IMG/VR virus record: IMGVR_UViG_3300013094_000098
Coordinates: 1-45,197 of that record
Direction: 5' to 3' (one strand)
From: a virus
Length of the DNA: 45,197 nucleotides
Below the pieces are notes generated by a model. That model worked only from the letters and a program-made list of their open reading frames with translations, was not told the DNA's origin and searched no databases. Positions 1 through 45,197 of the stretch are shown here, piece by piece; within the stretch, counting starts at the first letter, position 1; every line of letters begins with the position of its first letter. The position numbers were made by a program, and so were the translations under genes.

Positions 1-870
1 ATACCAGGCAGACTGCAAGCGAGTCTCCTGTGAATGACCAAGCAAATGGTCAGTCGTATACGTCACGGCATTGAATGCCTGCCAGAACGTACCCTTGCCA
101 AACTCTGCGCCAGGCTGAGTCTCAAGAACAGCCAAAGCCTGTTCTGCAGGACGAGACATCACAGAGTTGTCCTTCTTAGTAAGAGAAGGAAACACTTCCT
201 TGAGATAGTTGCTAAGAGAATCCACAGAGAAGTTCTTTGATGAAAGAAACTCTGCCATTTCCTTATATGTACCCATCTTGTTCTTAGCAATACCAAGAGT
301 CTGCTTGACTAGTTCAGGCTCAAAACTACGACGATGGTTAAGACGAACCATAAGATCACTTTTGCCAGCAAGAGATAAAGTAAGAGTGTTATTACAAACG
401 ACGCGAATCGGAGTAAACCGAATATCAACGCACTTACCATACTCATGAGGATTAGAAAACAAAAGATAAGAATCAACACGATCGCCTCCAAGAATCTCAA
501 ACGAATCTTTAACCTTTGCCAAGGCCCATACATTCTTACCTTGCTTAAGAGATCCAGCGGTGTGCATCTCCATATCACCTTCCATCACGAACTCATTGAA
601 GAATTCAAATGCTTCATGGTTCTGTACTGGTTTCCAATCATCAGAAACAACAGAGAGGATTGACTTATCAGAAGAACGTACCAAAGCCTGATCTTCAGTA
701 ATTACCTTCTGTCCATCTACCTCACAAAAGGTAGGATACTTATCAACAGTCCAATTAAGGCCTGCTTTATCTAACATCTGAACCGGTGTCAGATCATTAT
801 GAACTTCAACACCAAGACCGTGCCAAGGGGTTTCACCAGCCCAAGCCATTGTTTCAACTTCATGTGCCAT
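1..870 (-). CDS. DUF932 family protein, C-terminus cut by window edge
   Basis: An open frame of 290 codons runs from ATG at 870 to base 1 without a stop, so the gene continues outside the window. The N-terminus has MAHEVETMAWAGETPWHGLG, the hallmark of the DUF932 (phage/plasmid-like TIGR03299) family. These proteins are found in many phages and plasmids; their biochemical role is unknown. A good ribosome site, GGAGAAGTGAA, precedes the ATG, and a sigma70-like promoter lies at 917-945, so this is probably an early gene transcribed on its own. Family call is confident; function is not known. Confidence 0.85.
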   Translation of the reverse strand, partial: MAHEVETMAWAGETPWHGLGVEVHNDLTPVQMLDKAGLNWTVDKYPTFCEVDGQKVITEDQALVRSSDKSILSVVSDDWKPVQNHEAFEFFNEFVMEGDMEMHTAGSLKQGKNVWALAKVKDSFEILGGDRVDSYLLFSNPHEYGKCVDIRFTPIRVVCNNTLTLSLAGKSDLMVRLNHRRSFEPELVKQTLGIAKNKMGTYKEMAEFLSSKNFSVDSLSNYLKEVFPSLTKKDNSVMSRPAEQALAVLETQPGAEFGKGTFWQAFNAVTYTTDHLLGHSQETRLQSAWY

Positions 871-916
871 TTCACTTCTCCATTATGTATCGGCTACAAT
901 TTCATCTTACATTATT

Positions 917-945
917 ATATTAGGCTAGTTTTTTAATTAAATCAA
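917..945 (-). promoter_or_regulatory. early sigma70-like promoter for the DUF932 gene
   Basis: On the minus strand TTGATT (940-945) and TAATAT (917-922) are separated by 17 bp. The leader then carries AATGGAGA before the start codon, as at other early genes in this window. It is less similar to the shared promoter block than the others. Confidence 0.6.
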
Positions 946-960
946 CCGGTATTTTGAAAA

Positions 961-1578
961 TTACTCAGAATATTTTTTCATTGTACCGTCAGGATGCACA
1001 TGATATGCATGGAATCTGACATGAGGATATTCTTTTTTCAAACCCAGGAAAGCCTTGAGATTTTCATGGCTGTCGTCATACATTCTTACATGAGTATAAG
1101 GATGGGTATCTAAGTGATGACGAATAAATGTTAATTTCTTTTCAGCTGGCTTTTCATTACCAGGTATATTGCCAGCCCTATGCACATGAATCTTATCCAT
1201 GTGAAGTATGCCGTGTTGAGATAAGGTGTTTAAGAATTTATGCTTATTATCAAAGTCTGCACGAGCTGTATTAATAACAACCTTATTCTTAGGATTTCTT
1301 AAAGTAGTGGCTTGGGTAGCATTAATCGTTCTGATCATCTTTTTAATAGGATGAGAATGACTAAAAACCTTTGCACTTCTAAATTCATGGTAATCATAAT
1401 GATGACCTGGTGGTAGTTTGTGATGATTATATTCAGAAGTTGTTAATTTTTCAACTGTATGTCCATCTGCATTCTTGACATGAACTTTAGCATTGGAATG
1501 AACCAAAGTATCATCCACGTCAAAAACATGAAGGGTTGAACTAGCATTTTCTTGAAGATAACTTTTAAATGTAATCAT
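961..1578 (-). CDS. HAD-superfamily phosphatase with capsid-targeting-like N-terminus
   Basis: The 205-residue protein has HAD motif I DVDDT (residues 20-24), a motif II-like INTARAD and a motif IV-like YDDSHEN, so it should be a metal-dependent phosphatase; the substrate is unknown. I choose ATG 1578 because the upstream in-frame start is a TTG inside the preceding gene. The resulting N-terminus, MITFKSYLQE, resembles the T4 capsid-targeting peptide of internal proteins, which ends in the gp21 cleavage motif (I/L)xE. The protein may therefore be packaged in the head and injected; that is inference. Histidines are very abundant. No clear ribosome site is seen. Confidence 0.75.
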   Translation of the reverse strand: MITFKSYLQENASSTLHVFDVDDTLVHSNAKVHVKNADGHTVEKLTTSEYNHHKLPPGHHYDYHEFRSAKVFSHSHPIKKMIRTINATQATTLRNPKNKVVINTARADFDNKHKFLNTLSQHGILHMDKIHVHRAGNIPGNEKPAEKKLTFIRHHLDTHPYTHVRMYDDSHENLKAFLGLKKEYPHVRFHAYHVHPDGTMKKYSE

Positions 1579-1585
1579 ATAATAT

Positions 1586-1879
1586 TTATTGGCAAATCGT
1601 TTTATAAGCTTCAACTTGCTGATTATCTACAATCACATTACCAACAAATACCTTACGGCAAACAGGTTGATACTGCTGTTGATAACGAGGTTGTGACATT
1701 TCCATCAAAGCTCCACCAACAATCAAACCACCAAACAATGGTGCAACCCAATTACCACCACCATTACCGCGATATTCACGATGACCTTCATAACGGCGAT
1801 GCTGCCAATCATAATTATCAGCATGAGCCATTGAGGTCATGGCAATCGTGGCAGTCAAAGCTAAAATAATCTTACGCAT
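1586..1879 (-). CDS. small exported protein with Sec signal peptide
   Basis: The 97-residue product starts with a basic end and hydrophobic core followed by an AHA cleavage-like site near residue 20 (MRKIILALTATIAMTSMAHA). The mature part is rich in Tyr, Arg and Gly, contains a glycine-rich hydrophobic patch (APLFGGLIVGGALM) and two cysteines near the C-terminus that could form a disulfide. It is probably periplasmic or membrane-associated. GGAG lies seven bases before the ATG, inside the end of the ArfA-like gene, with which it overlaps by 8 bases. No family is recognised. Confidence 0.7.
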   Translation of the reverse strand: MRKIILALTATIAMTSMAHADNYDWQHRRYEGHREYRGNGGGNWVAPLFGGLIVGGALMEMSQPRYQQQYQPVCRKVFVGNVIVDNQQVEAYKTICQ

Positions 1880-2003
1880 TTACTTTCTCCAACTTCTTAC
1901 GGCTATATGAACCCCGACCTTTTTTAGATAGCACAATGCGCCGGTGATATTTACGATCAGCCAGCGCTTTTGCAGGTGCGGATTTATGAACTGTTTTCAT
2001 CAT
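1872..2003 (-). CDS. ArfA-like alternative ribosome-rescue factor (43 aa)
   Basis: A 43-codon frame begins with ATG ATG at 2003. Its centre reads D-x-x-Y-x-x-R-I followed by SKKGRGSYSRKK, closely matching the core of E. coli ArfA, where DPLFRQRV is followed by KKGKGSYMRK. ArfA recruits release factor 2 to ribosomes stalled on mRNAs without a stop codon. The ORF is short and basic, like the truncated active form of ArfA. A strong promoter at 2010-2038 puts the expected transcription start at or next to the ATG, so the mRNA is probably leaderless. Family call rests on the motif only; other small basic phage proteins share part of it. Confidence 0.65.
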   Translation of the reverse strand: MMKTVHKSAPAKALADRKYHRRIVLSKKGRGSYSRKKLEKVNA

Positions 2004-2009
2004 ATTATT

Positions 2010-2038
2010 AATATACGATATTTTAAAAAATAAAGCAA
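2010..2038 (-). promoter_or_regulatory. early sigma70-like promoter for the ArfA-like gene
   Basis: Minus strand TTGCTT (2033-2038), a 17 bp spacer containing TTTAAAATATCG, and TATATT (2010-2015). This is the same block as at 11450, 24284, 24770 and 25309. Only six bases separate the -10 element from the ATG. Confidence 0.75.
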
Positions 2039-2051
2039 CCCGGTTTTTTGA

Positions 2052-2447
2052 TTAAAATCTGTTCCCAATTGTGTATTTTGTTACCAAATTCCAGTTGTTT
2101 TTATCCTTAAACGGGATAATTTTGACCTGATTTAGAGGGGCTACGGGATCATCTGTCTTTTGAGGGTCAACTTGATTAATAAGATTCCATTCCTCTAATA
2201 GGATAACAATCCTATTTCTTCTAGAAATATCACCTTCAGAAAAATCAGCTTCTTTACCATCCAAAAGGAATAATTCTTTAAAATGAACTATATAATATTT
2301 ACCCTGCTTATGGAGAATATGGCAGGACTGATATAGCGTATTTTCTTTTTTAGATGCTAGACCAATACGGGAAAGTGTTTCTCTTACTTTTAAAAAATCT
2401 TCGGCATTATTAAGGGTCACTTCCACCAGTTGATTTAGATTGAACAT
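2052..2447 (-). CDS. regA: RegA translational repressor
   Basis: The 131-residue protein is a clear RegA homologue. It shares with T4 RegA the blocks EDFLKVRETLSRIG, LYQSCHILHKQGKYYIVHFK and the C-terminal KYTIGN. T4 RegA binds the ribosome sites of many early mRNAs, including those of genes 44 and 45, and stops their translation. I choose ATG 2447 rather than an in-frame GTG at 2456, because AAAGGTGG is correctly spaced before the ATG and includes the GTG. The start overlaps the end of gene 62 by 38 bases, as the last gene of the 45-44-62-regA operon. Confidence 0.95.
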   Translation of the reverse strand: MFNLNQLVEVTLNNAEDFLKVRETLSRIGLASKKENTLYQSCHILHKQGKYYIVHFKELFLLDGKEADFSEGDISRRNRIVILLEEWNLINQVDPQKTDDPVAPLNQVKIIPFKDKNNWNLVTKYTIGNRF

Positions 2448-2835
2448 GATTACCACCTTTTATTATTTTTGTTTTTATAAGGCCAATTTGTTCTTTGGAT
2501 AAAACTTTACTAATATCCAAAGCCTTCATGTAACTTATTTTATAATATTCTTGTATACTTTCTATGTCAGCATTCTCAACAGGCTTAGCCCACTTTGAAA
2601 ACCTTTTTCCAGATCGTATACTATTTAGGTAATAATCATTTTGAAGTGCTGAATCAATGTGTTTTGACTGGTTTATCTCATTAGCATACATGATTGTGTC
2701 TACAAAATAAGATAAAGCCCTATTTACTAGGAACGGGTTGTATAATTTTTCCATAAGATCAGGGTTATCTGATTCCCTAATCAAATCCTTTTTAGCTCCA
2801 TTAATGTTAGTGACAAAGTCAAAAGGATTGCTCAT
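2410..2835 (-). CDS. 62: clamp loader small subunit gp62
   Basis: This 141-residue product follows gene 44 with a 4-base overlap, the same order as in T4. The sequence NPFLVNRALSYF and SGKRFSKWAK match the conserved core of gp62. With gp44 it forms the complex that loads the gp45 clamp onto primer-template DNA. It is shorter than T4 gp62 (187 residues), mainly towards the C-terminus, which ends in a Ser/Gly-rich tail. Position and motifs together make the call firm. Confidence 0.88.
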   Translation of the reverse strand: MSNPFDFVTNINGAKKDLIRESDNPDLMEKLYNPFLVNRALSYFVDTIMYANEINQSKHIDSALQNDYYLNSIRSGKRFSKWAKPVENADIESIQEYYKISYMKALDISKVLSKEQIGLIKTKIIKGGNHVQSKSTGGSDP

Positions 2836-3767
2836 TGGAACTCAATGTTAATCATGCATTCAGTTAAGAAAGCAGTAAGGTTAATTTCATGATCAGCCAC
2901 GAAAGCAGCTTGATATTGATACTTAGAAATAATTAAAACTAACTCAGGAATAGAAGTTGGTTTGATAAACTGATAAGCTTGATCGTAAAATTTACGAAAT
3001 AAACCAGTAGAATCAGAATCTAAATTCTCACCAACCCATTTACGAACCTCTGCGAAGTTCTTAGCTTTAACTAACCCTACAAGAGATTTAAAAGAATCAT
3101 CAGATAGATTAACAAATATGCCGGAGTCAATTGTTCCATTTACGGAGTATCTCTGTAACTCATTAAGCACGCGACGCCAATCAGGCATATGCTTAGAAAC
3201 AAGATCAGCAACAACGGCTTTATCAAATGTAACATTTTCAGTTTCCAGAATCTTGCATGTTCTCTTAAAGAACTGTGCAGCTAGCTTTGGATATTCACTC
3301 TTATTTATTTTAAATTCTACGACAGAGCACCTTGAATGAAGTGGCTCGATGATTCTGTTCTTAAAGTTGCATGTGAGAATGAACCCACAATTACGCGAGA
3401 ACTCTTCCATGAAGTTTCGAAGGGCTGGCTGTGTGGAGTTTGCGTTAAGATAGTCAGCCTCATCAAGGATAACATATTTCCTGCCCCCTGAAAAGGATAC
3501 TGAGGAAGCAAACTGTTGGATGTCGTTACGAAGCGTGTCGATGTTTCCATTCATACTCCCGTTGATTACAATATAGTCAGCACCAATTTGTTCTAACATA
3601 GCCTTGGCTACTGTTGTCTTACCAACACCAGCTGTTCCTGTTAGTAATAAGTTAGGTATTTCACCATTGACAACAAATTGCCGAAAGGTCTGTTTAAGAC
3701 CCTCCGGCAGAATGCAATCATCAATGGTCTTAGGGCGATATTTTTCTACCCATAAGAACTCATCCAT
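2832..3767 (-). CDS. 44: clamp loader AAA+ ATPase gp44
   Basis: The 311-residue AAA+ protein has Walker A GTAGVGKT (44-51), Walker B DEAD (102-105), a sensor 1 region ending ILTCN and the SRC arginine-finger motif HSRCSVV. It belongs to the gp44 / RFC small-subunit group and uses ATP to open and load the gp45 sliding clamp. It begins WVEKYRPKT, typical of clamp loaders. GAGGTGA lies before the ATG and overlaps the stop region of gene 45, the type of site RegA regulates in T4. Confidence 0.96.
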   Translation of the reverse strand: MDEFLWVEKYRPKTIDDCILPEGLKQTFRQFVVNGEIPNLLLTGTAGVGKTTVAKAMLEQIGADYIVINGSMNGNIDTLRNDIQQFASSVSFSGGRKYVILDEADYLNANSTQPALRNFMEEFSRNCGFILTCNFKNRIIEPLHSRCSVVEFKINKSEYPKLAAQFFKRTCKILETENVTFDKAVVADLVSKHMPDWRRVLNELQRYSVNGTIDSGIFVNLSDDSFKSLVGLVKAKNFAEVRKWVGENLDSDSTGLFRKFYDQAYQFIKPTSIPELVLIISKYQYQAAFVADHEINLTAFLTECMINIEFQ

Positions 3768-3778
3768 TTTTTATCACC

Positions 3779-4444
3779 TCAGTTTGTAAACGAACTATTA
3801 GCCTTAGTGGCTACATAATAAAGGACATTACTGGACTTCCATTGTGAAAGCCCTCTAGCTGATATCTTAACACTATAGTCTGCTGAAATCAACTTAATAA
3901 TATCAGAGACATCAAAATACATTGAGAATGTTTTATCCGTCTCACCAACACTAATACCAAAAATATCAGTAGTTGGATTTTTAGAATTGGTAGCAGTGAT
4001 AGTGATGGTTTGGCCATCTCCTACCACTGCAATATCCGGCAACTGTAGAACTGCTGTGGCTCTCACTACACGTTGCAGTTCTTCCTGAGAAATGGAGAAC
4101 TCAACATCAGCCGCCGGAAAATTGATAGACTTATTAGGGTCTGGTGCAACAATCATAGAAGGATCAGCAAACGTATAATTCACAGATTGATTTTCAGATA
4201 AGATCTTTACTTGCTTAGTTCCAAAATTAAATTCAGGTTCTTTGAACAAGGAGATCACACCCAAGAACTTAGACATTTCATAGATAGCGAACCTGCTAGG
4301 AAATGTCTCTTCTACGGTAGCCACTGCATAGATAGATTTAGTGACTGTCATCGTTGTTAGAACATCACCAGGATTAACCAACAGAGATGGGTTAATAGAG
4401 GCAAAGTTCTTGAGAATGTTAATTGTATTTTCACTTAACTTCAT
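3779..4444 (-). CDS. 45: sliding clamp gp45
   Basis: The 221-residue protein has the length and sequence pattern of gp45, including the N-terminal MKLSENTINILKNFA and the C-terminal strand region that ends the two-domain clamp fold. As a trimer it encircles DNA, tethers the polymerase, and in T4-type phages is also the mobile activator of late transcription together with gp55. It leads the 45-44-62-regA set, with 11 bases between its stop and gene 44. Confidence 0.95.
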   Translation of the reverse strand: MKLSENTINILKNFASINPSLLVNPGDVLTTMTVTKSIYAVATVEETFPSRFAIYEMSKFLGVISLFKEPEFNFGTKQVKILSENQSVNYTFADPSMIVAPDPNKSINFPAADVEFSISQEELQRVVRATAVLQLPDIAVVGDGQTITITATNSKNPTTDIFGISVGETDKTFSMYFDVSDIIKLISADYSVKISARGLSQWKSSNVLYYVATKANSSFTN

Positions 4445-4459
4445 AATATAATTACCCCA

Positions 4460-5524
4460 TTAAACCTTTTTAAATTTCTTGAGAAGTTCAGAATTGTTCA
4501 AAGATACTGGTTGTACCTGAGGTACTTGTGGTTGACCACCGTTCTTAAACTTCTTAAGAAGATCAGCATCTGCTGTTGCAGAAGCACCAATTGAGGCCAA
4601 CGCAGGAAGCTTACCACCAAACACGTATGTGCCTGTGTGTTGTAGATGCATCCAAGGGCAGAGCCATACCTTCATTCCCATATTGCGAACTAGCTGGCAG
4701 AACCAATAATCTTCTGAAAGATAACGCTTAGATCTCTTGCTAGCCTTATCTTCAATATCAGCCATGATATCATCAATCATCTTAGCAATCTGGTCTGGAT
4801 CGTTTAAACGGGCTTCTTTGATACGATTCATAGCTTCTGTAAGAGCACCAACACGATCAAGACCATCAATCTCAGCCTGGAAGTACTGATGAATTTCACG
4901 TGAACCATCAAATGCTTCTGTGCGAACATGATCTGGCTTGTAAGAATATTGAGGATAATGTTGAGCAAACTTCTCAAAGGTTTTACGACGAACCATCATG
5001 AAGCCTGTACCAGTCTCAAGAACCTGTGCAGGTTCATCTAAACGAATGGTGCGGGATTCTTCAGTGTCATCAATAGCAGGATTGAAAACGAAGTCACCAA
5101 CAAAGTCTTCAAGTTGATTTGGATTTTGATCAGCCATGCCCTTATCAACAGCCAACTTAATCTTTTCCCATGTAATACACTTCTTAGGATATGGTGCTGC
5201 AATAACATCATAATCAGATTCAGGAGTCTGCAATGCCATCATAGCAATAACATCCTGAGGATTGAATCCAATGTCAGAGTCAATGAACAAAAGATGTTCA
5301 GAATCAGAACGCATAAATTCATCAACACAATAGTTACGTGCGCGTGTGATCAATGATTCATTAAACAAGAAGTAAGAACGTACTTCAATTCCATAACGAA
5401 CACAGAGAGCAGTTAAGTCACACAATGAACGAGTATACATACCACCTGCAATACCACCATACATTGGGGTAGCTACAAATAGCTTACGTTGTCTTAGAGC
5501 ATCAATATCAATTTTAATTTCCAT
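4460..5524 (-). CDS. glycosyltransferase-like protein (GT-A fold)
   Basis: The 354-residue protein starts with a Rossmann-like strand (LFVATPMYGG), followed by RARNYCVDEFM and the metal-binding type motif LLFIDSDIGF near residue 85. DSD is the DxD-like motif of GT-A glycosyltransferases. A middle segment (GTGFMMVRRKTFE) and SEDYWFCQLVRNMG also fit GT2-like folds. The acceptor is unknown: DNA, host surface or a virion protein are all possible. The C-terminus carries two copies of LLKKFK about 25 residues apart, joined by a Pro/Gln-rich linker. It lies 15 bases upstream of gene 45 in the same operon. Confidence 0.75.
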   Translation of the reverse strand: MEIKIDIDALRQRKLFVATPMYGGIAGGMYTRSLCDLTALCVRYGIEVRSYFLFNESLITRARNYCVDEFMRSDSEHLLFIDSDIGFNPQDVIAMMALQTPESDYDVIAAPYPKKCITWEKIKLAVDKGMADQNPNQLEDFVGDFVFNPAIDDTEESRTIRLDEPAQVLETGTGFMMVRRKTFEKFAQHYPQYSYKPDHVRTEAFDGSREIHQYFQAEIDGLDRVGALTEAMNRIKEARLNDPDQIAKMIDDIMADIEDKASKRSKRYLSEDYWFCQLVRNMGMKVWLCPWMHLQHTGTYVFGGKLPALASIGASATADADLLKKFKNGGQPQVPQVQPVSLNNSELLKKFKKV

Positions 5525-5543
5525 TTTTTATTTTTCCTTATTA

Positions 5544-5735
5544 TTACCAAGAACCATTATCGATCCATAATACTAGTTTTACTGGACCAAATTCTAAATA
5601 TGTATCAACAACCAATCCCGGATCCATATCATTCTTGGTGACCCAACTGAAATCAATATGCCACGAGAATGGATTGAGATTAAATATTATTAATAAATTA
5701 GAATATTTAATATAATTAAGTATATTTTTTATCAT
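5544..5735 (-). CDS. conserved small phage protein, unknown function
   Basis: The 63-residue frame from ATG 5735 overlaps the end of the Dcd-like gene by 20 bases. Its sequence NPFSWHIDFSWVTKND and FGPVKLVLWIDNGSW has the pattern of a small protein seen in many unrelated phages, with alternating aromatic and hydrophobic residues that suggest beta strands. No signal peptide is obvious; the hydrophobic N-terminal part (NLLIIFNLNPF) is short. The ribosome site is weak (GGTAAAG). Function unknown. Confidence 0.6.
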   Translation of the reverse strand: MIKNILNYIKYSNLLIIFNLNPFSWHIDFSWVTKNDMDPGLVVDTYLEFGPVKLVLWIDNGSW

Positions 5736-6225
5736 GTTCTTTACCAAGACCATAATCCCCATCATACTTCTTCAATGATTCTGACTTGAAGAGTAAGAAT
5801 TGACCTACACGTGTTCCCTTCTTAATCTTAGCAGGAGCGCCTGTAACATGAAGTGTGCCCGCCATAACACCATCATAACCTGAATCATAAAGGCCACTAG
5901 TGATATAAACACCATTACGGTTTAATGTTGAACGAGTGATAACCCATCCAGCCTCACCTTCACCTACACTAATAATGTTCTCCATAACAATTTCATATGA
6001 ACCTGGATTCAAATAGAAATAACCATCTGCGTCAGGACGCATTTCTTGAGAACCACGATGTAGCTTTTGTTCTTTACCATCAACCTCACCAATAGTAAAT
6101 AGTACAGGCTTGATAGCCAATACCTTATCCAATCTAAGATCAACAGCATTAGGTTGGATATCACCTTCCAACATATTAGTTAGACCTGATTTGGTTTTCT
6201 TTGAAGCAATATGTATCATACTCAT
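5716..6225 (-). CDS. dCTP deaminase / dUTPase family enzyme
   Basis: The 169-residue protein has IQPNAVDLRLD (23-33), like motif I of dCTP deaminase, then TRSTLNRNG (97-105) and GLYDSGYDG (111-119), which fits dUTPase motif III with its catalytic Asp. The C-terminal YDGDYG and EHDKKY resemble Dcd. In the usual alignment the Dcd catalytic Glu position (TLE) is not glutamate here (GTLHVTG), so dUTP hydrolysis may be more likely than deamination. It overlaps the amidotransferase gene by 4 bases. It would supply dUMP for dTTP synthesis and keep uracil out of DNA. Confidence 0.8.
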   Translation of the reverse strand: MSMIHIASKKTKSGLTNMLEGDIQPNAVDLRLDKVLAIKPVLFTIGEVDGKEQKLHRGSQEMRPDADGYFYLNPGSYEIVMENIISVGEGEAGWVITRSTLNRNGVYITSGLYDSGYDGVMAGTLHVTGAPAKIKKGTRVGQFLLFKSESLKKYDGDYGLGKEHDKKYT

Positions 6226-6851
6226 AAATCAATTCCGTAATAAGGGTTTTCGACAGTATTAAAAATCCCATCTCTCATAATACCTTCTCCTGGATTAAAT
6301 GTCCAGATAATATTAGCAGGCAATGATTGTGAGTTTTCAAATTTAGTAGATGAGATATTGTGATCATCATCAATAAACAAAGGTGAAATAAGATTGCGAA
6401 ATAATTGCAATCCTTCCATCGGGCTATAGTAAACACAAGAGAATGTTCCATCAATATCATTCAAATGCCCATCATCGATATATTGACGAAGAATCAAATA
6501 TGTATCCCACGTATTATATCGATCATTTTCATATTGTTGTTTTCTCTCATTAATCCATTTAGTTTTAACAATACCATTATGCCACAAAAGTGTATTACCA
6601 ATCCATGCAGGATGGACAGAGTTAATGTCTTTGTTATCAGTGGTTGGTGCTTGCATATGCGCAATGCAATAATGACCTGGTGGGATGTTAATAGCATCTA
6701 AAGGAATTTCACCCAGTCCACGATTAACCTGAATCGTGTTATCTTCTGGATTATAATAAGAATATGAATAAGAATGTTGACCTCTATAAAGATTCAACTT
6801 TACGAGGTCAATGATCTTATCCTTATTGAAAGAACCAATGATACTGCACAT
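6222..6851 (-). CDS. class II glutamine amidotransferase (Gat domain of Gat-QueC), stand-alone
   Basis: The 209-residue protein begins MCSIIG, so Cys2 becomes the N-terminal nucleophile after Met removal. It also has YRGQHSYSY (22-30), IAHMQAPT and LWHNGIV (89-95), typical of class II amidotransferases. Such domains release ammonia from glutamine. In several phages a Gat domain is fused to QueC and makes 7-amido- or 7-amidino-deazaguanine (archaeosine base) from preQ0. Here it is a separate gene whose ATG overlaps the QueC stop by one base (TAATG), so the two are probably made in equal amounts. Substrate assignment is inference from context. Confidence 0.85.
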   Translation of the reverse strand: MCSIIGSFNKDKIIDLVKLNLYRGQHSYSYSYYNPEDNTIQVNRGLGEIPLDAINIPPGHYCIAHMQAPTTDNKDINSVHPAWIGNTLLWHNGIVKTKWINERKQQYENDRYNTWDTYLILRQYIDDGHLNDIDGTFSCVYYSPMEGLQLFRNLISPLFIDDDHNISSTKFENSQSLPANIIWTFNPGEGIMRDGIFNTVENPYYGIDL

Positions 6852-7597
6852 TAAATAAATCTATCCCACTCGACACCAACGACATAATCAATAGGATCAC
6901 GAACACCAGCTCTAATAAAATTCTGTAGACGCTCCGAACAGCTGGGGCAAACACCACATGACCTTCCAGCATCATCAGGATCATAACAAGTAAGAGTGTA
7001 TTCAAGTTTGACATTACCAAGTTCCTCTGCAATCTTAATTTCTTCCCACTTAGCTAACTGACTGAATGGTGCTTCAAGCTTAACCTTGTGGGTACGATTA
7101 AGACCAGCCACCGCATTCATATTATCAACAAACTTCTGTGATGTATCCCAATAACCATATTCATCATGAACTTGCAATCCAGTAAAGACATGGGAAGCCT
7201 TATTAGATTCTGCAAAGGAGAATGCTAAGGCATTCAAAATCATATTGCGAAATGGCACATATGTTTTAGGTTGTGGATCTCCAAGAACGTCTTTGATGGT
7301 TGGCATAGCCACGTCAGTACCGCCAATATTAGCGCTGACATCCTTTACAATATCACCAAGAATTCCGAGATCCAATACTTTATGAGCAATACCAAGATAT
7401 TCACATGTCTTAGCAGCCATCTCAAGTTCTTTTACTTGCTTCTGTCCATAGTTATAGGAAAGAGCAAAAACACGATCCTTACCATACTTCTCAACAAGGA
7501 TGTATGTCATAATAGATGAATCCATTCCACCTGATAGAACAGATACTACATTTTGATCAGTATCAGGCAATGCTGCCAATGCTTCACTTAGATTCAT
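6851..7597 (-). CDS. queC: 7-cyano-7-deazaguanine synthase QueC
   Basis: The 248-residue protein has the PP-loop LSGGMDSS (21-28) that binds ATP, followed by ALSYNYGQKQVKELE, and a C-terminal zinc site with CYDPDDAGRSCGVCPSC. These are diagnostic of QueC, which converts 7-carboxy-7-deazaguanine to preQ0. ATG 7597 is preferred to a GTG at 7600, since GGGAG lies six bases before it. The start overlaps the DUF3310 gene. Together with folE, queD, queE, gat and dpdA in the window it forms a full 7-deazaguanine DNA modification route. Confidence 0.96.
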   Translation of the reverse strand: MNLSEALAALPDTDQNVVSVLSGGMDSSIMTYILVEKYGKDRVFALSYNYGQKQVKELEMAAKTCEYLGIAHKVLDLGILGDIVKDVSANIGGTDVAMPTIKDVLGDPQPKTYVPFRNMILNALAFSFAESNKASHVFTGLQVHDEYGYWDTSQKFVDNMNAVAGLNRTHKVKLEAPFSQLAKWEEIKIAEELGNVKLEYTLTCYDPDDAGRSCGVCPSCSERLQNFIRAGVRDPIDYVVGVEWDRFI

Positions 7598-7832
7598 CAC
7601 GAACTCCCATCAATCTTTCAATTTCACGATCAACATACCATCTAGCTTTCTTGAGATCTTCAATCTCTTTAGTCAAAGCATCATAACCTTTTTCATCTTT
7701 GCGTCCTGCACGAAGAATATACTTCACAGCATTGCCTCGAGAGAAATTCAAATCAAAGATTTCAATAATATCAATAGCCTGAATACCAGTCTTATTTCCT
7801 TTATAATGATCTGGATTAATCTTATCAACCAT
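7584..7832 (-). CDS. DUF3310 protein
   Basis: This 82-residue protein shows NPDHYKG near the N-terminus, then AIDIIEIFDLNFSRGNAVKY and ILRAGRKDEKG, which is the pattern of DUF3310 (SaV-like) phage proteins, sometimes annotated as nucleotide kinase. It is predicted helical with a charged C-terminus (DLKKARWYVDREIERL). The biochemical role of the family is not established. It is embedded between dpdA and queC with overlaps on both sides, so it may assist in nucleotide or modification metabolism; that is context only. Confidence 0.85.
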   Translation of the reverse strand: MVDKINPDHYKGNKTGIQAIDIIEIFDLNFSRGNAVKYILRAGRKDEKGYDALTKEIEDLKKARWYVDREIERLMGVRDESK

Positions 7833-8649
7833 TCACAATCTCCTTAAACTTATTGACATTATAATATAACAAATCCATATCAATGTCACTAATATTCATA
7901 CCATAAACTTTATCAAATGATGCAATTGGTTTTTCATCCAATCCCATATCAGTATACTTGTTGCCGTCAATAGCTGCCATGATAGGGTTAGATGTATCAA
8001 TAGAACGAATCCAATTATAATCTCTATAATAATTAAATTCTTTAGCTTGCCAGGTACCAAGCAAATGATGTGGTCGATTATGATCTACTACGCGTTCATC
8101 ATTCAACCGCTTCAGGAGAAGATATCTCTCTCTGGCTTGAATATAAGGATCTCTCTCCACCCACGAATATACAAACGGAATACCAATCATATAAATGCTT
8201 TGATCAAAGTCCCCCACTCGTAGATCTCTGAAGTATTGATAACAGTCTAACATCTCATCAGGTGAATTACCTTGAATAACAGCCATACCATAATTAACTG
8301 TACCAGGATAAGAAGCTAAAAATTCATTAGTCTGAGAGATTGTTGCTTCTTTATTACCTAACGTATCAGGAAGAATGACAACTGAAGGTAGAATCTTTAA
8401 ACACCATTCATGAAGCAATTCATTGCTAAGAGATGCTCCTAACTCAAAGCAACTATTATCTAGATAAACTTGATGGGATGTACCATTCCAGGTCCAGGCA
8501 CCAACATTTATAATATCCTTAACTGCATTATAGTATTCAGGATCTTCTATGAGCTTATGTAAAAGCACATAGGTATAGTCATTGATCTTAAAATGATCGT
8601 CTGACTTCATAATAGATAGAGGGGTTTCGTGAGCAATCAGCTTTTTCAT
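7825..8649 (-). CDS. dpdA: DpdA-like DNA 7-deazaguanine transglycosylase
   Basis: The 274-residue protein has the pattern of phage DpdA, a TGT-related TIM-barrel enzyme: VYLDNSCFELG (Asp64), VILPDTLG (Asp95), YGMAVIQGNSPDEM, a GIPFVYSW strand, HHLLGTW and RSIDTSNPI. Members exchange guanine in DNA for a preQ0-derived base. No separate tRNA-type Tgt is visible in the window, and the zinc site of Tgt is absent, which argues for DNA as substrate. GGATG precedes ATG 8649. It is the first gene of a run that continues into DUF3310, queC and gat. Remote family, so the call rests on motifs plus context. Confidence 0.82.
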   Translation of the reverse strand: MKKLIAHETPLSIMKSDDHFKINDYTYVLLHKLIEDPEYYNAVKDIINVGAWTWNGTSHQVYLDNSCFELGASLSNELLHEWCLKILPSVVILPDTLGNKEATISQTNEFLASYPGTVNYGMAVIQGNSPDEMLDCYQYFRDLRVGDFDQSIYMIGIPFVYSWVERDPYIQARERYLLLKRLNDERVVDHNRPHHLLGTWQAKEFNYYRDYNWIRSIDTSNPIMAAIDGNKYTDMGLDEKPIASFDKVYGMNISDIDMDLLYYNVNKFKEIVNG

Positions 8650-8680
8650 TCACACATCCATAATATAACATCAATAATCA

Positions 8681-8709
8681 AATATAAAGTATAAAGGGAA
8701 TTAAATCAA
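8681..8709 (-). promoter_or_regulatory. possible sigma70-like promoter for the dpdA operon
   Basis: Minus strand TTGATT (8704-8709, overlapping the stop of the preceding gene), 17 bp, then TATATT (8681-8686). It lacks the AAAATACCG spacer block and the AATGGAGA leader of the other early promoters, so it is less certain. Confidence 0.4.
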
Positions 8710-8969
8710 CCTTTATATGTCTCACCCTTAGCGTGTGCTTTAGCTGCTTTTCTACGACCTTCAGCTGCTCGTCTATCAAACTCAGCTTTACCTAGTCTCT
8801 TACGACCAGCGGCAGCGGCAATTGCACCAGCAGCTTTATAACTAGTGTGTGCTGATTTAGCAATATTTTTAACAAAGACATCTTTACCACCAGATGTCTT
8901 TGGACCTTCTTTGATCATTTCTTTATTAGTAAATGAATCAACAAACTCTCTGAATGATTGTAATGCCAT
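8706..8969 (-). CDS. small Lys/Ala-rich basic protein
   Basis: This 87-residue product is strongly basic and alanine-rich in its second half (AAGAIAAAAGRKRLGKAEFD and repeated RRAA, RKAAKAHAKG), like small histone-like or internal head proteins. The N-terminus contains SFREFVDSF. I see no enzyme motif. It is the last of four closely spaced genes behind the late promoter at 10203-10210, one base after the preceding stop. A role in DNA binding within the head is plausible but unproven. Confidence 0.65.
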   Translation of the reverse strand: MALQSFREFVDSFTNKEMIKEGPKTSGGKDVFVKNIAKSAHTSYKAAGAIAAAAGRKRLGKAEFDRRAAEGRRKAAKAHAKGETYKG

Positions 8970-8970
8970 T

Positions 8971-9411
8971 TTATGCCTTTGTTTCTACAAATTCTTTAAA
9001 AGAGTGAATCTTTTTCAATCTTTCTTTTTGTGCGTAATTGTGAGTACCAGGTTTAGACTTCATTTTCCAGAAAGAAGCTCTTTCAGGTCTTGGTTTATTA
9101 GCGTCCGGATCTACCTTTTTTTTGCCAAACATCTGAGCAATTTTTTCAGGTGAATGCCAGTCTCCTACAATATCCCATTTCTTTCGGATATTATAATTAT
9201 ATGTATGAAATTCTTTACCGTCACTATTGCGTTTTAAATCAATCTTATATCTATTTATGCCGATTCTATGATTTTGAAGAACAGTATATGATGTGGGTGA
9301 CTCATGTTCAATTTTTTCATTACCATTATACACAAAAGAACCTTTAGGTGCTTTTAGTTTAATATCTTTAATTACTTGCCCGCCTGAACTAACTAAAGGA
9401 ACATAAACCAT
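8971..9411 (-). CDS. uncharacterised basic protein, late cluster
   Basis: The 146-residue protein has an N-terminal part rich in beta-type sequence and a Lys/Arg-rich C-terminal half (GKKKVDPDANKPRPERA). It ends HSFKEFVETKA, similar to the SFREFVDSF of the next gene's N-terminus. Its ATG overlaps the preceding stop by one base (TAATG), so translation is coupled. No family is recognised. Location in a late-promoter cluster suggests a virion or assembly role. Confidence 0.65.
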   Translation of the reverse strand: MVYVPLVSSGGQVIKDIKLKAPKGSFVYNGNEKIEHESPTSYTVLQNHRIGINRYKIDLKRNSDGKEFHTYNYNIRKKWDIVGDWHSPEKIAQMFGKKKVDPDANKPRPERASFWKMKSKPGTHNYAQKERLKKIHSFKEFVETKA

Positions 9412-9824
9412 TATTTCTTCCTCTTTTCAATTTCAGATGCTAACTTTGCAACATACTCAGTGTGTGCTTTAGGCACTGTCTTAATTTGAAATCCATACTT
9501 GCGATTCTTAAGATCCTTATGAACCTTTTCAAGATCGCTATCTGATACATGAGAAAGATCACCTGAATCATGATGCTCATGTGATGTATATTTGTCTTTG
9601 TTAGCAGCTAGATGATCTGCATGCTTATTAAATGTAGCACGAACATCACCCTTATATCCGAGACCAGTCATACGCATCCAATTAAGAACACGACCATGAT
9701 TCTCAGCTGTAGGATGTTTATTTAAAAATCCCATAACATGAGAAATCTTCTGATGAGGATCTTTCAACTCACGAGCTTGAACTCTAGTCAATTGCCAAGG
9801 CATACTAAATTTATTAACAGTCAT
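9411..9824 (-). CDS. conserved phage protein with PWQLTRVQAREL motif
   Basis: The 137-residue protein begins with MPWQLTRVQARELKDP and contains RVLNWMRMTGLGYKGD, a pattern I associate with a phage-specific family of unknown function. It is His- and Lys-rich and probably helical. A single-base TAATG overlap couples it to the gene before. It may be packaged together with its neighbours, but nothing in the sequence proves that. Confidence 0.7.
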   Translation of the reverse strand: MTVNKFSMPWQLTRVQARELKDPHQKISHVMGFLNKHPTAENHGRVLNWMRMTGLGYKGDVRATFNKHADHLAANKDKYTSHEHHDSGDLSHVSDSDLEKVHKDLKNRKYGFQIKTVPKAHTEYVAKLASEIEKRKK

Positions 9825-10183
9825 TAGATAGCTCCCGTCTTATATTTGTAATCTTCTTTATCATAAGGTTCACCTAGCATATTGCGCCAATGAATACGTA
9901 CATCCTTACGAAGCTTATCGGTAGAAGCCTGACCTTTTGTCTTACCGGTACGATGAACAGATCCTGTCAAGACATTAACAACACGACGAACAGCAATAGG
10001 ACTATCCTTATGCTTATTAAAATAAGCACGAAGAGTCTTTACATTCTGTTCATGATTGTGGATCCAATTACCAATAAGAGACTTACGAACACCCTGCCAT
10101 TCAGGATCATCAACTACTTTCTTGATGTCCATACCCTTAACCTTACGGGCGCCTTCCATGAGGTGCTGTGAGAATGTCAACAT
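9824..10183 (-). CDS. candidate internal head protein with capsid-targeting-like N-terminus
   Basis: The 119-residue basic protein starts MLTFSQHLMEGARKVKG. T4 internal proteins start MKTYQEFIAE and are cut by gp21 after the Glu; here HLME matches the (I/L)xE rule at the same position (residue 10). The rest (DPEWQGVRKSLIGNWIHNHE and a basic tail) is not a known enzyme. AGGAGAAG precedes the ATG and a perfect late promoter TATAAATA is 20 bases upstream. I infer a packaged internal protein that enters the host with the DNA. Confidence 0.65.
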   Translation of the reverse strand: MLTFSQHLMEGARKVKGMDIKKVVDDPEWQGVRKSLIGNWIHNHEQNVKTLRAYFNKHKDSPIAVRRVVNVLTGSVHRTGKTKGQASTDKLRKDVRIHWRNMLGEPYDKEDYKYKTGAI

Positions 10184-10202
10184 ATCTCTTCTCCTGTTAA
10201 TA

Positions 10203-10210
10203 TATTTATA
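10203..10210 (-). promoter_or_regulatory. late promoter TATAAATA
   Basis: Exact T4-type late promoter octamer on the minus strand, about 20 bases before the start of the 119-residue protein, with an AGGAGAAG ribosome site between. It would need gp55 (encoded at 19203-19811). Confidence 0.75.
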
Positions 10211-10227
10211 ATACAGGTTTTATGAAA

Positions 10228-10686
10228 TTATGGCCACAGGTATTTTTCAGGTATTTTGGAATTATCTATAAAATAATTCATATCAGGATACAAATTAGGC
10301 TTTTGAAGTAACCTTTCGGTAATTCTTTCAATAATAATGTCATAAGCCTCTTGATCTGGCTCCCAATCTTGATACCAAATCACTGGGAACTCTCTTTTAA
10401 ACCTGGATAAATGCTGACCAAAAAGTTCATCGTTTATCTTAATGTTTCGTCTTTTACATTCAATATTTAAAGCAATGTATCTCTTTTCAAGATAATAGGC
10501 TTTATCATAAAAGAATTTAACATGCCCACCATTCAAACAAAATTTCTCCGGAATCTTTACGGATTCCAGATTACCCTTGATAGCGGTTCTTGTCATAGGA
10601 TAAATGATCTGAGTTAATTCTTTATACTCAGCAACAAGATGTCTTGTTGTTAATATTTCTGGATTGACCAGATTAATTCTTGTCAT
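10228..10686 (-). CDS. denV: pyrimidine dimer DNA glycosylase, endonuclease V
   Basis: The N-terminus MTRINLVNPEIL with LVAEYKEL is nearly that of T4 endonuclease V (MTRINLTLVS, LMAEYREL). Thr2, which becomes the N-terminal nucleophile, Arg3 and the catalytic Glu23 are all present. GGHVKFFYDKAYYLEKRYIAL matches the region GAGHVTFFYDKLEFLRKR. The enzyme removes UV-induced pyrimidine dimers and nicks the abasic site. At 152 residues it is slightly longer than T4's 138. It follows the nuclease-like gene with no gap. Confidence 0.95.
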   Translation of the reverse strand: MTRINLVNPEILTTRHLVAEYKELTQIIYPMTRTAIKGNLESVKIPEKFCLNGGHVKFFYDKAYYLEKRYIALNIECKRRNIKINDELFGQHLSRFKREFPVIWYQDWEPDQEAYDIIIERITERLLQKPNLYPDMNYFIDNSKIPEKYLWP

Positions 10687-11208
10687 TTACCATCCTGAAA
10701 TATTGTGTTGTACAAAATCTGGAAAATCCTGAAGACGAAGACGTTTACCATACTTATCTTGAATAAGACGTTTACTATTCAGCATGAACTCTTCCATCTT
10801 TTCTTTTTCATAAATCACGAAAAGATCACCCTTAGGACCTACATGCATAATGTGGGTGTTTGTCTTTTCACCATTAAAGAATTCTGGTCTAATAGTGATA
10901 TACCAATATTTGTTTTCACGATCCCAATACAATGATGATCTACCACTCTTAGCATCAACTGTAATATGATCTTTACGGGAATTAAAGCATGTGAAGTCAA
11001 TGCCAAATAATTGTGCCCAAACATCCTTAGAATGATTTATGATTGTGCCATAATTAAAATTTTCAATAAGAAGCTTTAAAGCATTAGCTTCACCTCTAGC
11101 ACCTTCTGTACCAGACTGACCATGCTTATCTTCAATATCAACTTTGAATGCGGGCCAAATTCTATCTCTCAATTCTTGATTGTATGGAACATCAATTACT
11201 TTTGTCAT
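10687..11208 (-). CDS. possible PD-(D/E)XK nuclease-like protein
   Basis: The 173-residue protein has GARGEANALKLLIENF, then QLFGIDFTCFN and ITVDAKSGRSS. The order Glu - Asp - Asp-x-Lys with this spacing resembles the active site of PD-(D/E)XK nucleases (restriction endonuclease fold). It is not a family I can name. It could process branched or foreign DNA, or be a non-catalytic relative. It sits between denV and a small gene, all behind the early promoter at 11450-11478; its stop TAA is directly followed by the denV ATG. Confidence 0.6.
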   Translation of the reverse strand: MTKVIDVPYNQELRDRIWPAFKVDIEDKHGQSGTEGARGEANALKLLIENFNYGTIINHSKDVWAQLFGIDFTCFNSRKDHITVDAKSGRSSLYWDRENKYWYITIRPEFFNGEKTNTHIMHVGPKGDLFVIYEKEKMEEFMLNSKRLIQDKYGKRLRLQDFPDFVQHNISGW

Positions 11209-11209
11209 C

Positions 11210-11425
11210 TTACTTTACCTTCATGCCTTCACCAGAAAATGAATAATTGGTAGCAAATTTATCCAATTGAGCCATACCCAAAGATTCAATCTTATAGAGA
11301 GACAATTTCTTCGTCTCTGCTTTTGCATGAGAATTGGTAATTAAGTCTTTCATAGCAGCACGTTTAGAATTAATATCTTTAGCTGCCCAGACTGCTTTTA
11401 CATATTGATCTAAATTTAAAGCCAT
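11210..11425 (-). CDS. small uncharacterised early protein
   Basis: A 71-residue lysine-rich, helical protein (MALNLDQYVKAVWAAKD at the start). ATG 11425 is chosen over an ATG twelve bases upstream because GGAGAG, the ribosome site, lies between the two. It is the first gene after the early promoter at 11450-11478 and is followed, one base after its stop, by the nuclease-like gene. Function not recognised. Confidence 0.7.
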   Translation of the reverse strand: MALNLDQYVKAVWAAKDINSKRAAMKDLITNSHAKAETKKLSLYKIESLGMAQLDKFATNYSFSGEGMKVK

Positions 11426-11449
11426 TTTTCTCTCCATTTCCTATTATTA

Positions 11450-11478
11450 ATTATAGGATATTTTGAAAAAAATGGCAA
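11450..11478 (-). promoter_or_regulatory. early sigma70-like promoter
   Basis: Minus strand TTGCCA (11473-11478), 17 bp with TTCAAAATATCC, then TATAAT (11450-11455), a near-consensus sigma70 promoter. The leader AATGGAGAG follows. It should drive the small gene, the nuclease-like gene and denV. Confidence 0.8.
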
Positions 11479-11504
11479 CAATTAAATTTATTCAATGATT
11501 TCAA

Positions 11505-12251
11505 TTAGTTACAGGTGAACTTCTGTAACTTAATATTATCAAAGAATTCTTGTTTAGCAGATTGCGTATAGAATAGACCATGAAGAACAGTGGTCTGTGT
11601 TGTACTATTAGAGGCCATAATTCCTCTGTTCTCGCAACAACCATGTTTAGCTTCAATGTATACTGCTACGTTCTCAGATTTAGTAGCATCCATTATTGCT
11701 TTGGCGATGTCACCGCAAAGCTCTTCCTGAAGAGTGCCACGTCTCGCACAATGTTGTGCAATCCTAATATACTTACTAAGCCCGATAACATGAGTAGAAG
11801 GGATGACCCCAATGTAAGCGGTACCTGTAACAGGTTGATGGTGATGAGAGCACATAGACTTAAGTTCAACACGGACAACAAGCATACCATGATAAGGCTC
11901 CGTGCCATGCGATCCGTCATTAGGGAATGAAGTTGAAGTGGGTTCATCATGATACCTCCCATACATAATTTCATTGATATACATTTTAGCTAGACGACGA
12001 GCAGTACCCTTAGAATTAGGATCATTGTCAACATCAATTAGCAATGAACGAAGAACACCTTGAAATTGTGATTCTACCTCATCAATGAGTAGAGCCCTTG
12101 TCTCATCATCCAAATATTCACTAATGTTATCATTAGCAAAATACCGATGATTGGCATTTTCCAACTTTGCTTTAATTTTTTCTGATATTGAACGCTGACT
12201 ATCATATGCATCATGTTCTCTAATTGCTATAAAATCTTCTCTCTTACTCAT
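11505..12251 (-). CDS. folE: GTP cyclohydrolase I
   Basis: The 248-residue protein carries the GTP cyclohydrolase I core: MCSHHHQP (Cys134, His137 for zinc), AYIGVIPSTHVIGLSKY, RRGTLQEEL, and EAKHGCCENRGI with the second zinc Cys. The enzyme converts GTP to dihydroneopterin triphosphate, the first step of folate and of deazaguanine synthesis. Next to queD and queE its role here is to feed preQ0. It is the last gene of the coupled run that starts at gene 55 and overlaps queD by 4 bases. Confidence 0.95.
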   Translation of the reverse strand: MSKREDFIAIREHDAYDSQRSISEKIKAKLENANHRYFANDNISEYLDDETRALLIDEVESQFQGVLRSLLIDVDNDPNSKGTARRLAKMYINEIMYGRYHDEPTSTSFPNDGSHGTEPYHGMLVVRVELKSMCSHHHQPVTGTAYIGVIPSTHVIGLSKYIRIAQHCARRGTLQEELCGDIAKAIMDATKSENVAVYIEAKHGCCENRGIMASNSTTQTTVLHGLFYTQSAKQEFFDNIKLQKFTCN

Positions 12252-12745
12252 ACAAACAAATCCTCATTCCATTCACGATGGCCTTCACGGAAGGCCATAT
12301 TTGCTATTGTCTCACGTACTTCAACTCGATAGCACCAAAGGCTCTCTGCTTCACCTTGACCCCACATATCAGGAATATAGACTCCGTTGACATACTTGTA
12401 CAACATATCTGCAAGGCCCTCACAACCAAGTTTTGGTAGAATAGTTAGCTTAGCTAATTTCTTCTCCTGAAGCAACAGATATGTTTCCATCTCTGGATCA
12501 TCCTGTGCTACAAGCAAAGTATGATCAAACTGATCCTCTAGAACCTTCTTGAGCTCTTTCAAACCACCATAATCTGCTGCCCAATTGCGAGCATCTAGAT
12601 CATTAGTACCAAAATGGAACTTCATGGAGAATGAGTATCCATGAATTAGATTGCAATGACTATCAGCTTTCCACTGGCGATATGCTACAGGGAAGGCATT
12701 GTGGTATTCCTTGGTAGAAGTATACTTATAAGCTACGGGCTGCAT
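12248..12745 (-). CDS. queD: QueD-like 6-carboxytetrahydropterin synthase with altered zinc site
   Basis: The 165-residue protein follows the QueD/PTPS pattern with Cys31 in HCNLIHGYSF, FDHTLL and VEVRET. Canonical QueD binds zinc by three His in AAH and HGH; here these read VAY and HGY, so only His35 is kept and Tyr22 and Tyr37 replace the others. I have seen this form in phage-type QueD, so it is likely a subfamily, not decay. It should convert dihydroneopterin triphosphate to 6-carboxytetrahydropterin. It is coupled to both neighbours. Confidence 0.88.
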   Translation of the reverse strand: MQPVAYKYTSTKEYHNAFPVAYRQWKADSHCNLIHGYSFSMKFHFGTNDLDARNWAADYGGLKELKKVLEDQFDHTLLVAQDDPEMETYLLLQEKKLAKLTILPKLGCEGLADMLYKYVNGVYIPDMWGQGEAESLWCYRVEVRETIANMAFREGHREWNEDLFV

Positions 12746-12999
12746 TATTGCTCCTCAAAATCTTGAAATTTAACACGCTGAATGTGATTCTTCTCACAAT
12801 ATGTTTCAATACGACGATCGATATATTCATCTAGATATTCTTTAAATTTATCTTTAGCAGCAGGTATCAATGAATTACGAATCTCGTCACCCTGCCGCCA
12901 TCTACCTTCTTTGTTAGCAAACCACTCATCATCTAGAGTATCAACTAATTTCTCTAATGCACCAACAAAATCATCAATAATATCAGAACTTTTTCTCAT
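12745..12999 (-). CDS. small acidic helical protein inside the queuosine-type operon
   Basis: The 84-residue frame starts at ATG 12999, which overlaps the queE stop as TGATG and is preceded by GGGGGA; a longer frame to 13056 exists but has no better start. The product is helical and charged (IIDDFVGALEKLVDTLDDEW near its start) with no known motif. It is set between queE and queD, with a 1-base overlap to queD. It could be a partner of either enzyme, or an unrelated passenger. Confidence 0.65.
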   Translation of the reverse strand: MRKSSDIIDDFVGALEKLVDTLDDEWFANKEGRWRQGDEIRNSLIPAAKDKFKEYLDEYIDRRIETYCEKNHIQRVKFQDFEEQ

Positions 13000-13865
13000 C
13001 ACGTCCCCCATTGATTTTTCCAGAGCTGCACTTGTAGACGAGGAGTATAACGCCAACCATGCTTAATGCAGAGATCCGCAACCCACTTCTCATTATCATT
13101 ATAAACTAAAGTAGTGCCACCAGCAGGCATTAGATAAATTGGAATCTGATCCATAACAGGACCAAGTATAGCACTATATGCATCAATAGCTTTTAATACA
13201 TCTTCGTAGTCTTCTTGATTAGATACAACCCACTTGAAATATACAAGAGAGGAATGATTAAAATAATCTTTAATGATTTCTGGTTTAATAGCTTCTTCAA
13301 ACTTCTCGCCAGACGAAGGTAACTTAGATGATACACTATAGGTGATATCAAGCCATGGGAAATAATCATTGGATACAAACCAATCTTTAAGACCTGGTTT
13401 TAATTCTTGAGTACCATTGGTTTCAAAAGTAATATGGGTTAGATTCATATCACGCTTACCAATTTCCTCAAAGAGTTCTGTATATGATTTCTGCCATCCA
13501 AGAAGAGGTTCACCGCCAGTAAGGATCAAATGCTTATCTGGTCCAAACTTGCCACCAGGAAGCATCTCCTGCATCTTGTCTACAATCTCTGTAATTTCCA
13601 TTAATGGCGAAAGGTGTTTAAAACGAGGATCCCAAGAAGCGTAAGAATCGCAACCAGTATGGACAAGAGGTAGAGAGTTATAGTCGGTATACTCTTTCGG
13701 ATCGATATCGAGGCGCTCAACAGAAAGACTTCCGCGAGGCATACCAAACCCAGGACACTGGAAGTTACAACCGAAAACTCGAAGAAATACTGAAGGAGTA
13801 CCAAGATATTGCCCTTCCCCTTGTAGTGAATAAAATAGTTCTGCGACCTTAATCTTTGACATCAT
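12999..13865 (-). CDS. queE: QueE-like radical SAM enzyme, unusual cluster motif
   Basis: The 288-residue protein starts with KVAELFYSLQGEGQYLGTPS, the QueE signature, followed by FGCNFQCPGFGMPRG. The usual CX3CX2C cluster motif is incomplete: Cys33 and Cys37 are present but position 40 is Phe. Cys72 in TGCDSYASWD may supply the third ligand, as QueE proteins are known to vary here. LTGGEPLL and a later FETNGT match QueE. It converts 6-carboxytetrahydropterin to carboxydeazaguanine. Start is ATG ATG at 13865, overlapping the gene upstream. Confidence 0.92.
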   Translation of the reverse strand: MMSKIKVAELFYSLQGEGQYLGTPSVFLRVFGCNFQCPGFGMPRGSLSVERLDIDPKEYTDYNSLPLVHTGCDSYASWDPRFKHLSPLMEITEIVDKMQEMLPGGKFGPDKHLILTGGEPLLGWQKSYTELFEEIGKRDMNLTHITFETNGTQELKPGLKDWFVSNDYFPWLDITYSVSSKLPSSGEKFEEAIKPEIIKDYFNHSSLVYFKWVVSNQEDYEDVLKAIDAYSAILGPVMDQIPIYLMPAGGTTLVYNDNEKWVADLCIKHGWRYTPRLQVQLWKNQWGT

Positions 13866-14103
13866 GCATTCCTTGTTCTACAGCAGCCTCGAGCATAGCA
13901 TTGATTTGTAGCCCAATCTGCTCTTCTAATTCAGGTGTTATCTCATTAGCACCCACTTTTGTAGTCTTATTATCACTGTCTATTTTAAAAATGTCAACAG
14001 CTACAAACATATTACCATCTTTATCTTCTGTGACAAAATCACCAGGTGGAAAAGTACAAAAATAATTACCTACTCTAAAACCTTCTTTAATATTATTTGA
14101 CAT
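13849..14103 (-). CDS. small conserved protein, unknown function
   Basis: This 84-residue acidic protein (GNYFCTFPPGDFVTEDKDGN near the N-terminus) has a beta-rich first half and a helical C-terminal half (ELEEQIGLQINAMLEAA). It overlaps pdf by 11 bases at its start and queE by 17 bases at its end. I recognise no domain. Its place suggests co-expression with deazaguanine and peptide deformylase genes only. Confidence 0.65.
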   Translation of the reverse strand: MSNNIKEGFRVGNYFCTFPPGDFVTEDKDGNMFVAVDIFKIDSDNKTTKVGANEITPELEEQIGLQINAMLEAAVEQGMHDVKD

Positions 14104-14584
14104 TGTAATAACCTTTCATAGCTTTTTCTCTGTGATATCTGTTAGCTCTATTAATAAAAAGTACACCATTAAGATGGTCAAGTTCATGTTGGATAATTCT
14201 GGCTGTTAATCCATTAAAGGTTCTTGTGTCAACACCTCCAGATGGTGTTTGAAATCTAAGACGAATTTCTTTAGGTCTTTTAATTTTTACGTTGACACCA
14301 GGAAAAGATAAACAAGCCTCATCCATCAATTCAGTCTCTGCTGATTCATTAACAATCTTAGGATTAAAAAATACAAAATTTTCAGGATAACCCTTAATAG
14401 CTATTACTGAATATGGTATGCCAATTTGGTTGGCTGCTAAACCAACACCATCATTATCATTCATTACTTGCATTAGCTGTAGAGCTAAATCACCAGGATT
14501 TGTTGGTGGCTTCATAAAATTAAATGGTTGTGTGGGGGTTGTAAGAAGAGAGTCGGGATATTTCACAATGCTATTCATAATCAT
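14093..14584 (-). CDS. peptide deformylase
   Basis: The 163-residue protein has all three deformylase motifs: GVGLAANQIG (46-55), EACLSFPG (89-96) and HELDH (133-137), which supply the metal ligands Cys91, His133, His137 and the catalytic Glu134. Motif II has Ala where EGCLS is usual. Phage deformylases are short forms, and this is in their size range; they act on nascent phage or photosystem-like proteins to remove the formyl group. It overlaps the glycosyltransferase by 4 bases. Confidence 0.95.
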   Translation of the reverse strand: MIMNSIVKYPDSLLTTPTQPFNFMKPPTNPGDLALQLMQVMNDNDGVGLAANQIGIPYSVIAIKGYPENFVFFNPKIVNESAETELMDEACLSFPGVNVKIKRPKEIRLRFQTPSGGVDTRTFNGLTARIIQHELDHLNGVLFINRANRYHREKAMKGYYNVK

Positions 14585-15423
14585 CTCTGTAATTGTAAGA
14601 TTTCAAATTTATAATGATCAAGTACTTTTTCACCAGTATCAGGAAGAATAAAGTCTTTATATTTTTCTTTATTATTTAATATATATTCTGGAAAATAACT
14701 ATCCAAATCTACTACACTATATTTCATCCTATCACTTCTGATATGATCTATTTTATTATTCATAATAAAATTTAAATGTTTTAGATTATCTTCTATCTCT
14801 GGTATGTCTACTTCAGTATGACTAAAACTTTTTAATTTTTTATAAAGGGCTTCATCATTACCCATCCAACTAAAATGCCAACCAGCATGATGTAAGAAAA
14901 TATAATCTTTTTTATATTCTCTAAATTTTCTTAATGAACTAGGTTGTGAATTATGATAACCTCTATAGGCACCAGCCCATGCAACATACCCCACTTGATC
15001 AGACAAGACATCAACATAATTAAACTTATAATAAGATACAGGCATAATTAAGCCATAGTAAGAATTAGATGTATTCTTTATATAATTGATAGTCTCAGGT
15101 CTAACAATTTCATCTACATCAGACATGATGATTACATCATTATCTTCAAGACCATACCATCCAGACTTTAACATATCTCTAGACCAACTTTCATTCATCC
15201 ACGGATCATCAAAGCATGGTGAATTAACTTTTAGATAAACAATCTTGTCTATCCATTTAGAAAATTTAGAAACATTTTCCTCAAAGAAGTATGGTTTCTT
15301 TATGTTAGTAAAAGTATGATCACTTTCTACGATAACGATGCGATCAACATGATCAGCCATAATGGATAGTCTTAACTCTAACATATCCAATTCATTAAAG
15401 AATATGATAGAGTCAACAACCAT
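14581..15423 (-). CDS. GT17-like glycosyltransferase
   Basis: A 280-residue protein from ATG 15423, which overlaps the preceding stop as TAATG and is 8 bases after GAGGAA; the upstream ATG at 15432 is too close to that site. The pattern DSIIFFNELDMLELRL, then IVIVESDHTFT, IIMSDVDEI and HHAGWHFSWMG is that of glycosyltransferase family 17. DVDE probably binds the metal. It may add sugars to phage DNA, virion or host surface; the acceptor is not visible. Many AT-rich codons and a separate style suggest recent acquisition. Confidence 0.82.
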   Translation of the reverse strand: MVVDSIIFFNELDMLELRLSIMADHVDRIVIVESDHTFTNIKKPYFFEENVSKFSKWIDKIVYLKVNSPCFDDPWMNESWSRDMLKSGWYGLEDNDVIIMSDVDEIVRPETINYIKNTSNSYYGLIMPVSYYKFNYVDVLSDQVGYVAWAGAYRGYHNSQPSSLRKFREYKKDYIFLHHAGWHFSWMGNDEALYKKLKSFSHTEVDIPEIEDNLKHLNFIMNNKIDHIRSDRMKYSVVDLDSYFPEYILNNKEKYKDFILPDTGEKVLDHYKFEILQLQR

Positions 15424-15605
15424 TAAACCCATTCCTCAGCAACGCCAATTGCTTCAGCAATAAACAATCCAAATGCTAACCAAAATAAATTTTCTAAACT
15501 TGAAGGTTGATACATTACATACAAACATGTAAACAATCGAACAGCACTTTTAGCATAAGACATATAAGTATGCCACTTGCGATAGTTATTTTCAAAATCA
15601 CTCAC
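15423..15605 (-). CDS. small membrane-like protein
   Basis: The 60-residue product has a polar N-terminus (MSDFENNYRKWHTYMSYAKS) and two hydrophobic stretches (VRLFTCLYVMY and NLFWLAFGLFIAEAIGV), so it may sit in the inner membrane. It overlaps both neighbours by a few bases. Similar small membrane proteins are common in phage replication operons, without known role. Confidence 0.6.
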   Translation of the reverse strand: MSDFENNYRKWHTYMSYAKSAVRLFTCLYVMYQPSSLENLFWLAFGLFIAEAIGVAEEWV

Positions 15606-16015
15606 TTGATATCTCCACCTGTTGGACCATTTGCGCCTAATGGATAGTCACTTAAATAATCTCTGCCAGCTGCACCAATAGCACCTGTTCCCATATCATG
15701 ACCGTTGTATGTCACTGTTACTGGGCCATATGTAACTCTTGAAGGACAACCTGGATTATAACAAACCTCATGGCTAATCCCTGACTTGCCGCATACAGGG
15801 CACGCCCACTTGCTAAAATCTTTAGGACCCCACGGTGCATCCATACCTGGAGTGCTAGGAAATGTAGGATAGATCTTACCGTTATTCTTTTCAGTAAAAT
15901 CTTTCATTTCTTCTCTGGCTTGTTTCATAGCCAGATTCCAACCATCTTGGAACCCTTTAGCATAGGTTTCTAGATTCTTAGTTGTCTCTGTTTCGTTAAT
16001 TTTATATTCACTCAT
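15602..16015 (-). CDS. uncharacterised protein with zinc ribbon
   Basis: The 137-residue protein has a helical charged N-terminal half (residues 1-45), then CPVCGKSG and CYNPGC (Cys72, 75, 85 and 90), which could bind one zinc. The C-terminal part is Gly-rich and unstructured (GTGAIGAAGRDYL). It overlaps gene 46 by 4 bases. It is not a T4 gene I know. A nucleic-acid or protein-binding role is possible. Confidence 0.65.
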   Translation of the reverse strand: MSEYKINETETTKNLETYAKGFQDGWNLAMKQAREEMKDFTEKNNGKIYPTFPSTPGMDAPWGPKDFSKWACPVCGKSGISHEVCYNPGCPSRVTYGPVTVTYNGHDMGTGAIGAAGRDYLSDYPLGANGPTGGDIK

Positions 16016-17727
16016 ACTACAATCCTCGAGAAATTTTTATGTTTTTCAAACTTCAATACATTACTAAATTTGTCCACCAATTGGTCTACCTTATGACTAA
16101 TAATAAAGGTATTTGTATCTTGAGTCAACGTATTAATGATCTTCAAGAATTCATCAGTACCATTACTATCCATTGAACCATCAAGGACTTCATCCATAAT
16201 AAGTAAATTAGTGCTAGCACTATTACGCAGCTTAGCAACAGCTCTCCAAGTAAATAAAATAGCCAAGTTAATCCGCATCTTTTCACCTTCTGAGAAGGAT
16301 GCATAGCTAAACTCGTCTCTGAATCTTGATTTAATTGTCTCATTAAAATTCTCATCTAACTCAAAGTTAACAAAGAAATCCATTGCAGCTAGATACTTAT
16401 TAATTAGTTTATTGATCACTGGAATATATTGTTTGATGATACGAGCCTTAATACCATTGTCTTTAAGAACAATAGCTGCAACAGCAAAAGCATCTTTGTC
16501 TCTAAGTAATTCACCTTTTTGTTCAGATAGTGTTCCAATGGTTTGTTCAAGCTCTTTCATTTTATCATCATTCAGAACGAAGTCTTCGGTTTTCTTCTGA
16601 AGTTCCTCAATATCTTTTGCTGCTTTTTTGCATTGGGAAAGAAGACCTGATATGCTATTTGAGTGTGTGATCTTCTCAATGTTGAGGGACGTAATTTGCG
16701 ATGAAATATTAGCGATGGATTGGATACGGTCCTGTATTGTTTGTATCTCTTGGCGGAGTTGTTCAACACCTGAGTTAGTCTCTTGCATTTGATTTTCTTT
16801 AGTTGCAACAGTCTCGCATTTAAATCCATCATCAATGCCCTGCTTGCATGTAGGGCAAGTATCATGTAGATTAAAGAACTCGATTTCACTTTGGAGTTTG
16901 GTAAGCTTATCACCAAGCTGGGTTTCGAGGATTTGTAATTTTTTTTGTTTTCTGGTAACTTGATCTTGATCAATGATCTGTGCATTTAATTCACCAACCT
17001 GTGTATCTAGAATAGTGATGGCTGTCTTCTCAGCATCAATTTTACTCATGTAATCTTTGATATCTAATTTTAATTTATTAACTTGCTCATCATTATTCTT
17101 TTGCATAGCTACAATATATTGATGCTGCATAGATATCTTTTCAGATGTCAAATCATATTGATAATCAACGTCCATTAATTTAGTTGAGTTGGTTGAAATC
17201 TTCTCTTTAAGAAGACTATTCATTGTAGAGAAGATTTGAATATCTAAAAGATCTTCAATAACCTCGCGGCGAGATGCAGCAGGTAATTGCATGAAGGGAA
17301 CAAAAGAAGCAGATCCTAATACAACAACCTGACAAAATGATTTGTGATTTAATTTAAGAATTTGCTTTTCAAGAATCTCTTGATAGTCACGATTGTCAGC
17401 ATCCTGACTAATCATGTTATTATTCTGATAGACTTCAAAGATATTTGGTTTTAATCCACGAATAATTTTGTATTTGTTAGAACCAATATCAAACTCTAAT
17501 TCCACAACAAGATCTTTCTTGTTAATGGAGTTCATAAGCTGAGGTTTGTTAATTTTACGAAAAGGTTTATTGTACATAGCAAAAGAAAGAGCATCAAGTA
17601 TGGTTGACTTGCCTGCTCCATTCTCACCAACAATTAAAGTTGTTTGATTCTTACCAAGACCAATTTCTGTAAATGTATTACCAGTAGAAAGGAAATTTTT
17701 GTATCTTAAAACACGGAAGAATATCAT
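16012..17727 (-). CDS. 46: recombination endonuclease subunit gp46 (Rad50/SbcC-like)
   Basis: The 571-residue SMC-like ATPase has Walker A GENGAGKST (34-42), long coiled coils with a CPTC zinc hook near residue 290, signature FSEGEKMRIN and Walker B LLIMDEVLDGS at the C-terminal end. With gp47 it forms the Mre11/Rad50-type complex that resects DNA ends to start recombination-dependent replication. It starts with ATG 17727 overlapping the stop of a 44-codon frame (ATGA). Confidence 0.96.
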   Translation of the reverse strand: MIFFRVLRYKNFLSTGNTFTEIGLGKNQTTLIVGENGAGKSTILDALSFAMYNKPFRKINKPQLMNSINKKDLVVELEFDIGSNKYKIIRGLKPNIFEVYQNNNMISQDADNRDYQEILEKQILKLNHKSFCQVVVLGSASFVPFMQLPAASRREVIEDLLDIQIFSTMNSLLKEKISTNSTKLMDVDYQYDLTSEKISMQHQYIVAMQKNNDEQVNKLKLDIKDYMSKIDAEKTAITILDTQVGELNAQIIDQDQVTRKQKKLQILETQLGDKLTKLQSEIEFFNLHDTCPTCKQGIDDGFKCETVATKENQMQETNSGVEQLRQEIQTIQDRIQSIANISSQITSLNIEKITHSNSISGLLSQCKKAAKDIEELQKKTEDFVLNDDKMKELEQTIGTLSEQKGELLRDKDAFAVAAIVLKDNGIKARIIKQYIPVINKLINKYLAAMDFFVNFELDENFNETIKSRFRDEFSYASFSEGEKMRINLAILFTWRAVAKLRNSASTNLLIMDEVLDGSMDSNGTDEFLKIINTLTQDTNTFIISHKVDQLVDKFSNVLKFEKHKNFSRIVV

Positions 17728-17858
17728 TTTTTTATTTTCTCAAAAGTTCTTTTGGCTAAATTATCTTGCCATGGTACCATTTTTAAATTATTGATATCTG
17801 ATGCATCTTCTATTGATACATCTTCATTATAACAACGAAGTGTCTTAAAAAATATCAC
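17724..17858 (-). CDS. small protein between 46 and 47 (gene 46.1-like position)
   Basis: A 44-codon frame starts with GTG 17858, preceded by AAGGA seven bases away, and its stop overlaps the gp46 ATG as ATGA. The product is MIFFKTLRCYNEDVSIEDAS at its start and ends in a basic tail. In T4 small genes 46.1 and 46.2 fill the same gap. The first eight residues resemble the N-terminus of gp46 (MIFFRVLR), which may be chance or a small duplication. Not seen if only longer frames are examined. Confidence 0.6.
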   Translation of the reverse strand: MIFFKTLRCYNEDVSIEDASDINNLKMVPWQDNLAKRTFEKIKK

Positions 17859-17867
17859 AAGTAATCC

Positions 17868-18971
17868 TTATAAAATCTGATGTGCTTCAATATACAGGTT
17901 TTGGATAATAGTTTCAACTCTTTTCTTATCCGTATTGATATTCATACCGCCAATGAATTTGCGAACAATACTCATTGTGTCTTCTGCTTCATTTACAATA
18001 TCTGAATCAGCCTCAAGATCTAAATTAAAATGATCTTCAACAACCTGAAGATCAACCGCACCAGACTTTTCCAACCTATCAATAACCAAATCAAACCAGT
18101 ATGGATTAGTCTTGTTCTTCACCACAACTTTAACGTAACAATCCTTATAGTCATCAGCATCAAATACTAAAACTTCATCCATCTGCTTATTCATATCATC
18201 ATAAAAGAATTTCTTAAAGCTGGTATGTGGGTTGGGTATAAATTCTAACGATCTGGTCCGTGTATCTAAGATATGAAAACCTTTTTGATCACCATAATCA
18301 GACCAAGTATATTGACAAGGAGTACCAAGATAAAAAATATTAGAACTATTGGAACGAGTATGATAATGCCCAGAGCAAACGAGATCAAATTTATCAAAGA
18401 TCTTAGGATCATCACCATGGTCTGATACATGCCCTCTATACATTTCATAACCGCTCAACTCCAAATGACCAAGTGCAATAGGTGCCGTGGTCCTGTTAAT
18501 ATATTCCATAGTTATTTCTCTATTCTCGTCACATATCCAAGGAATGAGAAATACACTTGTCATGTCTCTTAGTTGTAACCAGACTGGTTTTTCATATATG
18601 ATATGAATATTAGGATAGCGTCTTTTCTCTTGATCAGGATGAGGTGTCTTTGCATCGCCAATCAACTCTACTAATGCATTAACATTATTTGTATTCTTAT
18701 AAAACGTGTCATGGTTACCTGCAATAATATGCATGGTCATACCACGTTCCTGGATAGGATCTAAAAAATCATCTCGAAGACGTTTAGCCGTTATATAGTT
18801 AATATACTTGCGACGATCAACGAGATCCCCAAGATGAATAATATTAGTAATACCTTCTCTAGCGAGGGTTGGAAAAAAGACTTCATCTAAAAACTTCTTC
18901 ATTTGGTTATGCATGATGGCACTATCATTACGAATGCCAGCGTGTGTGTCAGTTATCAAGGCAATTTTCAT
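17868..18971 (-). CDS. 47: recombination endonuclease subunit gp47 (Mre11/SbcD-like)
   Basis: The 367-residue phosphoesterase has the Mre11 motifs TDTHAG (7-12), GDLVDR (48-53), GNHD (85-88) and a GHYHTR near residue 205, which bind two metals. With gp46 it trims DNA ends for recombination. The C-terminal third is likely the part that contacts gp46. It overlaps the gene upstream by 4 bases and is separated from the 44-codon frame by nine bases. Confidence 0.96.
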   Translation of the reverse strand: MKIALITDTHAGIRNDSAIMHNQMKKFLDEVFFPTLAREGITNIIHLGDLVDRRKYINYITAKRLRDDFLDPIQERGMTMHIIAGNHDTFYKNTNNVNALVELIGDAKTPHPDQEKRRYPNIHIIYEKPVWLQLRDMTSVFLIPWICDENREITMEYINRTTAPIALGHLELSGYEMYRGHVSDHGDDPKIFDKFDLVCSGHYHTRSNSSNIFYLGTPCQYTWSDYGDQKGFHILDTRTRSLEFIPNPHTSFKKFFYDDMNKQMDEVLVFDADDYKDCYVKVVVKNKTNPYWFDLVIDRLEKSGAVDLQVVEDHFNLDLEADSDIVNEAEDTMSIVRKFIGGMNINTDKKRVETIIQNLYIEAHQIL

Positions 18972-19222
18972 ACGTTGTTTCTACCTACACGAGAATAATT
19001 TAATTGTGACTTTGTACTTCTTAAAATGCTATTTTTCTTAGGTGGAGTATAGTTAGCTTGGTGTTGTGCTGATTGCAAAGCTTGATTACAATAATCCCGA
19101 ATAGCTTCTAGTCTCATGGAGTAAGCGTCACGCATATGATCATGTTTCGCATTCAATAAATTTTCTGCACAATCAATAACAATTTGTGGCACCATATGAA
19201 TTTTACTCTGGTTCTGACTCAT
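18968..19222 (-). CDS. uncharacterised small protein between 55 and 47
   Basis: The 84-residue protein is basic and Gln/Asn-rich, with a helical stretch (PQIVIDCAENLLNAKHDHMR) and a C-terminus with several Ser and Arg. It overlaps gene 55 by 20 bases at its start and gene 47 by 4 bases. A T4-style co-activator gp33 would be expected in this neighbourhood, but I see no convincing similarity, so function is left open. Confidence 0.6.
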   Translation of the reverse strand: MSQNQSKIHMVPQIVIDCAENLLNAKHDHMRDAYSMRLEAIRDYCNQALQSAQHQANYTPPKKNSILRSTKSQLNYSRVGRNNV

Positions 19223-19811
19223 AGAATTTCTCCACTCCGGCTTCGGCTTTTTTAGCTTTATTTTTAATTTGTTTCTCTAATTGTTTCTTATCAAATGTTT
19301 CAACAAGATTCTTCATATAATCATTATCTAAATTAACACTAACAGCTCTATCATCTTCACCAACACCCTGTACAGCTAACATACCTTCGAAGTAAAAATT
19401 CTCTAGAGTCTTTTGTTTAATGTAAAGATGTTTCTTTTCTTTGTCAATGCGTCTAATAAAAGCAAACCAAATAATCTGTGTAAAATAAGCAAAAGGATTA
19501 TCTGATTTTTCAGGATTAAAGTTATTTAAATAATTAACACAATTTTCTAATCCATCTGATATCATTTCTTCTCTAAATGAATAACCAATAAAATTTGGTT
19601 TTAGAGAAAGACGAGTGGCAATTTTAAAAAGACATTCCCCAATATAGGCAGGAATCCTTGGTTCTTCTTTTCCATTGGCCTTTGCATCATCTACATTCTT
19701 TTTATGTTGTATGATAGCAGTAAAAAATTTCTTATTATCAATGTAATGTGCTTTAGGTGCACGAGTCTTATCTTTAATTTCTGGTTTAATAGTTTTAACA
19801 GGGCCACTCAT
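19203..19811 (-). CDS. 55: late sigma factor gp55
   Basis: The 202-residue protein has the sigma70 region 2-like block of gp55: YSFREEMISDGLENCVNYLN then FNPEKSDNPFAYFTQIIWFA, FIRRIDKEKKHLYIK. gp55 binds host RNA polymerase and recognises the late -10 element TATAAATA, activated by the gp45 clamp. Matching octamers occur at many late genes in this window. The C-terminus is charged (EKFYESEPE) and is the region that contacts the clamp in T4. First gene of the long coupled operon. Confidence 0.92.
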   Translation of the reverse strand: MSGPVKTIKPEIKDKTRAPKAHYIDNKKFFTAIIQHKKNVDDAKANGKEEPRIPAYIGECLFKIATRLSLKPNFIGYSFREEMISDGLENCVNYLNNFNPEKSDNPFAYFTQIIWFAFIRRIDKEKKHLYIKQKTLENFYFEGMLAVQGVGEDDRAVSVNLDNDYMKNLVETFDKKQLEKQIKNKAKKAEAGVEKFYESEPE

Positions 19812-19853
19812 TATAATTCCTATTTAAAAATGTACAAATAATTATTATTATAA

Positions 19854-19871
19854 CTTAATATTTAAATTAAG
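19854..19871. other. 18-bp AT-rich inverted repeat upstream of gene 55
   Basis: The gap of about 70 bases before gene 55 contains CTTAAT and ATTAAG arms flanking ATTTAA. It lies just upstream of TATAATAATAATT on the minus strand, which could be a -10 element, so it might be an operator. No -35 element is convincing. Confidence 0.25.
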
Positions 19872-19880
19872 TACCGATAT

Positions 19881-20219
19881 TTAATGCAATAATCTAGGTT
19901 TTTTAATGGAAGCTGTCGGTTCTTTTTCAGCTTCATCTGCAATCTTATAAACTATTTTTTGGGACTTATACAAGTCTACCATCTCTTTATAATATTGTTC
20001 TACTTCTTCGGATACAGAAGATAGACAAATAATATTATTAGCTTTAAAAACAACTAAACCATCTTTGGCGAAAGGCATATATTGAAATGAATATATGTTT
20101 GGTGTCTCTTTCATGATAGCCAAAGGATGTGATATAGTAATAAAATTAGGGTCTTGTTCGTCTACCACATTACCTAGAATAGGTGGACTACCAGCTACCG
20201 TAAATAAAACAATTTTCAT
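19881..20219 (-). CDS. uncharacterised 112-aa protein, maybe a small beta barrel
   Basis: The protein starts with alternating hydrophobic and polar residues (MKIVLFTVAGSPPILGNVVD, then PNFITISHPLAIM) and a second beta-like part, so an Sm-like or OB-like barrel is possible. The C-terminal part is charged. I have seen similar short proteins near uvsW and 55 in T4-like phages but cannot name a function. The ATG follows the uvsW fragment stop directly. Confidence 0.55.
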   Translation of the reverse strand: MKIVLFTVAGSPPILGNVVDEQDPNFITISHPLAIMKETPNIYSFQYMPFAKDGLVVFKANNIICLSSVSEEVEQYYKEMVDLYKSQKIVYKIADEAEKEPTASIKKPRLLH

Positions 20220-20510
20220 TTATAACTCCGTGTTGAAGATTTTATATTCAAAACCTTCATCGTTGTAGATATTTAGTCTTTCAGTAAAATGTTGAAGAGT
20301 GAAATTTGCATGAGTACCAGATTTCAAATCATCTGCTAAATCATATAATATCATCTCAGATTTGTCATCCCCAATGCGAAGTCCACGGCCGATAGACTGT
20401 AATATTCTAACACGAGACTTAGAAGGAGAAGCAAGCACGACACTGTGAAGATTCCGTATATTGATTCCTGTAGAAAAAGGTACCGTATGAGGCAATAATA
20501 ATTGCACCAC
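20220..20510 (-). CDS. uvsW: UvsW C-terminal fragment, helicase motifs V-VI, split off
   Basis: The 96-residue frame carries FSTGINIRNLHSVVLASPSK and QSIGRGLRIGDD, motifs V and VI of the second RecA domain of UvsW. Its N-terminal 13 residues are out of the ancestral frame: the other frame reads GAIIIASYGTF, the usual sequence before STG, and a run of five T at 20473-20477 shifts it by +1. The frame used starts with GTG codons at 20510/20507 preceded by AAGGAG, so separate translation is possible. Whether it rejoins the N-terminal part or is a remnant is unknown. Confidence 0.8.
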   Translation of the reverse strand: MVQLLLPHTVPFSTGINIRNLHSVVLASPSKSRVRILQSIGRGLRIGDDKSEMILYDLADDLKSGTHANFTLQHFTERLNIYNDEGFEYKIFNTEL

Positions 20511-20527
20511 ACTTCTCCTTTTTAATA

Positions 20528-21244
20528 TTAGTAGGTTTCATTTTTTTTTCTCCCTAAACCTTTATTACTTCTTCCTCTGACCCATCCATCACCTGGGGAT
20601 TCTCTACTTTTCAAAGTATTTTCACCATCAGTCCACCAAACTATACCTAGCCTTGCTTCTATCGTTTTACTACGAAAATTATCATCTTGCCAGTGGTGTT
20701 TGATTGTTTCCCCTGCCTTTTTTCTTTTGGTTGTGGATTTGTTTACCACATTCATTTTTTTACTAAATTTCTCTAAGTAATCCAAATCTTCATATCTTTT
20801 TTTTAAATTATCTTTATATCTTTCAACACCAAATAATTCATTATACAATTTCATATCATCACTTTTTTTATTTTTTAATTCATCAGTCCAGTAACTTTTC
20901 ATTTTTTGTGATTTACGATTTCTTAACTCCACGGTGTTTCCTAAATTATTTTTATTAATATAACTAAACCCACCTTTACCACCTTCACAAATATTATATG
21001 TATTAATACGATTACAATATTGCTCGGTAACTAATTCTTTTTCTTTATTATTCATGTCTGCTTCGTTATCAAAAATAAATAAAATATTTTTGATAAAATT
21101 TTCAACACCATATTTTTTTATAGCACGTTTAAGATATTTTCCCGATCCTAAATAGCTATCATTTATATCCTCTGTTACATGTTTACCAATATATTCCATA
21201 TTATTAATAACATTAATTGTTTTATATATTAAAAAATACTTCAT
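20528..21244 (-). CDS. GIY-YIG homing endonuclease inside uvsW
   Basis: The 238-residue protein starts MKYFLIYKTI and NNMEYIGKHVTED, the GIY-YIG core, followed by SYLGSGKYLKRAIKKYGVEN, with a catalytic Glu in the NKEKELVTEQ region. The C-terminal part (WWTDGENTL and SPGDGWVRGRSNKG) is a DNA-binding module common in phage GIY-YIG enzymes. It sits between the two uvsW parts on the same strand. A late promoter (21277-21284) precedes it. It would cut an uninterrupted uvsW gene in a competing phage and copy itself there. Confidence 0.9.
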   Translation of the reverse strand: MKYFLIYKTINVINNMEYIGKHVTEDINDSYLGSGKYLKRAIKKYGVENFIKNILFIFDNEADMNNKEKELVTEQYCNRINTYNICEGGKGGFSYINKNNLGNTVELRNRKSQKMKSYWTDELKNKKSDDMKLYNELFGVERYKDNLKKRYEDLDYLEKFSKKMNVVNKSTTKRKKAGETIKHHWQDDNFRSKTIEARLGIVWWTDGENTLKSRESPGDGWVRGRSNKGLGRKKNETY

Positions 21245-21271
21245 GATGTTGATTCCAGTAATAAATGTTCA

Positions 21272-22585
21272 TCATTTATTTATAATCCATACATCAGAAA
21301 TGTCATCATCTAAGGTAATATTTTTTGCTTTTTTGGTATTACCAGAGGTTAATAAAACATCATCATCACTGCTACATATTATTTTTTTATTATCAAATTC
21401 AAATGTAATTTTCTCCTCATCGTGGGTCTCAACAATCTCTCGAATTTTTTCCCTATCGACACCATCAATACCTCCATGCACAAAATATATTTTACGATCT
21501 GGTTCTTTCGTTGTTATCATGTCATATAAGATCTTACCATGCTTATCAACATATTGGAATAATACCAGCGAATTACCTTTTAATGATAAAGCAAGATTGC
21601 GAATAAATTTATTTCTCTTTTCATGTCTAACTAAGAAATCCATTTCATCAGGGTAAGTAAATTTCTTGGCTAGCTTTCTATCATCACTATTATGTTTTAA
21701 AATAATTGCTTTGATTTTAAGATTGGCTATATGACCTTGTTCCATTAATTCAGAAGAGGTTGTAACCTGCTTGACTGGACCAAACAAACCTTCAAGTGTT
21801 ATTCTATTAGTTAGTGAACCATCTAATGTTCCTGTAAATCCATAACGGTATTTACAGTTAATTAACTTTTCCATAATAGACTTAAGGGATGTTGCTTTGA
21901 ATAAGTGAACCTCGTCACCTATCACACAACCGAATTGATTAAACCAATCCTTAGGCATCTTGTAAATAGATTGCCATGTAGATATAACAATAGGACTCTT
22001 AGATACTTTATCAACACCTGCTGTGATAGAATGAATATCAAGGTCTGCAGTTGTGTAACTATCAAAATCTTTTTTCATTTGCATGACGAGAGAGACAGTT
22101 GGAACAATAACCAAAGTCTTCATTCTCATCATATTATAATAACGAGCTAATAGAAAAACAATAAGACTTTTACCGGATGCTGTGGGTGAAAGAAATACAC
22201 CACGTTCATTACTAATAGCATTGGTGAAAGCTGCTAGTTGATAATCTCTAGGTTCTTTAGTGAGACTAAATTCTTTCAGATCATAATCATATTTGTCAGG
22301 TCTTAATTCTTTATCTATTTCTATATCATAATTACGAGCAGCAGCAAACTCAGAAATCTCCTTAACCAGCCCTGCATAAGTCAGGCCAGTTAAAGAGTTA
22401 AGTAATCTGATCTTACCATCCCAATATTTGTTTTTAAATGCAGGAGAAAATTTAGCTCCTGGTATTTCAAATGTTAGGTGATCTGATAATTCTTGGATGA
22501 CGGAGGCTTCACTAACAACTCTCAGGTAAACCTCATTTACCTTTATCAGTTGCAACTTGTCACGCACCCACTTGGAATTTGGCAA
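21272..22585 (-). CDS. uvsW: UvsW helicase N-terminal part, truncated before motif V
   Basis: The 437-residue frame has the UvsW N-terminal domain (KYWDGKIRLL), Walker A SPTASGKS (133-140), DEVH (224-227), TGT (251-253) and motif IV region. True uvsW sequence ends near HDEEK (about residue 392). The last 46 residues (ITFEFDNKK, then CSSDDDVLLTSG and KKAKNITLDDDI) look like intein block B. Motifs V and VI are in a separate frame at 20220-20510. UvsW unwinds recombination and replication intermediates; this part alone should lack helicase activity. Start is uncertain: TTG 22585 or GTG 22567; the latter fits T4 better. Confidence 0.88.
   Translation of the reverse strand: MPNSKWVRDKLQLIKVNEVYLRVVSEASVIQELSDHLTFEIPGAKFSPAFKNKYWDGKIRLLNSLTGLTYAGLVKEISEFAAARNYDIEIDKELRPDKYDYDLKEFSLTKEPRDYQLAAFTNAISNERGVFLSPTASGKSLIVFLLARYYNMMRMKTLVIVPTVSLVMQMKKDFDSYTTADLDIHSITAGVDKVSKSPIVISTWQSIYKMPKDWFNQFGCVIGDEVHLFKATSLKSIMEKLINCKYRYGFTGTLDGSLTNRITLEGLFGPVKQVTTSSELMEQGHIANLKIKAIILKHNSDDRKLAKKFTYPDEMDFLVRHEKRNKFIRNLALSLKGNSLVLFQYVDKHGKILYDMITTKEPDRKIYFVHGGIDGVDREKIREIVETHDEEKITFEFDNKKIICSSDDDVLLTSGNTKKAKNITLDDDISDVWIINK
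21277..21284 (-). promoter_or_regulatory. late promoter TATAAATA for the uvsW-embedded endonuclease
   Basis: An exact TATAAATA lies in the last codons of the uvsW N-terminal frame, about 33 bases before the endonuclease ATG. T4-type homing endonuclease genes often have such a late promoter so they are not made early. Confidence 0.65.
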
Positions 22586-22994
22586 ATTCTATCGCATTCT
22601 TAATCAAAAATCCTCTATTATTTATAGAGCGAATAATTGATTCTAATGCGTCAACCTTCTCTTGTTGCATAGCAATACGAAGATTTAATTTGATAATATC
22701 TTGATCGGCTTCCATATACATTGGGATGTCTGATTTTAAAACAGATAATCTAAATGGTTCCCAACCATTAGCTCTGAGATCTTCCTCAGGCATAACACCA
22801 CGATAATAGTCGTGCTTGGTTAAAATTAATTCTTTACGTTCACCTTCTAAGCGACGTAACATAAGTCTTTCTTCTGTGAAGATACGAAGATACTTACTAT
22901 GTAATTTAGGAAGCTTTAAACTCTCTTCACCCAACTCAAGACGATTCACTTGGCAGTCTTCTGCCCACGTATCCATAATCTCTTCAAGTCTCAT
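22560..22994 (-). CDS. uvsY: recombination mediator UvsY
   Basis: The 144-residue protein is the length of T4 UvsY (137) and shares MRLEE at the N-terminus, KHDYYRGVMP (T4 ARLDYYSG) and the C-terminal NRGFLIKNAIEF. UvsY helps load the UvsX recombinase on gp32-coated single-stranded DNA. It overlaps the uvsW start by up to 26 bases, keeping the T4 uvsW-uvsY neighbourhood. Confidence 0.88.
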   Translation of the reverse strand: MRLEEIMDTWAEDCQVNRLELGEESLKLPKLHSKYLRIFTEERLMLRRLEGERKELILTKHDYYRGVMPEEDLRANGWEPFRLSVLKSDIPMYMEADQDIIKLNLRIAMQQEKVDALESIIRSINNRGFLIKNAIEFAKFQVGA

Positions 22995-23002
22995 AACGAA
23001 CC

Positions 23003-23524
23003 TTATAATTTATTTACATGAAATATTCTATATTTAAAAGAAGCTGATAGGGTGATGTAATTAACATCAGAATCTGTTACATTAAAATCAACTTGCGCTA
23101 GAGTAACAGGAAATAGGTCATAAAAATTGACCTCAACATTTGGCACCATATCATTATTTAATATAGTTAATGTTGCATCAGAATACAACGTTTCTTTTGA
23201 TCCAGTAGCAGCATTTTTAAGAACCGCATATTGACCAAAATTTTCAGGATAGCCAAGACCTATCATCCAATTATAGATTTCAAAATATGCAGCCATATTT
23301 TGATCTAATCTAAATGTAATGTTAAAATCACCGTACTCTAATTTATTACCTGCAATTTCCAGGTTCTTAAATGGAGTTGGTAATTCCACATTACTTAAAG
23401 ATATGGAAGGTAGATTAGCATTAATAATAAAAAAATCAACCGTAGGAGCTCGACTTAATTTAAATCGAAATCCTAACGGTGATAAAAAATTAATGTTGGA
23501 GGGTTGATTCGTAATGGATGGCAT
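23003..23524 (-). CDS. gp19-like tail-tube-related virion protein
   Basis: The 173-residue protein has the shape of gp19 tail tube proteins: an N-terminal FRFKLSRAPTVDFFI strand, ELPTPFKNLEIAG and a FNITFRLDQNM region followed by a helix and YENW-type segment (YFEIYNWMIGLG). gp19 itself is at 38098-38649, so this is a paralogue, perhaps part of the tube end or baseplate. A late promoter-like CATAAATA lies at 23543-23550, as expected for a structural gene. T4 has no equal gene next to uvsY. Confidence 0.65.
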   Translation of the reverse strand: MPSITNQPSNINFLSPLGFRFKLSRAPTVDFFIINANLPSISLSNVELPTPFKNLEIAGNKLEYGDFNITFRLDQNMAAYFEIYNWMIGLGYPENFGQYAVLKNAATGSKETLYSDATLTILNNDMVPNVEVNFYDLFPVTLAQVDFNVTDSDVNYITLSASFKYRIFHVNKL

Positions 23525-23534
23525 TTAATACTCC

Positions 23535-23720
23535 TTATTGAGTATTTATGCTAGCTCCTCTTTTATTTTTGGTATCACGAACCTCAAGAATAGCACCTGT
23601 GATTAGGTTTGTAATGAGGTAGAAAAAACACAGGATAACTGCCATGGTCATAACAAACAATGATACCGTAAAGATAATATCATGAATTGAATAACAGGCT
23701 TGTAGGTTTAAGTTAAACAT
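23535..23720 (-). CDS. small membrane protein
   Basis: The 61-residue product from ATG 23720 (a TTG six bases upstream is less likely, since AAAGG is correctly spaced for the ATG) has a long hydrophobic stretch (IIFTVSLFVMTMAVILCFFY, then LITNLITGAIL), so one or two membrane helices, and a basic tail. It is one of three tiny membrane proteins in a row. A holin or regulator role is possible; nothing is proven. Confidence 0.6.
   Translation of the reverse strand: MFNLNLQACYSIHDIIFTVSLFVMTMAVILCFFYLITNLITGAILEVRDTKNKRGASINTQ
23543..23550 (-). promoter_or_regulatory. late promoter-like CATAAATA
   Basis: One base off the T4 late octamer, 19 bases before the ATG of the gp19-like gene, with AAGGAG between. 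Confidence 0.55.
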
Positions 23721-23722
23721 GT

Positions 23723-23902
23723 TCAACCTTTCTTACTTGCCCGTGCAGTAGCCCCTGCAGTCAGGATAGCAGCAGCAGCCCATGTTGAAAATGTGTATGG
23801 GATATTAAGAACAGGGAATAAGGTATCCAAAGACCAAATTGTAAGAAATGGTCCCACAACAATCAGGACAACAGCACCCAGGATGATCAACAACTTTTCC
23901 AT
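23723..23902 (-). CDS. small two-helix membrane protein (59 aa)
   Basis: Frame from ATG 23902, preceded by AGAGGT, to TGA at 23723. It has two hydrophobic segments, LLIILGAVVLIVVGPFLTIW and an alanine-rich TWAAAAILTAGATA, with the motif SLDTLFPVLNIPY between and a basic end. I recognise this as a pattern of small phage membrane proteins of unknown role. It starts three bases after the preceding stop. Confidence 0.65.
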   Translation of the reverse strand: MEKLLIILGAVVLIVVGPFLTIWSLDTLFPVLNIPYTFSTWAAAAILTAGATARASKKG

Positions 23903-23905
23903 TAT

Positions 23906-24004
23906 TTAACCTCTTTCAAAAAAGAATTCATAGACTGCGTATAAGGCAAGAGAACCAAAACCTAGTTCAAGCCAAGGAGCATAAGCTAAAACAACTTCCA
24001 TCAT
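23906..24004 (-). CDS. micropeptide with one membrane helix (32 aa)
   Basis: Frame from ATG ATG at 24004 to TAA at 23906, with AGGAG six bases before. The product has one hydrophobic segment (LGFGSLALYAVYEFFF). It lies directly after the stop of the 83-residue gene and before the 59-residue gene. It is too short for homology but its ribosome site and placement support it. Confidence 0.5.
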   Translation of the reverse strand: MMEVVLAYAPWLELGFGSLALYAVYEFFFERG

Positions 24005-24005
24005 A

Positions 24006-24257
24006 TTAAACTCCTAAAGTGTGACGACCATTATAAGCATCAGCTTGCAATGCTATAATTTTATCTTCATAAGATTCATATACTCCACCAAGCTCATTGT
24101 ACATTGCAGCATCGAGAGCATCCGAGAGGTTGCGATATTCGCTTGCGAGCTTGCGAATCTCATAGCGAAGATCGTCAGCGTCATATTCGTATTTACGCGA
24201 GCGACGAACGAGAGATTCAAGGCGTTCAGCAATATCTACTGCTTCATTGACATTCAT
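24006..24257 (-). CDS. helical early protein, unknown function
   Basis: The 83-residue protein is charged and helical, likely a coiled coil (AVDIAERLESLVRRSRKYEY and ALDAAMYNELGG). It is the first gene after the early promoter at 24284-24312, with leader GGAGAAGTGAAATG, so it is expressed early with the tiny membrane proteins downstream. No domain recognised. Confidence 0.65.
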   Translation of the reverse strand: MNVNEAVDIAERLESLVRRSRKYEYDADDLRYEIRKLASEYRNLSDALDAAMYNELGGVYESYEDKIIALQADAYNGRHTLGV

Positions 24258-24283
24258 TTCACTTCTCCATCTCTTATATTATC

Positions 24284-24312
24284 AATATATGGTATTTTGA
24301 AAATAAAAGCAA
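24284..24312 (-). promoter_or_regulatory. early sigma70-like promoter
   Basis: Minus strand TTGCTT (24307-24312), 17 bp containing TTCAAAATACCA, then TATATT (24284-24289), leader AGAGATGGAGA. Confidence 0.8.
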
Positions 24313-24321
24313 CCTTTATTT

Positions 24322-24597
24322 TCACATTGACCAATATGTTTCTTTTGAAGGATCACAAGCCAAAGGTGTAGAAGCCAAGATTTCAACTTCTTGTCCTGTC
24401 ATAAGGCTCTTTACTTTCTTGGTACGGATTTCCTCAGCATAGACCTTACCATATTTGTAAACGTAGAATTTAGCCATCTTAAGAGTTACACCATGCTTAT
24501 GACAAAGTTCTGACATGATCTCATCTTTAGATTCATCCTTACGGAAACCCGAAAGAACTGCATTCTTAACAACACCATGGCCTAAACGATTTTTCAT
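24322..24597 (-). CDS. small basic early protein
   Basis: Chosen start ATG 24597 gives 91 residues, since GGAG is seven bases before it; upstream in-frame starts lie at or before the ribosome site. The protein is Lys-rich, with AVLSGFRKDESKDEIM and a helix-turn-helix-like LCHKHGVTLKMAKFYVYK, so it may bind DNA as a small regulator. Follows the promoter at 24625-24653. Confidence 0.6.
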   Translation of the reverse strand: MKNRLGHGVVKNAVLSGFRKDESKDEIMSELCHKHGVTLKMAKFYVYKYGKVYAEEIRTKKVKSLMTGQEVEILASTPLACDPSKETYWSM

Positions 24598-24624
24598 TTG
24601 CATCTCTCCATTGCTCATATTATT

Positions 24625-24653
24625 AATATAGCTCACATTAAAAATAATTGCCA
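24625..24653 (-). promoter_or_regulatory. early sigma70-like promoter (weak -35)
   Basis: Minus strand TGGCAA (24648-24653), 17 bp, TATATT (24625-24630), leader AATGGAGAG. Confidence 0.65.
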
Positions 24654-24683
24654 CCGGTTTTTTCAAAAAAACACACTTTTTTC

Positions 24684-24781
24684 TAACCCATTGAAATCAT
24701 TAGCTTTTTTATTAATTTCAAGAAAGTGATAACCTATTGAAATCATTACCTTTTTTATTTTGCTATCATTTGCTTTTTTTA
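24684..24781 (+). repeat. direct repeat in divergent control region
   Basis: The 30-base unit TAACC-ATTGAAATCATTA-CTTTTTTATT occurs at 24684-24713 and 24730-24759 (28 of 30 bases equal), and a shorter third copy, ATCATTTGCTTTTTTTAT, at 24765-24782 includes the -35 element of the plus-strand promoter. The repeats lie between the divergent promoters at 24625-24653 and 24770-24798. They could bind a regulator or be duplicated promoter remnants. Confidence 0.7.
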
Positions 24782-24798
24782 TGAAAATACTGTATATT
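24770..24798 (+). promoter_or_regulatory. early sigma70-like promoter, plus strand
   Basis: TTGCTT (24770-24775), 17 bp with ATGAAAATACTG, TATATT (24793-24798), then leader GAGATGGAGAGAGTG before the metalloprotease-like gene. Confidence 0.8.
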
Positions 24799-24823
24799 AA
24801 TATAATAAGAGATGGAGAGAGTG

Positions 24824-25312
24824 ATGCAGTTAATTCAAAAAGGTTCGGTCTATACCACTAAGCAGGCCTTCTTTCAGGATAAAGAGTATCGCAATAAGAC
24901 CCGTGAGTATGTGGATCTAGCTAATAAGATCCTACCTTATATTAAATCTAAGCTTCAGTTTGGGGTTGATGTTAAAATCATTATTGGCTTCACCAAAGCT
25001 GCAAATAATTATGGATCGTATACACACACTTTAAGGGAAGTCAAGGTTGAGGTGCGTCAAAGCAAGATGCGTTTCATTGATTCTTTGGTTCATGAATTGG
25101 TTCACGCTCAGCAGGATTTCTTAGGTCAGCTACGTCCTAAATTTGATTGTAATGATGGTTACATTTTCTACTGGAATGATGTAAATTTTGGTAAACACCC
25201 TACCTCACATGCTAAGTACTTGGCTCTGCCATGGGAAGTTGAGGCTCGTAAGGTTGCAGCAGAAATGACCAAAGAGGTTATGGCTATGTTGAAAGAAGAG
25301 GAAATCGGTTGA
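24824..25312 (+). CDS. SprT-like zinc metalloprotease-like protein
   Basis: The 162-residue protein from ATG 24824 (GGAGAG spaced before it) has HELVH (90-94), a zinc metallopeptidase motif, and PWEVEA near residue 136, which can supply a third metal ligand. This is the pattern of small SprT-like / M48-like phage proteins; substrates are unknown. It is the first plus-strand gene, behind the early promoter at 24770-24798. Confidence 0.72.
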   Translation: MQLIQKGSVYTTKQAFFQDKEYRNKTREYVDLANKILPYIKSKLQFGVDVKIIIGFTKAANNYGSYTHTLREVKVEVRQSKMRFIDSLVHELVHAQQDFLGQLRPKFDCNDGYIFYWNDVNFGKHPTSHAKYLALPWEVEARKVAAEMTKEVMAMLKEEEIG

Positions 25313-25338
25313 TTTCTTTTTTCAAAATACCGTATATT
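25309..25338 (+). promoter_or_regulatory. early sigma70-like promoter, plus strand
   Basis: TTGATT (25309-25314, overlapping the preceding stop), 18 bp with TTCAAAATACCG, TATATT (25333-25338), leader GAGATGGAGA. Confidence 0.7.
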
Positions 25339-25363
25339 AAAATAATGAGAGATGGAGATTGAT

Positions 25364-25714
25364 ATGCTTGTTGAGATTCGTAATACACATCCACATATGG
25401 GTCGAAGTTCTTACACATATGAAGGTGAGGTTGTTGCAACCCCTAAGTGGGTTCCATATGATGCTATTGCTCTAACGACCAATGAACCTAAATTTCGTGT
25501 GCGTATTATTGATAAGTCTAACATCGTCTCAATAGACGGTCAAGAATATAAATCTGATCAGAAAATTAAATCCGACATACAGACTTTTTCTGTTGCCGGT
25601 TCTAAAGGTAACGTGTATACTGTATCTATAGGATCAAAGTTTAAAGAATGTACATGTACTGCATTTACCTATCGTAGGACATGTAAGCATATTGACGAGG
25701 TATTAGGTAAATGA
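25364..25714 (+). CDS. SWIM zinc-finger protein
   Basis: The 116-residue protein, ATG 25364, ends with ECTCTAFTYRRTCKHIDEVL, a SWIM finger CxC-x8-CxH (Cys96, Cys98, Cys107, His109). SWIM domains bind DNA or proteins. The N-terminal part is unfamiliar. It lies behind its own early promoter and overlaps the start of the next ORF (ATGA). Confidence 0.75.
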   Translation: MLVEIRNTHPHMGRSSYTYEGEVVATPKWVPYDAIALTTNEPKFRVRIIDKSNIVSIDGQEYKSDQKIKSDIQTFSVAGSKGNVYTVSIGSKFKECTCTAFTYRRTCKHIDEVLGK

Positions 25715-25770
25715 GTCTTGAAAGAATTTATCAGAAGCATTATAATAAAAATAAAAAGAGGGCCAAATGA
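25711..25770 (+). CDS. 19-residue coupled mini-ORF
   Basis: ATG at 25711 overlaps the preceding stop (ATGA) and its TGA overlaps the next ATG (ATGA). The product is a short basic peptide (MSLERIYQKHYNKNKKRAK). Its main role may be translational coupling to the next gene, whose ribosome site GAGGG lies inside it. Confidence 0.4.
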   Translation: MSLERIYQKHYNKNKKRAK

Positions 25771-26216
25771 TTATTAAGTGCAACATTAAGAATGAATCTT
25801 CGTGGCTAGATGATGCTACAATCATTAAGATTGAGGATCATTATAAGGCCACTTATGTATTTGAATCCTGTTTGAAAGATGTTTATGATGGGTGGGCTAA
25901 TTTCCCTGTTGCTATCTTCTATACAGATGTAGCTCATCCTCAAGGATCTAATTATTTTGGTTTATATAAGACCGAAGATGGTGCTGTTATGATTGCTAAT
26001 GGTATCAAGGCAACCGAAGAACCTTTTTCTGGAGTAATGGCTAAAAATGGTGATGTTATATATTCTCGGTATCGGCATGATTATCGCACTTCTGATGATG
26101 GCTCTGTTTTTGTTGACGGAGGCCGCGACTACTTTCGATCAGGTGTCTATGATAAAGAACAATATGTATCATTAAGAGTGAATAAGGATAAGCTGGAGGC
26201 TTTTAAAGATGACTGA
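25767..26216 (+). CDS. uncharacterised 149-aa protein
   Basis: The protein is acidic with many aromatic residues (WLDDATIIKIEDHYKATYVF near the start, GGRDYFRSGVYDKEQYVSLR near the end), suggesting beta strands. No domain is recognised. Coupled to the mini-ORF upstream and overlapping the next gene by 8 bases. Confidence 0.65.
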   Translation: MIIKCNIKNESSWLDDATIIKIEDHYKATYVFESCLKDVYDGWANFPVAIFYTDVAHPQGSNYFGLYKTEDGAVMIANGIKATEEPFSGVMAKNGDVIYSRYRHDYRTSDDGSVFVDGGRDYFRSGVYDKEQYVSLRVNKDKLEAFKDD

Positions 26217-26406
26217 TGATGAATTTAAAGTATTATATCGGTTTACTAAAACTATGAGAAATAGTAAAATGATAGAACACCCCGATGATAATGTTGAAAT
26301 TATTTTTGACGGGACAGAAACAAATATACATGTAGTGTTGAGTCAATTTGAAACATTCCTGAAAGCATCAGGATACATTTTTGATCATTTGGAGGTAGTA
26401 CGATGA
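26209..26406 (+). CDS. uncharacterised 65-aa protein
   Basis: Small acidic protein (MTDDEFKVLYRFTKTMRNSK at the start) without known domain. It overlaps the gene upstream by 8 bases and its stop overlaps the SPFH gene start (ATGA), so all three are probably translated together. GGAGG precedes its neighbour's start rather than its own. Confidence 0.55.
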   Translation: MTDDEFKVLYRFTKTMRNSKMIEHPDDNVEIIFDGTETNIHVVLSQFETFLKASGYIFDHLEVVR

Positions 26407-27596
26407 TTAGTAATATTATTAAGTCCCTTGTAGCTATGATGGTCTACTTGGTTTTGATTAGCCTTATTAATCCCTTTGCGACATTGATTACAGGCGCTGT
26501 AGCAGGCGGGCAATTTGATAACAGTTCTATGTCATATCTAAGTGCAACGTTTGTTTTTACATTGTTTAATACATTGTATTTTGTTGCTACGTTTGGATTC
26601 TTGATGTCTCTATTTGCAATTTGGATGAAAACATTAAAAGAATTTATTGCAGCATCTACTGTATTGTTGTTGCTAGTAATGATTGCTCATCCTCAACAGG
26701 CTTTTGCATATGCTGATACTGTTGATAAGACAGAAGCATATACTATTCTTCCTAATGAATCAGCATTTTGGATTCCTGATGTTGGAGCAAACAAGGATAC
26801 TCAAGCCAAGTTTGACTCAGAATCATACTTGAGTGATAATAAGGTAGCAGCAAAGCGCTTTATTGTACCACATGCAAAGCTTGGCAACTCTGGTGGTTTC
26901 CTTGGTTGGGACTTTTATGTTCCTACTGGTCGTTTGATTATTGTTGACCGTACACCCTATTCACGTGAATGGGTAAAAGCATCTAATCGTGGTACATCAT
27001 CTGGTGATCAATCATTCCCTTGTCAGTCTAAGGAAGGTTTAAACATTACTGCTGGTGTTTCAATTGGTGCATCAGTATCAGAAGAAAATGCTGCAAAGTT
27101 TCTATATCGTTTTGGTGTTGTTACACCACAAGGTGATCGTAAAGATCCTCAGGTAATCTTTGCTTCTGTATATACTGGTCGTTCATTAGCCAGTGTTATG
27201 GATGATGTTGGTCGTAAGAAGATTCAAACGCTCGTTTGTGCAGAAATTGGCAAGCGTACTTTTGATCAGGCCAATGAAGAAATGATCTCTATTATGGATT
27301 CAGTTCAGAAGACGACCAAAGAGTATTTTGCATCTGTAGGTATTACTCTAGACTTTATTGGATGGGCAGATACGTTTGAGTTTGATGCACCCGTGCAAAA
27401 GGCTGTAAACGATCGTTATATTGCTACTAAGTTGGCTTCTGCACTTCCAGTACTACAAGCAGTTGCAGGTCTTAAAGTCCAAGAAGGTCTTGGTTCTGGA
27501 TTGGATAAGCATGGCTTGCCTATCGTAGTCACTCCTCAGATGATTGATGCGTTGATTGGATTGGCACCTAAAGTCATTGTTCCGGAGGCAAAATAA
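26403..27596 (+). CDS. membrane-anchored SPFH/band-7-like protein
   Basis: The 397-residue protein has hydrophobic helices at about residues 8-30, 46-74 and 81-96, then a domain from about 175 to 345 with GRLIIVDRTPYSREW, SKEGLNITAGVSIGASVSEE and DFIGWADTFEFDAPVQKAV, matching SPFH/band-7 folds (stomatin, prohibitin). Such proteins form oligomeric rings on membranes and guard proteases. In a phage it may alter the host membrane. GGAGG precedes ATG 26403; a TAATG overlap couples it to the next gene. Confidence 0.75.
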   Translation: MISNIIKSLVAMMVYLVLISLINPFATLITGAVAGGQFDNSSMSYLSATFVFTLFNTLYFVATFGFLMSLFAIWMKTLKEFIAASTVLLLLVMIAHPQQAFAYADTVDKTEAYTILPNESAFWIPDVGANKDTQAKFDSESYLSDNKVAAKRFIVPHAKLGNSGGFLGWDFYVPTGRLIIVDRTPYSREWVKASNRGTSSGDQSFPCQSKEGLNITAGVSIGASVSEENAAKFLYRFGVVTPQGDRKDPQVIFASVYTGRSLASVMDDVGRKKIQTLVCAEIGKRTFDQANEEMISIMDSVQKTTKEYFASVGITLDFIGWADTFEFDAPVQKAVNDRYIATKLASALPVLQAVAGLKVQEGLGSGLDKHGLPIVVTPQMIDALIGLAPKVIVPEAK

Positions 27597-27877
27597 TGAA
27601 TCGTCGTAGTTTATTTGGAGCATTAGCACTATCGCCTTTAATGGCGGTAGCTGCTTTTGCTAAAGAAGACATCTCTAATGATCAACCTATCCCAGAATCA
27701 ACACAAATTACTATTATGGGTAGTAAAAAACTTAAGCCAGTTAAATCAAAATACGGTTTGAGTTTTAATAATGCTGAGACTGATCCAAATAAAGCAGTAT
27801 CAATGGCAGTAGGAGAAGATGGTAATCTTTGGTTGAAAAATAAAAATGGAAATTGGAAAAGGATCGTAACAGAATGA
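27596..27877 (+). CDS. small exported protein with twin-Arg-type signal
   Basis: The 93-residue product starts MNRRSLFGALALSPLMAVAA with a cleavage-like AFA, i.e. an RR motif followed by a hydrophobic core, which may use the Tat or Sec route. The mature part is short and Lys/Asn-rich (ITIMGSKKLKPVKSKYG). Function unknown. Coupled to the SPFH gene and to the next gene (ATGA). Confidence 0.65.
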   Translation: MNRRSLFGALALSPLMAVAAFAKEDISNDQPIPESTQITIMGSKKLKPVKSKYGLSFNNAETDPNKAVSMAVGEDGNLWLKNKNGNWKRIVTE

Positions 27878-28200
27878 AAAAGTTATTGATTGCTGGTATG
27901 TTGCTTATTACAACTCCAGTATTAGCAGACAAACCAGTTACACTATCTTGTGCTTTCCAAAGTGGTGAAAGTTTTATTGCTGTTGGAACCGGTGATAAAA
28001 CCATTATTCAATGGGATAATGGAAAGTTCTATGATGCTACCAGTAATTACGTTGATCCATGGTTAACCATTACAGAGACAGTTGATAGTGGTAATGTGTT
28101 TAAAATGGCATTCAATGTTCACAATAAAGAAGCTTATGGTGAAACACAATTCACAGATGGTCATAAAAAAGGTGGCCCGTTGTGGTGTGTCTTTAAATAA
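27874..28200 (+). CDS. small periplasmic protein with Sec signal peptide
   Basis: From ATG 27874 (overlapping the preceding TGA), 108 residues with a clean signal peptide (MKKLLIAGMLLITTPVLA) and two cysteines (TLSCAFQ and LWCVFK) that could form a disulfide. Mature part is beta-like with many Asp and Trp. Likely periplasmic; no family recognised. Confidence 0.65.
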   Translation: MKKLLIAGMLLITTPVLADKPVTLSCAFQSGESFIAVGTGDKTIIQWDNGKFYDATSNYVDPWLTITETVDSGNVFKMAFNVHNKEAYGETQFTDGHKKGGPLWCVFK

Positions 28201-28235
28201 AGTTTGTATTAATGAAAATTATAGAGGTTAATAAT

Positions 28236-28490
28236 ATGACTGATGAAATGCAAGATGTACTTGATGGATATCCTAAAGAAACGTCAGAAGAACGTAATGC
28301 ACGTAAAGATCGTGAAGATCGTCGTTGGAATAAGCAATGGGCTTTAGATAAGTCTATTGAGTGGTGCAAGCACATTAATGAACTCGTATCAACTCCAGAT
28401 AATGAAGTGCGGGGTGTTATTATGACAAGCTCAGATGTGCATACCATTGCTGATGGATTTTATTCTTGGCTTTATAAAGATTCTGAGTAA
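28236..28490 (+). CDS. small charged protein, last gene of plus block
   Basis: From ATG 28236 (AGAGGT seven bases before), 84 residues, charged and helical (KDREDRRWNKQWALDKSIEW), ending in FYSWLYKDSE. No domain recognised. It is followed within three bases by a strong terminator at 28494-28521, so it closes the plus-strand operon. Confidence 0.65.
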   Translation: MTDEMQDVLDGYPKETSEERNARKDREDRRWNKQWALDKSIEWCKHINELVSTPDNEVRGVIMTSSDVHTIADGFYSWLYKDSE

Positions 28491-28493
28491 AAG

Positions 28494-28521
28494 AAAAGGG
28501 ACCCTTTCGGGTCCCTTTTTT
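28494..28521. terminator. bidirectional rho-independent terminator
   Basis: AAAAGGGACCC, loop TTTC, GGGTCCCTTTTTT. It ends the plus-strand block and, because the stem is flanked by A on the left, also works for the minus strand, downstream of the second endonuclease. A second short hairpin (AGCTGG and CCAGCT, 28526-28542) follows. Confidence 0.9.
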
Positions 28522-28545
28522 AGTTGAGCTGGTTGACCCAGCTTC

Positions 28546-29259
28546 TTATACACTATTTATATTTTTACGTTTTTGATGAGCTTGTTTAAGCTTTTCTTTT
28601 TGATTAGCTGCCCATATAGGGTCAGCCCATCTTTCTTTTAGTAATTTAGAATTAAGTTTATCTTGATCTTTTCTTGTCATTGTAGTTTTAGGAACTGCTC
28701 TTGGTCTATTAAACTCTCCTGAAGCCCATTTTGCCTTCAATGTTTCTGTGGTTTTTCTTTTGGATTCCTTGGATCTTGGTTTACCTTTTCTCGATTCACT
28801 CAATTTTTGTTTATGTTCTTCAGTGAATTTAACTCCTTTTTTAGCATTTGAAATATTCAATGCTCTTTCTGGTGTACATGGTCCATTAGACTTACCAAGT
28901 TTTTTAGCTGATATCTTTTGTCCTATTGTTTTAAGTTTAGTACTATCAGAATGCCAAACCTTATTGTTTACTATATTTAAATTGTAATATCTAGGTGAAG
29001 AAGTCTTGGGTGATATTTCACCTTCTTTTATCATATATAACCAACGTTGTTCTTCATTATATAACTCTTCACGTGTTAAAATATTAGTCTTTAAAATCCT
29101 TCTCTTGAAATCTTTAGGTCTACCACCGTATGCTTGTCTCATCCAACTAGAAGAACACACGTAACCATCATTTATATTTCCCCATCTACAGCCAACATAA
29201 TATCTCTTATGTTTTTTATCATACCACAAATATACAAACCCATATTTTTCTTTATTCAT
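28546..29259 (-). CDS. GIY-YIG homing endonuclease, free-standing after gene 23
   Basis: The 237-residue protein has GFVYLWYDKKHKRYYVGCRW (residues 7-26), the GIY-YIG core, followed by EELYNEEQRWL with the likely catalytic Glu, and C-terminal NUMOD3-like repeats (NISNAKKGVKFTEEHKQKLS and RKGKPRSKESKR). Such free-standing genes next to gene 23 spread between phages. GGGAG inside the gene 23 terminator stem is the nearest ribosome site, nine bases from the ATG. Confidence 0.9.
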   Translation of the reverse strand: MNKEKYGFVYLWYDKKHKRYYVGCRWGNINDGYVCSSSWMRQAYGGRPKDFKRRILKTNILTREELYNEEQRWLYMIKEGEISPKTSSPRYYNLNIVNNKVWHSDSTKLKTIGQKISAKKLGKSNGPCTPERALNISNAKKGVKFTEEHKQKLSESRKGKPRSKESKRKTTETLKAKWASGEFNRPRAVPKTTMTRKDQDKLNSKLLKERWADPIWAANQKEKLKQAHQKRKNINSV

Positions 29260-29264
29260 AAAAA

Positions 29265-29294
29265 AATACTCCCAAAGTTTCCTCTGGGAGTATT
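29265..29294 (-). terminator. rho-independent terminator of gene 23
   Basis: Minus strand AATACTCCCA, a 10-base loop, TGGGAGTATT, then a run of T at 29265 to 29260. It stands between gene 23 and the endonuclease gene. Confidence 0.9.
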
Positions 29295-29298
29295 TATA
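29291..29298 (-). promoter_or_regulatory. late promoter TATAAATA overlapping the terminator
   Basis: Exact late octamer on the minus strand that overlaps the first arm of the gene 23 terminator. It could start a transcript for the downstream endonuclease whose first bases are the hairpin itself. Confidence 0.5.
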
Positions 29299-29345
29299 AT
29301 TTACTTTCGTGTTATTATAGTTAATAACCTTAAAAAGTATATATT

Positions 29346-30707
29346 TTACATGATGTTGTTAACGATAACTCTACGATAGTATGAGTTAGTGTTAGTTGTG
29401 ATAACACCAAAGTTAGAAGACTGTGGAGTACCTTGTACAGATTGTGCGAATGGATTTGCGACCATGCCGTAACGAGTCTTAAATCCAATCTTTGGTTGGA
29501 AGTCAGCTTGGCCAACTGCACGAACCATCTGTAGAGGAACGTATGGGCAATAGAAGATACCAGCGTCAAATGCATTGGAACCCTTATAGCCAACTGTTAG
29601 ATAGTTGCCGGTAGTATATGGATCTACATATACACGGAAGCGACCATTTAGAACACCAGCGAATGTATTGCCTGTATCATCAACCTGAAGATTGTTAGAT
29701 GCAAGAGCGGGTGTATAGTCAAGTACGCCAGCCATCTGAAGTGCAGAAGCAACGTCTGAAGAACAGATAACTACGTTACCCTTACCACGACGAGTGTCTT
29801 TTGCAATCTTGTTAGCTTCTCTTTCAAGCTGGAACATAAGACCCTTAAACTTTTCAACTGACCAACGGCCGTTTGAATCTGTATCAAGATCGAAAACACC
29901 CGGAGTTGTTGTACCATCTTGTGCACCTGAACGAGCAGATACGTTGATAGTACGAATAACTTCACGATTGATTTCGGCAAGAATTTCAGTCTGAAGGATG
30001 TTAGCAAGTTCTGTTTCAGCATCTAGACCATGAACTGCCTTTAGATCTTGTGCAAGTTCAATAGTGTATTCTGCCTTTAGAGCACGTGATACTGCAGTAA
30101 CGGAAACCTTATCAATTGAGAAGGCCATTTCTGGGAATGTATAACCTGTACCGAAAGCTTCAATAGTAGATGTATTACCACCACCAGCGAAGTTGTAGGA
30201 TGCGATTGTTCCGTTGTTTACAGGAACAGTACCTGTATTCTTTTCACCAATAGCGTCTGTACCAAGACGGTTAGTGGAGAATGATGTATCTGCTTCGTCA
30301 TAGAATGCTTCACCATTCTTCGTGGTTGAGTTAGCATACTGTGAACGCATTGCGAAGATAAGACCAGTTGGTCCAGTCATTGGCTGAACACCAGCAACAT
30401 CATACGCAATAAGGTTAGGCATAGCACGACGAATCAATGAGATAAGGATTGGATCGTAACCAGCAACGCCAGCGCCGCCGCCTGAACCATAACCACCAGT
30501 ACCAACTGAGTTGATACCTGTTTCGTTCAACATTGTAACACCATTGTATGTGTTACGGGCTGCTGATTCAGATGCCATTTCTCTTTCAGTATTTTCAAGA
30601 AGTGTGGCAATAACGTTACGCTTGTGAGCGTCTGCAATTCTTGGAAGTTCAGCATGTTCTAATACTGGCTTCCACTTTGCAACTAGTTGTTCATTCATAC
30701 CGTTCAT
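29346..30707 (-). CDS. 23: major capsid protein gp23
   Basis: The 453-residue protein is gp23-like: LIAYDVAGVQPMTGPTGLIF, AMRSQY, a GNVVICSSDVASALQMAG region and the C-terminal FKTRYGMVANPF. In T4 it is cut by gp21 in the N-terminal part; here the stretch before GINSVGTGGYG, with MLNE, is a candidate cleavage site. AAGGAG precedes the ATG. A strong terminator follows. Confidence 0.96.
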   Translation of the reverse strand: MNGMNEQLVAKWKPVLEHAELPRIADAHKRNVIATLLENTEREMASESAARNTYNGVTMLNETGINSVGTGGYGSGGGAGVAGYDPILISLIRRAMPNLIAYDVAGVQPMTGPTGLIFAMRSQYANSTTKNGEAFYDEADTSFSTNRLGTDAIGEKNTGTVPVNNGTIASYNFAGGGNTSTIEAFGTGYTFPEMAFSIDKVSVTAVSRALKAEYTIELAQDLKAVHGLDAETELANILQTEILAEINREVIRTINVSARSGAQDGTTTPGVFDLDTDSNGRWSVEKFKGLMFQLEREANKIAKDTRRGKGNVVICSSDVASALQMAGVLDYTPALASNNLQVDDTGNTFAGVLNGRFRVYVDPYTTGNYLTVGYKGSNAFDAGIFYCPYVPLQMVRAVGQADFQPKIGFKTRYGMVANPFAQSVQGTPQSSNFGVITTNTNSYYRRVIVNNIM

Positions 30708-30741
30708 TTGTGTCTCCTTTAGAGTGTTAAACTGTATATTA

Positions 30742-30749
30742 TATTTATT
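30742..30749 (-). promoter_or_regulatory. late promoter-like AATAAATA for gene 23
   Basis: One base off the late octamer, 34 bases before the gene 23 ATG, in the gap after gene 22. Confidence 0.5.
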
Positions 30750-30754
30750 AAATG

Positions 30755-31840
30755 TTACTTTTTAAGGGTTTTAGAAATTGAAGAAACATAACTTTGCATA
30801 TTTGGATCAAGAGAAGATGACTGCTTAACAGGTTCTTCTACTGTTTCGCTAAGAAGCTGATCCGGTGCAACCTTAACTTCCTGATTCTTCGGGAAGTATG
30901 TTTCTTTAATAATGGAGATCTTCTTGCGAAATTCATTAATATCTGAATAGTTGATAGCTTCAGTAAGCTTTACAAACTTATCTTTCTGGGTATCAGTCAT
31001 TCCTTCTGAGACTTCATTTGTAATTTCATTAACATAGTTTGTGTTAACAATCTTACTAAGTTCAATGTTGCTTTCAATAACTACATTCAAACGAGTTTTA
31101 ATTTCTTCAAGTTCATTTGAAAGAGCTTCAACAACATCAACTTGATCTTCAGGGATCTGAACATAATGATCTTCAAATACCTGCTTCAAGTTTGATAGGA
31201 AAGATTCAGCCATTTCTGTACGGATGTTATTCTTGATAGCTTGTTTGTTATCATTCATCCATTCAGCTACGGCATAATTAAGATAGTTGTCAATATTTTC
31301 AACCATTTCACTCTTAATATCTTCAATTGACTCTTCAAGAATCTGTTCATAAGATTCGGCAATTTCACCCTGCATATTTTCAAAATGTTCTTCAATTTTA
31401 GCTACTTCTAGATTAACTCTTGTAGAAACAGCTGCTTCAAATAGAGTGCTAACTTTAAGTCTGAAATCTTCTGATAGATCTTCTGAACCACCGAATAGAA
31501 GATCTAGATCTTCTTTAACGTGTGCCATTGGATCAGCATGCTTTCCAGCTGACTTAATAGAAGCTGCATTCTTTTGTGCCATATCACCAACACCGTTTTG
31601 TGCAGTCTTGTTGATATTGAATAATTCGTCGTTATCAAGAACTTCCTTATCTTCACCAGCTTCACCACCAATGCTGGCGATGAATGAAGCTAATTCTTCC
31701 TTGCTTGCCTTTGCAGCATAGTCTACCATCTTAGCCATTAGTTCAGAACGAGATACTTCTGTTGGCTTTGTTTCAATGGTAGCCATATTTGAAGCAGCAT
31801 CGGCTTCATTTACGTCTACTTGGTTGTTTTCGATATCCAT
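30755..31840 (-). CDS. 22: prohead core scaffold gp22
   Basis: The 361-residue acidic, coiled-coil protein lies between 21 and 23, as gene 22 in T4. It contains long helical parts (EDLDLLFGGSEDLSEDFRLK, then repeated Glu-rich helices) and no enzyme motif. gp22 is the main scaffold of the prohead and is degraded by gp21. Order and composition support the call, although sequence similarity is moderate. Confidence 0.88.
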   Translation of the reverse strand: MDIENNQVDVNEADAASNMATIETKPTEVSRSELMAKMVDYAAKASKEELASFIASIGGEAGEDKEVLDNDELFNINKTAQNGVGDMAQKNAASIKSAGKHADPMAHVKEDLDLLFGGSEDLSEDFRLKVSTLFEAAVSTRVNLEVAKIEEHFENMQGEIAESYEQILEESIEDIKSEMVENIDNYLNYAVAEWMNDNKQAIKNNIRTEMAESFLSNLKQVFEDHYVQIPEDQVDVVEALSNELEEIKTRLNVVIESNIELSKIVNTNYVNEITNEVSEGMTDTQKDKFVKLTEAINYSDINEFRKKISIIKETYFPKNQEVKVAPDQLLSETVEEPVKQSSSLDPNMQSYVSSISKTLKK

Positions 31841-31865
31841 TAGATTCTCCTGTGTTTATATGAAT

Positions 31866-31873
31866 TATTTATG
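31866..31873 (-). promoter_or_regulatory. late promoter-like CATAAATA before gene 22
   Basis: One base off the late octamer, in the gap between gene 21 and gene 22, 25 bases before the gene 22 ATG with AGGAG between. Confidence 0.5.
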
Positions 31874-31876
31874 CAA

Positions 31877-32554
31877 TTATAATTTTGAAAGAAAATGTTG
31901 GAATACTCTTATCTTAGCCTCTGATAGGTCTGCCTTAGGAGTTTCCTTTATAATTTTTTTGTGTGTTTCAGCTACTTGAACAAGTTCTTCTGCTTTCTGA
32001 GGAGCTGCTGCTTTTAATACACCATTATTCCAGATCCACTCAACACCTTCCATAACACCATTAACATAGGCATCAGGGGCAGAAGGATCAGCAACAATAT
32101 CAGCTGCAGTGGCTAGATAGAAATCATCTTGTACAACGTTAACACCATTTACTTCTTTAAGAGAACCCATTCCACGTGAAGAAACGCCAAGTCTGGCACC
32201 TTCAGACATTAGATTTTTAACAATTTGTCCATATGGTGTATCCATAATTTTGGCTTTACCAATGAAATTATTACCTTCTCTCTTAAGAGATTTGATCATC
32301 ATACAGACACGTTCTAAGTTAATAGAAGGTCCAGATGGATGCCCTAACTCACCGTAGGCACGGCCCGCATCAATGTTTTCTTTATGATAACGGTTAACTT
32401 CTTTTTCAAGAATTGCAGGATCATACATTCTACCATTGCGGTTAGTAATGCCACCTTGCAAGAAGATACCTTCAATGTAAAGGTTCTTTTTACCTTCAGC
32501 ACTGTCTTCTGTTAGATATCTTAGCTCTTCATTTACTTCAGTAATAAGTTTCAT
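31877..32554 (-). CDS. 21: prohead protease gp21
   Basis: From ATG 32554 (AAAGGAT before it) 225 residues. It has YIEGIFLQGG, GELGHPSGPSINLERV with the active His72, and GVSSRGMGS with the Ser near 125-126, the pattern of T4 prohead proteases. It cuts scaffold and targeting peptides after (I/L)xE. A longer frame exists upstream but overlaps the preceding gene and lacks a ribosome site. Confidence 0.93.
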   Translation of the reverse strand: MKLITEVNEELRYLTEDSAEGKKNLYIEGIFLQGGITNRNGRMYDPAILEKEVNRYHKENIDAGRAYGELGHPSGPSINLERVCMMIKSLKREGNNFIGKAKIMDTPYGQIVKNLMSEGARLGVSSRGMGSLKEVNGVNVVQDDFYLATAADIVADPSAPDAYVNGVMEGVEWIWNNGVLKAAAPQKAEELVQVAETHKKIIKETPKADLSEAKIRVFQHFLSKL

Positions 32555-32558
32555 TTTT

Positions 32559-32819
32559 TTATCCTTTTGGCCACGCAATTGCGCAGGCATACAGATTTGT
32601 TCCTACAACTAAATCTGTATTAGCCTTTTGCACAATAACACTTTCTAATGGTGCAACAGGAAGATCTGCATACTGTTGTGTATTAGCATAATTAAAAACA
32701 AGAGTTGCATATGTCGATGTAGATGAATTAACAACTTTAAGTAAAGTTGCACCATTCATATTATTAGCTGTAGAACCAATATCGATAGTATTTGCCAATG
32801 GCTTAAATACAGTACTCAT
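32559..32819 (-). CDS. small structural-type protein between 21 and internal proteins
   Basis: The 86-residue product is a beta-rich, Ser/Thr-rich protein (NSSTSTYATLVFNYA in the middle) without charge clusters. It lies in a head gene operon, with AAGGATT before its ATG and gene 21 four bases downstream. In marine T4-like phages small proteins of this type occur here; role unknown, perhaps a capsid decoration. Confidence 0.6.
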   Translation of the reverse strand: MSTVFKPLANTIDIGSTANNMNGATLLKVVNSSTSTYATLVFNYANTQQYADLPVAPLESVIVQKANTDLVVGTNLYACAIAWPKG

Positions 32820-32820
32820 T

Positions 32821-34260
32821 TTAGAATCCTTGATCTATAGCAAAATTAATAAGATCTACTACACCTTCGTTTGTCAACATTTTCTCTTCAAATAATACTT
32901 TATTTTCTTCTGATAAATTGTTGTATAATTTATTTAGTAATTCCGTATCCTCAACAGTAATTGGGGCTTCTACAGTACCTTTTTTAGTGTTTTTTAATTT
33001 TAAAACACCATCTTTATCTCTGTAGGTTGCTACTGATAATTTACCACGAGTTTCTGTATCTTCCATTCTCATTTTACCAAGAGAAACTTTAGGACGAGCT
33101 GAATCAGTTACAGGTTTACCAGATTTAATAGTAGCATGAAAACGATCATGAGAATGTGATAGACTCTTTTGAATAGCTTCTTTATCAGATGGCTTAGGTG
33201 TATTATCTAAAAGAGCCAATGCTTTATGAGCATGATTAGGTTCAATTTTTTTAGATTCACCATTGTTGAAAGTTACATGCTTACCAACTGATACAACTTT
33301 TTGTAATTGTGTGCGGATATTTTTATCAGCTTCTTGGCTGTCATCACCTTCACCTGAAGTGGATTTTGCTTTAGCTGCATGCCAAGCTTTTGAACCTTCT
33401 TTAGGTGGACGACCACGACCTTCAGCTAATTCTTCTGTTGGATTTTCATATTCATCAACAGATTCTTTTTTCTGAGCTGCATAGTAAGCACCAAGAGCCA
33501 TCTTGCGACGTTCTGCTTCTGACTTACCATCAAACTTTGGATTATCAGAATGAACGAAATCATGAATCCATTTTGCTACAGGATCAGAAGATTTTAATGC
33601 TTCATCAAGATATTCTGTATCTTCATTGATAGGCTTACCAGTCAATTTACTTACTGCACTGCTAAGTTTAGCTGGATCCATTCCAATTTCTTTAGCATGT
33701 GATCTGATATGTGATTTACGAACATCATTACCATATCTCTTGATTACTTGCTTAGCTGCTTGAACATTTTCATCAACTTGCTCAACTTCTTCTTTTTGCA
33801 TTTTCATTCTTTTAAAACGAATATCTTTAATCTTTTTTAGATATGCACGATCAGAAGATGAAACAGGTTCATCACCAGAGTGTTGCTTTTCAATATGATC
33901 AATGTGCTTATTAAGATCTTTCATAGGCATAGTCATATGATCCATTTCTTCTTTAACAAATTTATCGTGATCTTTACCATGCTTCTTTACAAGACCAATT
34001 AATTCTCTTGCAGGAGTAGAAGTCTTTCTTGTTAAATTAGAAGGATGCTTAGAACCTAAGGCTCTCTGAATACCTACCTTCTGAGGGTCAGTTAATTTTT
34101 CATTAATATCCATTGTTTGAGCTTCCTCTATTTCTTGAATGACTTTTAATTTTTCTTGTTCATAAATCTTTTTTTCTAAGATAGATTGACGAGTCGGTTT
34201 GTTAACCGACTCTTTTATTGAATGTCTAACTGAGTTTATAATAACTCCAGTAAGCTTCAT
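32821..34260 (-). CDS. modular internal head / prohead core protein
   Basis: The 479-residue protein has basic low-complexity segments separated by acidic linkers. Recurrent pieces such as VAKWIHDFVHSDNPKFDGKS and RRKMALGAYYAAQ occur in other T4-like virion proteins. Several linkers fit the gp21 rule (I/L)xE, for example INE, LDE, LAE and LSE, so it may be cut into pieces in the prohead. Coupled to the next gene by a short gap. Likely counterpart of gene 68 or other internal proteins. Confidence 0.72.
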   Translation of the reverse strand: MKLTGVIINSVRHSIKESVNKPTRQSILEKKIYEQEKLKVIQEIEEAQTMDINEKLTDPQKVGIQRALGSKHPSNLTRKTSTPARELIGLVKKHGKDHDKFVKEEMDHMTMPMKDLNKHIDHIEKQHSGDEPVSSSDRAYLKKIKDIRFKRMKMQKEEVEQVDENVQAAKQVIKRYGNDVRKSHIRSHAKEIGMDPAKLSSAVSKLTGKPINEDTEYLDEALKSSDPVAKWIHDFVHSDNPKFDGKSEAERRKMALGAYYAAQKKESVDEYENPTEELAEGRGRPPKEGSKAWHAAKAKSTSGEGDDSQEADKNIRTQLQKVVSVGKHVTFNNGESKKIEPNHAHKALALLDNTPKPSDKEAIQKSLSHSHDRFHATIKSGKPVTDSARPKVSLGKMRMEDTETRGKLSVATYRDKDGVLKLKNTKKGTVEAPITVEDTELLNKLYNNLSEENKVLFEEKMLTNEGVVDLINFAIDQGF

Positions 34261-34263
34261 TGA

Positions 34264-36141
34264 TCAATCACCCATCTTAATATGTTCTCTAGGAGTTTTC
34301 ATCTTGGTGTGATCACCTGAATGACCTTTAATTTTCAATCTATGAAGACTCTGTTTAGCCATACTCATAGCATTGCTTTTAATAACAGATTCTTTCATTG
34401 ACTTAGGTTCATACCCACACTCGTCACAGCACATTTTACCTTTAACATCTTTGTAATGGCCTTCTTCACATTTGGCACATTTCATTGAAGCTTCTGGAAG
34501 TACTTTTTGACCAGTTTCTTTTTTCTTTATTGCAACAATCTTATCAGCGTGTGTAATCTTGTCATATGGAGGAGCAAGCTTAGCAAACTTTTTTAATTTT
34601 TCAGGTGAAAGTTTTTCATCTAGATCAGTTTCTTCACGAGTCATAAAAGGATTGCTCATAGAAGGCATTGGCATAGCAGCAATAACTGGTTCTGCTGGCT
34701 CATTATTATATCTAGGATTAATACCATCTTCAGAGAACATTAGATAATCAAATACGCCGTCAATTTCTTCTTTGGCACGGGCAACCTTTGATTGAACCCA
34801 AGGTTCAATGTGTTTATCTGGTGGTATCAAATCAACAAGCTTACCTGCCTTATGTGCAATAGCTGTTAATTCTGTTTTTGTCATTGAAATTTCTTCAGCT
34901 GTATCATCATAATTTTCATTTACTGATTCATTATAAACGTGAACAGTTTTACCAGCTAATTTCTTTGCAAATTTATGAGCAACAGGTTTTGCACCTGGTG
35001 CACCAAAAGTTCTTACTGAAACAATAGGATTACCAGTCTTTGTGTTCAAGTCTGATTGATATACAGATACTTTACCATGTGAAGGATGTTCAAAATGGTG
35101 CGTTTGACCATATTCACCAGCATGTACTACTTGATGTGAAATACCATGCTTCTTTAATACTTCTGGATTAACTTCAATGTGATGAAGGTCACCTTTTTCA
35201 GTATGTCCACCTTTATTATAATTACCTGCTGGAATATTCTTTTCTGCCCAAGCAGCCTCATCTAACATCTGTTCACTAAGAGAATAAAATTCTTCTGCAT
35301 AAGCCTTCTTGATGCTCTTTGATGCATCTTTAATATCTTTAACAGCACCAGAAACAACCTTATAAGCACCTGCAACAGTACGACCGGCAGTCTTAACAGG
35401 AACAGCAGCTGTATGATATACAGTCTTGGCTGCAGCTTTCATTAGACCTTCATCTGTTTGTTCTACTTCTTCTTTACGAAGTTTAGCTAAAATAGCTCCG
35501 GCTACCTTTTTACCAGCTTCTTTAGAGCCATATTTTTCTGCTGCATGCTTAGCAATTTTTTCAAAATTCTTACCTGGTTCACCAATATCTTTACCTGCAC
35601 GGGCGGCTTTGGCTGAATATGTAGTTTCTTCAATTTCATTCTCTTCAGCATGAACTGGTTGTCTTACAGGTTGTCCAGCAGATGCTCTAGAAGCCAATGA
35701 TGAATTTCTGTGTGTTTCACTGTTGACAGCAGCTTTTCTTTGCTTTTCTTTACGTTGTAAGTCCGCAATATTACTATGACCGAAAGAAGCGGTCTTTTGA
35801 ATTTGCTTATGAGTCTTACCAACCATGCTCCCAATAGCTTCATCAACAACTTCTTCTTCAACATGAGCTGTTTGATGACCCATTTTGTTGACATCATCTG
35901 ATGCTCTTAAAGTCTTACCATAAGCATCAACATCTTCTCCTGGCTTATAGGAGTGTAGATACTTGTTATCATAAGGCTCAGTTGAACCAGTAAACACATG
36001 TTCTTGATCAGTAATACCAGGAACAAGATTTTTGTGATTAATAGCTTTATGCATATCCTTGAAGTTCTGCTCACCCTGTGAAAGGGGTTGAGCTACTTCA
36101 TTTATCTTATTCTGAATCATCTGTTTCAAATTCATCGGCAT
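34264..36141 (-). CDS. long modular internal head / prohead core protein
   Basis: The 625-residue protein is a chain of modules: a Lys/Ala-rich AGKDIGEPGKNFEKIAKHAA, a KKVAGAILAKLRK tail, a KLAPPYDKITHADKI part, an IEPWVQSKVARAKEEI helix and a zinc-ribbon-like KCAKCEEG with CCDECGYE near the end. Acidic linkers (VDEA, TDEG, LDEA, LPEA, LDEK) resemble gp21 cut sites. Starts ATG 36141 or 36135. Very basic overall. It is probably packaged as processed internal proteins. Confidence 0.75.
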   Translation of the reverse strand: MPMNLKQMIQNKINEVAQPLSQGEQNFKDMHKAINHKNLVPGITDQEHVFTGSTEPYDNKYLHSYKPGEDVDAYGKTLRASDDVNKMGHQTAHVEEEVVDEAIGSMVGKTHKQIQKTASFGHSNIADLQRKEKQRKAAVNSETHRNSSLASRASAGQPVRQPVHAEENEIEETTYSAKAARAGKDIGEPGKNFEKIAKHAAEKYGSKEAGKKVAGAILAKLRKEEVEQTDEGLMKAAAKTVYHTAAVPVKTAGRTVAGAYKVVSGAVKDIKDASKSIKKAYAEEFYSLSEQMLDEAAWAEKNIPAGNYNKGGHTEKGDLHHIEVNPEVLKKHGISHQVVHAGEYGQTHHFEHPSHGKVSVYQSDLNTKTGNPIVSVRTFGAPGAKPVAHKFAKKLAGKTVHVYNESVNENYDDTAEEISMTKTELTAIAHKAGKLVDLIPPDKHIEPWVQSKVARAKEEIDGVFDYLMFSEDGINPRYNNEPAEPVIAAMPMPSMSNPFMTREETDLDEKLSPEKLKKFAKLAPPYDKITHADKIVAIKKKETGQKVLPEASMKCAKCEEGHYKDVKGKMCCDECGYEPKSMKESVIKSNAMSMAKQSLHRLKIKGHSGDHTKMKTPREHIKMGD

Positions 36142-36379
36142 CTTCGGTTCCTTCGTAATCAGGGTTTTCTTCTGTATCTAATTCTGTTTCTGAACCGTCA
36201 TGTTCAGCACCTTCGGCATCATCACCATTTGAATTGCCAAATATACTAGCTGCTACATCAGCAACATGACTATCCATTCTTTCTGCAACTTTAGCTGCCA
36301 TAATATCATCAATAGCAGGTTTAAGATTAATCATATCTTTATTCCATGCATGAACTAAAACATCTTCAATATCAGCCAT
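36107..36379 (-). CDS. 67: small acidic prohead core protein, gp67-like
   Basis: From ATG 36379 (GGAG before it) 90 residues. It has a short helical N-terminal half (DVLVHAWNKDMINLKPAIDD) and a highly acidic C-terminal half (ETELDTEENPDYEGTEDADE), the same design as T4 gp67, a small core protein next to gene 20. It overlaps the next gene by 35 bases. Role in the prohead core inferred from composition and position. Confidence 0.7.
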   Translation of the reverse strand: MADIEDVLVHAWNKDMINLKPAIDDIMAAKVAERMDSHVADVAASIFGNSNGDDAEGAEHDGSETELDTEENPDYEGTEDADEFETDDSE

Positions 36380-36402
36380 TTTTATCTCCAAAAATTATCT
36401 TT

Positions 36403-36410
36403 TATTTATA
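36403..36410 (-). promoter_or_regulatory. late promoter TATAAATA before gene 67
   Basis: Exact late octamer, 24 bases before the ATG, in the gap after gene 20, with GGAG in between. Confidence 0.75.
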
Positions 36411-36422
36411 AAATCTTAATAA

Positions 36423-38033
36423 TTATCTTCCTGCACCATCAACTGTTGGTACTTCGGATCTTGTACTTGGTACTCTCTTTAGAATCTCTTGATCTTGTTC
36501 ATCGGGCTGTTCTTGCTCTTGTTCTGGTTCCTGGGGTTCTTCAGGTTCAGGTTGATTAGCAGCCTCTTCAGCCATTTCTTGTTGCATTTGTTCAATTTCT
36601 TCATCAGTTTGTTTAAGGATGTTTTTTCTTACCCATTGTTGAGAATAATATTGACCAATATAAGGTACAATAGCTGTTAAATTTTGTAATCTACTTTCAA
36701 GAATTTCAGTTTCTTTAAACTCTTCAAAATGACTATCGATAGAGAAATCAAAGTTAATTTGATTTGATAATTCTGGCCAATCAGATTCAGAGATAATACC
36801 TTTAAGTACTAATTGTTTTTCTAATGTTTTCATAAAGAGATGTGAGAATCTCTTTCTTAAACGACCAACGAATTTAACAAATTTAACTTCATCTCTAGAA
36901 ATTTCAGAAGCTTTACCTAAACTGAATACTTCAGCAGATGATTGTAAACGAGAAACAGGAACATTTAATGATTGATATAACTTCTGTTGGAAGTATGTTA
37001 CGTCTGCCATTTCACCAAGATTTTGACCTGCTGGAAGAGTAGTAATTTCTGTACCACGATTACCTTCTCTTCTTGGTAACCAATAATCTTCAAGCATTGT
37101 CATATACTTACGATCATCACGTACTTCACCAGTTGTAGCATCATAAACAAGACGGTTCTTGTGCTTAACCATCATTTCACGAATATATTGTTCTGCTTTT
37201 ACTTTAGGAAGTGTACCAACATCAATGTAGAAAATACGACGTTCAGGTGCACGAGAAATACGATAGATGACAGTGGCATCTTCAAGTGTTCTTAATTGAT
37301 TTAAAGGTCTAATTGCTTTTTGAAGATATGAATACACAAAAGCATTATTTTTATCTACTATACCAGATGTAACATGCACAATAGCATCTGTTGCTATTCT
37401 TACACCATTAACTGCACCTGTATCCATAGGAAGACCAGCATTACCACCAGCTGGCATAAAATTCTTTTCATTATAAACATAGTATTCACGGTTAGCATAG
37501 TTGATAGTGGTATCACCTTTAGATTTTTTCTTTACTTCTCTGATCTTACGAATTTTTCTAGGATCAATATAACGAAGTTCTTTGATACCTTCTCTTGGAT
37601 TTTTTTCATCAATGATAAGATGGAAGTACATTCTTCCATCAATATACCATCTTTTAAAGAGGTCATAAGCTTCATTTTGAAAATTTAAAAGTTCTAATAC
37701 AGTATCAAATTCTTCACGAATTTTATTTTTTACTTGATTACCGTATTTAATTTTATCTGTGTTGATCTGAACTACTTTATCAGCATCTGTATCAATGGCT
37801 TCATTGACGATATCATCAACAGCTCTTTCAATATCAGCCTCCAGAGCAATTTCACGGTATTTAGATACCAACTCTGATTCAGTTCTGGCTGTACCATCTA
37901 AATCAATATATGTACCATAGGCACCACCTGCGGCAACAACAACAGCTCCATCATCATTAACCGGTGGGGCGAATGATTCCAATGGAACGTCTTCATTTTT
38001 TCTCTTAATTTCAAAACCAAATAATTGTGCCAT
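36423..38033 (-). CDS. 20: portal protein gp20
   Basis: The 536-residue protein has gp20 features: EADIERAVDDIVNEAI, RMYFHLIIDEKNP, LRYIDPRKIRKIREV, ISRAPERRIFYIDVGTLP and LPRREGNRGTEI. Twelve copies form the portal that passes DNA and joins head to tail. The C-terminus is Glu/Gln/Pro-rich. Order gene 19-20-67 is as in T4. Confidence 0.95.
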   Translation of the reverse strand: MAQLFGFEIKRKNEDVPLESFAPPVNDDGAVVVAAGGAYGTYIDLDGTARTESELVSKYREIALEADIERAVDDIVNEAIDTDADKVVQINTDKIKYGNQVKNKIREEFDTVLELLNFQNEAYDLFKRWYIDGRMYFHLIIDEKNPREGIKELRYIDPRKIRKIREVKKKSKGDTTINYANREYYVYNEKNFMPAGGNAGLPMDTGAVNGVRIATDAIVHVTSGIVDKNNAFVYSYLQKAIRPLNQLRTLEDATVIYRISRAPERRIFYIDVGTLPKVKAEQYIREMMVKHKNRLVYDATTGEVRDDRKYMTMLEDYWLPRREGNRGTEITTLPAGQNLGEMADVTYFQQKLYQSLNVPVSRLQSSAEVFSLGKASEISRDEVKFVKFVGRLRKRFSHLFMKTLEKQLVLKGIISESDWPELSNQINFDFSIDSHFEEFKETEILESRLQNLTAIVPYIGQYYSQQWVRKNILKQTDEEIEQMQQEMAEEAANQPEPEEPQEPEQEQEQPDEQDQEILKRVPSTRSEVPTVDGAGR

Positions 38034-38052
38034 AATAATTCCTTAAGATGTA

Positions 38053-38086
38053 GAAAGGGCTATCTTTTATTTATGATAGCCCTTTC
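38053..38086. other. hairpin with late promoter-like loop between 19 and 20
   Basis: Perfect 12-bp arms (GAAAGGGCTATC and GATAGCCCTTTC) with a loop TTTTATTTAT. No run of T follows on either strand, so it is a poor terminator. On the minus strand the loop and arm include CATAAATA (38068-38075), one base off the late octamer. Confidence 0.6.
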
Positions 38087-38097
38087 GATCTTAATTC

Positions 38098-38649
38098 TTA
38101 AGCCCCACCAGCATTTCCAGTGACACTATTCAATACTTCGAAGTTATCATACTGGAATTGTACTTGGAACTCTTCAATCACATCTGTATCTGCCCAAGCC
38201 AAATCAATTGGTGATACAACTTGAGGGAAAATACCATTGAACTGATATGTTCTTAGAATTGTACCATCTTTGCCCAACTGAGTTACAGTTGCTTGTGATT
38301 TATACAAGCTAGGTGAGCCAGACTGTAGAGCTGTAATATTTTGTTGATAAAGTTGAATAGAATTATTCCATTGTTCCATAGCATTACGGATCAAAAAGTC
38401 TTCATCATTGATAATAGTTACAGACCACGGATCAAATGTACGATCCCCAGCAATCTTAAGCTTTCTTCCAAAGTAAGGAACTTCAATTAGACCTAATTGA
38501 GAACTAGGAATTTGAGCTGTCTTACATAGGAAAGGCAACTTAATATCAGCAATTGAATTAACAGGGTTGCTGATAATTACTTGGAATAGACTAGGTCTAG
38601 CACCGCCAAGGACAAGTTGGGCACGAATGTCATTAATATTATACGCCAT
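38098..38649 (-). CDS. 19: tail tube protein gp19
   Basis: The 183-residue protein matches gp19: GGARPSLFQVIISNP, LPFLCKTAQIPSSQL, VPYFGRKLKIAGDRTF and WSVTIINDEDF. Hexamers stack as the inner tail tube. Short N-terminal arm and Gly/Ala-rich end. GGGGAG precedes the ATG. Lies between gene 18 and gene 20 in T4 order. Confidence 0.95.
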   Translation of the reverse strand: MAYNINDIRAQLVLGGARPSLFQVIISNPVNSIADIKLPFLCKTAQIPSSQLGLIEVPYFGRKLKIAGDRTFDPWSVTIINDEDFLIRNAMEQWNNSIQLYQQNITALQSGSPSLYKSQATVTQLGKDGTILRTYQFNGIFPQVVSPIDLAWADTDVIEEFQVQFQYDNFEVLNSVTGNAGGA

Positions 38650-38663
38650 CTTTCATTCTCCCC

Positions 38664-40670
38664 TTAAAACTTGCCAACTACTTCATCAAACGTAACACCG
38701 GTGCGAACTGCAATGAAGTTAAGCTGAATAAAGTTGATTGAACGTGCTGGTTTAATATAGATATCGCCAACGAATCTGTTGCCATCAACAACTTCTGGAG
38801 TATTATTTGTTGAGTCACAAATTACTCTGAAGTCATAGATACCACGACGACCTTGAATGTCACGAAGATAAGGTTCTACAAGGTTGCGGAAAGCAGCTTG
38901 TGTAAAGGCATCATTGAATTCGAACAATGAAGACTTAGCAGCTCTAGCAATTGCTTTTTCAAGAACAATGAACAATCTACGAACGTTGATTCTGTCAAAT
39001 GCTGATGGAAGAGCAAGAAGTGTCTTATCACCATAAAGTACAACACCCTGACCTGGGAAATTGACAATTGGATTTACACCATTCTTGTATAGCTGATCTC
39101 TGTTACCCTGATTTGGATTATAAGCCAACTTAATAACATTCTTGATGTTACCTCTGTTGAATCCTGCAGGTGAGAACCAAGGATCACGGATATTATCTGT
39201 TCTAACACATAGACCAGCAATATCACCATTCATTGGAACCCAACGATATACATCATTGTACTTATCATACTGATACTTAGCAGTTGAATCTAGAACTGCA
39301 TAAGAAGAGCTATGTAGATAGTTTCTGAAAGTAATAACGTTGTTTAGTTCTTGATGTGGAACATTGACTGTTGCTTCAACTGGTGGAGAAATGAATACCA
39401 CACAATCTCTTCTATTTTCAACAATATTGTCAATAATGTAATTGGCAATCTGTTCACCAGCACCACCAAGAGCCTTACCAGCAACAATCAATGATACATC
39501 AATATCTTCAGCTGATTGATACTGATCAAAAGCTGTCATGATTTTTGATGGAGCAATATCATATTCATCATCATCTGCACCGCCGCCACCAAAGTAATAT
39601 GTCTTTACGAATGGTTCCATAGTGCTTGCTAATGTTGCAGCAGGAGCTACACCATATTGATCTTTACCTGGCCATACCCATTGTGAGTTATTCTTGAGAA
39701 CATCCATATAGAAAATAGTACCACCTTGTTCACCCTTAGCATCAGTTGCTCTGGATAGGTTTGGCCATACTTCAAGAATTTCACCAGGAATACCTGTTAC
39801 AACACCCATATCATCAGTAATAACGATATGCAATTCATCACCAATAGTAGAATCTGAATTTCTGTTAGCTACATAATTTGATGTACCAGGACCAGCATTT
39901 ACAGAGTTAAAGAACTCCCAATATCTAGTAGCAGCAGTGTTTGCAGCACCAGTTACAGTGTAAGTCCAATCAGTCTTTAATGACTGCATAGTATTCAATG
40001 AAAGTGTTAGGTTGCCAGCTGTATCATCAGCAACGTTATTTACTTGAACATATTGTGAACCGATCGTTGTATTACCAATCAAGATATAATCGCCAATTGT
40101 GATAGTATTGGCAATAGCATTAGCACGTGCAGATGCACTTGAACCAACACAATTAATTGACATTGTAGTACTACCAAGAGCCAATGAAATCTTAACATCT
40201 GATGTTGTGTTTGATTGAATTGGTGAAGAATAAGCAGTAGCTGTTGGGCATACTGAAATTTTCAATGTATTACCAATGCTGCCTGGATACTTGGCATAAA
40301 AATAGTTAGTATCTACAGTTGATAATGTTTCTTGTTGAATATCAAAATCATTAATATTCTTGATTTGAGTTGTAGAAACGGAAGCGTTAGCAATGGCGTT
40401 ATAATTGCCAGCGCCAGCTGCTCTAGATACATAGAGTTGATTTCCATAAGCTAGAAAATTAGCTGCGGAAAAGAAAGTTTCGAAGTTGTTAGCGTTTGGC
40501 TTTCCGAATACATTGACTAGTTCGGTTTCAGAAGAGACCATAAGTGCGTCTTCTACTGGACCCCAACTAAATACACCTGCTGTAGCACCAACTGTGGTGG
40601 CAACTGCAGGAACAATAGTTGTTAAGTCAATTTCAGATACGTTAACACCAGGACTTATTTGAAATGGCAT
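38664..40670 (-). CDS. 18: tail sheath protein gp18
   Basis: The 668-residue protein has sheath features: SPGVNVSEIDLT at the N-terminus, VPATVGATAGVF-like segment, GDKTLLALPSAFDRINVRRL, LFIVLEKAIARAAKS and the C-terminal ARSINFIQLNFIAVRTG. The sheath contracts to drive the tube through the host envelope. A central insertion of about 200 residues, rich in Ser, Thr and Asn, is the variable domain on the outside. Confidence 0.96.
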   Translation of the reverse strand: MPFQISPGVNVSEIDLTTIVPAVATTVGATAGVFSWGPVEDALMVSSETELVNVFGKPNANNFETFFSAANFLAYGNQLYVSRAAGAGNYNAIANASVSTTQIKNINDFDIQQETLSTVDTNYFYAKYPGSIGNTLKISVCPTATAYSSPIQSNTTSDVKISLALGSTTMSINCVGSSASARANAIANTITIGDYILIGNTTIGSQYVQVNNVADDTAGNLTLSLNTMQSLKTDWTYTVTGAANTAATRYWEFFNSVNAGPGTSNYVANRNSDSTIGDELHIVITDDMGVVTGIPGEILEVWPNLSRATDAKGEQGGTIFYMDVLKNNSQWVWPGKDQYGVAPAATLASTMEPFVKTYYFGGGGADDDEYDIAPSKIMTAFDQYQSAEDIDVSLIVAGKALGGAGEQIANYIIDNIVENRRDCVVFISPPVEATVNVPHQELNNVITFRNYLHSSSYAVLDSTAKYQYDKYNDVYRWVPMNGDIAGLCVRTDNIRDPWFSPAGFNRGNIKNVIKLAYNPNQGNRDQLYKNGVNPIVNFPGQGVVLYGDKTLLALPSAFDRINVRRLFIVLEKAIARAAKSSLFEFNDAFTQAAFRNLVEPYLRDIQGRRGIYDFRVICDSTNNTPEVVDGNRFVGDIYIKPARSINFIQLNFIAVRTGVTFDEVVGKF

Positions 40671-40714
40671 TGTTTTCTCCTTTTATAATAAAATATTCAG
40701 TATCTCTGTATGAT

Positions 40715-40722
40715 TATTTATA
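40715..40722 (-). promoter_or_regulatory. late promoter TATAAATA for gene 18
   Basis: Exact late octamer between gene 17 and gene 18, about 45 bases before the ATG, AAAGGAG just before the start. Confidence 0.75.
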
Positions 40723-40727
40723 AAATT

Positions 40728-42320
40728 TCAGTTTAGAAGAAATCTATCAAATTCGCTGTCGCTCATCATCTTGCCATTTATGTCTTCTTCGTGACCATCC
40801 TGAAAGGAAAAAGATAAAGAATCATCTTCATAATCTTCCATTATTCTCTTTCTTATATCTGTATTTGATACGTCTTTAAAGTAATTTTGGTTCACCATCC
40901 ATGCAAAAAGAACCAAGCACATGACCAAATCATCATGTGATCCATCTTCTGCATTATAAGATGTACCATCCATTACATATGTAGATAGTTCATTTATTAT
41001 TGAATAATCATTTAAAAATATTTTATCACTTTCAACAATAGATTTTAAATTGGAACAACCAATTCTTTTAGTAACTTTGGTAGTTTTTATACCTAATCTA
41101 GATTGACCTTCACCACTCAATACTGTTCCTTTTCTTCCACTCATTTTAGTAGAAACAATATTTTCATATTCTAAATCTTGTTGTAATATATTTACCACTT
41201 GTGAACCCACATTAACTTCAACTAAAATTGAAGCTTCATTATAATACATACCAATATTGGCTAATAGAGTGGGAAAAGTTAATTGAGATATATCAGCATC
41301 ATTATAAGTAGCTACAACCTCATAAGGAATGGTTGTACAATCAATAACAACAAAAGATGAACTATCTAATCCTAATCCTTCACTCACATCAACAGTGATA
41401 GAGTAGATATGATTTTCAACAGGTTCTTTATAAAATCTTACACCATGTAATACTTTATGTGGTGTATTGTAAACCAACTTTGATAAGACAGCAGGGTGAA
41501 TTAAGGTATTAGCTGAACCAAGAAATTCACATTCAAATTCTTGTCTAAATTGATCAACTGATGTACTACGAATCATCAATTCTTTCCAGGCTTCATCTCT
41601 ACCTGGAACATCTGACCAATGAACGTCTACTCTGGCATAATCATTATTACTATTAACAGAATCCATCCAAATTTTATAAAATAAATTCATACCATTAGGA
41701 GTAGAAGTAATTAATAGTTTTGAAGATTGACCAGAAGAAATTGTAGGGAACACAGAAGCAAAGAAGCTATCTTGAATGTTACGGGGAACGAATGCGAACT
41801 CGTCTAGATAGATAAGGTTATAGGACTGACCACGAACAGCAGATGATGATGTGGCTGATGCTAATATCTTTGAACCATTTTCAAGTTCAATATTACCTTT
41901 GTTCCATTCAATGATACCTTGCTGTAACCACTTAGGTAACCATTCATAGGCTAATTGAATACGTGATAAAATTTCTCTAGATTGCACGTGCTTATTAGCT
42001 AGTACGGCTATATTATAATTTTCATTGAACAATATCTTATGAAGAAGATAACCAACAACACCTGTGGTTTTACCAACCTGACGAGGCATCTTACAAATTG
42101 TAAAACGATTATCATCAAATACTTTAAACATTTTTTTCTGATATTCAAAAGGTTTGAACTGTACAAGACCTTTATCAACCGAAACAATCTTCACATATGT
42201 TTCACAAAAGTAATTGACATCTTTAGCACACTTAAGATATTCTTCAATCTCAAAGGCTGAAAATTGTAATCTAACATCTCTATTTTTTAAATTTTTATTA
42301 CCAAGGTATGTATCAGCCAT
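40728..42320 (-). CDS. 17: terminase large subunit gp17
   Basis: The 530-residue protein has Walker A CKMPRQVGKT (77-85-ish), Walker B LIYLDEFAF (Asp173, Glu174), motif III TSTPNG and a C-terminal nuclease part with VDVSEGLGLDSSS. It packages DNA by ATP hydrolysis and cuts the concatemer. Overlaps gene 16 by 8 bases. Confidence 0.96.
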   Translation of the reverse strand: MADTYLGNKNLKNRDVRLQFSAFEIEEYLKCAKDVNYFCETYVKIVSVDKGLVQFKPFEYQKKMFKVFDDNRFTICKMPRQVGKTTGVVGYLLHKILFNENYNIAVLANKHVQSREILSRIQLAYEWLPKWLQQGIIEWNKGNIELENGSKILASATSSSAVRGQSYNLIYLDEFAFVPRNIQDSFFASVFPTISSGQSSKLLITSTPNGMNLFYKIWMDSVNSNNDYARVDVHWSDVPGRDEAWKELMIRSTSVDQFRQEFECEFLGSANTLIHPAVLSKLVYNTPHKVLHGVRFYKEPVENHIYSITVDVSEGLGLDSSSFVVIDCTTIPYEVVATYNDADISQLTFPTLLANIGMYYNEASILVEVNVGSQVVNILQQDLEYENIVSTKMSGRKGTVLSGEGQSRLGIKTTKVTKRIGCSNLKSIVESDKIFLNDYSIINELSTYVMDGTSYNAEDGSHDDLVMCLVLFAWMVNQNYFKDVSNTDIRKRIMEDYEDDSLSFSFQDGHEEDINGKMMSDSEFDRFLLN

Positions 42321-42708
42321 TTTCTTTTCTTATCATTTTCAATAATTCAGCAGAAGAACCAACAAACAGATTATTGTTTACTGTTGATGGACCTTCTTTT
42401 TCTTCTTTACTCAATTCTTTATTTTTCTTGGCTAATTCTAACAAATCTTTATTGGCATCCACCATTGTCTTCATAAGATTGGTAGCAACCTCAAAGGCTC
42501 TTGCAGACTCTGATTGTTTAGCAATATCAATGATGTCTTCTAAAGCACCACTACCTTTTTCAATAATATCATAAAGATTTTTACGAGCATATTCATAGTC
42601 ATTGTTATTCTCAGCCTTAATGACTGACATAGCATTACTAATTTTACTTGGTGCTTCAATCAATGGTTCTATACCTAATGATTGAGAAATAATATCTTTT
42701 CTAGCCAC
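42313..42708 (-). CDS. 16: terminase small subunit gp16
   Basis: From GTG 42708, preceded by GGTGGGG and one base after the gene 15 stop, 131 residues. It starts MARKDIISQSLGIEPL (T4-type pattern) and has a helical, Lys/Glu-rich middle. It regulates gp17 and recognises DNA. An in-frame TTG 24 bases upstream is less likely because it lies inside gene 15. Confidence 0.85.
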   Translation of the reverse strand: MARKDIISQSLGIEPLIEAPSKISNAMSVIKAENNNDYEYARKNLYDIIEKGSGALEDIIDIAKQSESARAFEVATNLMKTMVDANKDLLELAKKNKELSKEEKEGPSTVNNNLFVGSSAELLKMIRKENG

Positions 42709-42709
42709 T

Positions 42710-43531
42710 TTATGCCCCACCGTATTTGTCAACTGAAGTTATAATAAATCCATATCTATCAGTCTCTTCAATCATTGAAAGAGCAACTGAAAGATCGGCA
42801 TTAGAAGTAGGCAGGCCTTGTGCTGTTAAACCTGGTCTAATAGATGTCTCTACAATTGTTGTATTGGCTGTTGTATCAGGATAAAGATTAACTTCAACAA
42901 TCTTAATAAGCTTGCTTTCAGTAATAGGACCATAGAAATAACATTTCATTGTAAAATTTAATATAAATGTTAATACTTTTCTATTATTAAAGTCACCCTC
43001 ATACTGATCGTCCATCTGAACACCATCTAAAACGATAGGTATATCAGTATATTCAGGGAAATCACCAGCTAATAACTGAACTGTAACATTCCATTCTGGT
43101 GTAAAATAAGGAAGTATTTGCTCAACAATTTTAAGACCATCTTCCATTGTTTTGGTCATAATTTCTAGCTTCATTCCAATATCATAAGGAACGGGACTAA
43201 AAACCTTCTTATAAACATTAGCACCGTTAATTGTTTGTTTAGACACAGTCTTATTAAGAGTTTGTAATTTTCTAGATGGGTTGTATTGAACTGATGATAT
43301 TTCAAAAGCCATTCTAGGAAGTGTAATAGAAGTTATAGCTGATCCAGTTGGATTCTCTGTTAAACGAGCTAAAAACTTTTCTCTTGGACCGTATGATATA
43401 GGTACTTGAACTGTTTGTATTACGTTACCGGCCACGTCTAAATGATCAATTCTCAGATTGTTAAAAAGAGAACCAAAGATAGCAACGTATTTTTTAAATA
43501 GTGAATTGTAAAATGGATTAGGACTAATCAT
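42710..43531 (-). CDS. 15: tail completion protein gp15
   Basis: The 273-residue protein has gp15 features: PFYNSLFKKYVAIFGSLFNN, PREKFLARL, LPRMAFEISSVQYNP and MKCYFYGPI. It caps the tail tube at the head end. Overlaps gene 14 by one base (TAATG). Confidence 0.92.
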   Translation of the reverse strand: MISPNPFYNSLFKKYVAIFGSLFNNLRIDHLDVAGNVIQTVQVPISYGPREKFLARLTENPTGSAITSITLPRMAFEISSVQYNPSRKLQTLNKTVSKQTINGANVYKKVFSPVPYDIGMKLEIMTKTMEDGLKIVEQILPYFTPEWNVTVQLLAGDFPEYTDIPIVLDGVQMDDQYEGDFNNRKVLTFILNFTMKCYFYGPITESKLIKIVEVNLYPDTTANTTIVETSIRPGLTAQGLPTSNADLSVALSMIEETDRYGFIITSVDKYGGA

Positions 43532-44262
43532 TAGATTCTCATCTGACTTTCACTGAAAGGATCTATTTCCGTAAAATCTACAATTCCAACAACAGATGCA
43601 TTGAATGATACGTTTTGGGCATCAGTACTAATTAATTGTATATCATATTCTTCTTTAAACAATTCAACACCGTTTTCAGTCAATAACTGTAAACCATCAC
43701 TTTCTGTTAAAATATCATATGATTGAATTGAAGTTTGAAGATGGTTATATGTGTTATCAATAACAGGAACACCAGTATTGAATGTCTCATTAGAATATTC
43801 AAATAGTTCACATGTAACATCATACATCTGCAATGAACCCATCTGATAAAAGATAGGTCTAATATCAACGTATTTAATTTGATAAAGAGCAGCATCAAAT
43901 GGAAACCAAATAATATCACCTTCGTATGGTCTATCACGTCTGGATGGTTGACCAACTTCTTGATCAAAAGATCTTCTGGCAATAGAAAATGTAATCTGTT
44001 GTCTTACTTCAACACCAAAACTAGATAAGAATTCACCATCACCATCAAAGCCATTAATATTCTTAACATAGGCTTCTATTGATAAAGCTTGATTAAAACT
44101 GGCGGTTTCTTGTTCTCTAAATGTATCACTCAGATTAATAACTGTTCTAGGTAGATAATAAGTATCCACACCATACATACGGATGGATTCAATGATAAGG
44201 TCTTCAATAAGACCTTGCTCACCAGGAGAACTGAAATTTCTGAAGAAATAATTAGTTGCCAT
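43531..44262 (-). CDS. 14: neck protein gp14
   Basis: The 243-residue protein follows gp13 and has gp14-like FFRNFSSPGEQGLIEDLIIE, MYGVDTYYLPR and GDIIWFPFDAALYQIKY. With gp13 it forms the neck that joins head and tail. Overlaps gene 15 by one base; only four bases from gene 13. Confidence 0.92.
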   Translation of the reverse strand: MATNYFFRNFSSPGEQGLIEDLIIESIRMYGVDTYYLPRTVINLSDTFREQETASFNQALSIEAYVKNINGFDGDGEFLSSFGVEVRQQITFSIARRSFDQEVGQPSRRDRPYEGDIIWFPFDAALYQIKYVDIRPIFYQMGSLQMYDVTCELFEYSNETFNTGVPVIDNTYNHLQTSIQSYDILTESDGLQLLTENGVELFKEEYDIQLISTDAQNVSFNASVVGIVDFTEIDPFSESQMRI

Positions 44263-44266
44263 ATAC

Positions 44267-45016
44267 TTAGCCCATCATATCTGAAACTGGTAAGCTGTAA
44301 CCGATAATTACTTCTTGTTCCATCTTTTCAATTTCAGCAGAGGCATCATTATAAATTTTTTCACCGTTAAATGAAACACCGCCTGGTAACTGCATATTTG
44401 TAAATTTAGTTAAATTAGATCCCCATTGCTGTTTAATAAGAGCAGTTGCATATTTCTGCAACCAACGGTCTTCCCAAACTCTAGCATATACATCAGGATC
44501 TACAACTGAATAAGCTTCTGCAACAATATAGGTTCCAACATTAAGCTTCGCTACCCAATCAGCATCAATATAAAGTTTATTTGTTGTTCTAGTATATCTA
44601 ATAGGTTGTTGACCAACAAGTAACTGCTCAAGCAATTGAAGTTGCTGGAAGGCCATATAATATGGTACCATAGATTGATATGTCAATGTATACAAATCGT
44701 TCAATGCAATTTGATATCTGATATTGAATAGATTATTGGTTGCTAGATAATCACCAAGAGCAAATATATTAACAATGCCGTTAATATTATCTGGAACAGG
44801 AATATATCTGTTATCAATATCTGATTGCTGAATAACATACTTGTAGAAGGTCTTTTCAGCACCATCAAAATGGTAATCCCAATAAAACTTAAGAGCATCA
44901 TCCACACGATCATCAACCTGCGTGTCATCAACATTAATGTCAATAACAGGCTTACCTAATCTTCTTAGGCAATATTCTTTGAAATCATCTCTTGTAGCAA
45001 TAGTTGAAATAGCCAT
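44267..45016 (-). CDS. 13: neck protein gp13
   Basis: The 249-residue protein has the gp13 pattern: TIATRDDFKEYCLRRLGKPV, DDRVDDALKFYWDYHFDG, and QMVP-type YQSMVPYYMAFQQLQLLEQL, with KYATALIKQQWGSNL near the C-terminus. It starts the late neck-terminase-tail operon after a late promoter at 45037-45044. The ribosome site is AAAGGGA about ten bases before the ATG. Confidence 0.92.
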   Translation of the reverse strand: MAISTIATRDDFKEYCLRRLGKPVIDINVDDTQVDDRVDDALKFYWDYHFDGAEKTFYKYVIQQSDIDNRYIPVPDNINGIVNIFALGDYLATNNLFNIRYQIALNDLYTLTYQSMVPYYMAFQQLQLLEQLLVGQQPIRYTRTTNKLYIDADWVAKLNVGTYIVAEAYSVVDPDVYARVWEDRWLQKYATALIKQQWGSNLTKFTNMQLPGGVSFNGEKIYNDASAEIEKMEQEVIIGYSLPVSDMMG

Positions 45017-45036
45017 TTTTAAACATCCCTTTTAGA

Positions 45037-45044
45037 TATTTATT
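45037..45044 (-). promoter_or_regulatory. late promoter-like AATAAATA for gene 13
   Basis: One base off the late octamer, 21 bases before the gene 13 ATG. Confidence 0.5.
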
Positions 45045-45047
45045 AAA

Positions 45048-45197
45048 TTAATTCCATGTGATTCTTATTCTGCCGTTAGCACCAGCTGCACCTGATGCAT
45101 TCCTTCCACCACCACCTTCACCACCAGCGCCCACATCATATGTTAGTAAAGATCTAGGAGAAATATCACCTTTTCTTAATACAATTTTTATATAGGC
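45048..45197 (-). CDS. glycine-rich tail-fibre-type protein, C-terminus only
   Basis: Forty-nine codons plus a stop (TAA at 45048) run in from the window edge. The end has glycine-rich GAGGEGGGGRNASGAAGANG followed by GRIRITWN, a pattern common in tail fibres or fibritin-type proteins of T4-like phages. In T4 wac and gene 12 are upstream of gene 13. The call is tentative, as most of the protein is outside the window. Confidence 0.55.
   Translation of the reverse strand, partial: AYIKIVLRKGDISPRSLLTYDVGAGGEGGGGRNASGAAGANGRIRITWN

Follow-up and report, generated by a model that had tools for sequence, protein, structure and literature searches.

A conserved, apparently leaderless arfA-like gene downstream of regA in a group of T4-type phages

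The arfA-like gene, its family and its neighbours

The window analysed here, by which we mean the whole stretch of DNA at its full length, is a 45,197-base virus fragment from IMG/VR that carries T4-type genes, among them clamp loader genes, regA and gp23. Within it we found a short open reading frame (ORF) related to the rescue factor ArfA, located downstream of regA on the minus strand. The features of this locus, together with two promoters elsewhere in the window that serve for comparison, are as follows.

2052..2447, minus strand: regA translational repressor, upstream neighbour of arfA (PF01818, E=2.1e-45), with an ATG led by a Shine-Dalgarno sequence (SD; protein start MFNLNQ)
2033..2038, minus strand: TTGCTT, the -35 element for arfA; its TTG is identical across 14 distinct upstream regions
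2010..2015, minus strand: -10 element TATATT, with the spacer of 17 bases and the gap of 6 bases kept in 21 distinct versions
1872..2003, minus strand: arfA-like ORF, 43 codons and 43 amino acids (PF03889, E=9.9e-5; dN/dS about 0.16; no SD)
1586..1879, minus strand: ORF of 97 amino acids whose N-terminus resembles a signal peptide and which has a glycine-rich segment; nearly all relatives with enough flank have a counterpart of it after arfA
961..1578, minus strand: HAD-type phosphatase, like PHROG 415 (polynucleotide kinase), E=1.4e-10, with its start at an internal ATG (MITFKSYL)
24770..24826, plus strand: comparison promoter TTGCTT-N17-TATATT, leader with an SD (AAGAGATGGAGAGAGTG), then ATG
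24255..24312, minus strand: comparison promoter TTGCTT-N17-TATATT, leader with an SD (AAGAGATGGAGAAGTGAA), then ATG

The translation of the arfA-like ORF (MMKTVHKSAPAKALADRKYHRRIVLSKKGRGSYSRKKLEKVNA; minus strand, 2003..1872) contains the core KKGRGSYSRK with a D-x-x-Y-x-x-R block before it, and its Y19 and R22 align with F25 and R28 of E. coli ArfA. The original prediction had given the position, length and motif of this ORF correctly, omitting the strand, and had proposed a profile search with the ArfA family. In that search the window protein scored 22.2 bits against PF03889, below the curated cut-off of 25.5 bits, and aligned to profile positions 19-41 only, leaving the N-terminal part of the profile uncovered. 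Its top PDB sequence matches are E. coli ArfA chains, which are weak alone (E about 0.09), and searches of PHROGs and NCBIfam returned no family for the ORF. At the level of the family, PF03889 was matched at E<=0.01 by all 18 members, each scanned singly (best 5.6e-8), and a comparison of the phage family with the cellular ArfA alignment by hhalign gave a probability of 97.2% (E=4.4e-11, 37 columns). Furthermore, some more distant phage relatives exceed the curated score (L117, L122 and L082, with 25.6, 30.0 and 29.9 bits, respectively). The proposed homology to ArfA is supported by the Pfam matches and by the profile comparison, although the window protein itself scores under the cut-off.

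An exact 23-base search with the -10/ATG region returned 12 viral contigs, and an alignment-based search of IMG/VR returned 37 loci encoding relatives of the ORF. The window clade comprises 26 sequences including the window, which reduce to 21 distinct versions when upstream region and ORF are taken together; these version counts refer to sequences, many of them closely related, and not to independent events. For the ORF core, dN/dS was calculated from 18 distinct sequences, and of 28 codons, 24 vary at the third position and 7 at the second. Judged by these substitutions, the arfA-like ORF is under purifying selection. Length differences near the ORF start among the relatives are whole codons only, which argues that coding begins at the ATG. 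A stem was predicted inside the window ORF at codons 13-22 (z -2.2); because it is absent from the relatives, control of phage arfA by a coding-region hairpin was rejected.

A gap of 48 bases separates regA from arfA. On the other side, the start of the 97-aa ORF overlaps the arfA stop (ATGCGTAA), an overlap absent from the original prediction, and the SD of this ORF (GGAG) lies inside arfA; a small extra stretch separates arfA from the secreted-type gene in L001, L084, L108, L111 and L112. Where both genes are in view in the clade loci, arfA is always downstream of regA, either next to it or with one or two genes in between, and the promoter travels with arfA where the surrounding gene order changes. 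The HAD gene sits between regA and arfA in some relatives and beyond arfA in L097-L100, and it was rejected as part of a conserved unit because its position shifts in this way. As read from these gene orders, the conserved unit is the promoter, arfA and the secreted-type protein gene.

Promoter spacing, predicted transcript start and timing

The arfA start is preceded, in order, by TTGCTT, a 17-base spacer, TATATT and AATAAT, and the gap between the -10 element and the ATG is exactly six bases, as had been noticed in the original prediction. The pattern TTG-N20-TATATT-N6-ATG occurs once in the window, whereas shuffled sequences lead to an expectation of 0.03. All 21 distinct versions have the form TTGxxx-N17-(-10 hexamer)-N6-ATG without an SD, down to 60% protein identity, the -10 hexamer being TATATT in most versions and TATTAT or TAATAT in two. 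Across the 14 distinct upstream regions, column conservation averages 0.94 for the -10 element and 0.73 for the spacer, and the TTG is invariant. The claim that no ribosome site precedes the ATG therefore holds, since we found no SD upstream of it in the window or in any of the 21 distinct clade versions.

Transcription usually starts seven bases after the -10 element. As the -10 element of arfA ends six bases before the ATG, a start at the usual distance would fall on the A of the first ATG, and the usual scatter of starts would make the leader no longer than about three bases or move the start to the second ATG. As a prediction from sequence, we consider a leaderless arfA mRNA, beginning with the A of the first ATG or close to it, to be well supported by this conserved spacing.

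The promoter TTGCTT-N17-TATATT is present in three copies in the window, against 0.01 expected, and arfA has one of the three. At both comparison genes the leader contains AAGAGATGGAGA and an SD-placed start, whereas arfA has no leader; an identical promoter thus serves two SD-led genes in the same window, making arfA the exception. In the relatives, the promoter, including the ATGATGAAAAC stretch, also precedes other small genes with an SD-led start 18-30 bases on. Among genes with this promoter, arfA is the one that has a 5'-terminal AUG only, apart from one further SD-less case in L117. The original claim of a leaderless message is accordingly kept as a prediction from sequence, favoured by the promoter-to-ATG spacing kept in 21 versions and by the SD-led twins of the promoter in the window. 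SDs are present in the more distant phage relatives L116, L117 and L118-L124, which indicates that leaderlessness is not required for phage ArfA generally.

The same promoter type also puts an AUG six bases past the -10 element before other small genes (L001, L085-L090, L093, L101 and L113; window 24616-24630, minus strand). In a count made by eye on related copies, this upstream AUG is in frame with the downstream SD-led start in about 10 of 14 distinct genes, where one third is expected (P about 0.004). This arrangement is reminiscent of the E. coli class of upstream AUGs located at the 5' terminus (PMC4965119).

The strongest competing explanation is that a functional ArfA is made mostly from a leadered transcript reading through from regA, either by SD-independent initiation at AU-rich sequence or by re-initiation after regA, with the nearby promoter playing a minor part. 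We found no terminator between regA and arfA, so such a read-through transcript may be made, and the end of regA lies close by; furthermore, the window -35 element is TTGCTT, which agrees with the consensus TTGACA at 3 of 6 bases. However, TTGCTT also serves as the -35 element of the two SD-led window genes, and the promoter with its exact spacing is kept in all 21 versions, including those in which other genes lie between regA and arfA. We regard a read-through origin as unlikely, and favour a message that would begin at the arfA promoter.

The original prediction suggested that this gene could act late in infection. A T4-type late promoter (TATAAATA-like) was sought upstream of arfA and was not found, and an ATAAATA-type late motif precedes 7 of the 16 genes in the late/structural set of the window. 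With a sigma-70-like promoter that has a conserved -35 element and with no late motif, early expression of arfA is more likely than late expression, and the proposed late timing is not retained.

Proposed function and comparison with known systems

We think it probable that the phage encodes an ArfA and that the early mRNA for it has no leader or almost none. In the scheme that we infer, host sigma-70 RNA polymerase would begin early transcription on the first AUG or no more than about three bases from it, and ribosomes would bind this 5'-terminal AUG directly. Where ribosomes have stalled on broken messages, the short protein, which is probably disordered off the ribosome, would enter their empty mRNA channel and, as its family suggests, recruit host RF2, by which the stalled ribosomes would be freed. 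The benefit to the phage would be that ribosomes stay available during the destruction of host mRNA or the action of defence nucleases.

Another reading is that the protein derives from ArfA and serves a purpose other than rescue; it might, for instance, bind the ribosome or RF2 to inhibit host termination or shut off host translation. Phage proteins often redirect host machinery, and the unmatched N-terminal part of the profile and the score under the cut-off would fit such a change; however, the KKGxGSYxRK tail and the D-x-x-Y/F-x-x-R block are retained, and the short N-terminus of the phage form is similar to that of some short cellular ArfA proteins. A different role is, in our judgement, distinctly improbable. 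Finally, a functionless chance arrangement of ORF and promoter spacing, as the small size of the ORF and its AT-rich upstream region might suggest, can be set aside as extremely improbable given the dN/dS value, the 37 loci with relatives and the rarity of the pattern expected in the window.

Returning to a phage-encoded rescue factor, we compared it with E. coli ArfA. The two share the tail that occupies the empty mRNA channel (KKGKGSYxRK in E. coli) and the block before it, D-x-x-F-x-x-R-V in E. coli and D-x-x-Y-x-x-R-I in the phage. Unlike E. coli ArfA, the phage form has neither the C-terminal hydrophobic extension nor the conserved hairpin, it ends at an ordinary stop codon seven residues past the RK, and its transcript is predicted to be leaderless. 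E. coli arfA is under tmRNA control via a non-stop, hairpin-truncated mRNA and a hydrophobic tail (PMC8012679). The ordinary stop and the lack of a hydrophobic tail and of a conserved hairpin argue that tmRNA control of the E. coli type is absent from phage arfA.

In E. coli, 5'-terminal AUGs support translation (PMC9031893, PMC4965119), and leaderless messages bind 70S ribosomes and depend less on initiation factors (PMC9031893), a property that would suit a factor called for once normal initiation fails. Accordingly, we hypothesize that leaderless translation may be a regulatory benefit for phage arfA. A bolder extension, which we hold to be possible but doubtful, is that leaderless initiation acts as a demand sensor: as ribosomes jam on broken mRNA, 30S initiation would falter while 70S ribosomes would still start on the 5'-terminal arfA AUG, and the rescue factor would rise at the time of need. 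If true, such demand sensing would stand in for the control that tmRNA exerts on arfA in E. coli.

The arrangement resembles the leaderless lambda cI mRNA and the E. coli 5'-terminal-AUG mRNAs (PMC4965119, PMC9031893), in which the start codon is at or near the 5' end and an SD is unneeded; it differs in that the product is a rescue factor and that the arrangement is deduced from the DNA letters. As predicted here, phage arfA would be a natural example of leaderless translation linked to a factor repairing translation itself, and one that E. coli reporters can test. The novelty lies in an arfA that is conserved and apparently leaderless, is located downstream of regA and overlaps the gene for a secreted-type protein; within the literature searched, which was covered in part, we found no report of a leaderless arfA.

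The virus group and ArfA in other genomes

The phage group is presumably freshwater, to judge from the probable sampling sites of some of the IMG accessions. The closest cultured capsid proteins belong to a Stenotrophomonas phage and a Methylophilales phage, both lacking an ArfA match. We found no such match in Melnitz, DLP6, HTVC008M or S-CRM01, the cultured phages related through capsid or RegA. With this locus, a T4-like group so far seen only in metagenomes joins the phages carrying ArfA.

Phage ArfA has already been reported for pelagiphage HTVC027P (gp30, PMC12753301) and Citromicrobium phage RXM (g10, PMC8953757), and rescue factors are already annotated in Brevundimonas phages. The HTVC027P, RXM and Brevundimonas phage proteins are also short, ArfA-like and phage-encoded; they differ from the window protein in belonging to other phage groups with alphaproteobacterial hosts, and identity to it is low. 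A tblastn search of cultured phages with the window protein alone returned nothing, and the cultured-phage arfA copies were found with queries from its relatives. TATATT-N6-ATG is absent from those copies that were inspected. Most of the cultured phages matched by ArfA queries infect alphaproteobacteria. Caulobacter phage Cr30 carries an unannotated ArfA-like ORF (L175:1950-2102) downstream of GMP reductase, and two genes before the end of an RNA ligase gene.

The closest cellular sequences found are ArfA-like ORFs on SAR11 chromosomes, with about 50-68% identity over about 26-36 residues. In the SAR11 copies inspected, the ORF lies directly after or overlaps the preceding gene and, unlike arfA of the phage, has no promoter of the same kind. 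SAR11 genomes (L128-L170) carry such ORFs, and 3 of the 4 tested exceed the Pfam cut-off. This contrasts with a 2024 survey of 2376 alphaproteobacterial genomes, which reported arfA in none of them (PMC11633108). Among 289 genomes that we sampled from this class, 8 gave an ArfA match.

Further observations concern single loci. In the 202-kb phage L082, a distant ArfA-like ORF (1489-1602, minus strand) ends in a hairpin resembling an intrinsic terminator (AAGAGGGGATAATACCCCTCTTTTTTT), with the stop codon at the loop. The window itself contains a translation-related gene besides arfA, a phage peptide deformylase (14093-14584, minus strand; PF01327, E=7e-40), and, at 26403-27596 (plus strand), a protein with a weak SPFH/Band 7 match under the Pfam cut-off. 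At 6851-13865 on the minus strand lie genes encoding QueC, GTP cyclohydrolase I, a QueD-like 6-pyruvoyl tetrahydropterin synthase and a radical SAM protein (QueE-like); this set suggests 7-deazaguanine synthesis, perhaps for DNA modification.

What the first reader, a model, noticed from the sequence alone, without database searches (positions are those of the whole stretch)
6222..8649. Amidotransferase split from QueC in a DpdA-type DNA modification cluster
Seen: a stand-alone class II amidotransferase (Cys2, HNG) with a 1-base overlap to queC, beside DUF3310 and a DpdA-like gene. Known: in several phages Gat is fused to QueC (e.g. phage 9g) and makes the archaeosine-type base in DNA. Inference: here the same step is done by two coupled proteins, so the DNA should carry a 7-amido- or 7-amidino-deazaguanine.
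Basis: partly seen in the sequence, partly recalled or inferred. Interest (0 to 1): 0.8.

Follow-up and report, generated by a model that had tools for sequence, protein, structure and literature searches.

The report
Phage QueC with separate amidotransferase partner

Summary
Window 6222-8649 (minus strand) holds dpdA-like, DUF3310, queC and a stand-alone class II amidotransferase (Gat); queC and gat overlap by one base (TAATG). folE, queD and queE lie upstream. The inference that Gat implies an amido- or amidino-deazaguanine is not supported.

(1) The split pair is not new: KVP40-like Vibrio phages, nt-1, pf16 and hundreds of IMG/VR contigs have it, mostly annotated 'hypothetical'.
(2) The same pair feeds clusters with different end products. 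Vibrio phage 6E35.1a has it plus QueF, and its DNA is published as 15% dPreQ1. Contig L007 has QueC 95% and Gat 90% identical to the window, yet adds QueF and a formyltransferase and carries a different DpdA (34%).
(3) Over 47 clusters QueF status changes once on the DpdA tree but 8 times on the QueC+Gat tree, about as random.
(4) Gat has Gln67 where GlmS, PurF and phage 9g Gat have the glutamine-binding Arg.

Best reading: Gat plus QueC is a two-protein preQ0 synthase, and a small TGT-fold DpdA inserts the base. Predicted base here: dPreQ0, with dADG possible. Campylobacter phage CP220 gp056, from a phage whose G is fully replaced by dADG, belongs to this DpdA family.

The parts
7825..8649 (-). 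DpdA-like TGT-fold enzyme ('DpdAx', QueF-less subfamily); putative base-exchange enzyme that puts the 7-deazaguanine into DNA
   Evidence: AF2 pLDDT 91.7; the 50 best Foldseek hits listed are all TGT; D64, D95, Q126-G127, H195, D218 invariant in A4 and lined up, in strand order, with TGT D102, D156, Q203, D280 (mapping made by eye). Phage relatives: Flavobacterium immuto DpdA 33%, Campylobacter CP220 gp056 31%. Not DpdA2, not 9g DpdA
7584..7832 (-). DUF3310 small protein (domain of phage 'nucleotide kinase' families), role in the pathway unknown
   Evidence: PF11753 E 1.3e-12; PHROG nucleotide-kinase families; lies between dpdA and queC in 12 of 13 QueF-less DpdAx clusters
6851..7600 (-). QueC, 7-cyano-7-deazaguanine (preQ0) synthase; probable start ATG at 7597
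   Evidence: PF06508 E 3e-52; P-loop and zinc Cys conserved in A2; 67% identical to Vibrio phage 2.275.O QueC
6222..6851 (-). Stand-alone class II amidotransferase (Gat), phrog_12378; proposed partner of QueC. Cys2, Asn92-Gly93, Asp116 conserved; Gln67 in place of the usual Arg
   Evidence: phrog_12378 E 6e-38; fold GlmS/PurF/EgtC; residues; 1-base overlap with queC; Gat found beside 63 of 67 queC-selected contigs
11505..12251 (-). FolE, GTP cyclohydrolase I, first step to preQ0
   Evidence: PF01227 E 2e-39
12248..12745 (-). QueD, 6-carboxytetrahydropterin synthase
   Evidence: PF01242 E 6e-15; phrog_2389
12999..13865 (-). QueE, radical SAM 7-carboxy-7-deazaguanine synthase
   Evidence: phrog_2076 E 3e-56; Fer4_12 and Radical_SAM
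5716..6225 (-). dCTP deaminase/dUTPase-like gene directly after gat (4-base overlap); conserved neighbour, probably ordinary nucleotide metabolism
   Evidence: PF22769 E 2e-14; same order in L006 and L007

Best explanation
Gat and QueC act together as a two-protein preQ0 synthase. The Ntn-type Gat releases ammonia, most likely from glutamine, and QueC uses it with ATP to turn 7-carboxy-7-deazaguanine (made by FolE, QueD and QueE) first into the amide ADG and then into the nitrile preQ0. preQ0 is a common precursor. What reaches the DNA is set by the downstream block: the DpdA type, with or without QueF and a formyltransferase. In the window that block is a 274-aa TGT-fold DpdA of the QueF-less subfamily plus DUF3310, with no QueF, formyltransferase or ArcS-type protein found on the contig. 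It should exchange guanine in DNA for preQ0 (dPreQ0), or for ADG if QueC releases it. Shown here: genes, folds, catalytic residues, co-occurrence, and swapping of the downstream block while QueC-Gat stays constant. Inferred: ammonia transfer, the substrate of Gat, the inserted base, and protection from restriction.
For: Near-obligate pairing: 63 of 67 queC-selected viral contigs have gat downstream, 3 of the rest end too soon, mostly with the same 1-base overlap. Natural swap: window against L007, QueC 95%, Gat 90%, FolE 79%, but DpdA 34% and DUF3310 38%, with QueF and a formyltransferase added in L007. On 47 matched clusters QueF status changes once on the DpdA tree and 8 times on the QueC+Gat tree (shuffles: mean 10.7, minimum 7); DpdA type also changes 8 times on a wider QueC+Gat tree. 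A formyltransferase sits with 37 of 38 QueF+ DpdAx, 0 of 13 QueF- and 0 of 34 DpdA2 clusters. Residue 160, beside the TGT position that contacts the 7-substituent, is Asp in 37 of 38 QueF+ and Val/Cys/Gly in 13 of 13 QueF- DpdAx, fitting a charged aminomethyl base against a neutral one. Measured DNA of phages with the pair: 6E35.1a (QueF) 15% dPreQ1 (PMC12028318); nt-1 (no QueF) mostly dPreQ0 (PMC6884629). QueC chemistry needs ammonia (established knowledge).
Against: Bacterial QueC uses free ammonia and many phage QueC have no Gat, so a dedicated ammonia source is not strictly needed. Gat has Gln67 at the position of the glutamine-carboxylate Arg in GlmS, PurF and 9g Gat (84/84 and 57/57), so glutamine may not be its substrate. 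In phage 9g, fused Gat-QueC does make dG+. nt-1, with the pair, also has small amounts of dADG and dG+. The window is a 45 kb fragment, so a QueF or ArcS gene elsewhere cannot be excluded. No complex was modelled and no chemistry was tested.
Confidence: 0.58

Rival explanations
1. One reading: separate Gat and QueC together do what fused Gat-QueC does in phage 9g. They aminate preQ0 to the archaeosine base (or hold it as the amide), so the DNA carries dG+ or dADG.
For: Same two domain types as 9g Gat-QueC, which makes dG+ (PMC6884629); Cys2, Asn-Gly and Asp conserved; nt-1, with the pair, has traces of dADG and dG+; the window has no QueF in a fully covered cluster; CP220, whose DpdA is in the same family, has 100% dADG (quoted in PMC8306585).
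Against: Same pair in QueF clusters, one measured as 15% dPreQ1 (PMC12028318); QueF status almost random on the QueC+Gat tree; Arg replaced by Gln67; only weak profile similarity to 9g Gat; nt-1 dG+ can come from its ArcS-type DUF5591 protein, absent from the other records tested; CP220 and immuto lack this Gat.
Confidence: 0.2
2. Gat is no longer a glutaminase. With Gln67 in place of Arg it has taken another amide or nitrile substrate, for example trimming ADG or another intermediate, or it is a mainly structural partner of QueC.
For: Gln67 invariant in 84/84 and, in a sample not chosen by Gat motifs, 57/57; HxQAPT and WDT motifs invariant and different from 9g; family found only in viruses and virus-looking MAG contigs.
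Against: Nucleophile Cys2, oxyanion Asn-Gly and the Asp that binds the glutamine amino group all kept; best folds are glutamine-dependent enzymes; Gln67 could still bind a carboxylate.
Confidence: 0.15
3. The genes raise queuosine precursor for host tRNA, or Gat serves another nucleotide pathway (it abuts a dCTP-deaminase-like gene), and phage DNA is unmodified.
For: DCD-like gene overlaps gat; phages with preQ0 genes but no DpdA have been proposed to boost tRNA queuosine (PMC6884629).
Against: A TGT-fold DpdA overlaps the same gene string and belongs to a family found in modification clusters; the DCD-like gene is an ordinary phage nucleotide gene; Gat follows QueC, not DCD, across families.
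Confidence: 0.05

Closest known systems
Vibrio phages KVP40, nt-1 and 6E35.1a (Straboviridae) 7-deazaguanine cluster
   Same: queC followed by stand-alone gat with a 1-base overlap; FolE, QueD; QueC about 60% and Gat about 31-35% identical to the window
   Different: They use DpdA2 (about 460-520 aa), not the small DpdA of the window; many add QueF; nt-1 adds a DUF5591/ArcS-type protein
Fused Gat-QueC of Enterobacteria phage 9g (and archaeal Gat-QueC)
   Same: Class II amidotransferase linked to QueC; full preQ0 pathway and a DpdA
   Different: Fused; keeps the glutamine-binding Arg (NARAEPTT against HMQAPTT); 9g DpdA not found by the window's DpdA profile; proven dG+ product (PMC6884629)
Flavobacterium phage immuto (Immutovirus) DpdA, QueF and formyltransferase cluster
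   Same: Same DpdA family (E 2.6e-112)
   Different: QueF+ subfamily with formyltransferase; no Gat
Campylobacter phages CP220 and CPt10 (Firehammervirus), 100% dADG
   Same: gp056 (hypothetical) belongs to the window's DpdA family, E 2e-74, catalytic residues kept; no QueF
   Different: No Gat in the genome; biosynthesis genes scattered; total replacement of G

Membership tests
Gat-QueC archaeosine synthase (phage 9g type) | Amidotransferase domain fused to QueC in one protein | tested here: not met
   Two ORFs, stop TAA and start ATG overlapping by one base
Gat-QueC archaeosine synthase (phage 9g type) | Gat with the canonical glutamine-binding Arg, as in 9g | tested here: not met
   Gln67 in 84/84 aligned Gats and 57/57 of the queC-selected set; 9g has Arg
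Gat-QueC archaeosine synthase (phage 9g type) | Product dG+ in DNA | not testable with these tools
   Needs LC-MS; a phage with the same pair plus QueF has dPreQ1 (PMC12028318)
Class II glutamine amidotransferase (Ntn) | Cys right after Met, Asn-Gly oxyanion, Asp for the substrate amino group, Ntn fold | tested here: met
   C2, N92-G93, D116 invariant; Foldseek GlmS/PurF/EgtC E about 1e-8 to 1e-6
Class II glutamine amidotransferase (Ntn) | Arg that binds the glutamine carboxylate | tested here: not met
   Aligned with GlmS HTRWAT and PurF HVRYPT; Gln in this family
QueC (PF06508) | Pfam match, SGGxDS P-loop and zinc Cys cluster | tested here: met
   PF06508 E 3e-52; motifs invariant in A2
DpdA / tRNA-guanine transglycosylase superfamily | TGT barrel with catalytic Asp and base-binding Asp/Gln | tested here: met
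   Foldseek TGT, E 1.6e-7, prob 1.00; D64, D95, Q126, D218 invariant in A4
DpdA / tRNA-guanine transglycosylase superfamily | Inserts a 7-deazaguanine into DNA | not testable with these tools
   No biochemical data on this subfamily in the papers read
DpdA2 (Vibrio phage nt-1 type) | Sequence similarity to nt-1 DpdA2 | tested here: not met
   18-22% over a forced, gap-rich alignment; A4 profile finds nothing in nt-1

The most novel reading that the evidence does not exclude
The small DpdA family is the missing insertion enzyme of viruses with amide- or nitrile-type deazaguanines, including Campylobacter phage CP220, whose guanine is entirely dADG with no insertion enzyme named in the papers read. 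Its QueF-less members, with the DUF3310 nucleotide-kinase-like partner, would exchange the base in DNA or at the nucleotide level. The paired Gat, having lost the glutamine-binding Arg, would be a new Ntn specificity that controls whether QueC stops at ADG or goes on to preQ0.
Probability: 0.15. Interest if true: 0.8.

Novelty: new variant of a known kind. Interest (0 to 1): 0.52.

Why it matters
It gives a testable role to a 'hypothetical' gene in KVP40-like phages and hundreds of environmental viruses. It shows that a Gat gene next to queC should not be used to predict archaeosine in DNA. It separates a precursor module (QueC-Gat) from a swappable insertion/tailoring module, with one residue (160 of DpdA) that tracks QueF. 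It also proposes CP220 gp056 as the DNA transglycosylase for the fully dADG-substituted Campylobacter phages; no such enzyme is named in the papers I could read.

Tried and rejected
Considered that the window DpdA is DpdA2 of nt-1: rejected. Considered that Gat derives from splitting a 9g-type fusion: rejected as unsupported (Gln67). My first QueE seed from nt-1 was mislabelled: the nt-1 gene at L002:4318-4998 is a DUF5591/ArcS-type protein, found by Pfam; later steps use the corrected label. dS between window and L007 gat is saturated, so only the L006 value is used. Sequence search of PDB with the DpdA profile gave no significant match; the fold search settled it. The key papers Cui 2023 (NAR), de Crecy-Lagard 2024 (MMBR) and Crippen 2019 (J Virol) are not held, so whether this DpdA family or the stand-alone Gat is named there is unknown. 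The formylated-preQ1 product expected for the formyltransferase clusters is from memory. No Gat-QueC complex could be modelled with the tools.
Full report
WHAT IS THERE. The window is a 45,197-base IMG/VR virus fragment with T4-like core genes (clamp, clamp loader, terminase, portal, capsid; read by eye). On the minus strand lie queE 12999-13865, queD 12248-12745, folE 11505-12251, then, after a run of small genes, a tightly overlapping string: dpdA-like 7825-8649, DUF3310 7584-7832, queC 6851-7600, gat 6222-6851 and a dCTP-deaminase-like gene. The queC stop and gat start share one base (TAATG).

GAT. Gat has no Pfam match but belongs to phrog_12378. Its AlphaFold2 model (pLDDT 91.7) matches class II amidotransferases: GlmS, GFAT, PurF, EgtC. 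Cys2, Asn92-Gly93 and Asp116 are invariant. One expected residue is missing: the Arg that binds the glutamine carboxylate is Gln67 in all 84 aligned relatives with that column and in all 57 of a sample chosen by QueC rather than Gat. Phage 9g Gat keeps the Arg. The family is viral: the scan of 84,980 prokaryote genomes found only four MAG contigs, each with the same kind of cluster.

DPDA. The 274-aa protein is not DpdA2 of nt-1 and shows no convincing match to 9g DpdA. Its model (pLDDT 91.7) has the TGT fold: the 50 best solved structures listed are all TGT. D64, D95, Q126-G127, H195 and D218 are invariant. They fall, strand by strand, on TGT D102, D156, Q203 and the nucleophile D280; this mapping is mine, by eye, and uses remembered TGT numbering. 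Relatives in named phages are Flavobacterium immuto (annotated DpdA), Campylobacter CP220 and CPt10 ('hypothetical'), Chryseobacterium MA9V-3 and Bacillus BSP7.

THE SPLIT PAIR IS COMMON. tblastn finds Gat in 51 phage records, 49 from Vibrio and 2 of Pseudomonas pf16. nt-1, 1.081.O and 6E35.1a show the same 1-base overlap. An alignment search of IMG/VR gave 324 contigs, of which 80 were fetched. In a sample selected by QueC, 63 of 67 contigs have Gat downstream, 3 end too soon and 1 lacks it within 1 kb.

THE PAIR DOES NOT SET THE END PRODUCT. Clusters with the pair fall into four kinds: small DpdA without QueF (window); small DpdA with QueF and a formyltransferase; DpdA2 with QueF; DpdA2 without QueF. 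The formyltransferase is in 37 of 38 QueF+ small-DpdA clusters, 0 of 13 QueF- and 0 of 34 DpdA2 clusters. L007 is a natural swap: QueC 95%, Gat 90%, FolE 79%, QueE 74% identical to the window, but DpdA 34% and DUF3310 38%, with QueF and formyltransferase present. On 47 matched clusters QueF status changes once on the DpdA tree and 8 times on the QueC+Gat tree; shuffled labels give a mean of 10.7 and a minimum of 7. A first, wider set gave 1 against 11, and 8 changes of DpdA type on the QueC+Gat tree. These were quick trees, but the contrast is large. DpdA residue 160 is Asp in 37 of 38 QueF+ and Val, Cys or Gly in 13 of 13 QueF- sequences. By strand order it sits at the TGT loop (about L231) that contacts the 7-substituent; an acid would fit the charged aminomethyl of preQ1 and a neutral residue preQ0 or ADG. 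This is inference.

MEASURED BASES IN RELATIVES. Hutinet 2019 (PMC6884629) reports for nt-1 dPreQ0 232, dADG 72 and dG+ 44 per million nucleotides, and assigns the amidotransferase role to an ArcS homologue; a search of the paper for nt-1, Gat and amidotransferase showed no stand-alone Gat. I find Gat, no QueF and a DUF5591 protein in nt-1, and DUF5591 in none of the other records tested. For 6E35.1a, PMC12028318 reports 15% dPreQ1; I confirm queD, folE, DpdA2, queF, queC and gat there. So a phage with this Gat makes preQ1 DNA. CP220, with 100% dADG (quoted in PMC8306585), has no such Gat.

MECHANISM. Most likely Gat is the ammonia donor for QueC, which needs ammonia at the CDG-to-ADG step, and the pair makes preQ0. 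The window's DpdA then exchanges guanine for preQ0 or ADG. Shown: gene content, folds, residues, linkage, modular swapping. Inferred: substrate of Gat, channelling, final base, protection from restriction. Gln67 is the main weakness.

NOVELTY. Deazaguanine DNA clusters, Gat-QueC fusions and DpdA are known. New here, as far as the held papers show, are the two-protein QueC-Gat as a common, product-neutral module with an altered glutamine pocket, the two DpdA subfamilies tied to QueF and formyltransferase, and the assignment of CP220 gp056 to this DpdA family (E 2e-74). Three key papers could not be read, so priority is uncertain.

Noticed in passing
NC_027997.1 (CP220) 54675-55451; L011:11998-12774: CP220 gp056, 'hypothetical', is a member of the window's DpdA family with catalytic residues kept; candidate insertion enzyme for the fully dADG-substituted Campylobacter phages, for which the papers read named no DpdA.
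   Followed up: partly
L002:4318-4998 (nt-1 ORF388): DUF5591 (archaeosine-synthase ArcS-type) protein, found only in nt-1 among the records tested; probably the ArcS of Hutinet 2019 and a source of the trace dG+.
   Followed up: partly
window 20220-22585: UvsW helicase gene is interrupted: N-terminal part 21272-22585 and C-terminal part 20220-20510, with a SegE/GIY-YIG-like ORF at 20528-21244 between them; looks like an intron or intein with a homing endonuclease.
   Followed up: no
window 28546-29259: Second GIY-YIG-like ORF (judged by eye, no Pfam match) next to the major capsid gene.
   Followed up: no
window 24812-28490, + strand: Short island on the opposite strand with reversed GC skew at 26-28 kb, holding an SPFH/Band-7-like membrane protein (26403-27596).
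   Followed up: no
window 14581-15432 and 4460-5524: Two glycosyltransferase-like genes (GT17 family; phrog_1574 of unknown function) near the cluster; could act on DNA or cell surface.
   Followed up: no
window 10228-10686: Pyrimidine dimer DNA glycosylase (PF03013), a T4 DenV-like repair gene.
   Followed up: no
window 7584-7832 and 11 other QueF-less clusters: DUF3310 is wedged, usually overlapping, between dpdA and queC in 12 of 13 QueF-less clusters; a different, weaker DUF3310 precedes QueF in some QueF+ clusters. Suggests a role in the modification pathway.
   Followed up: partly
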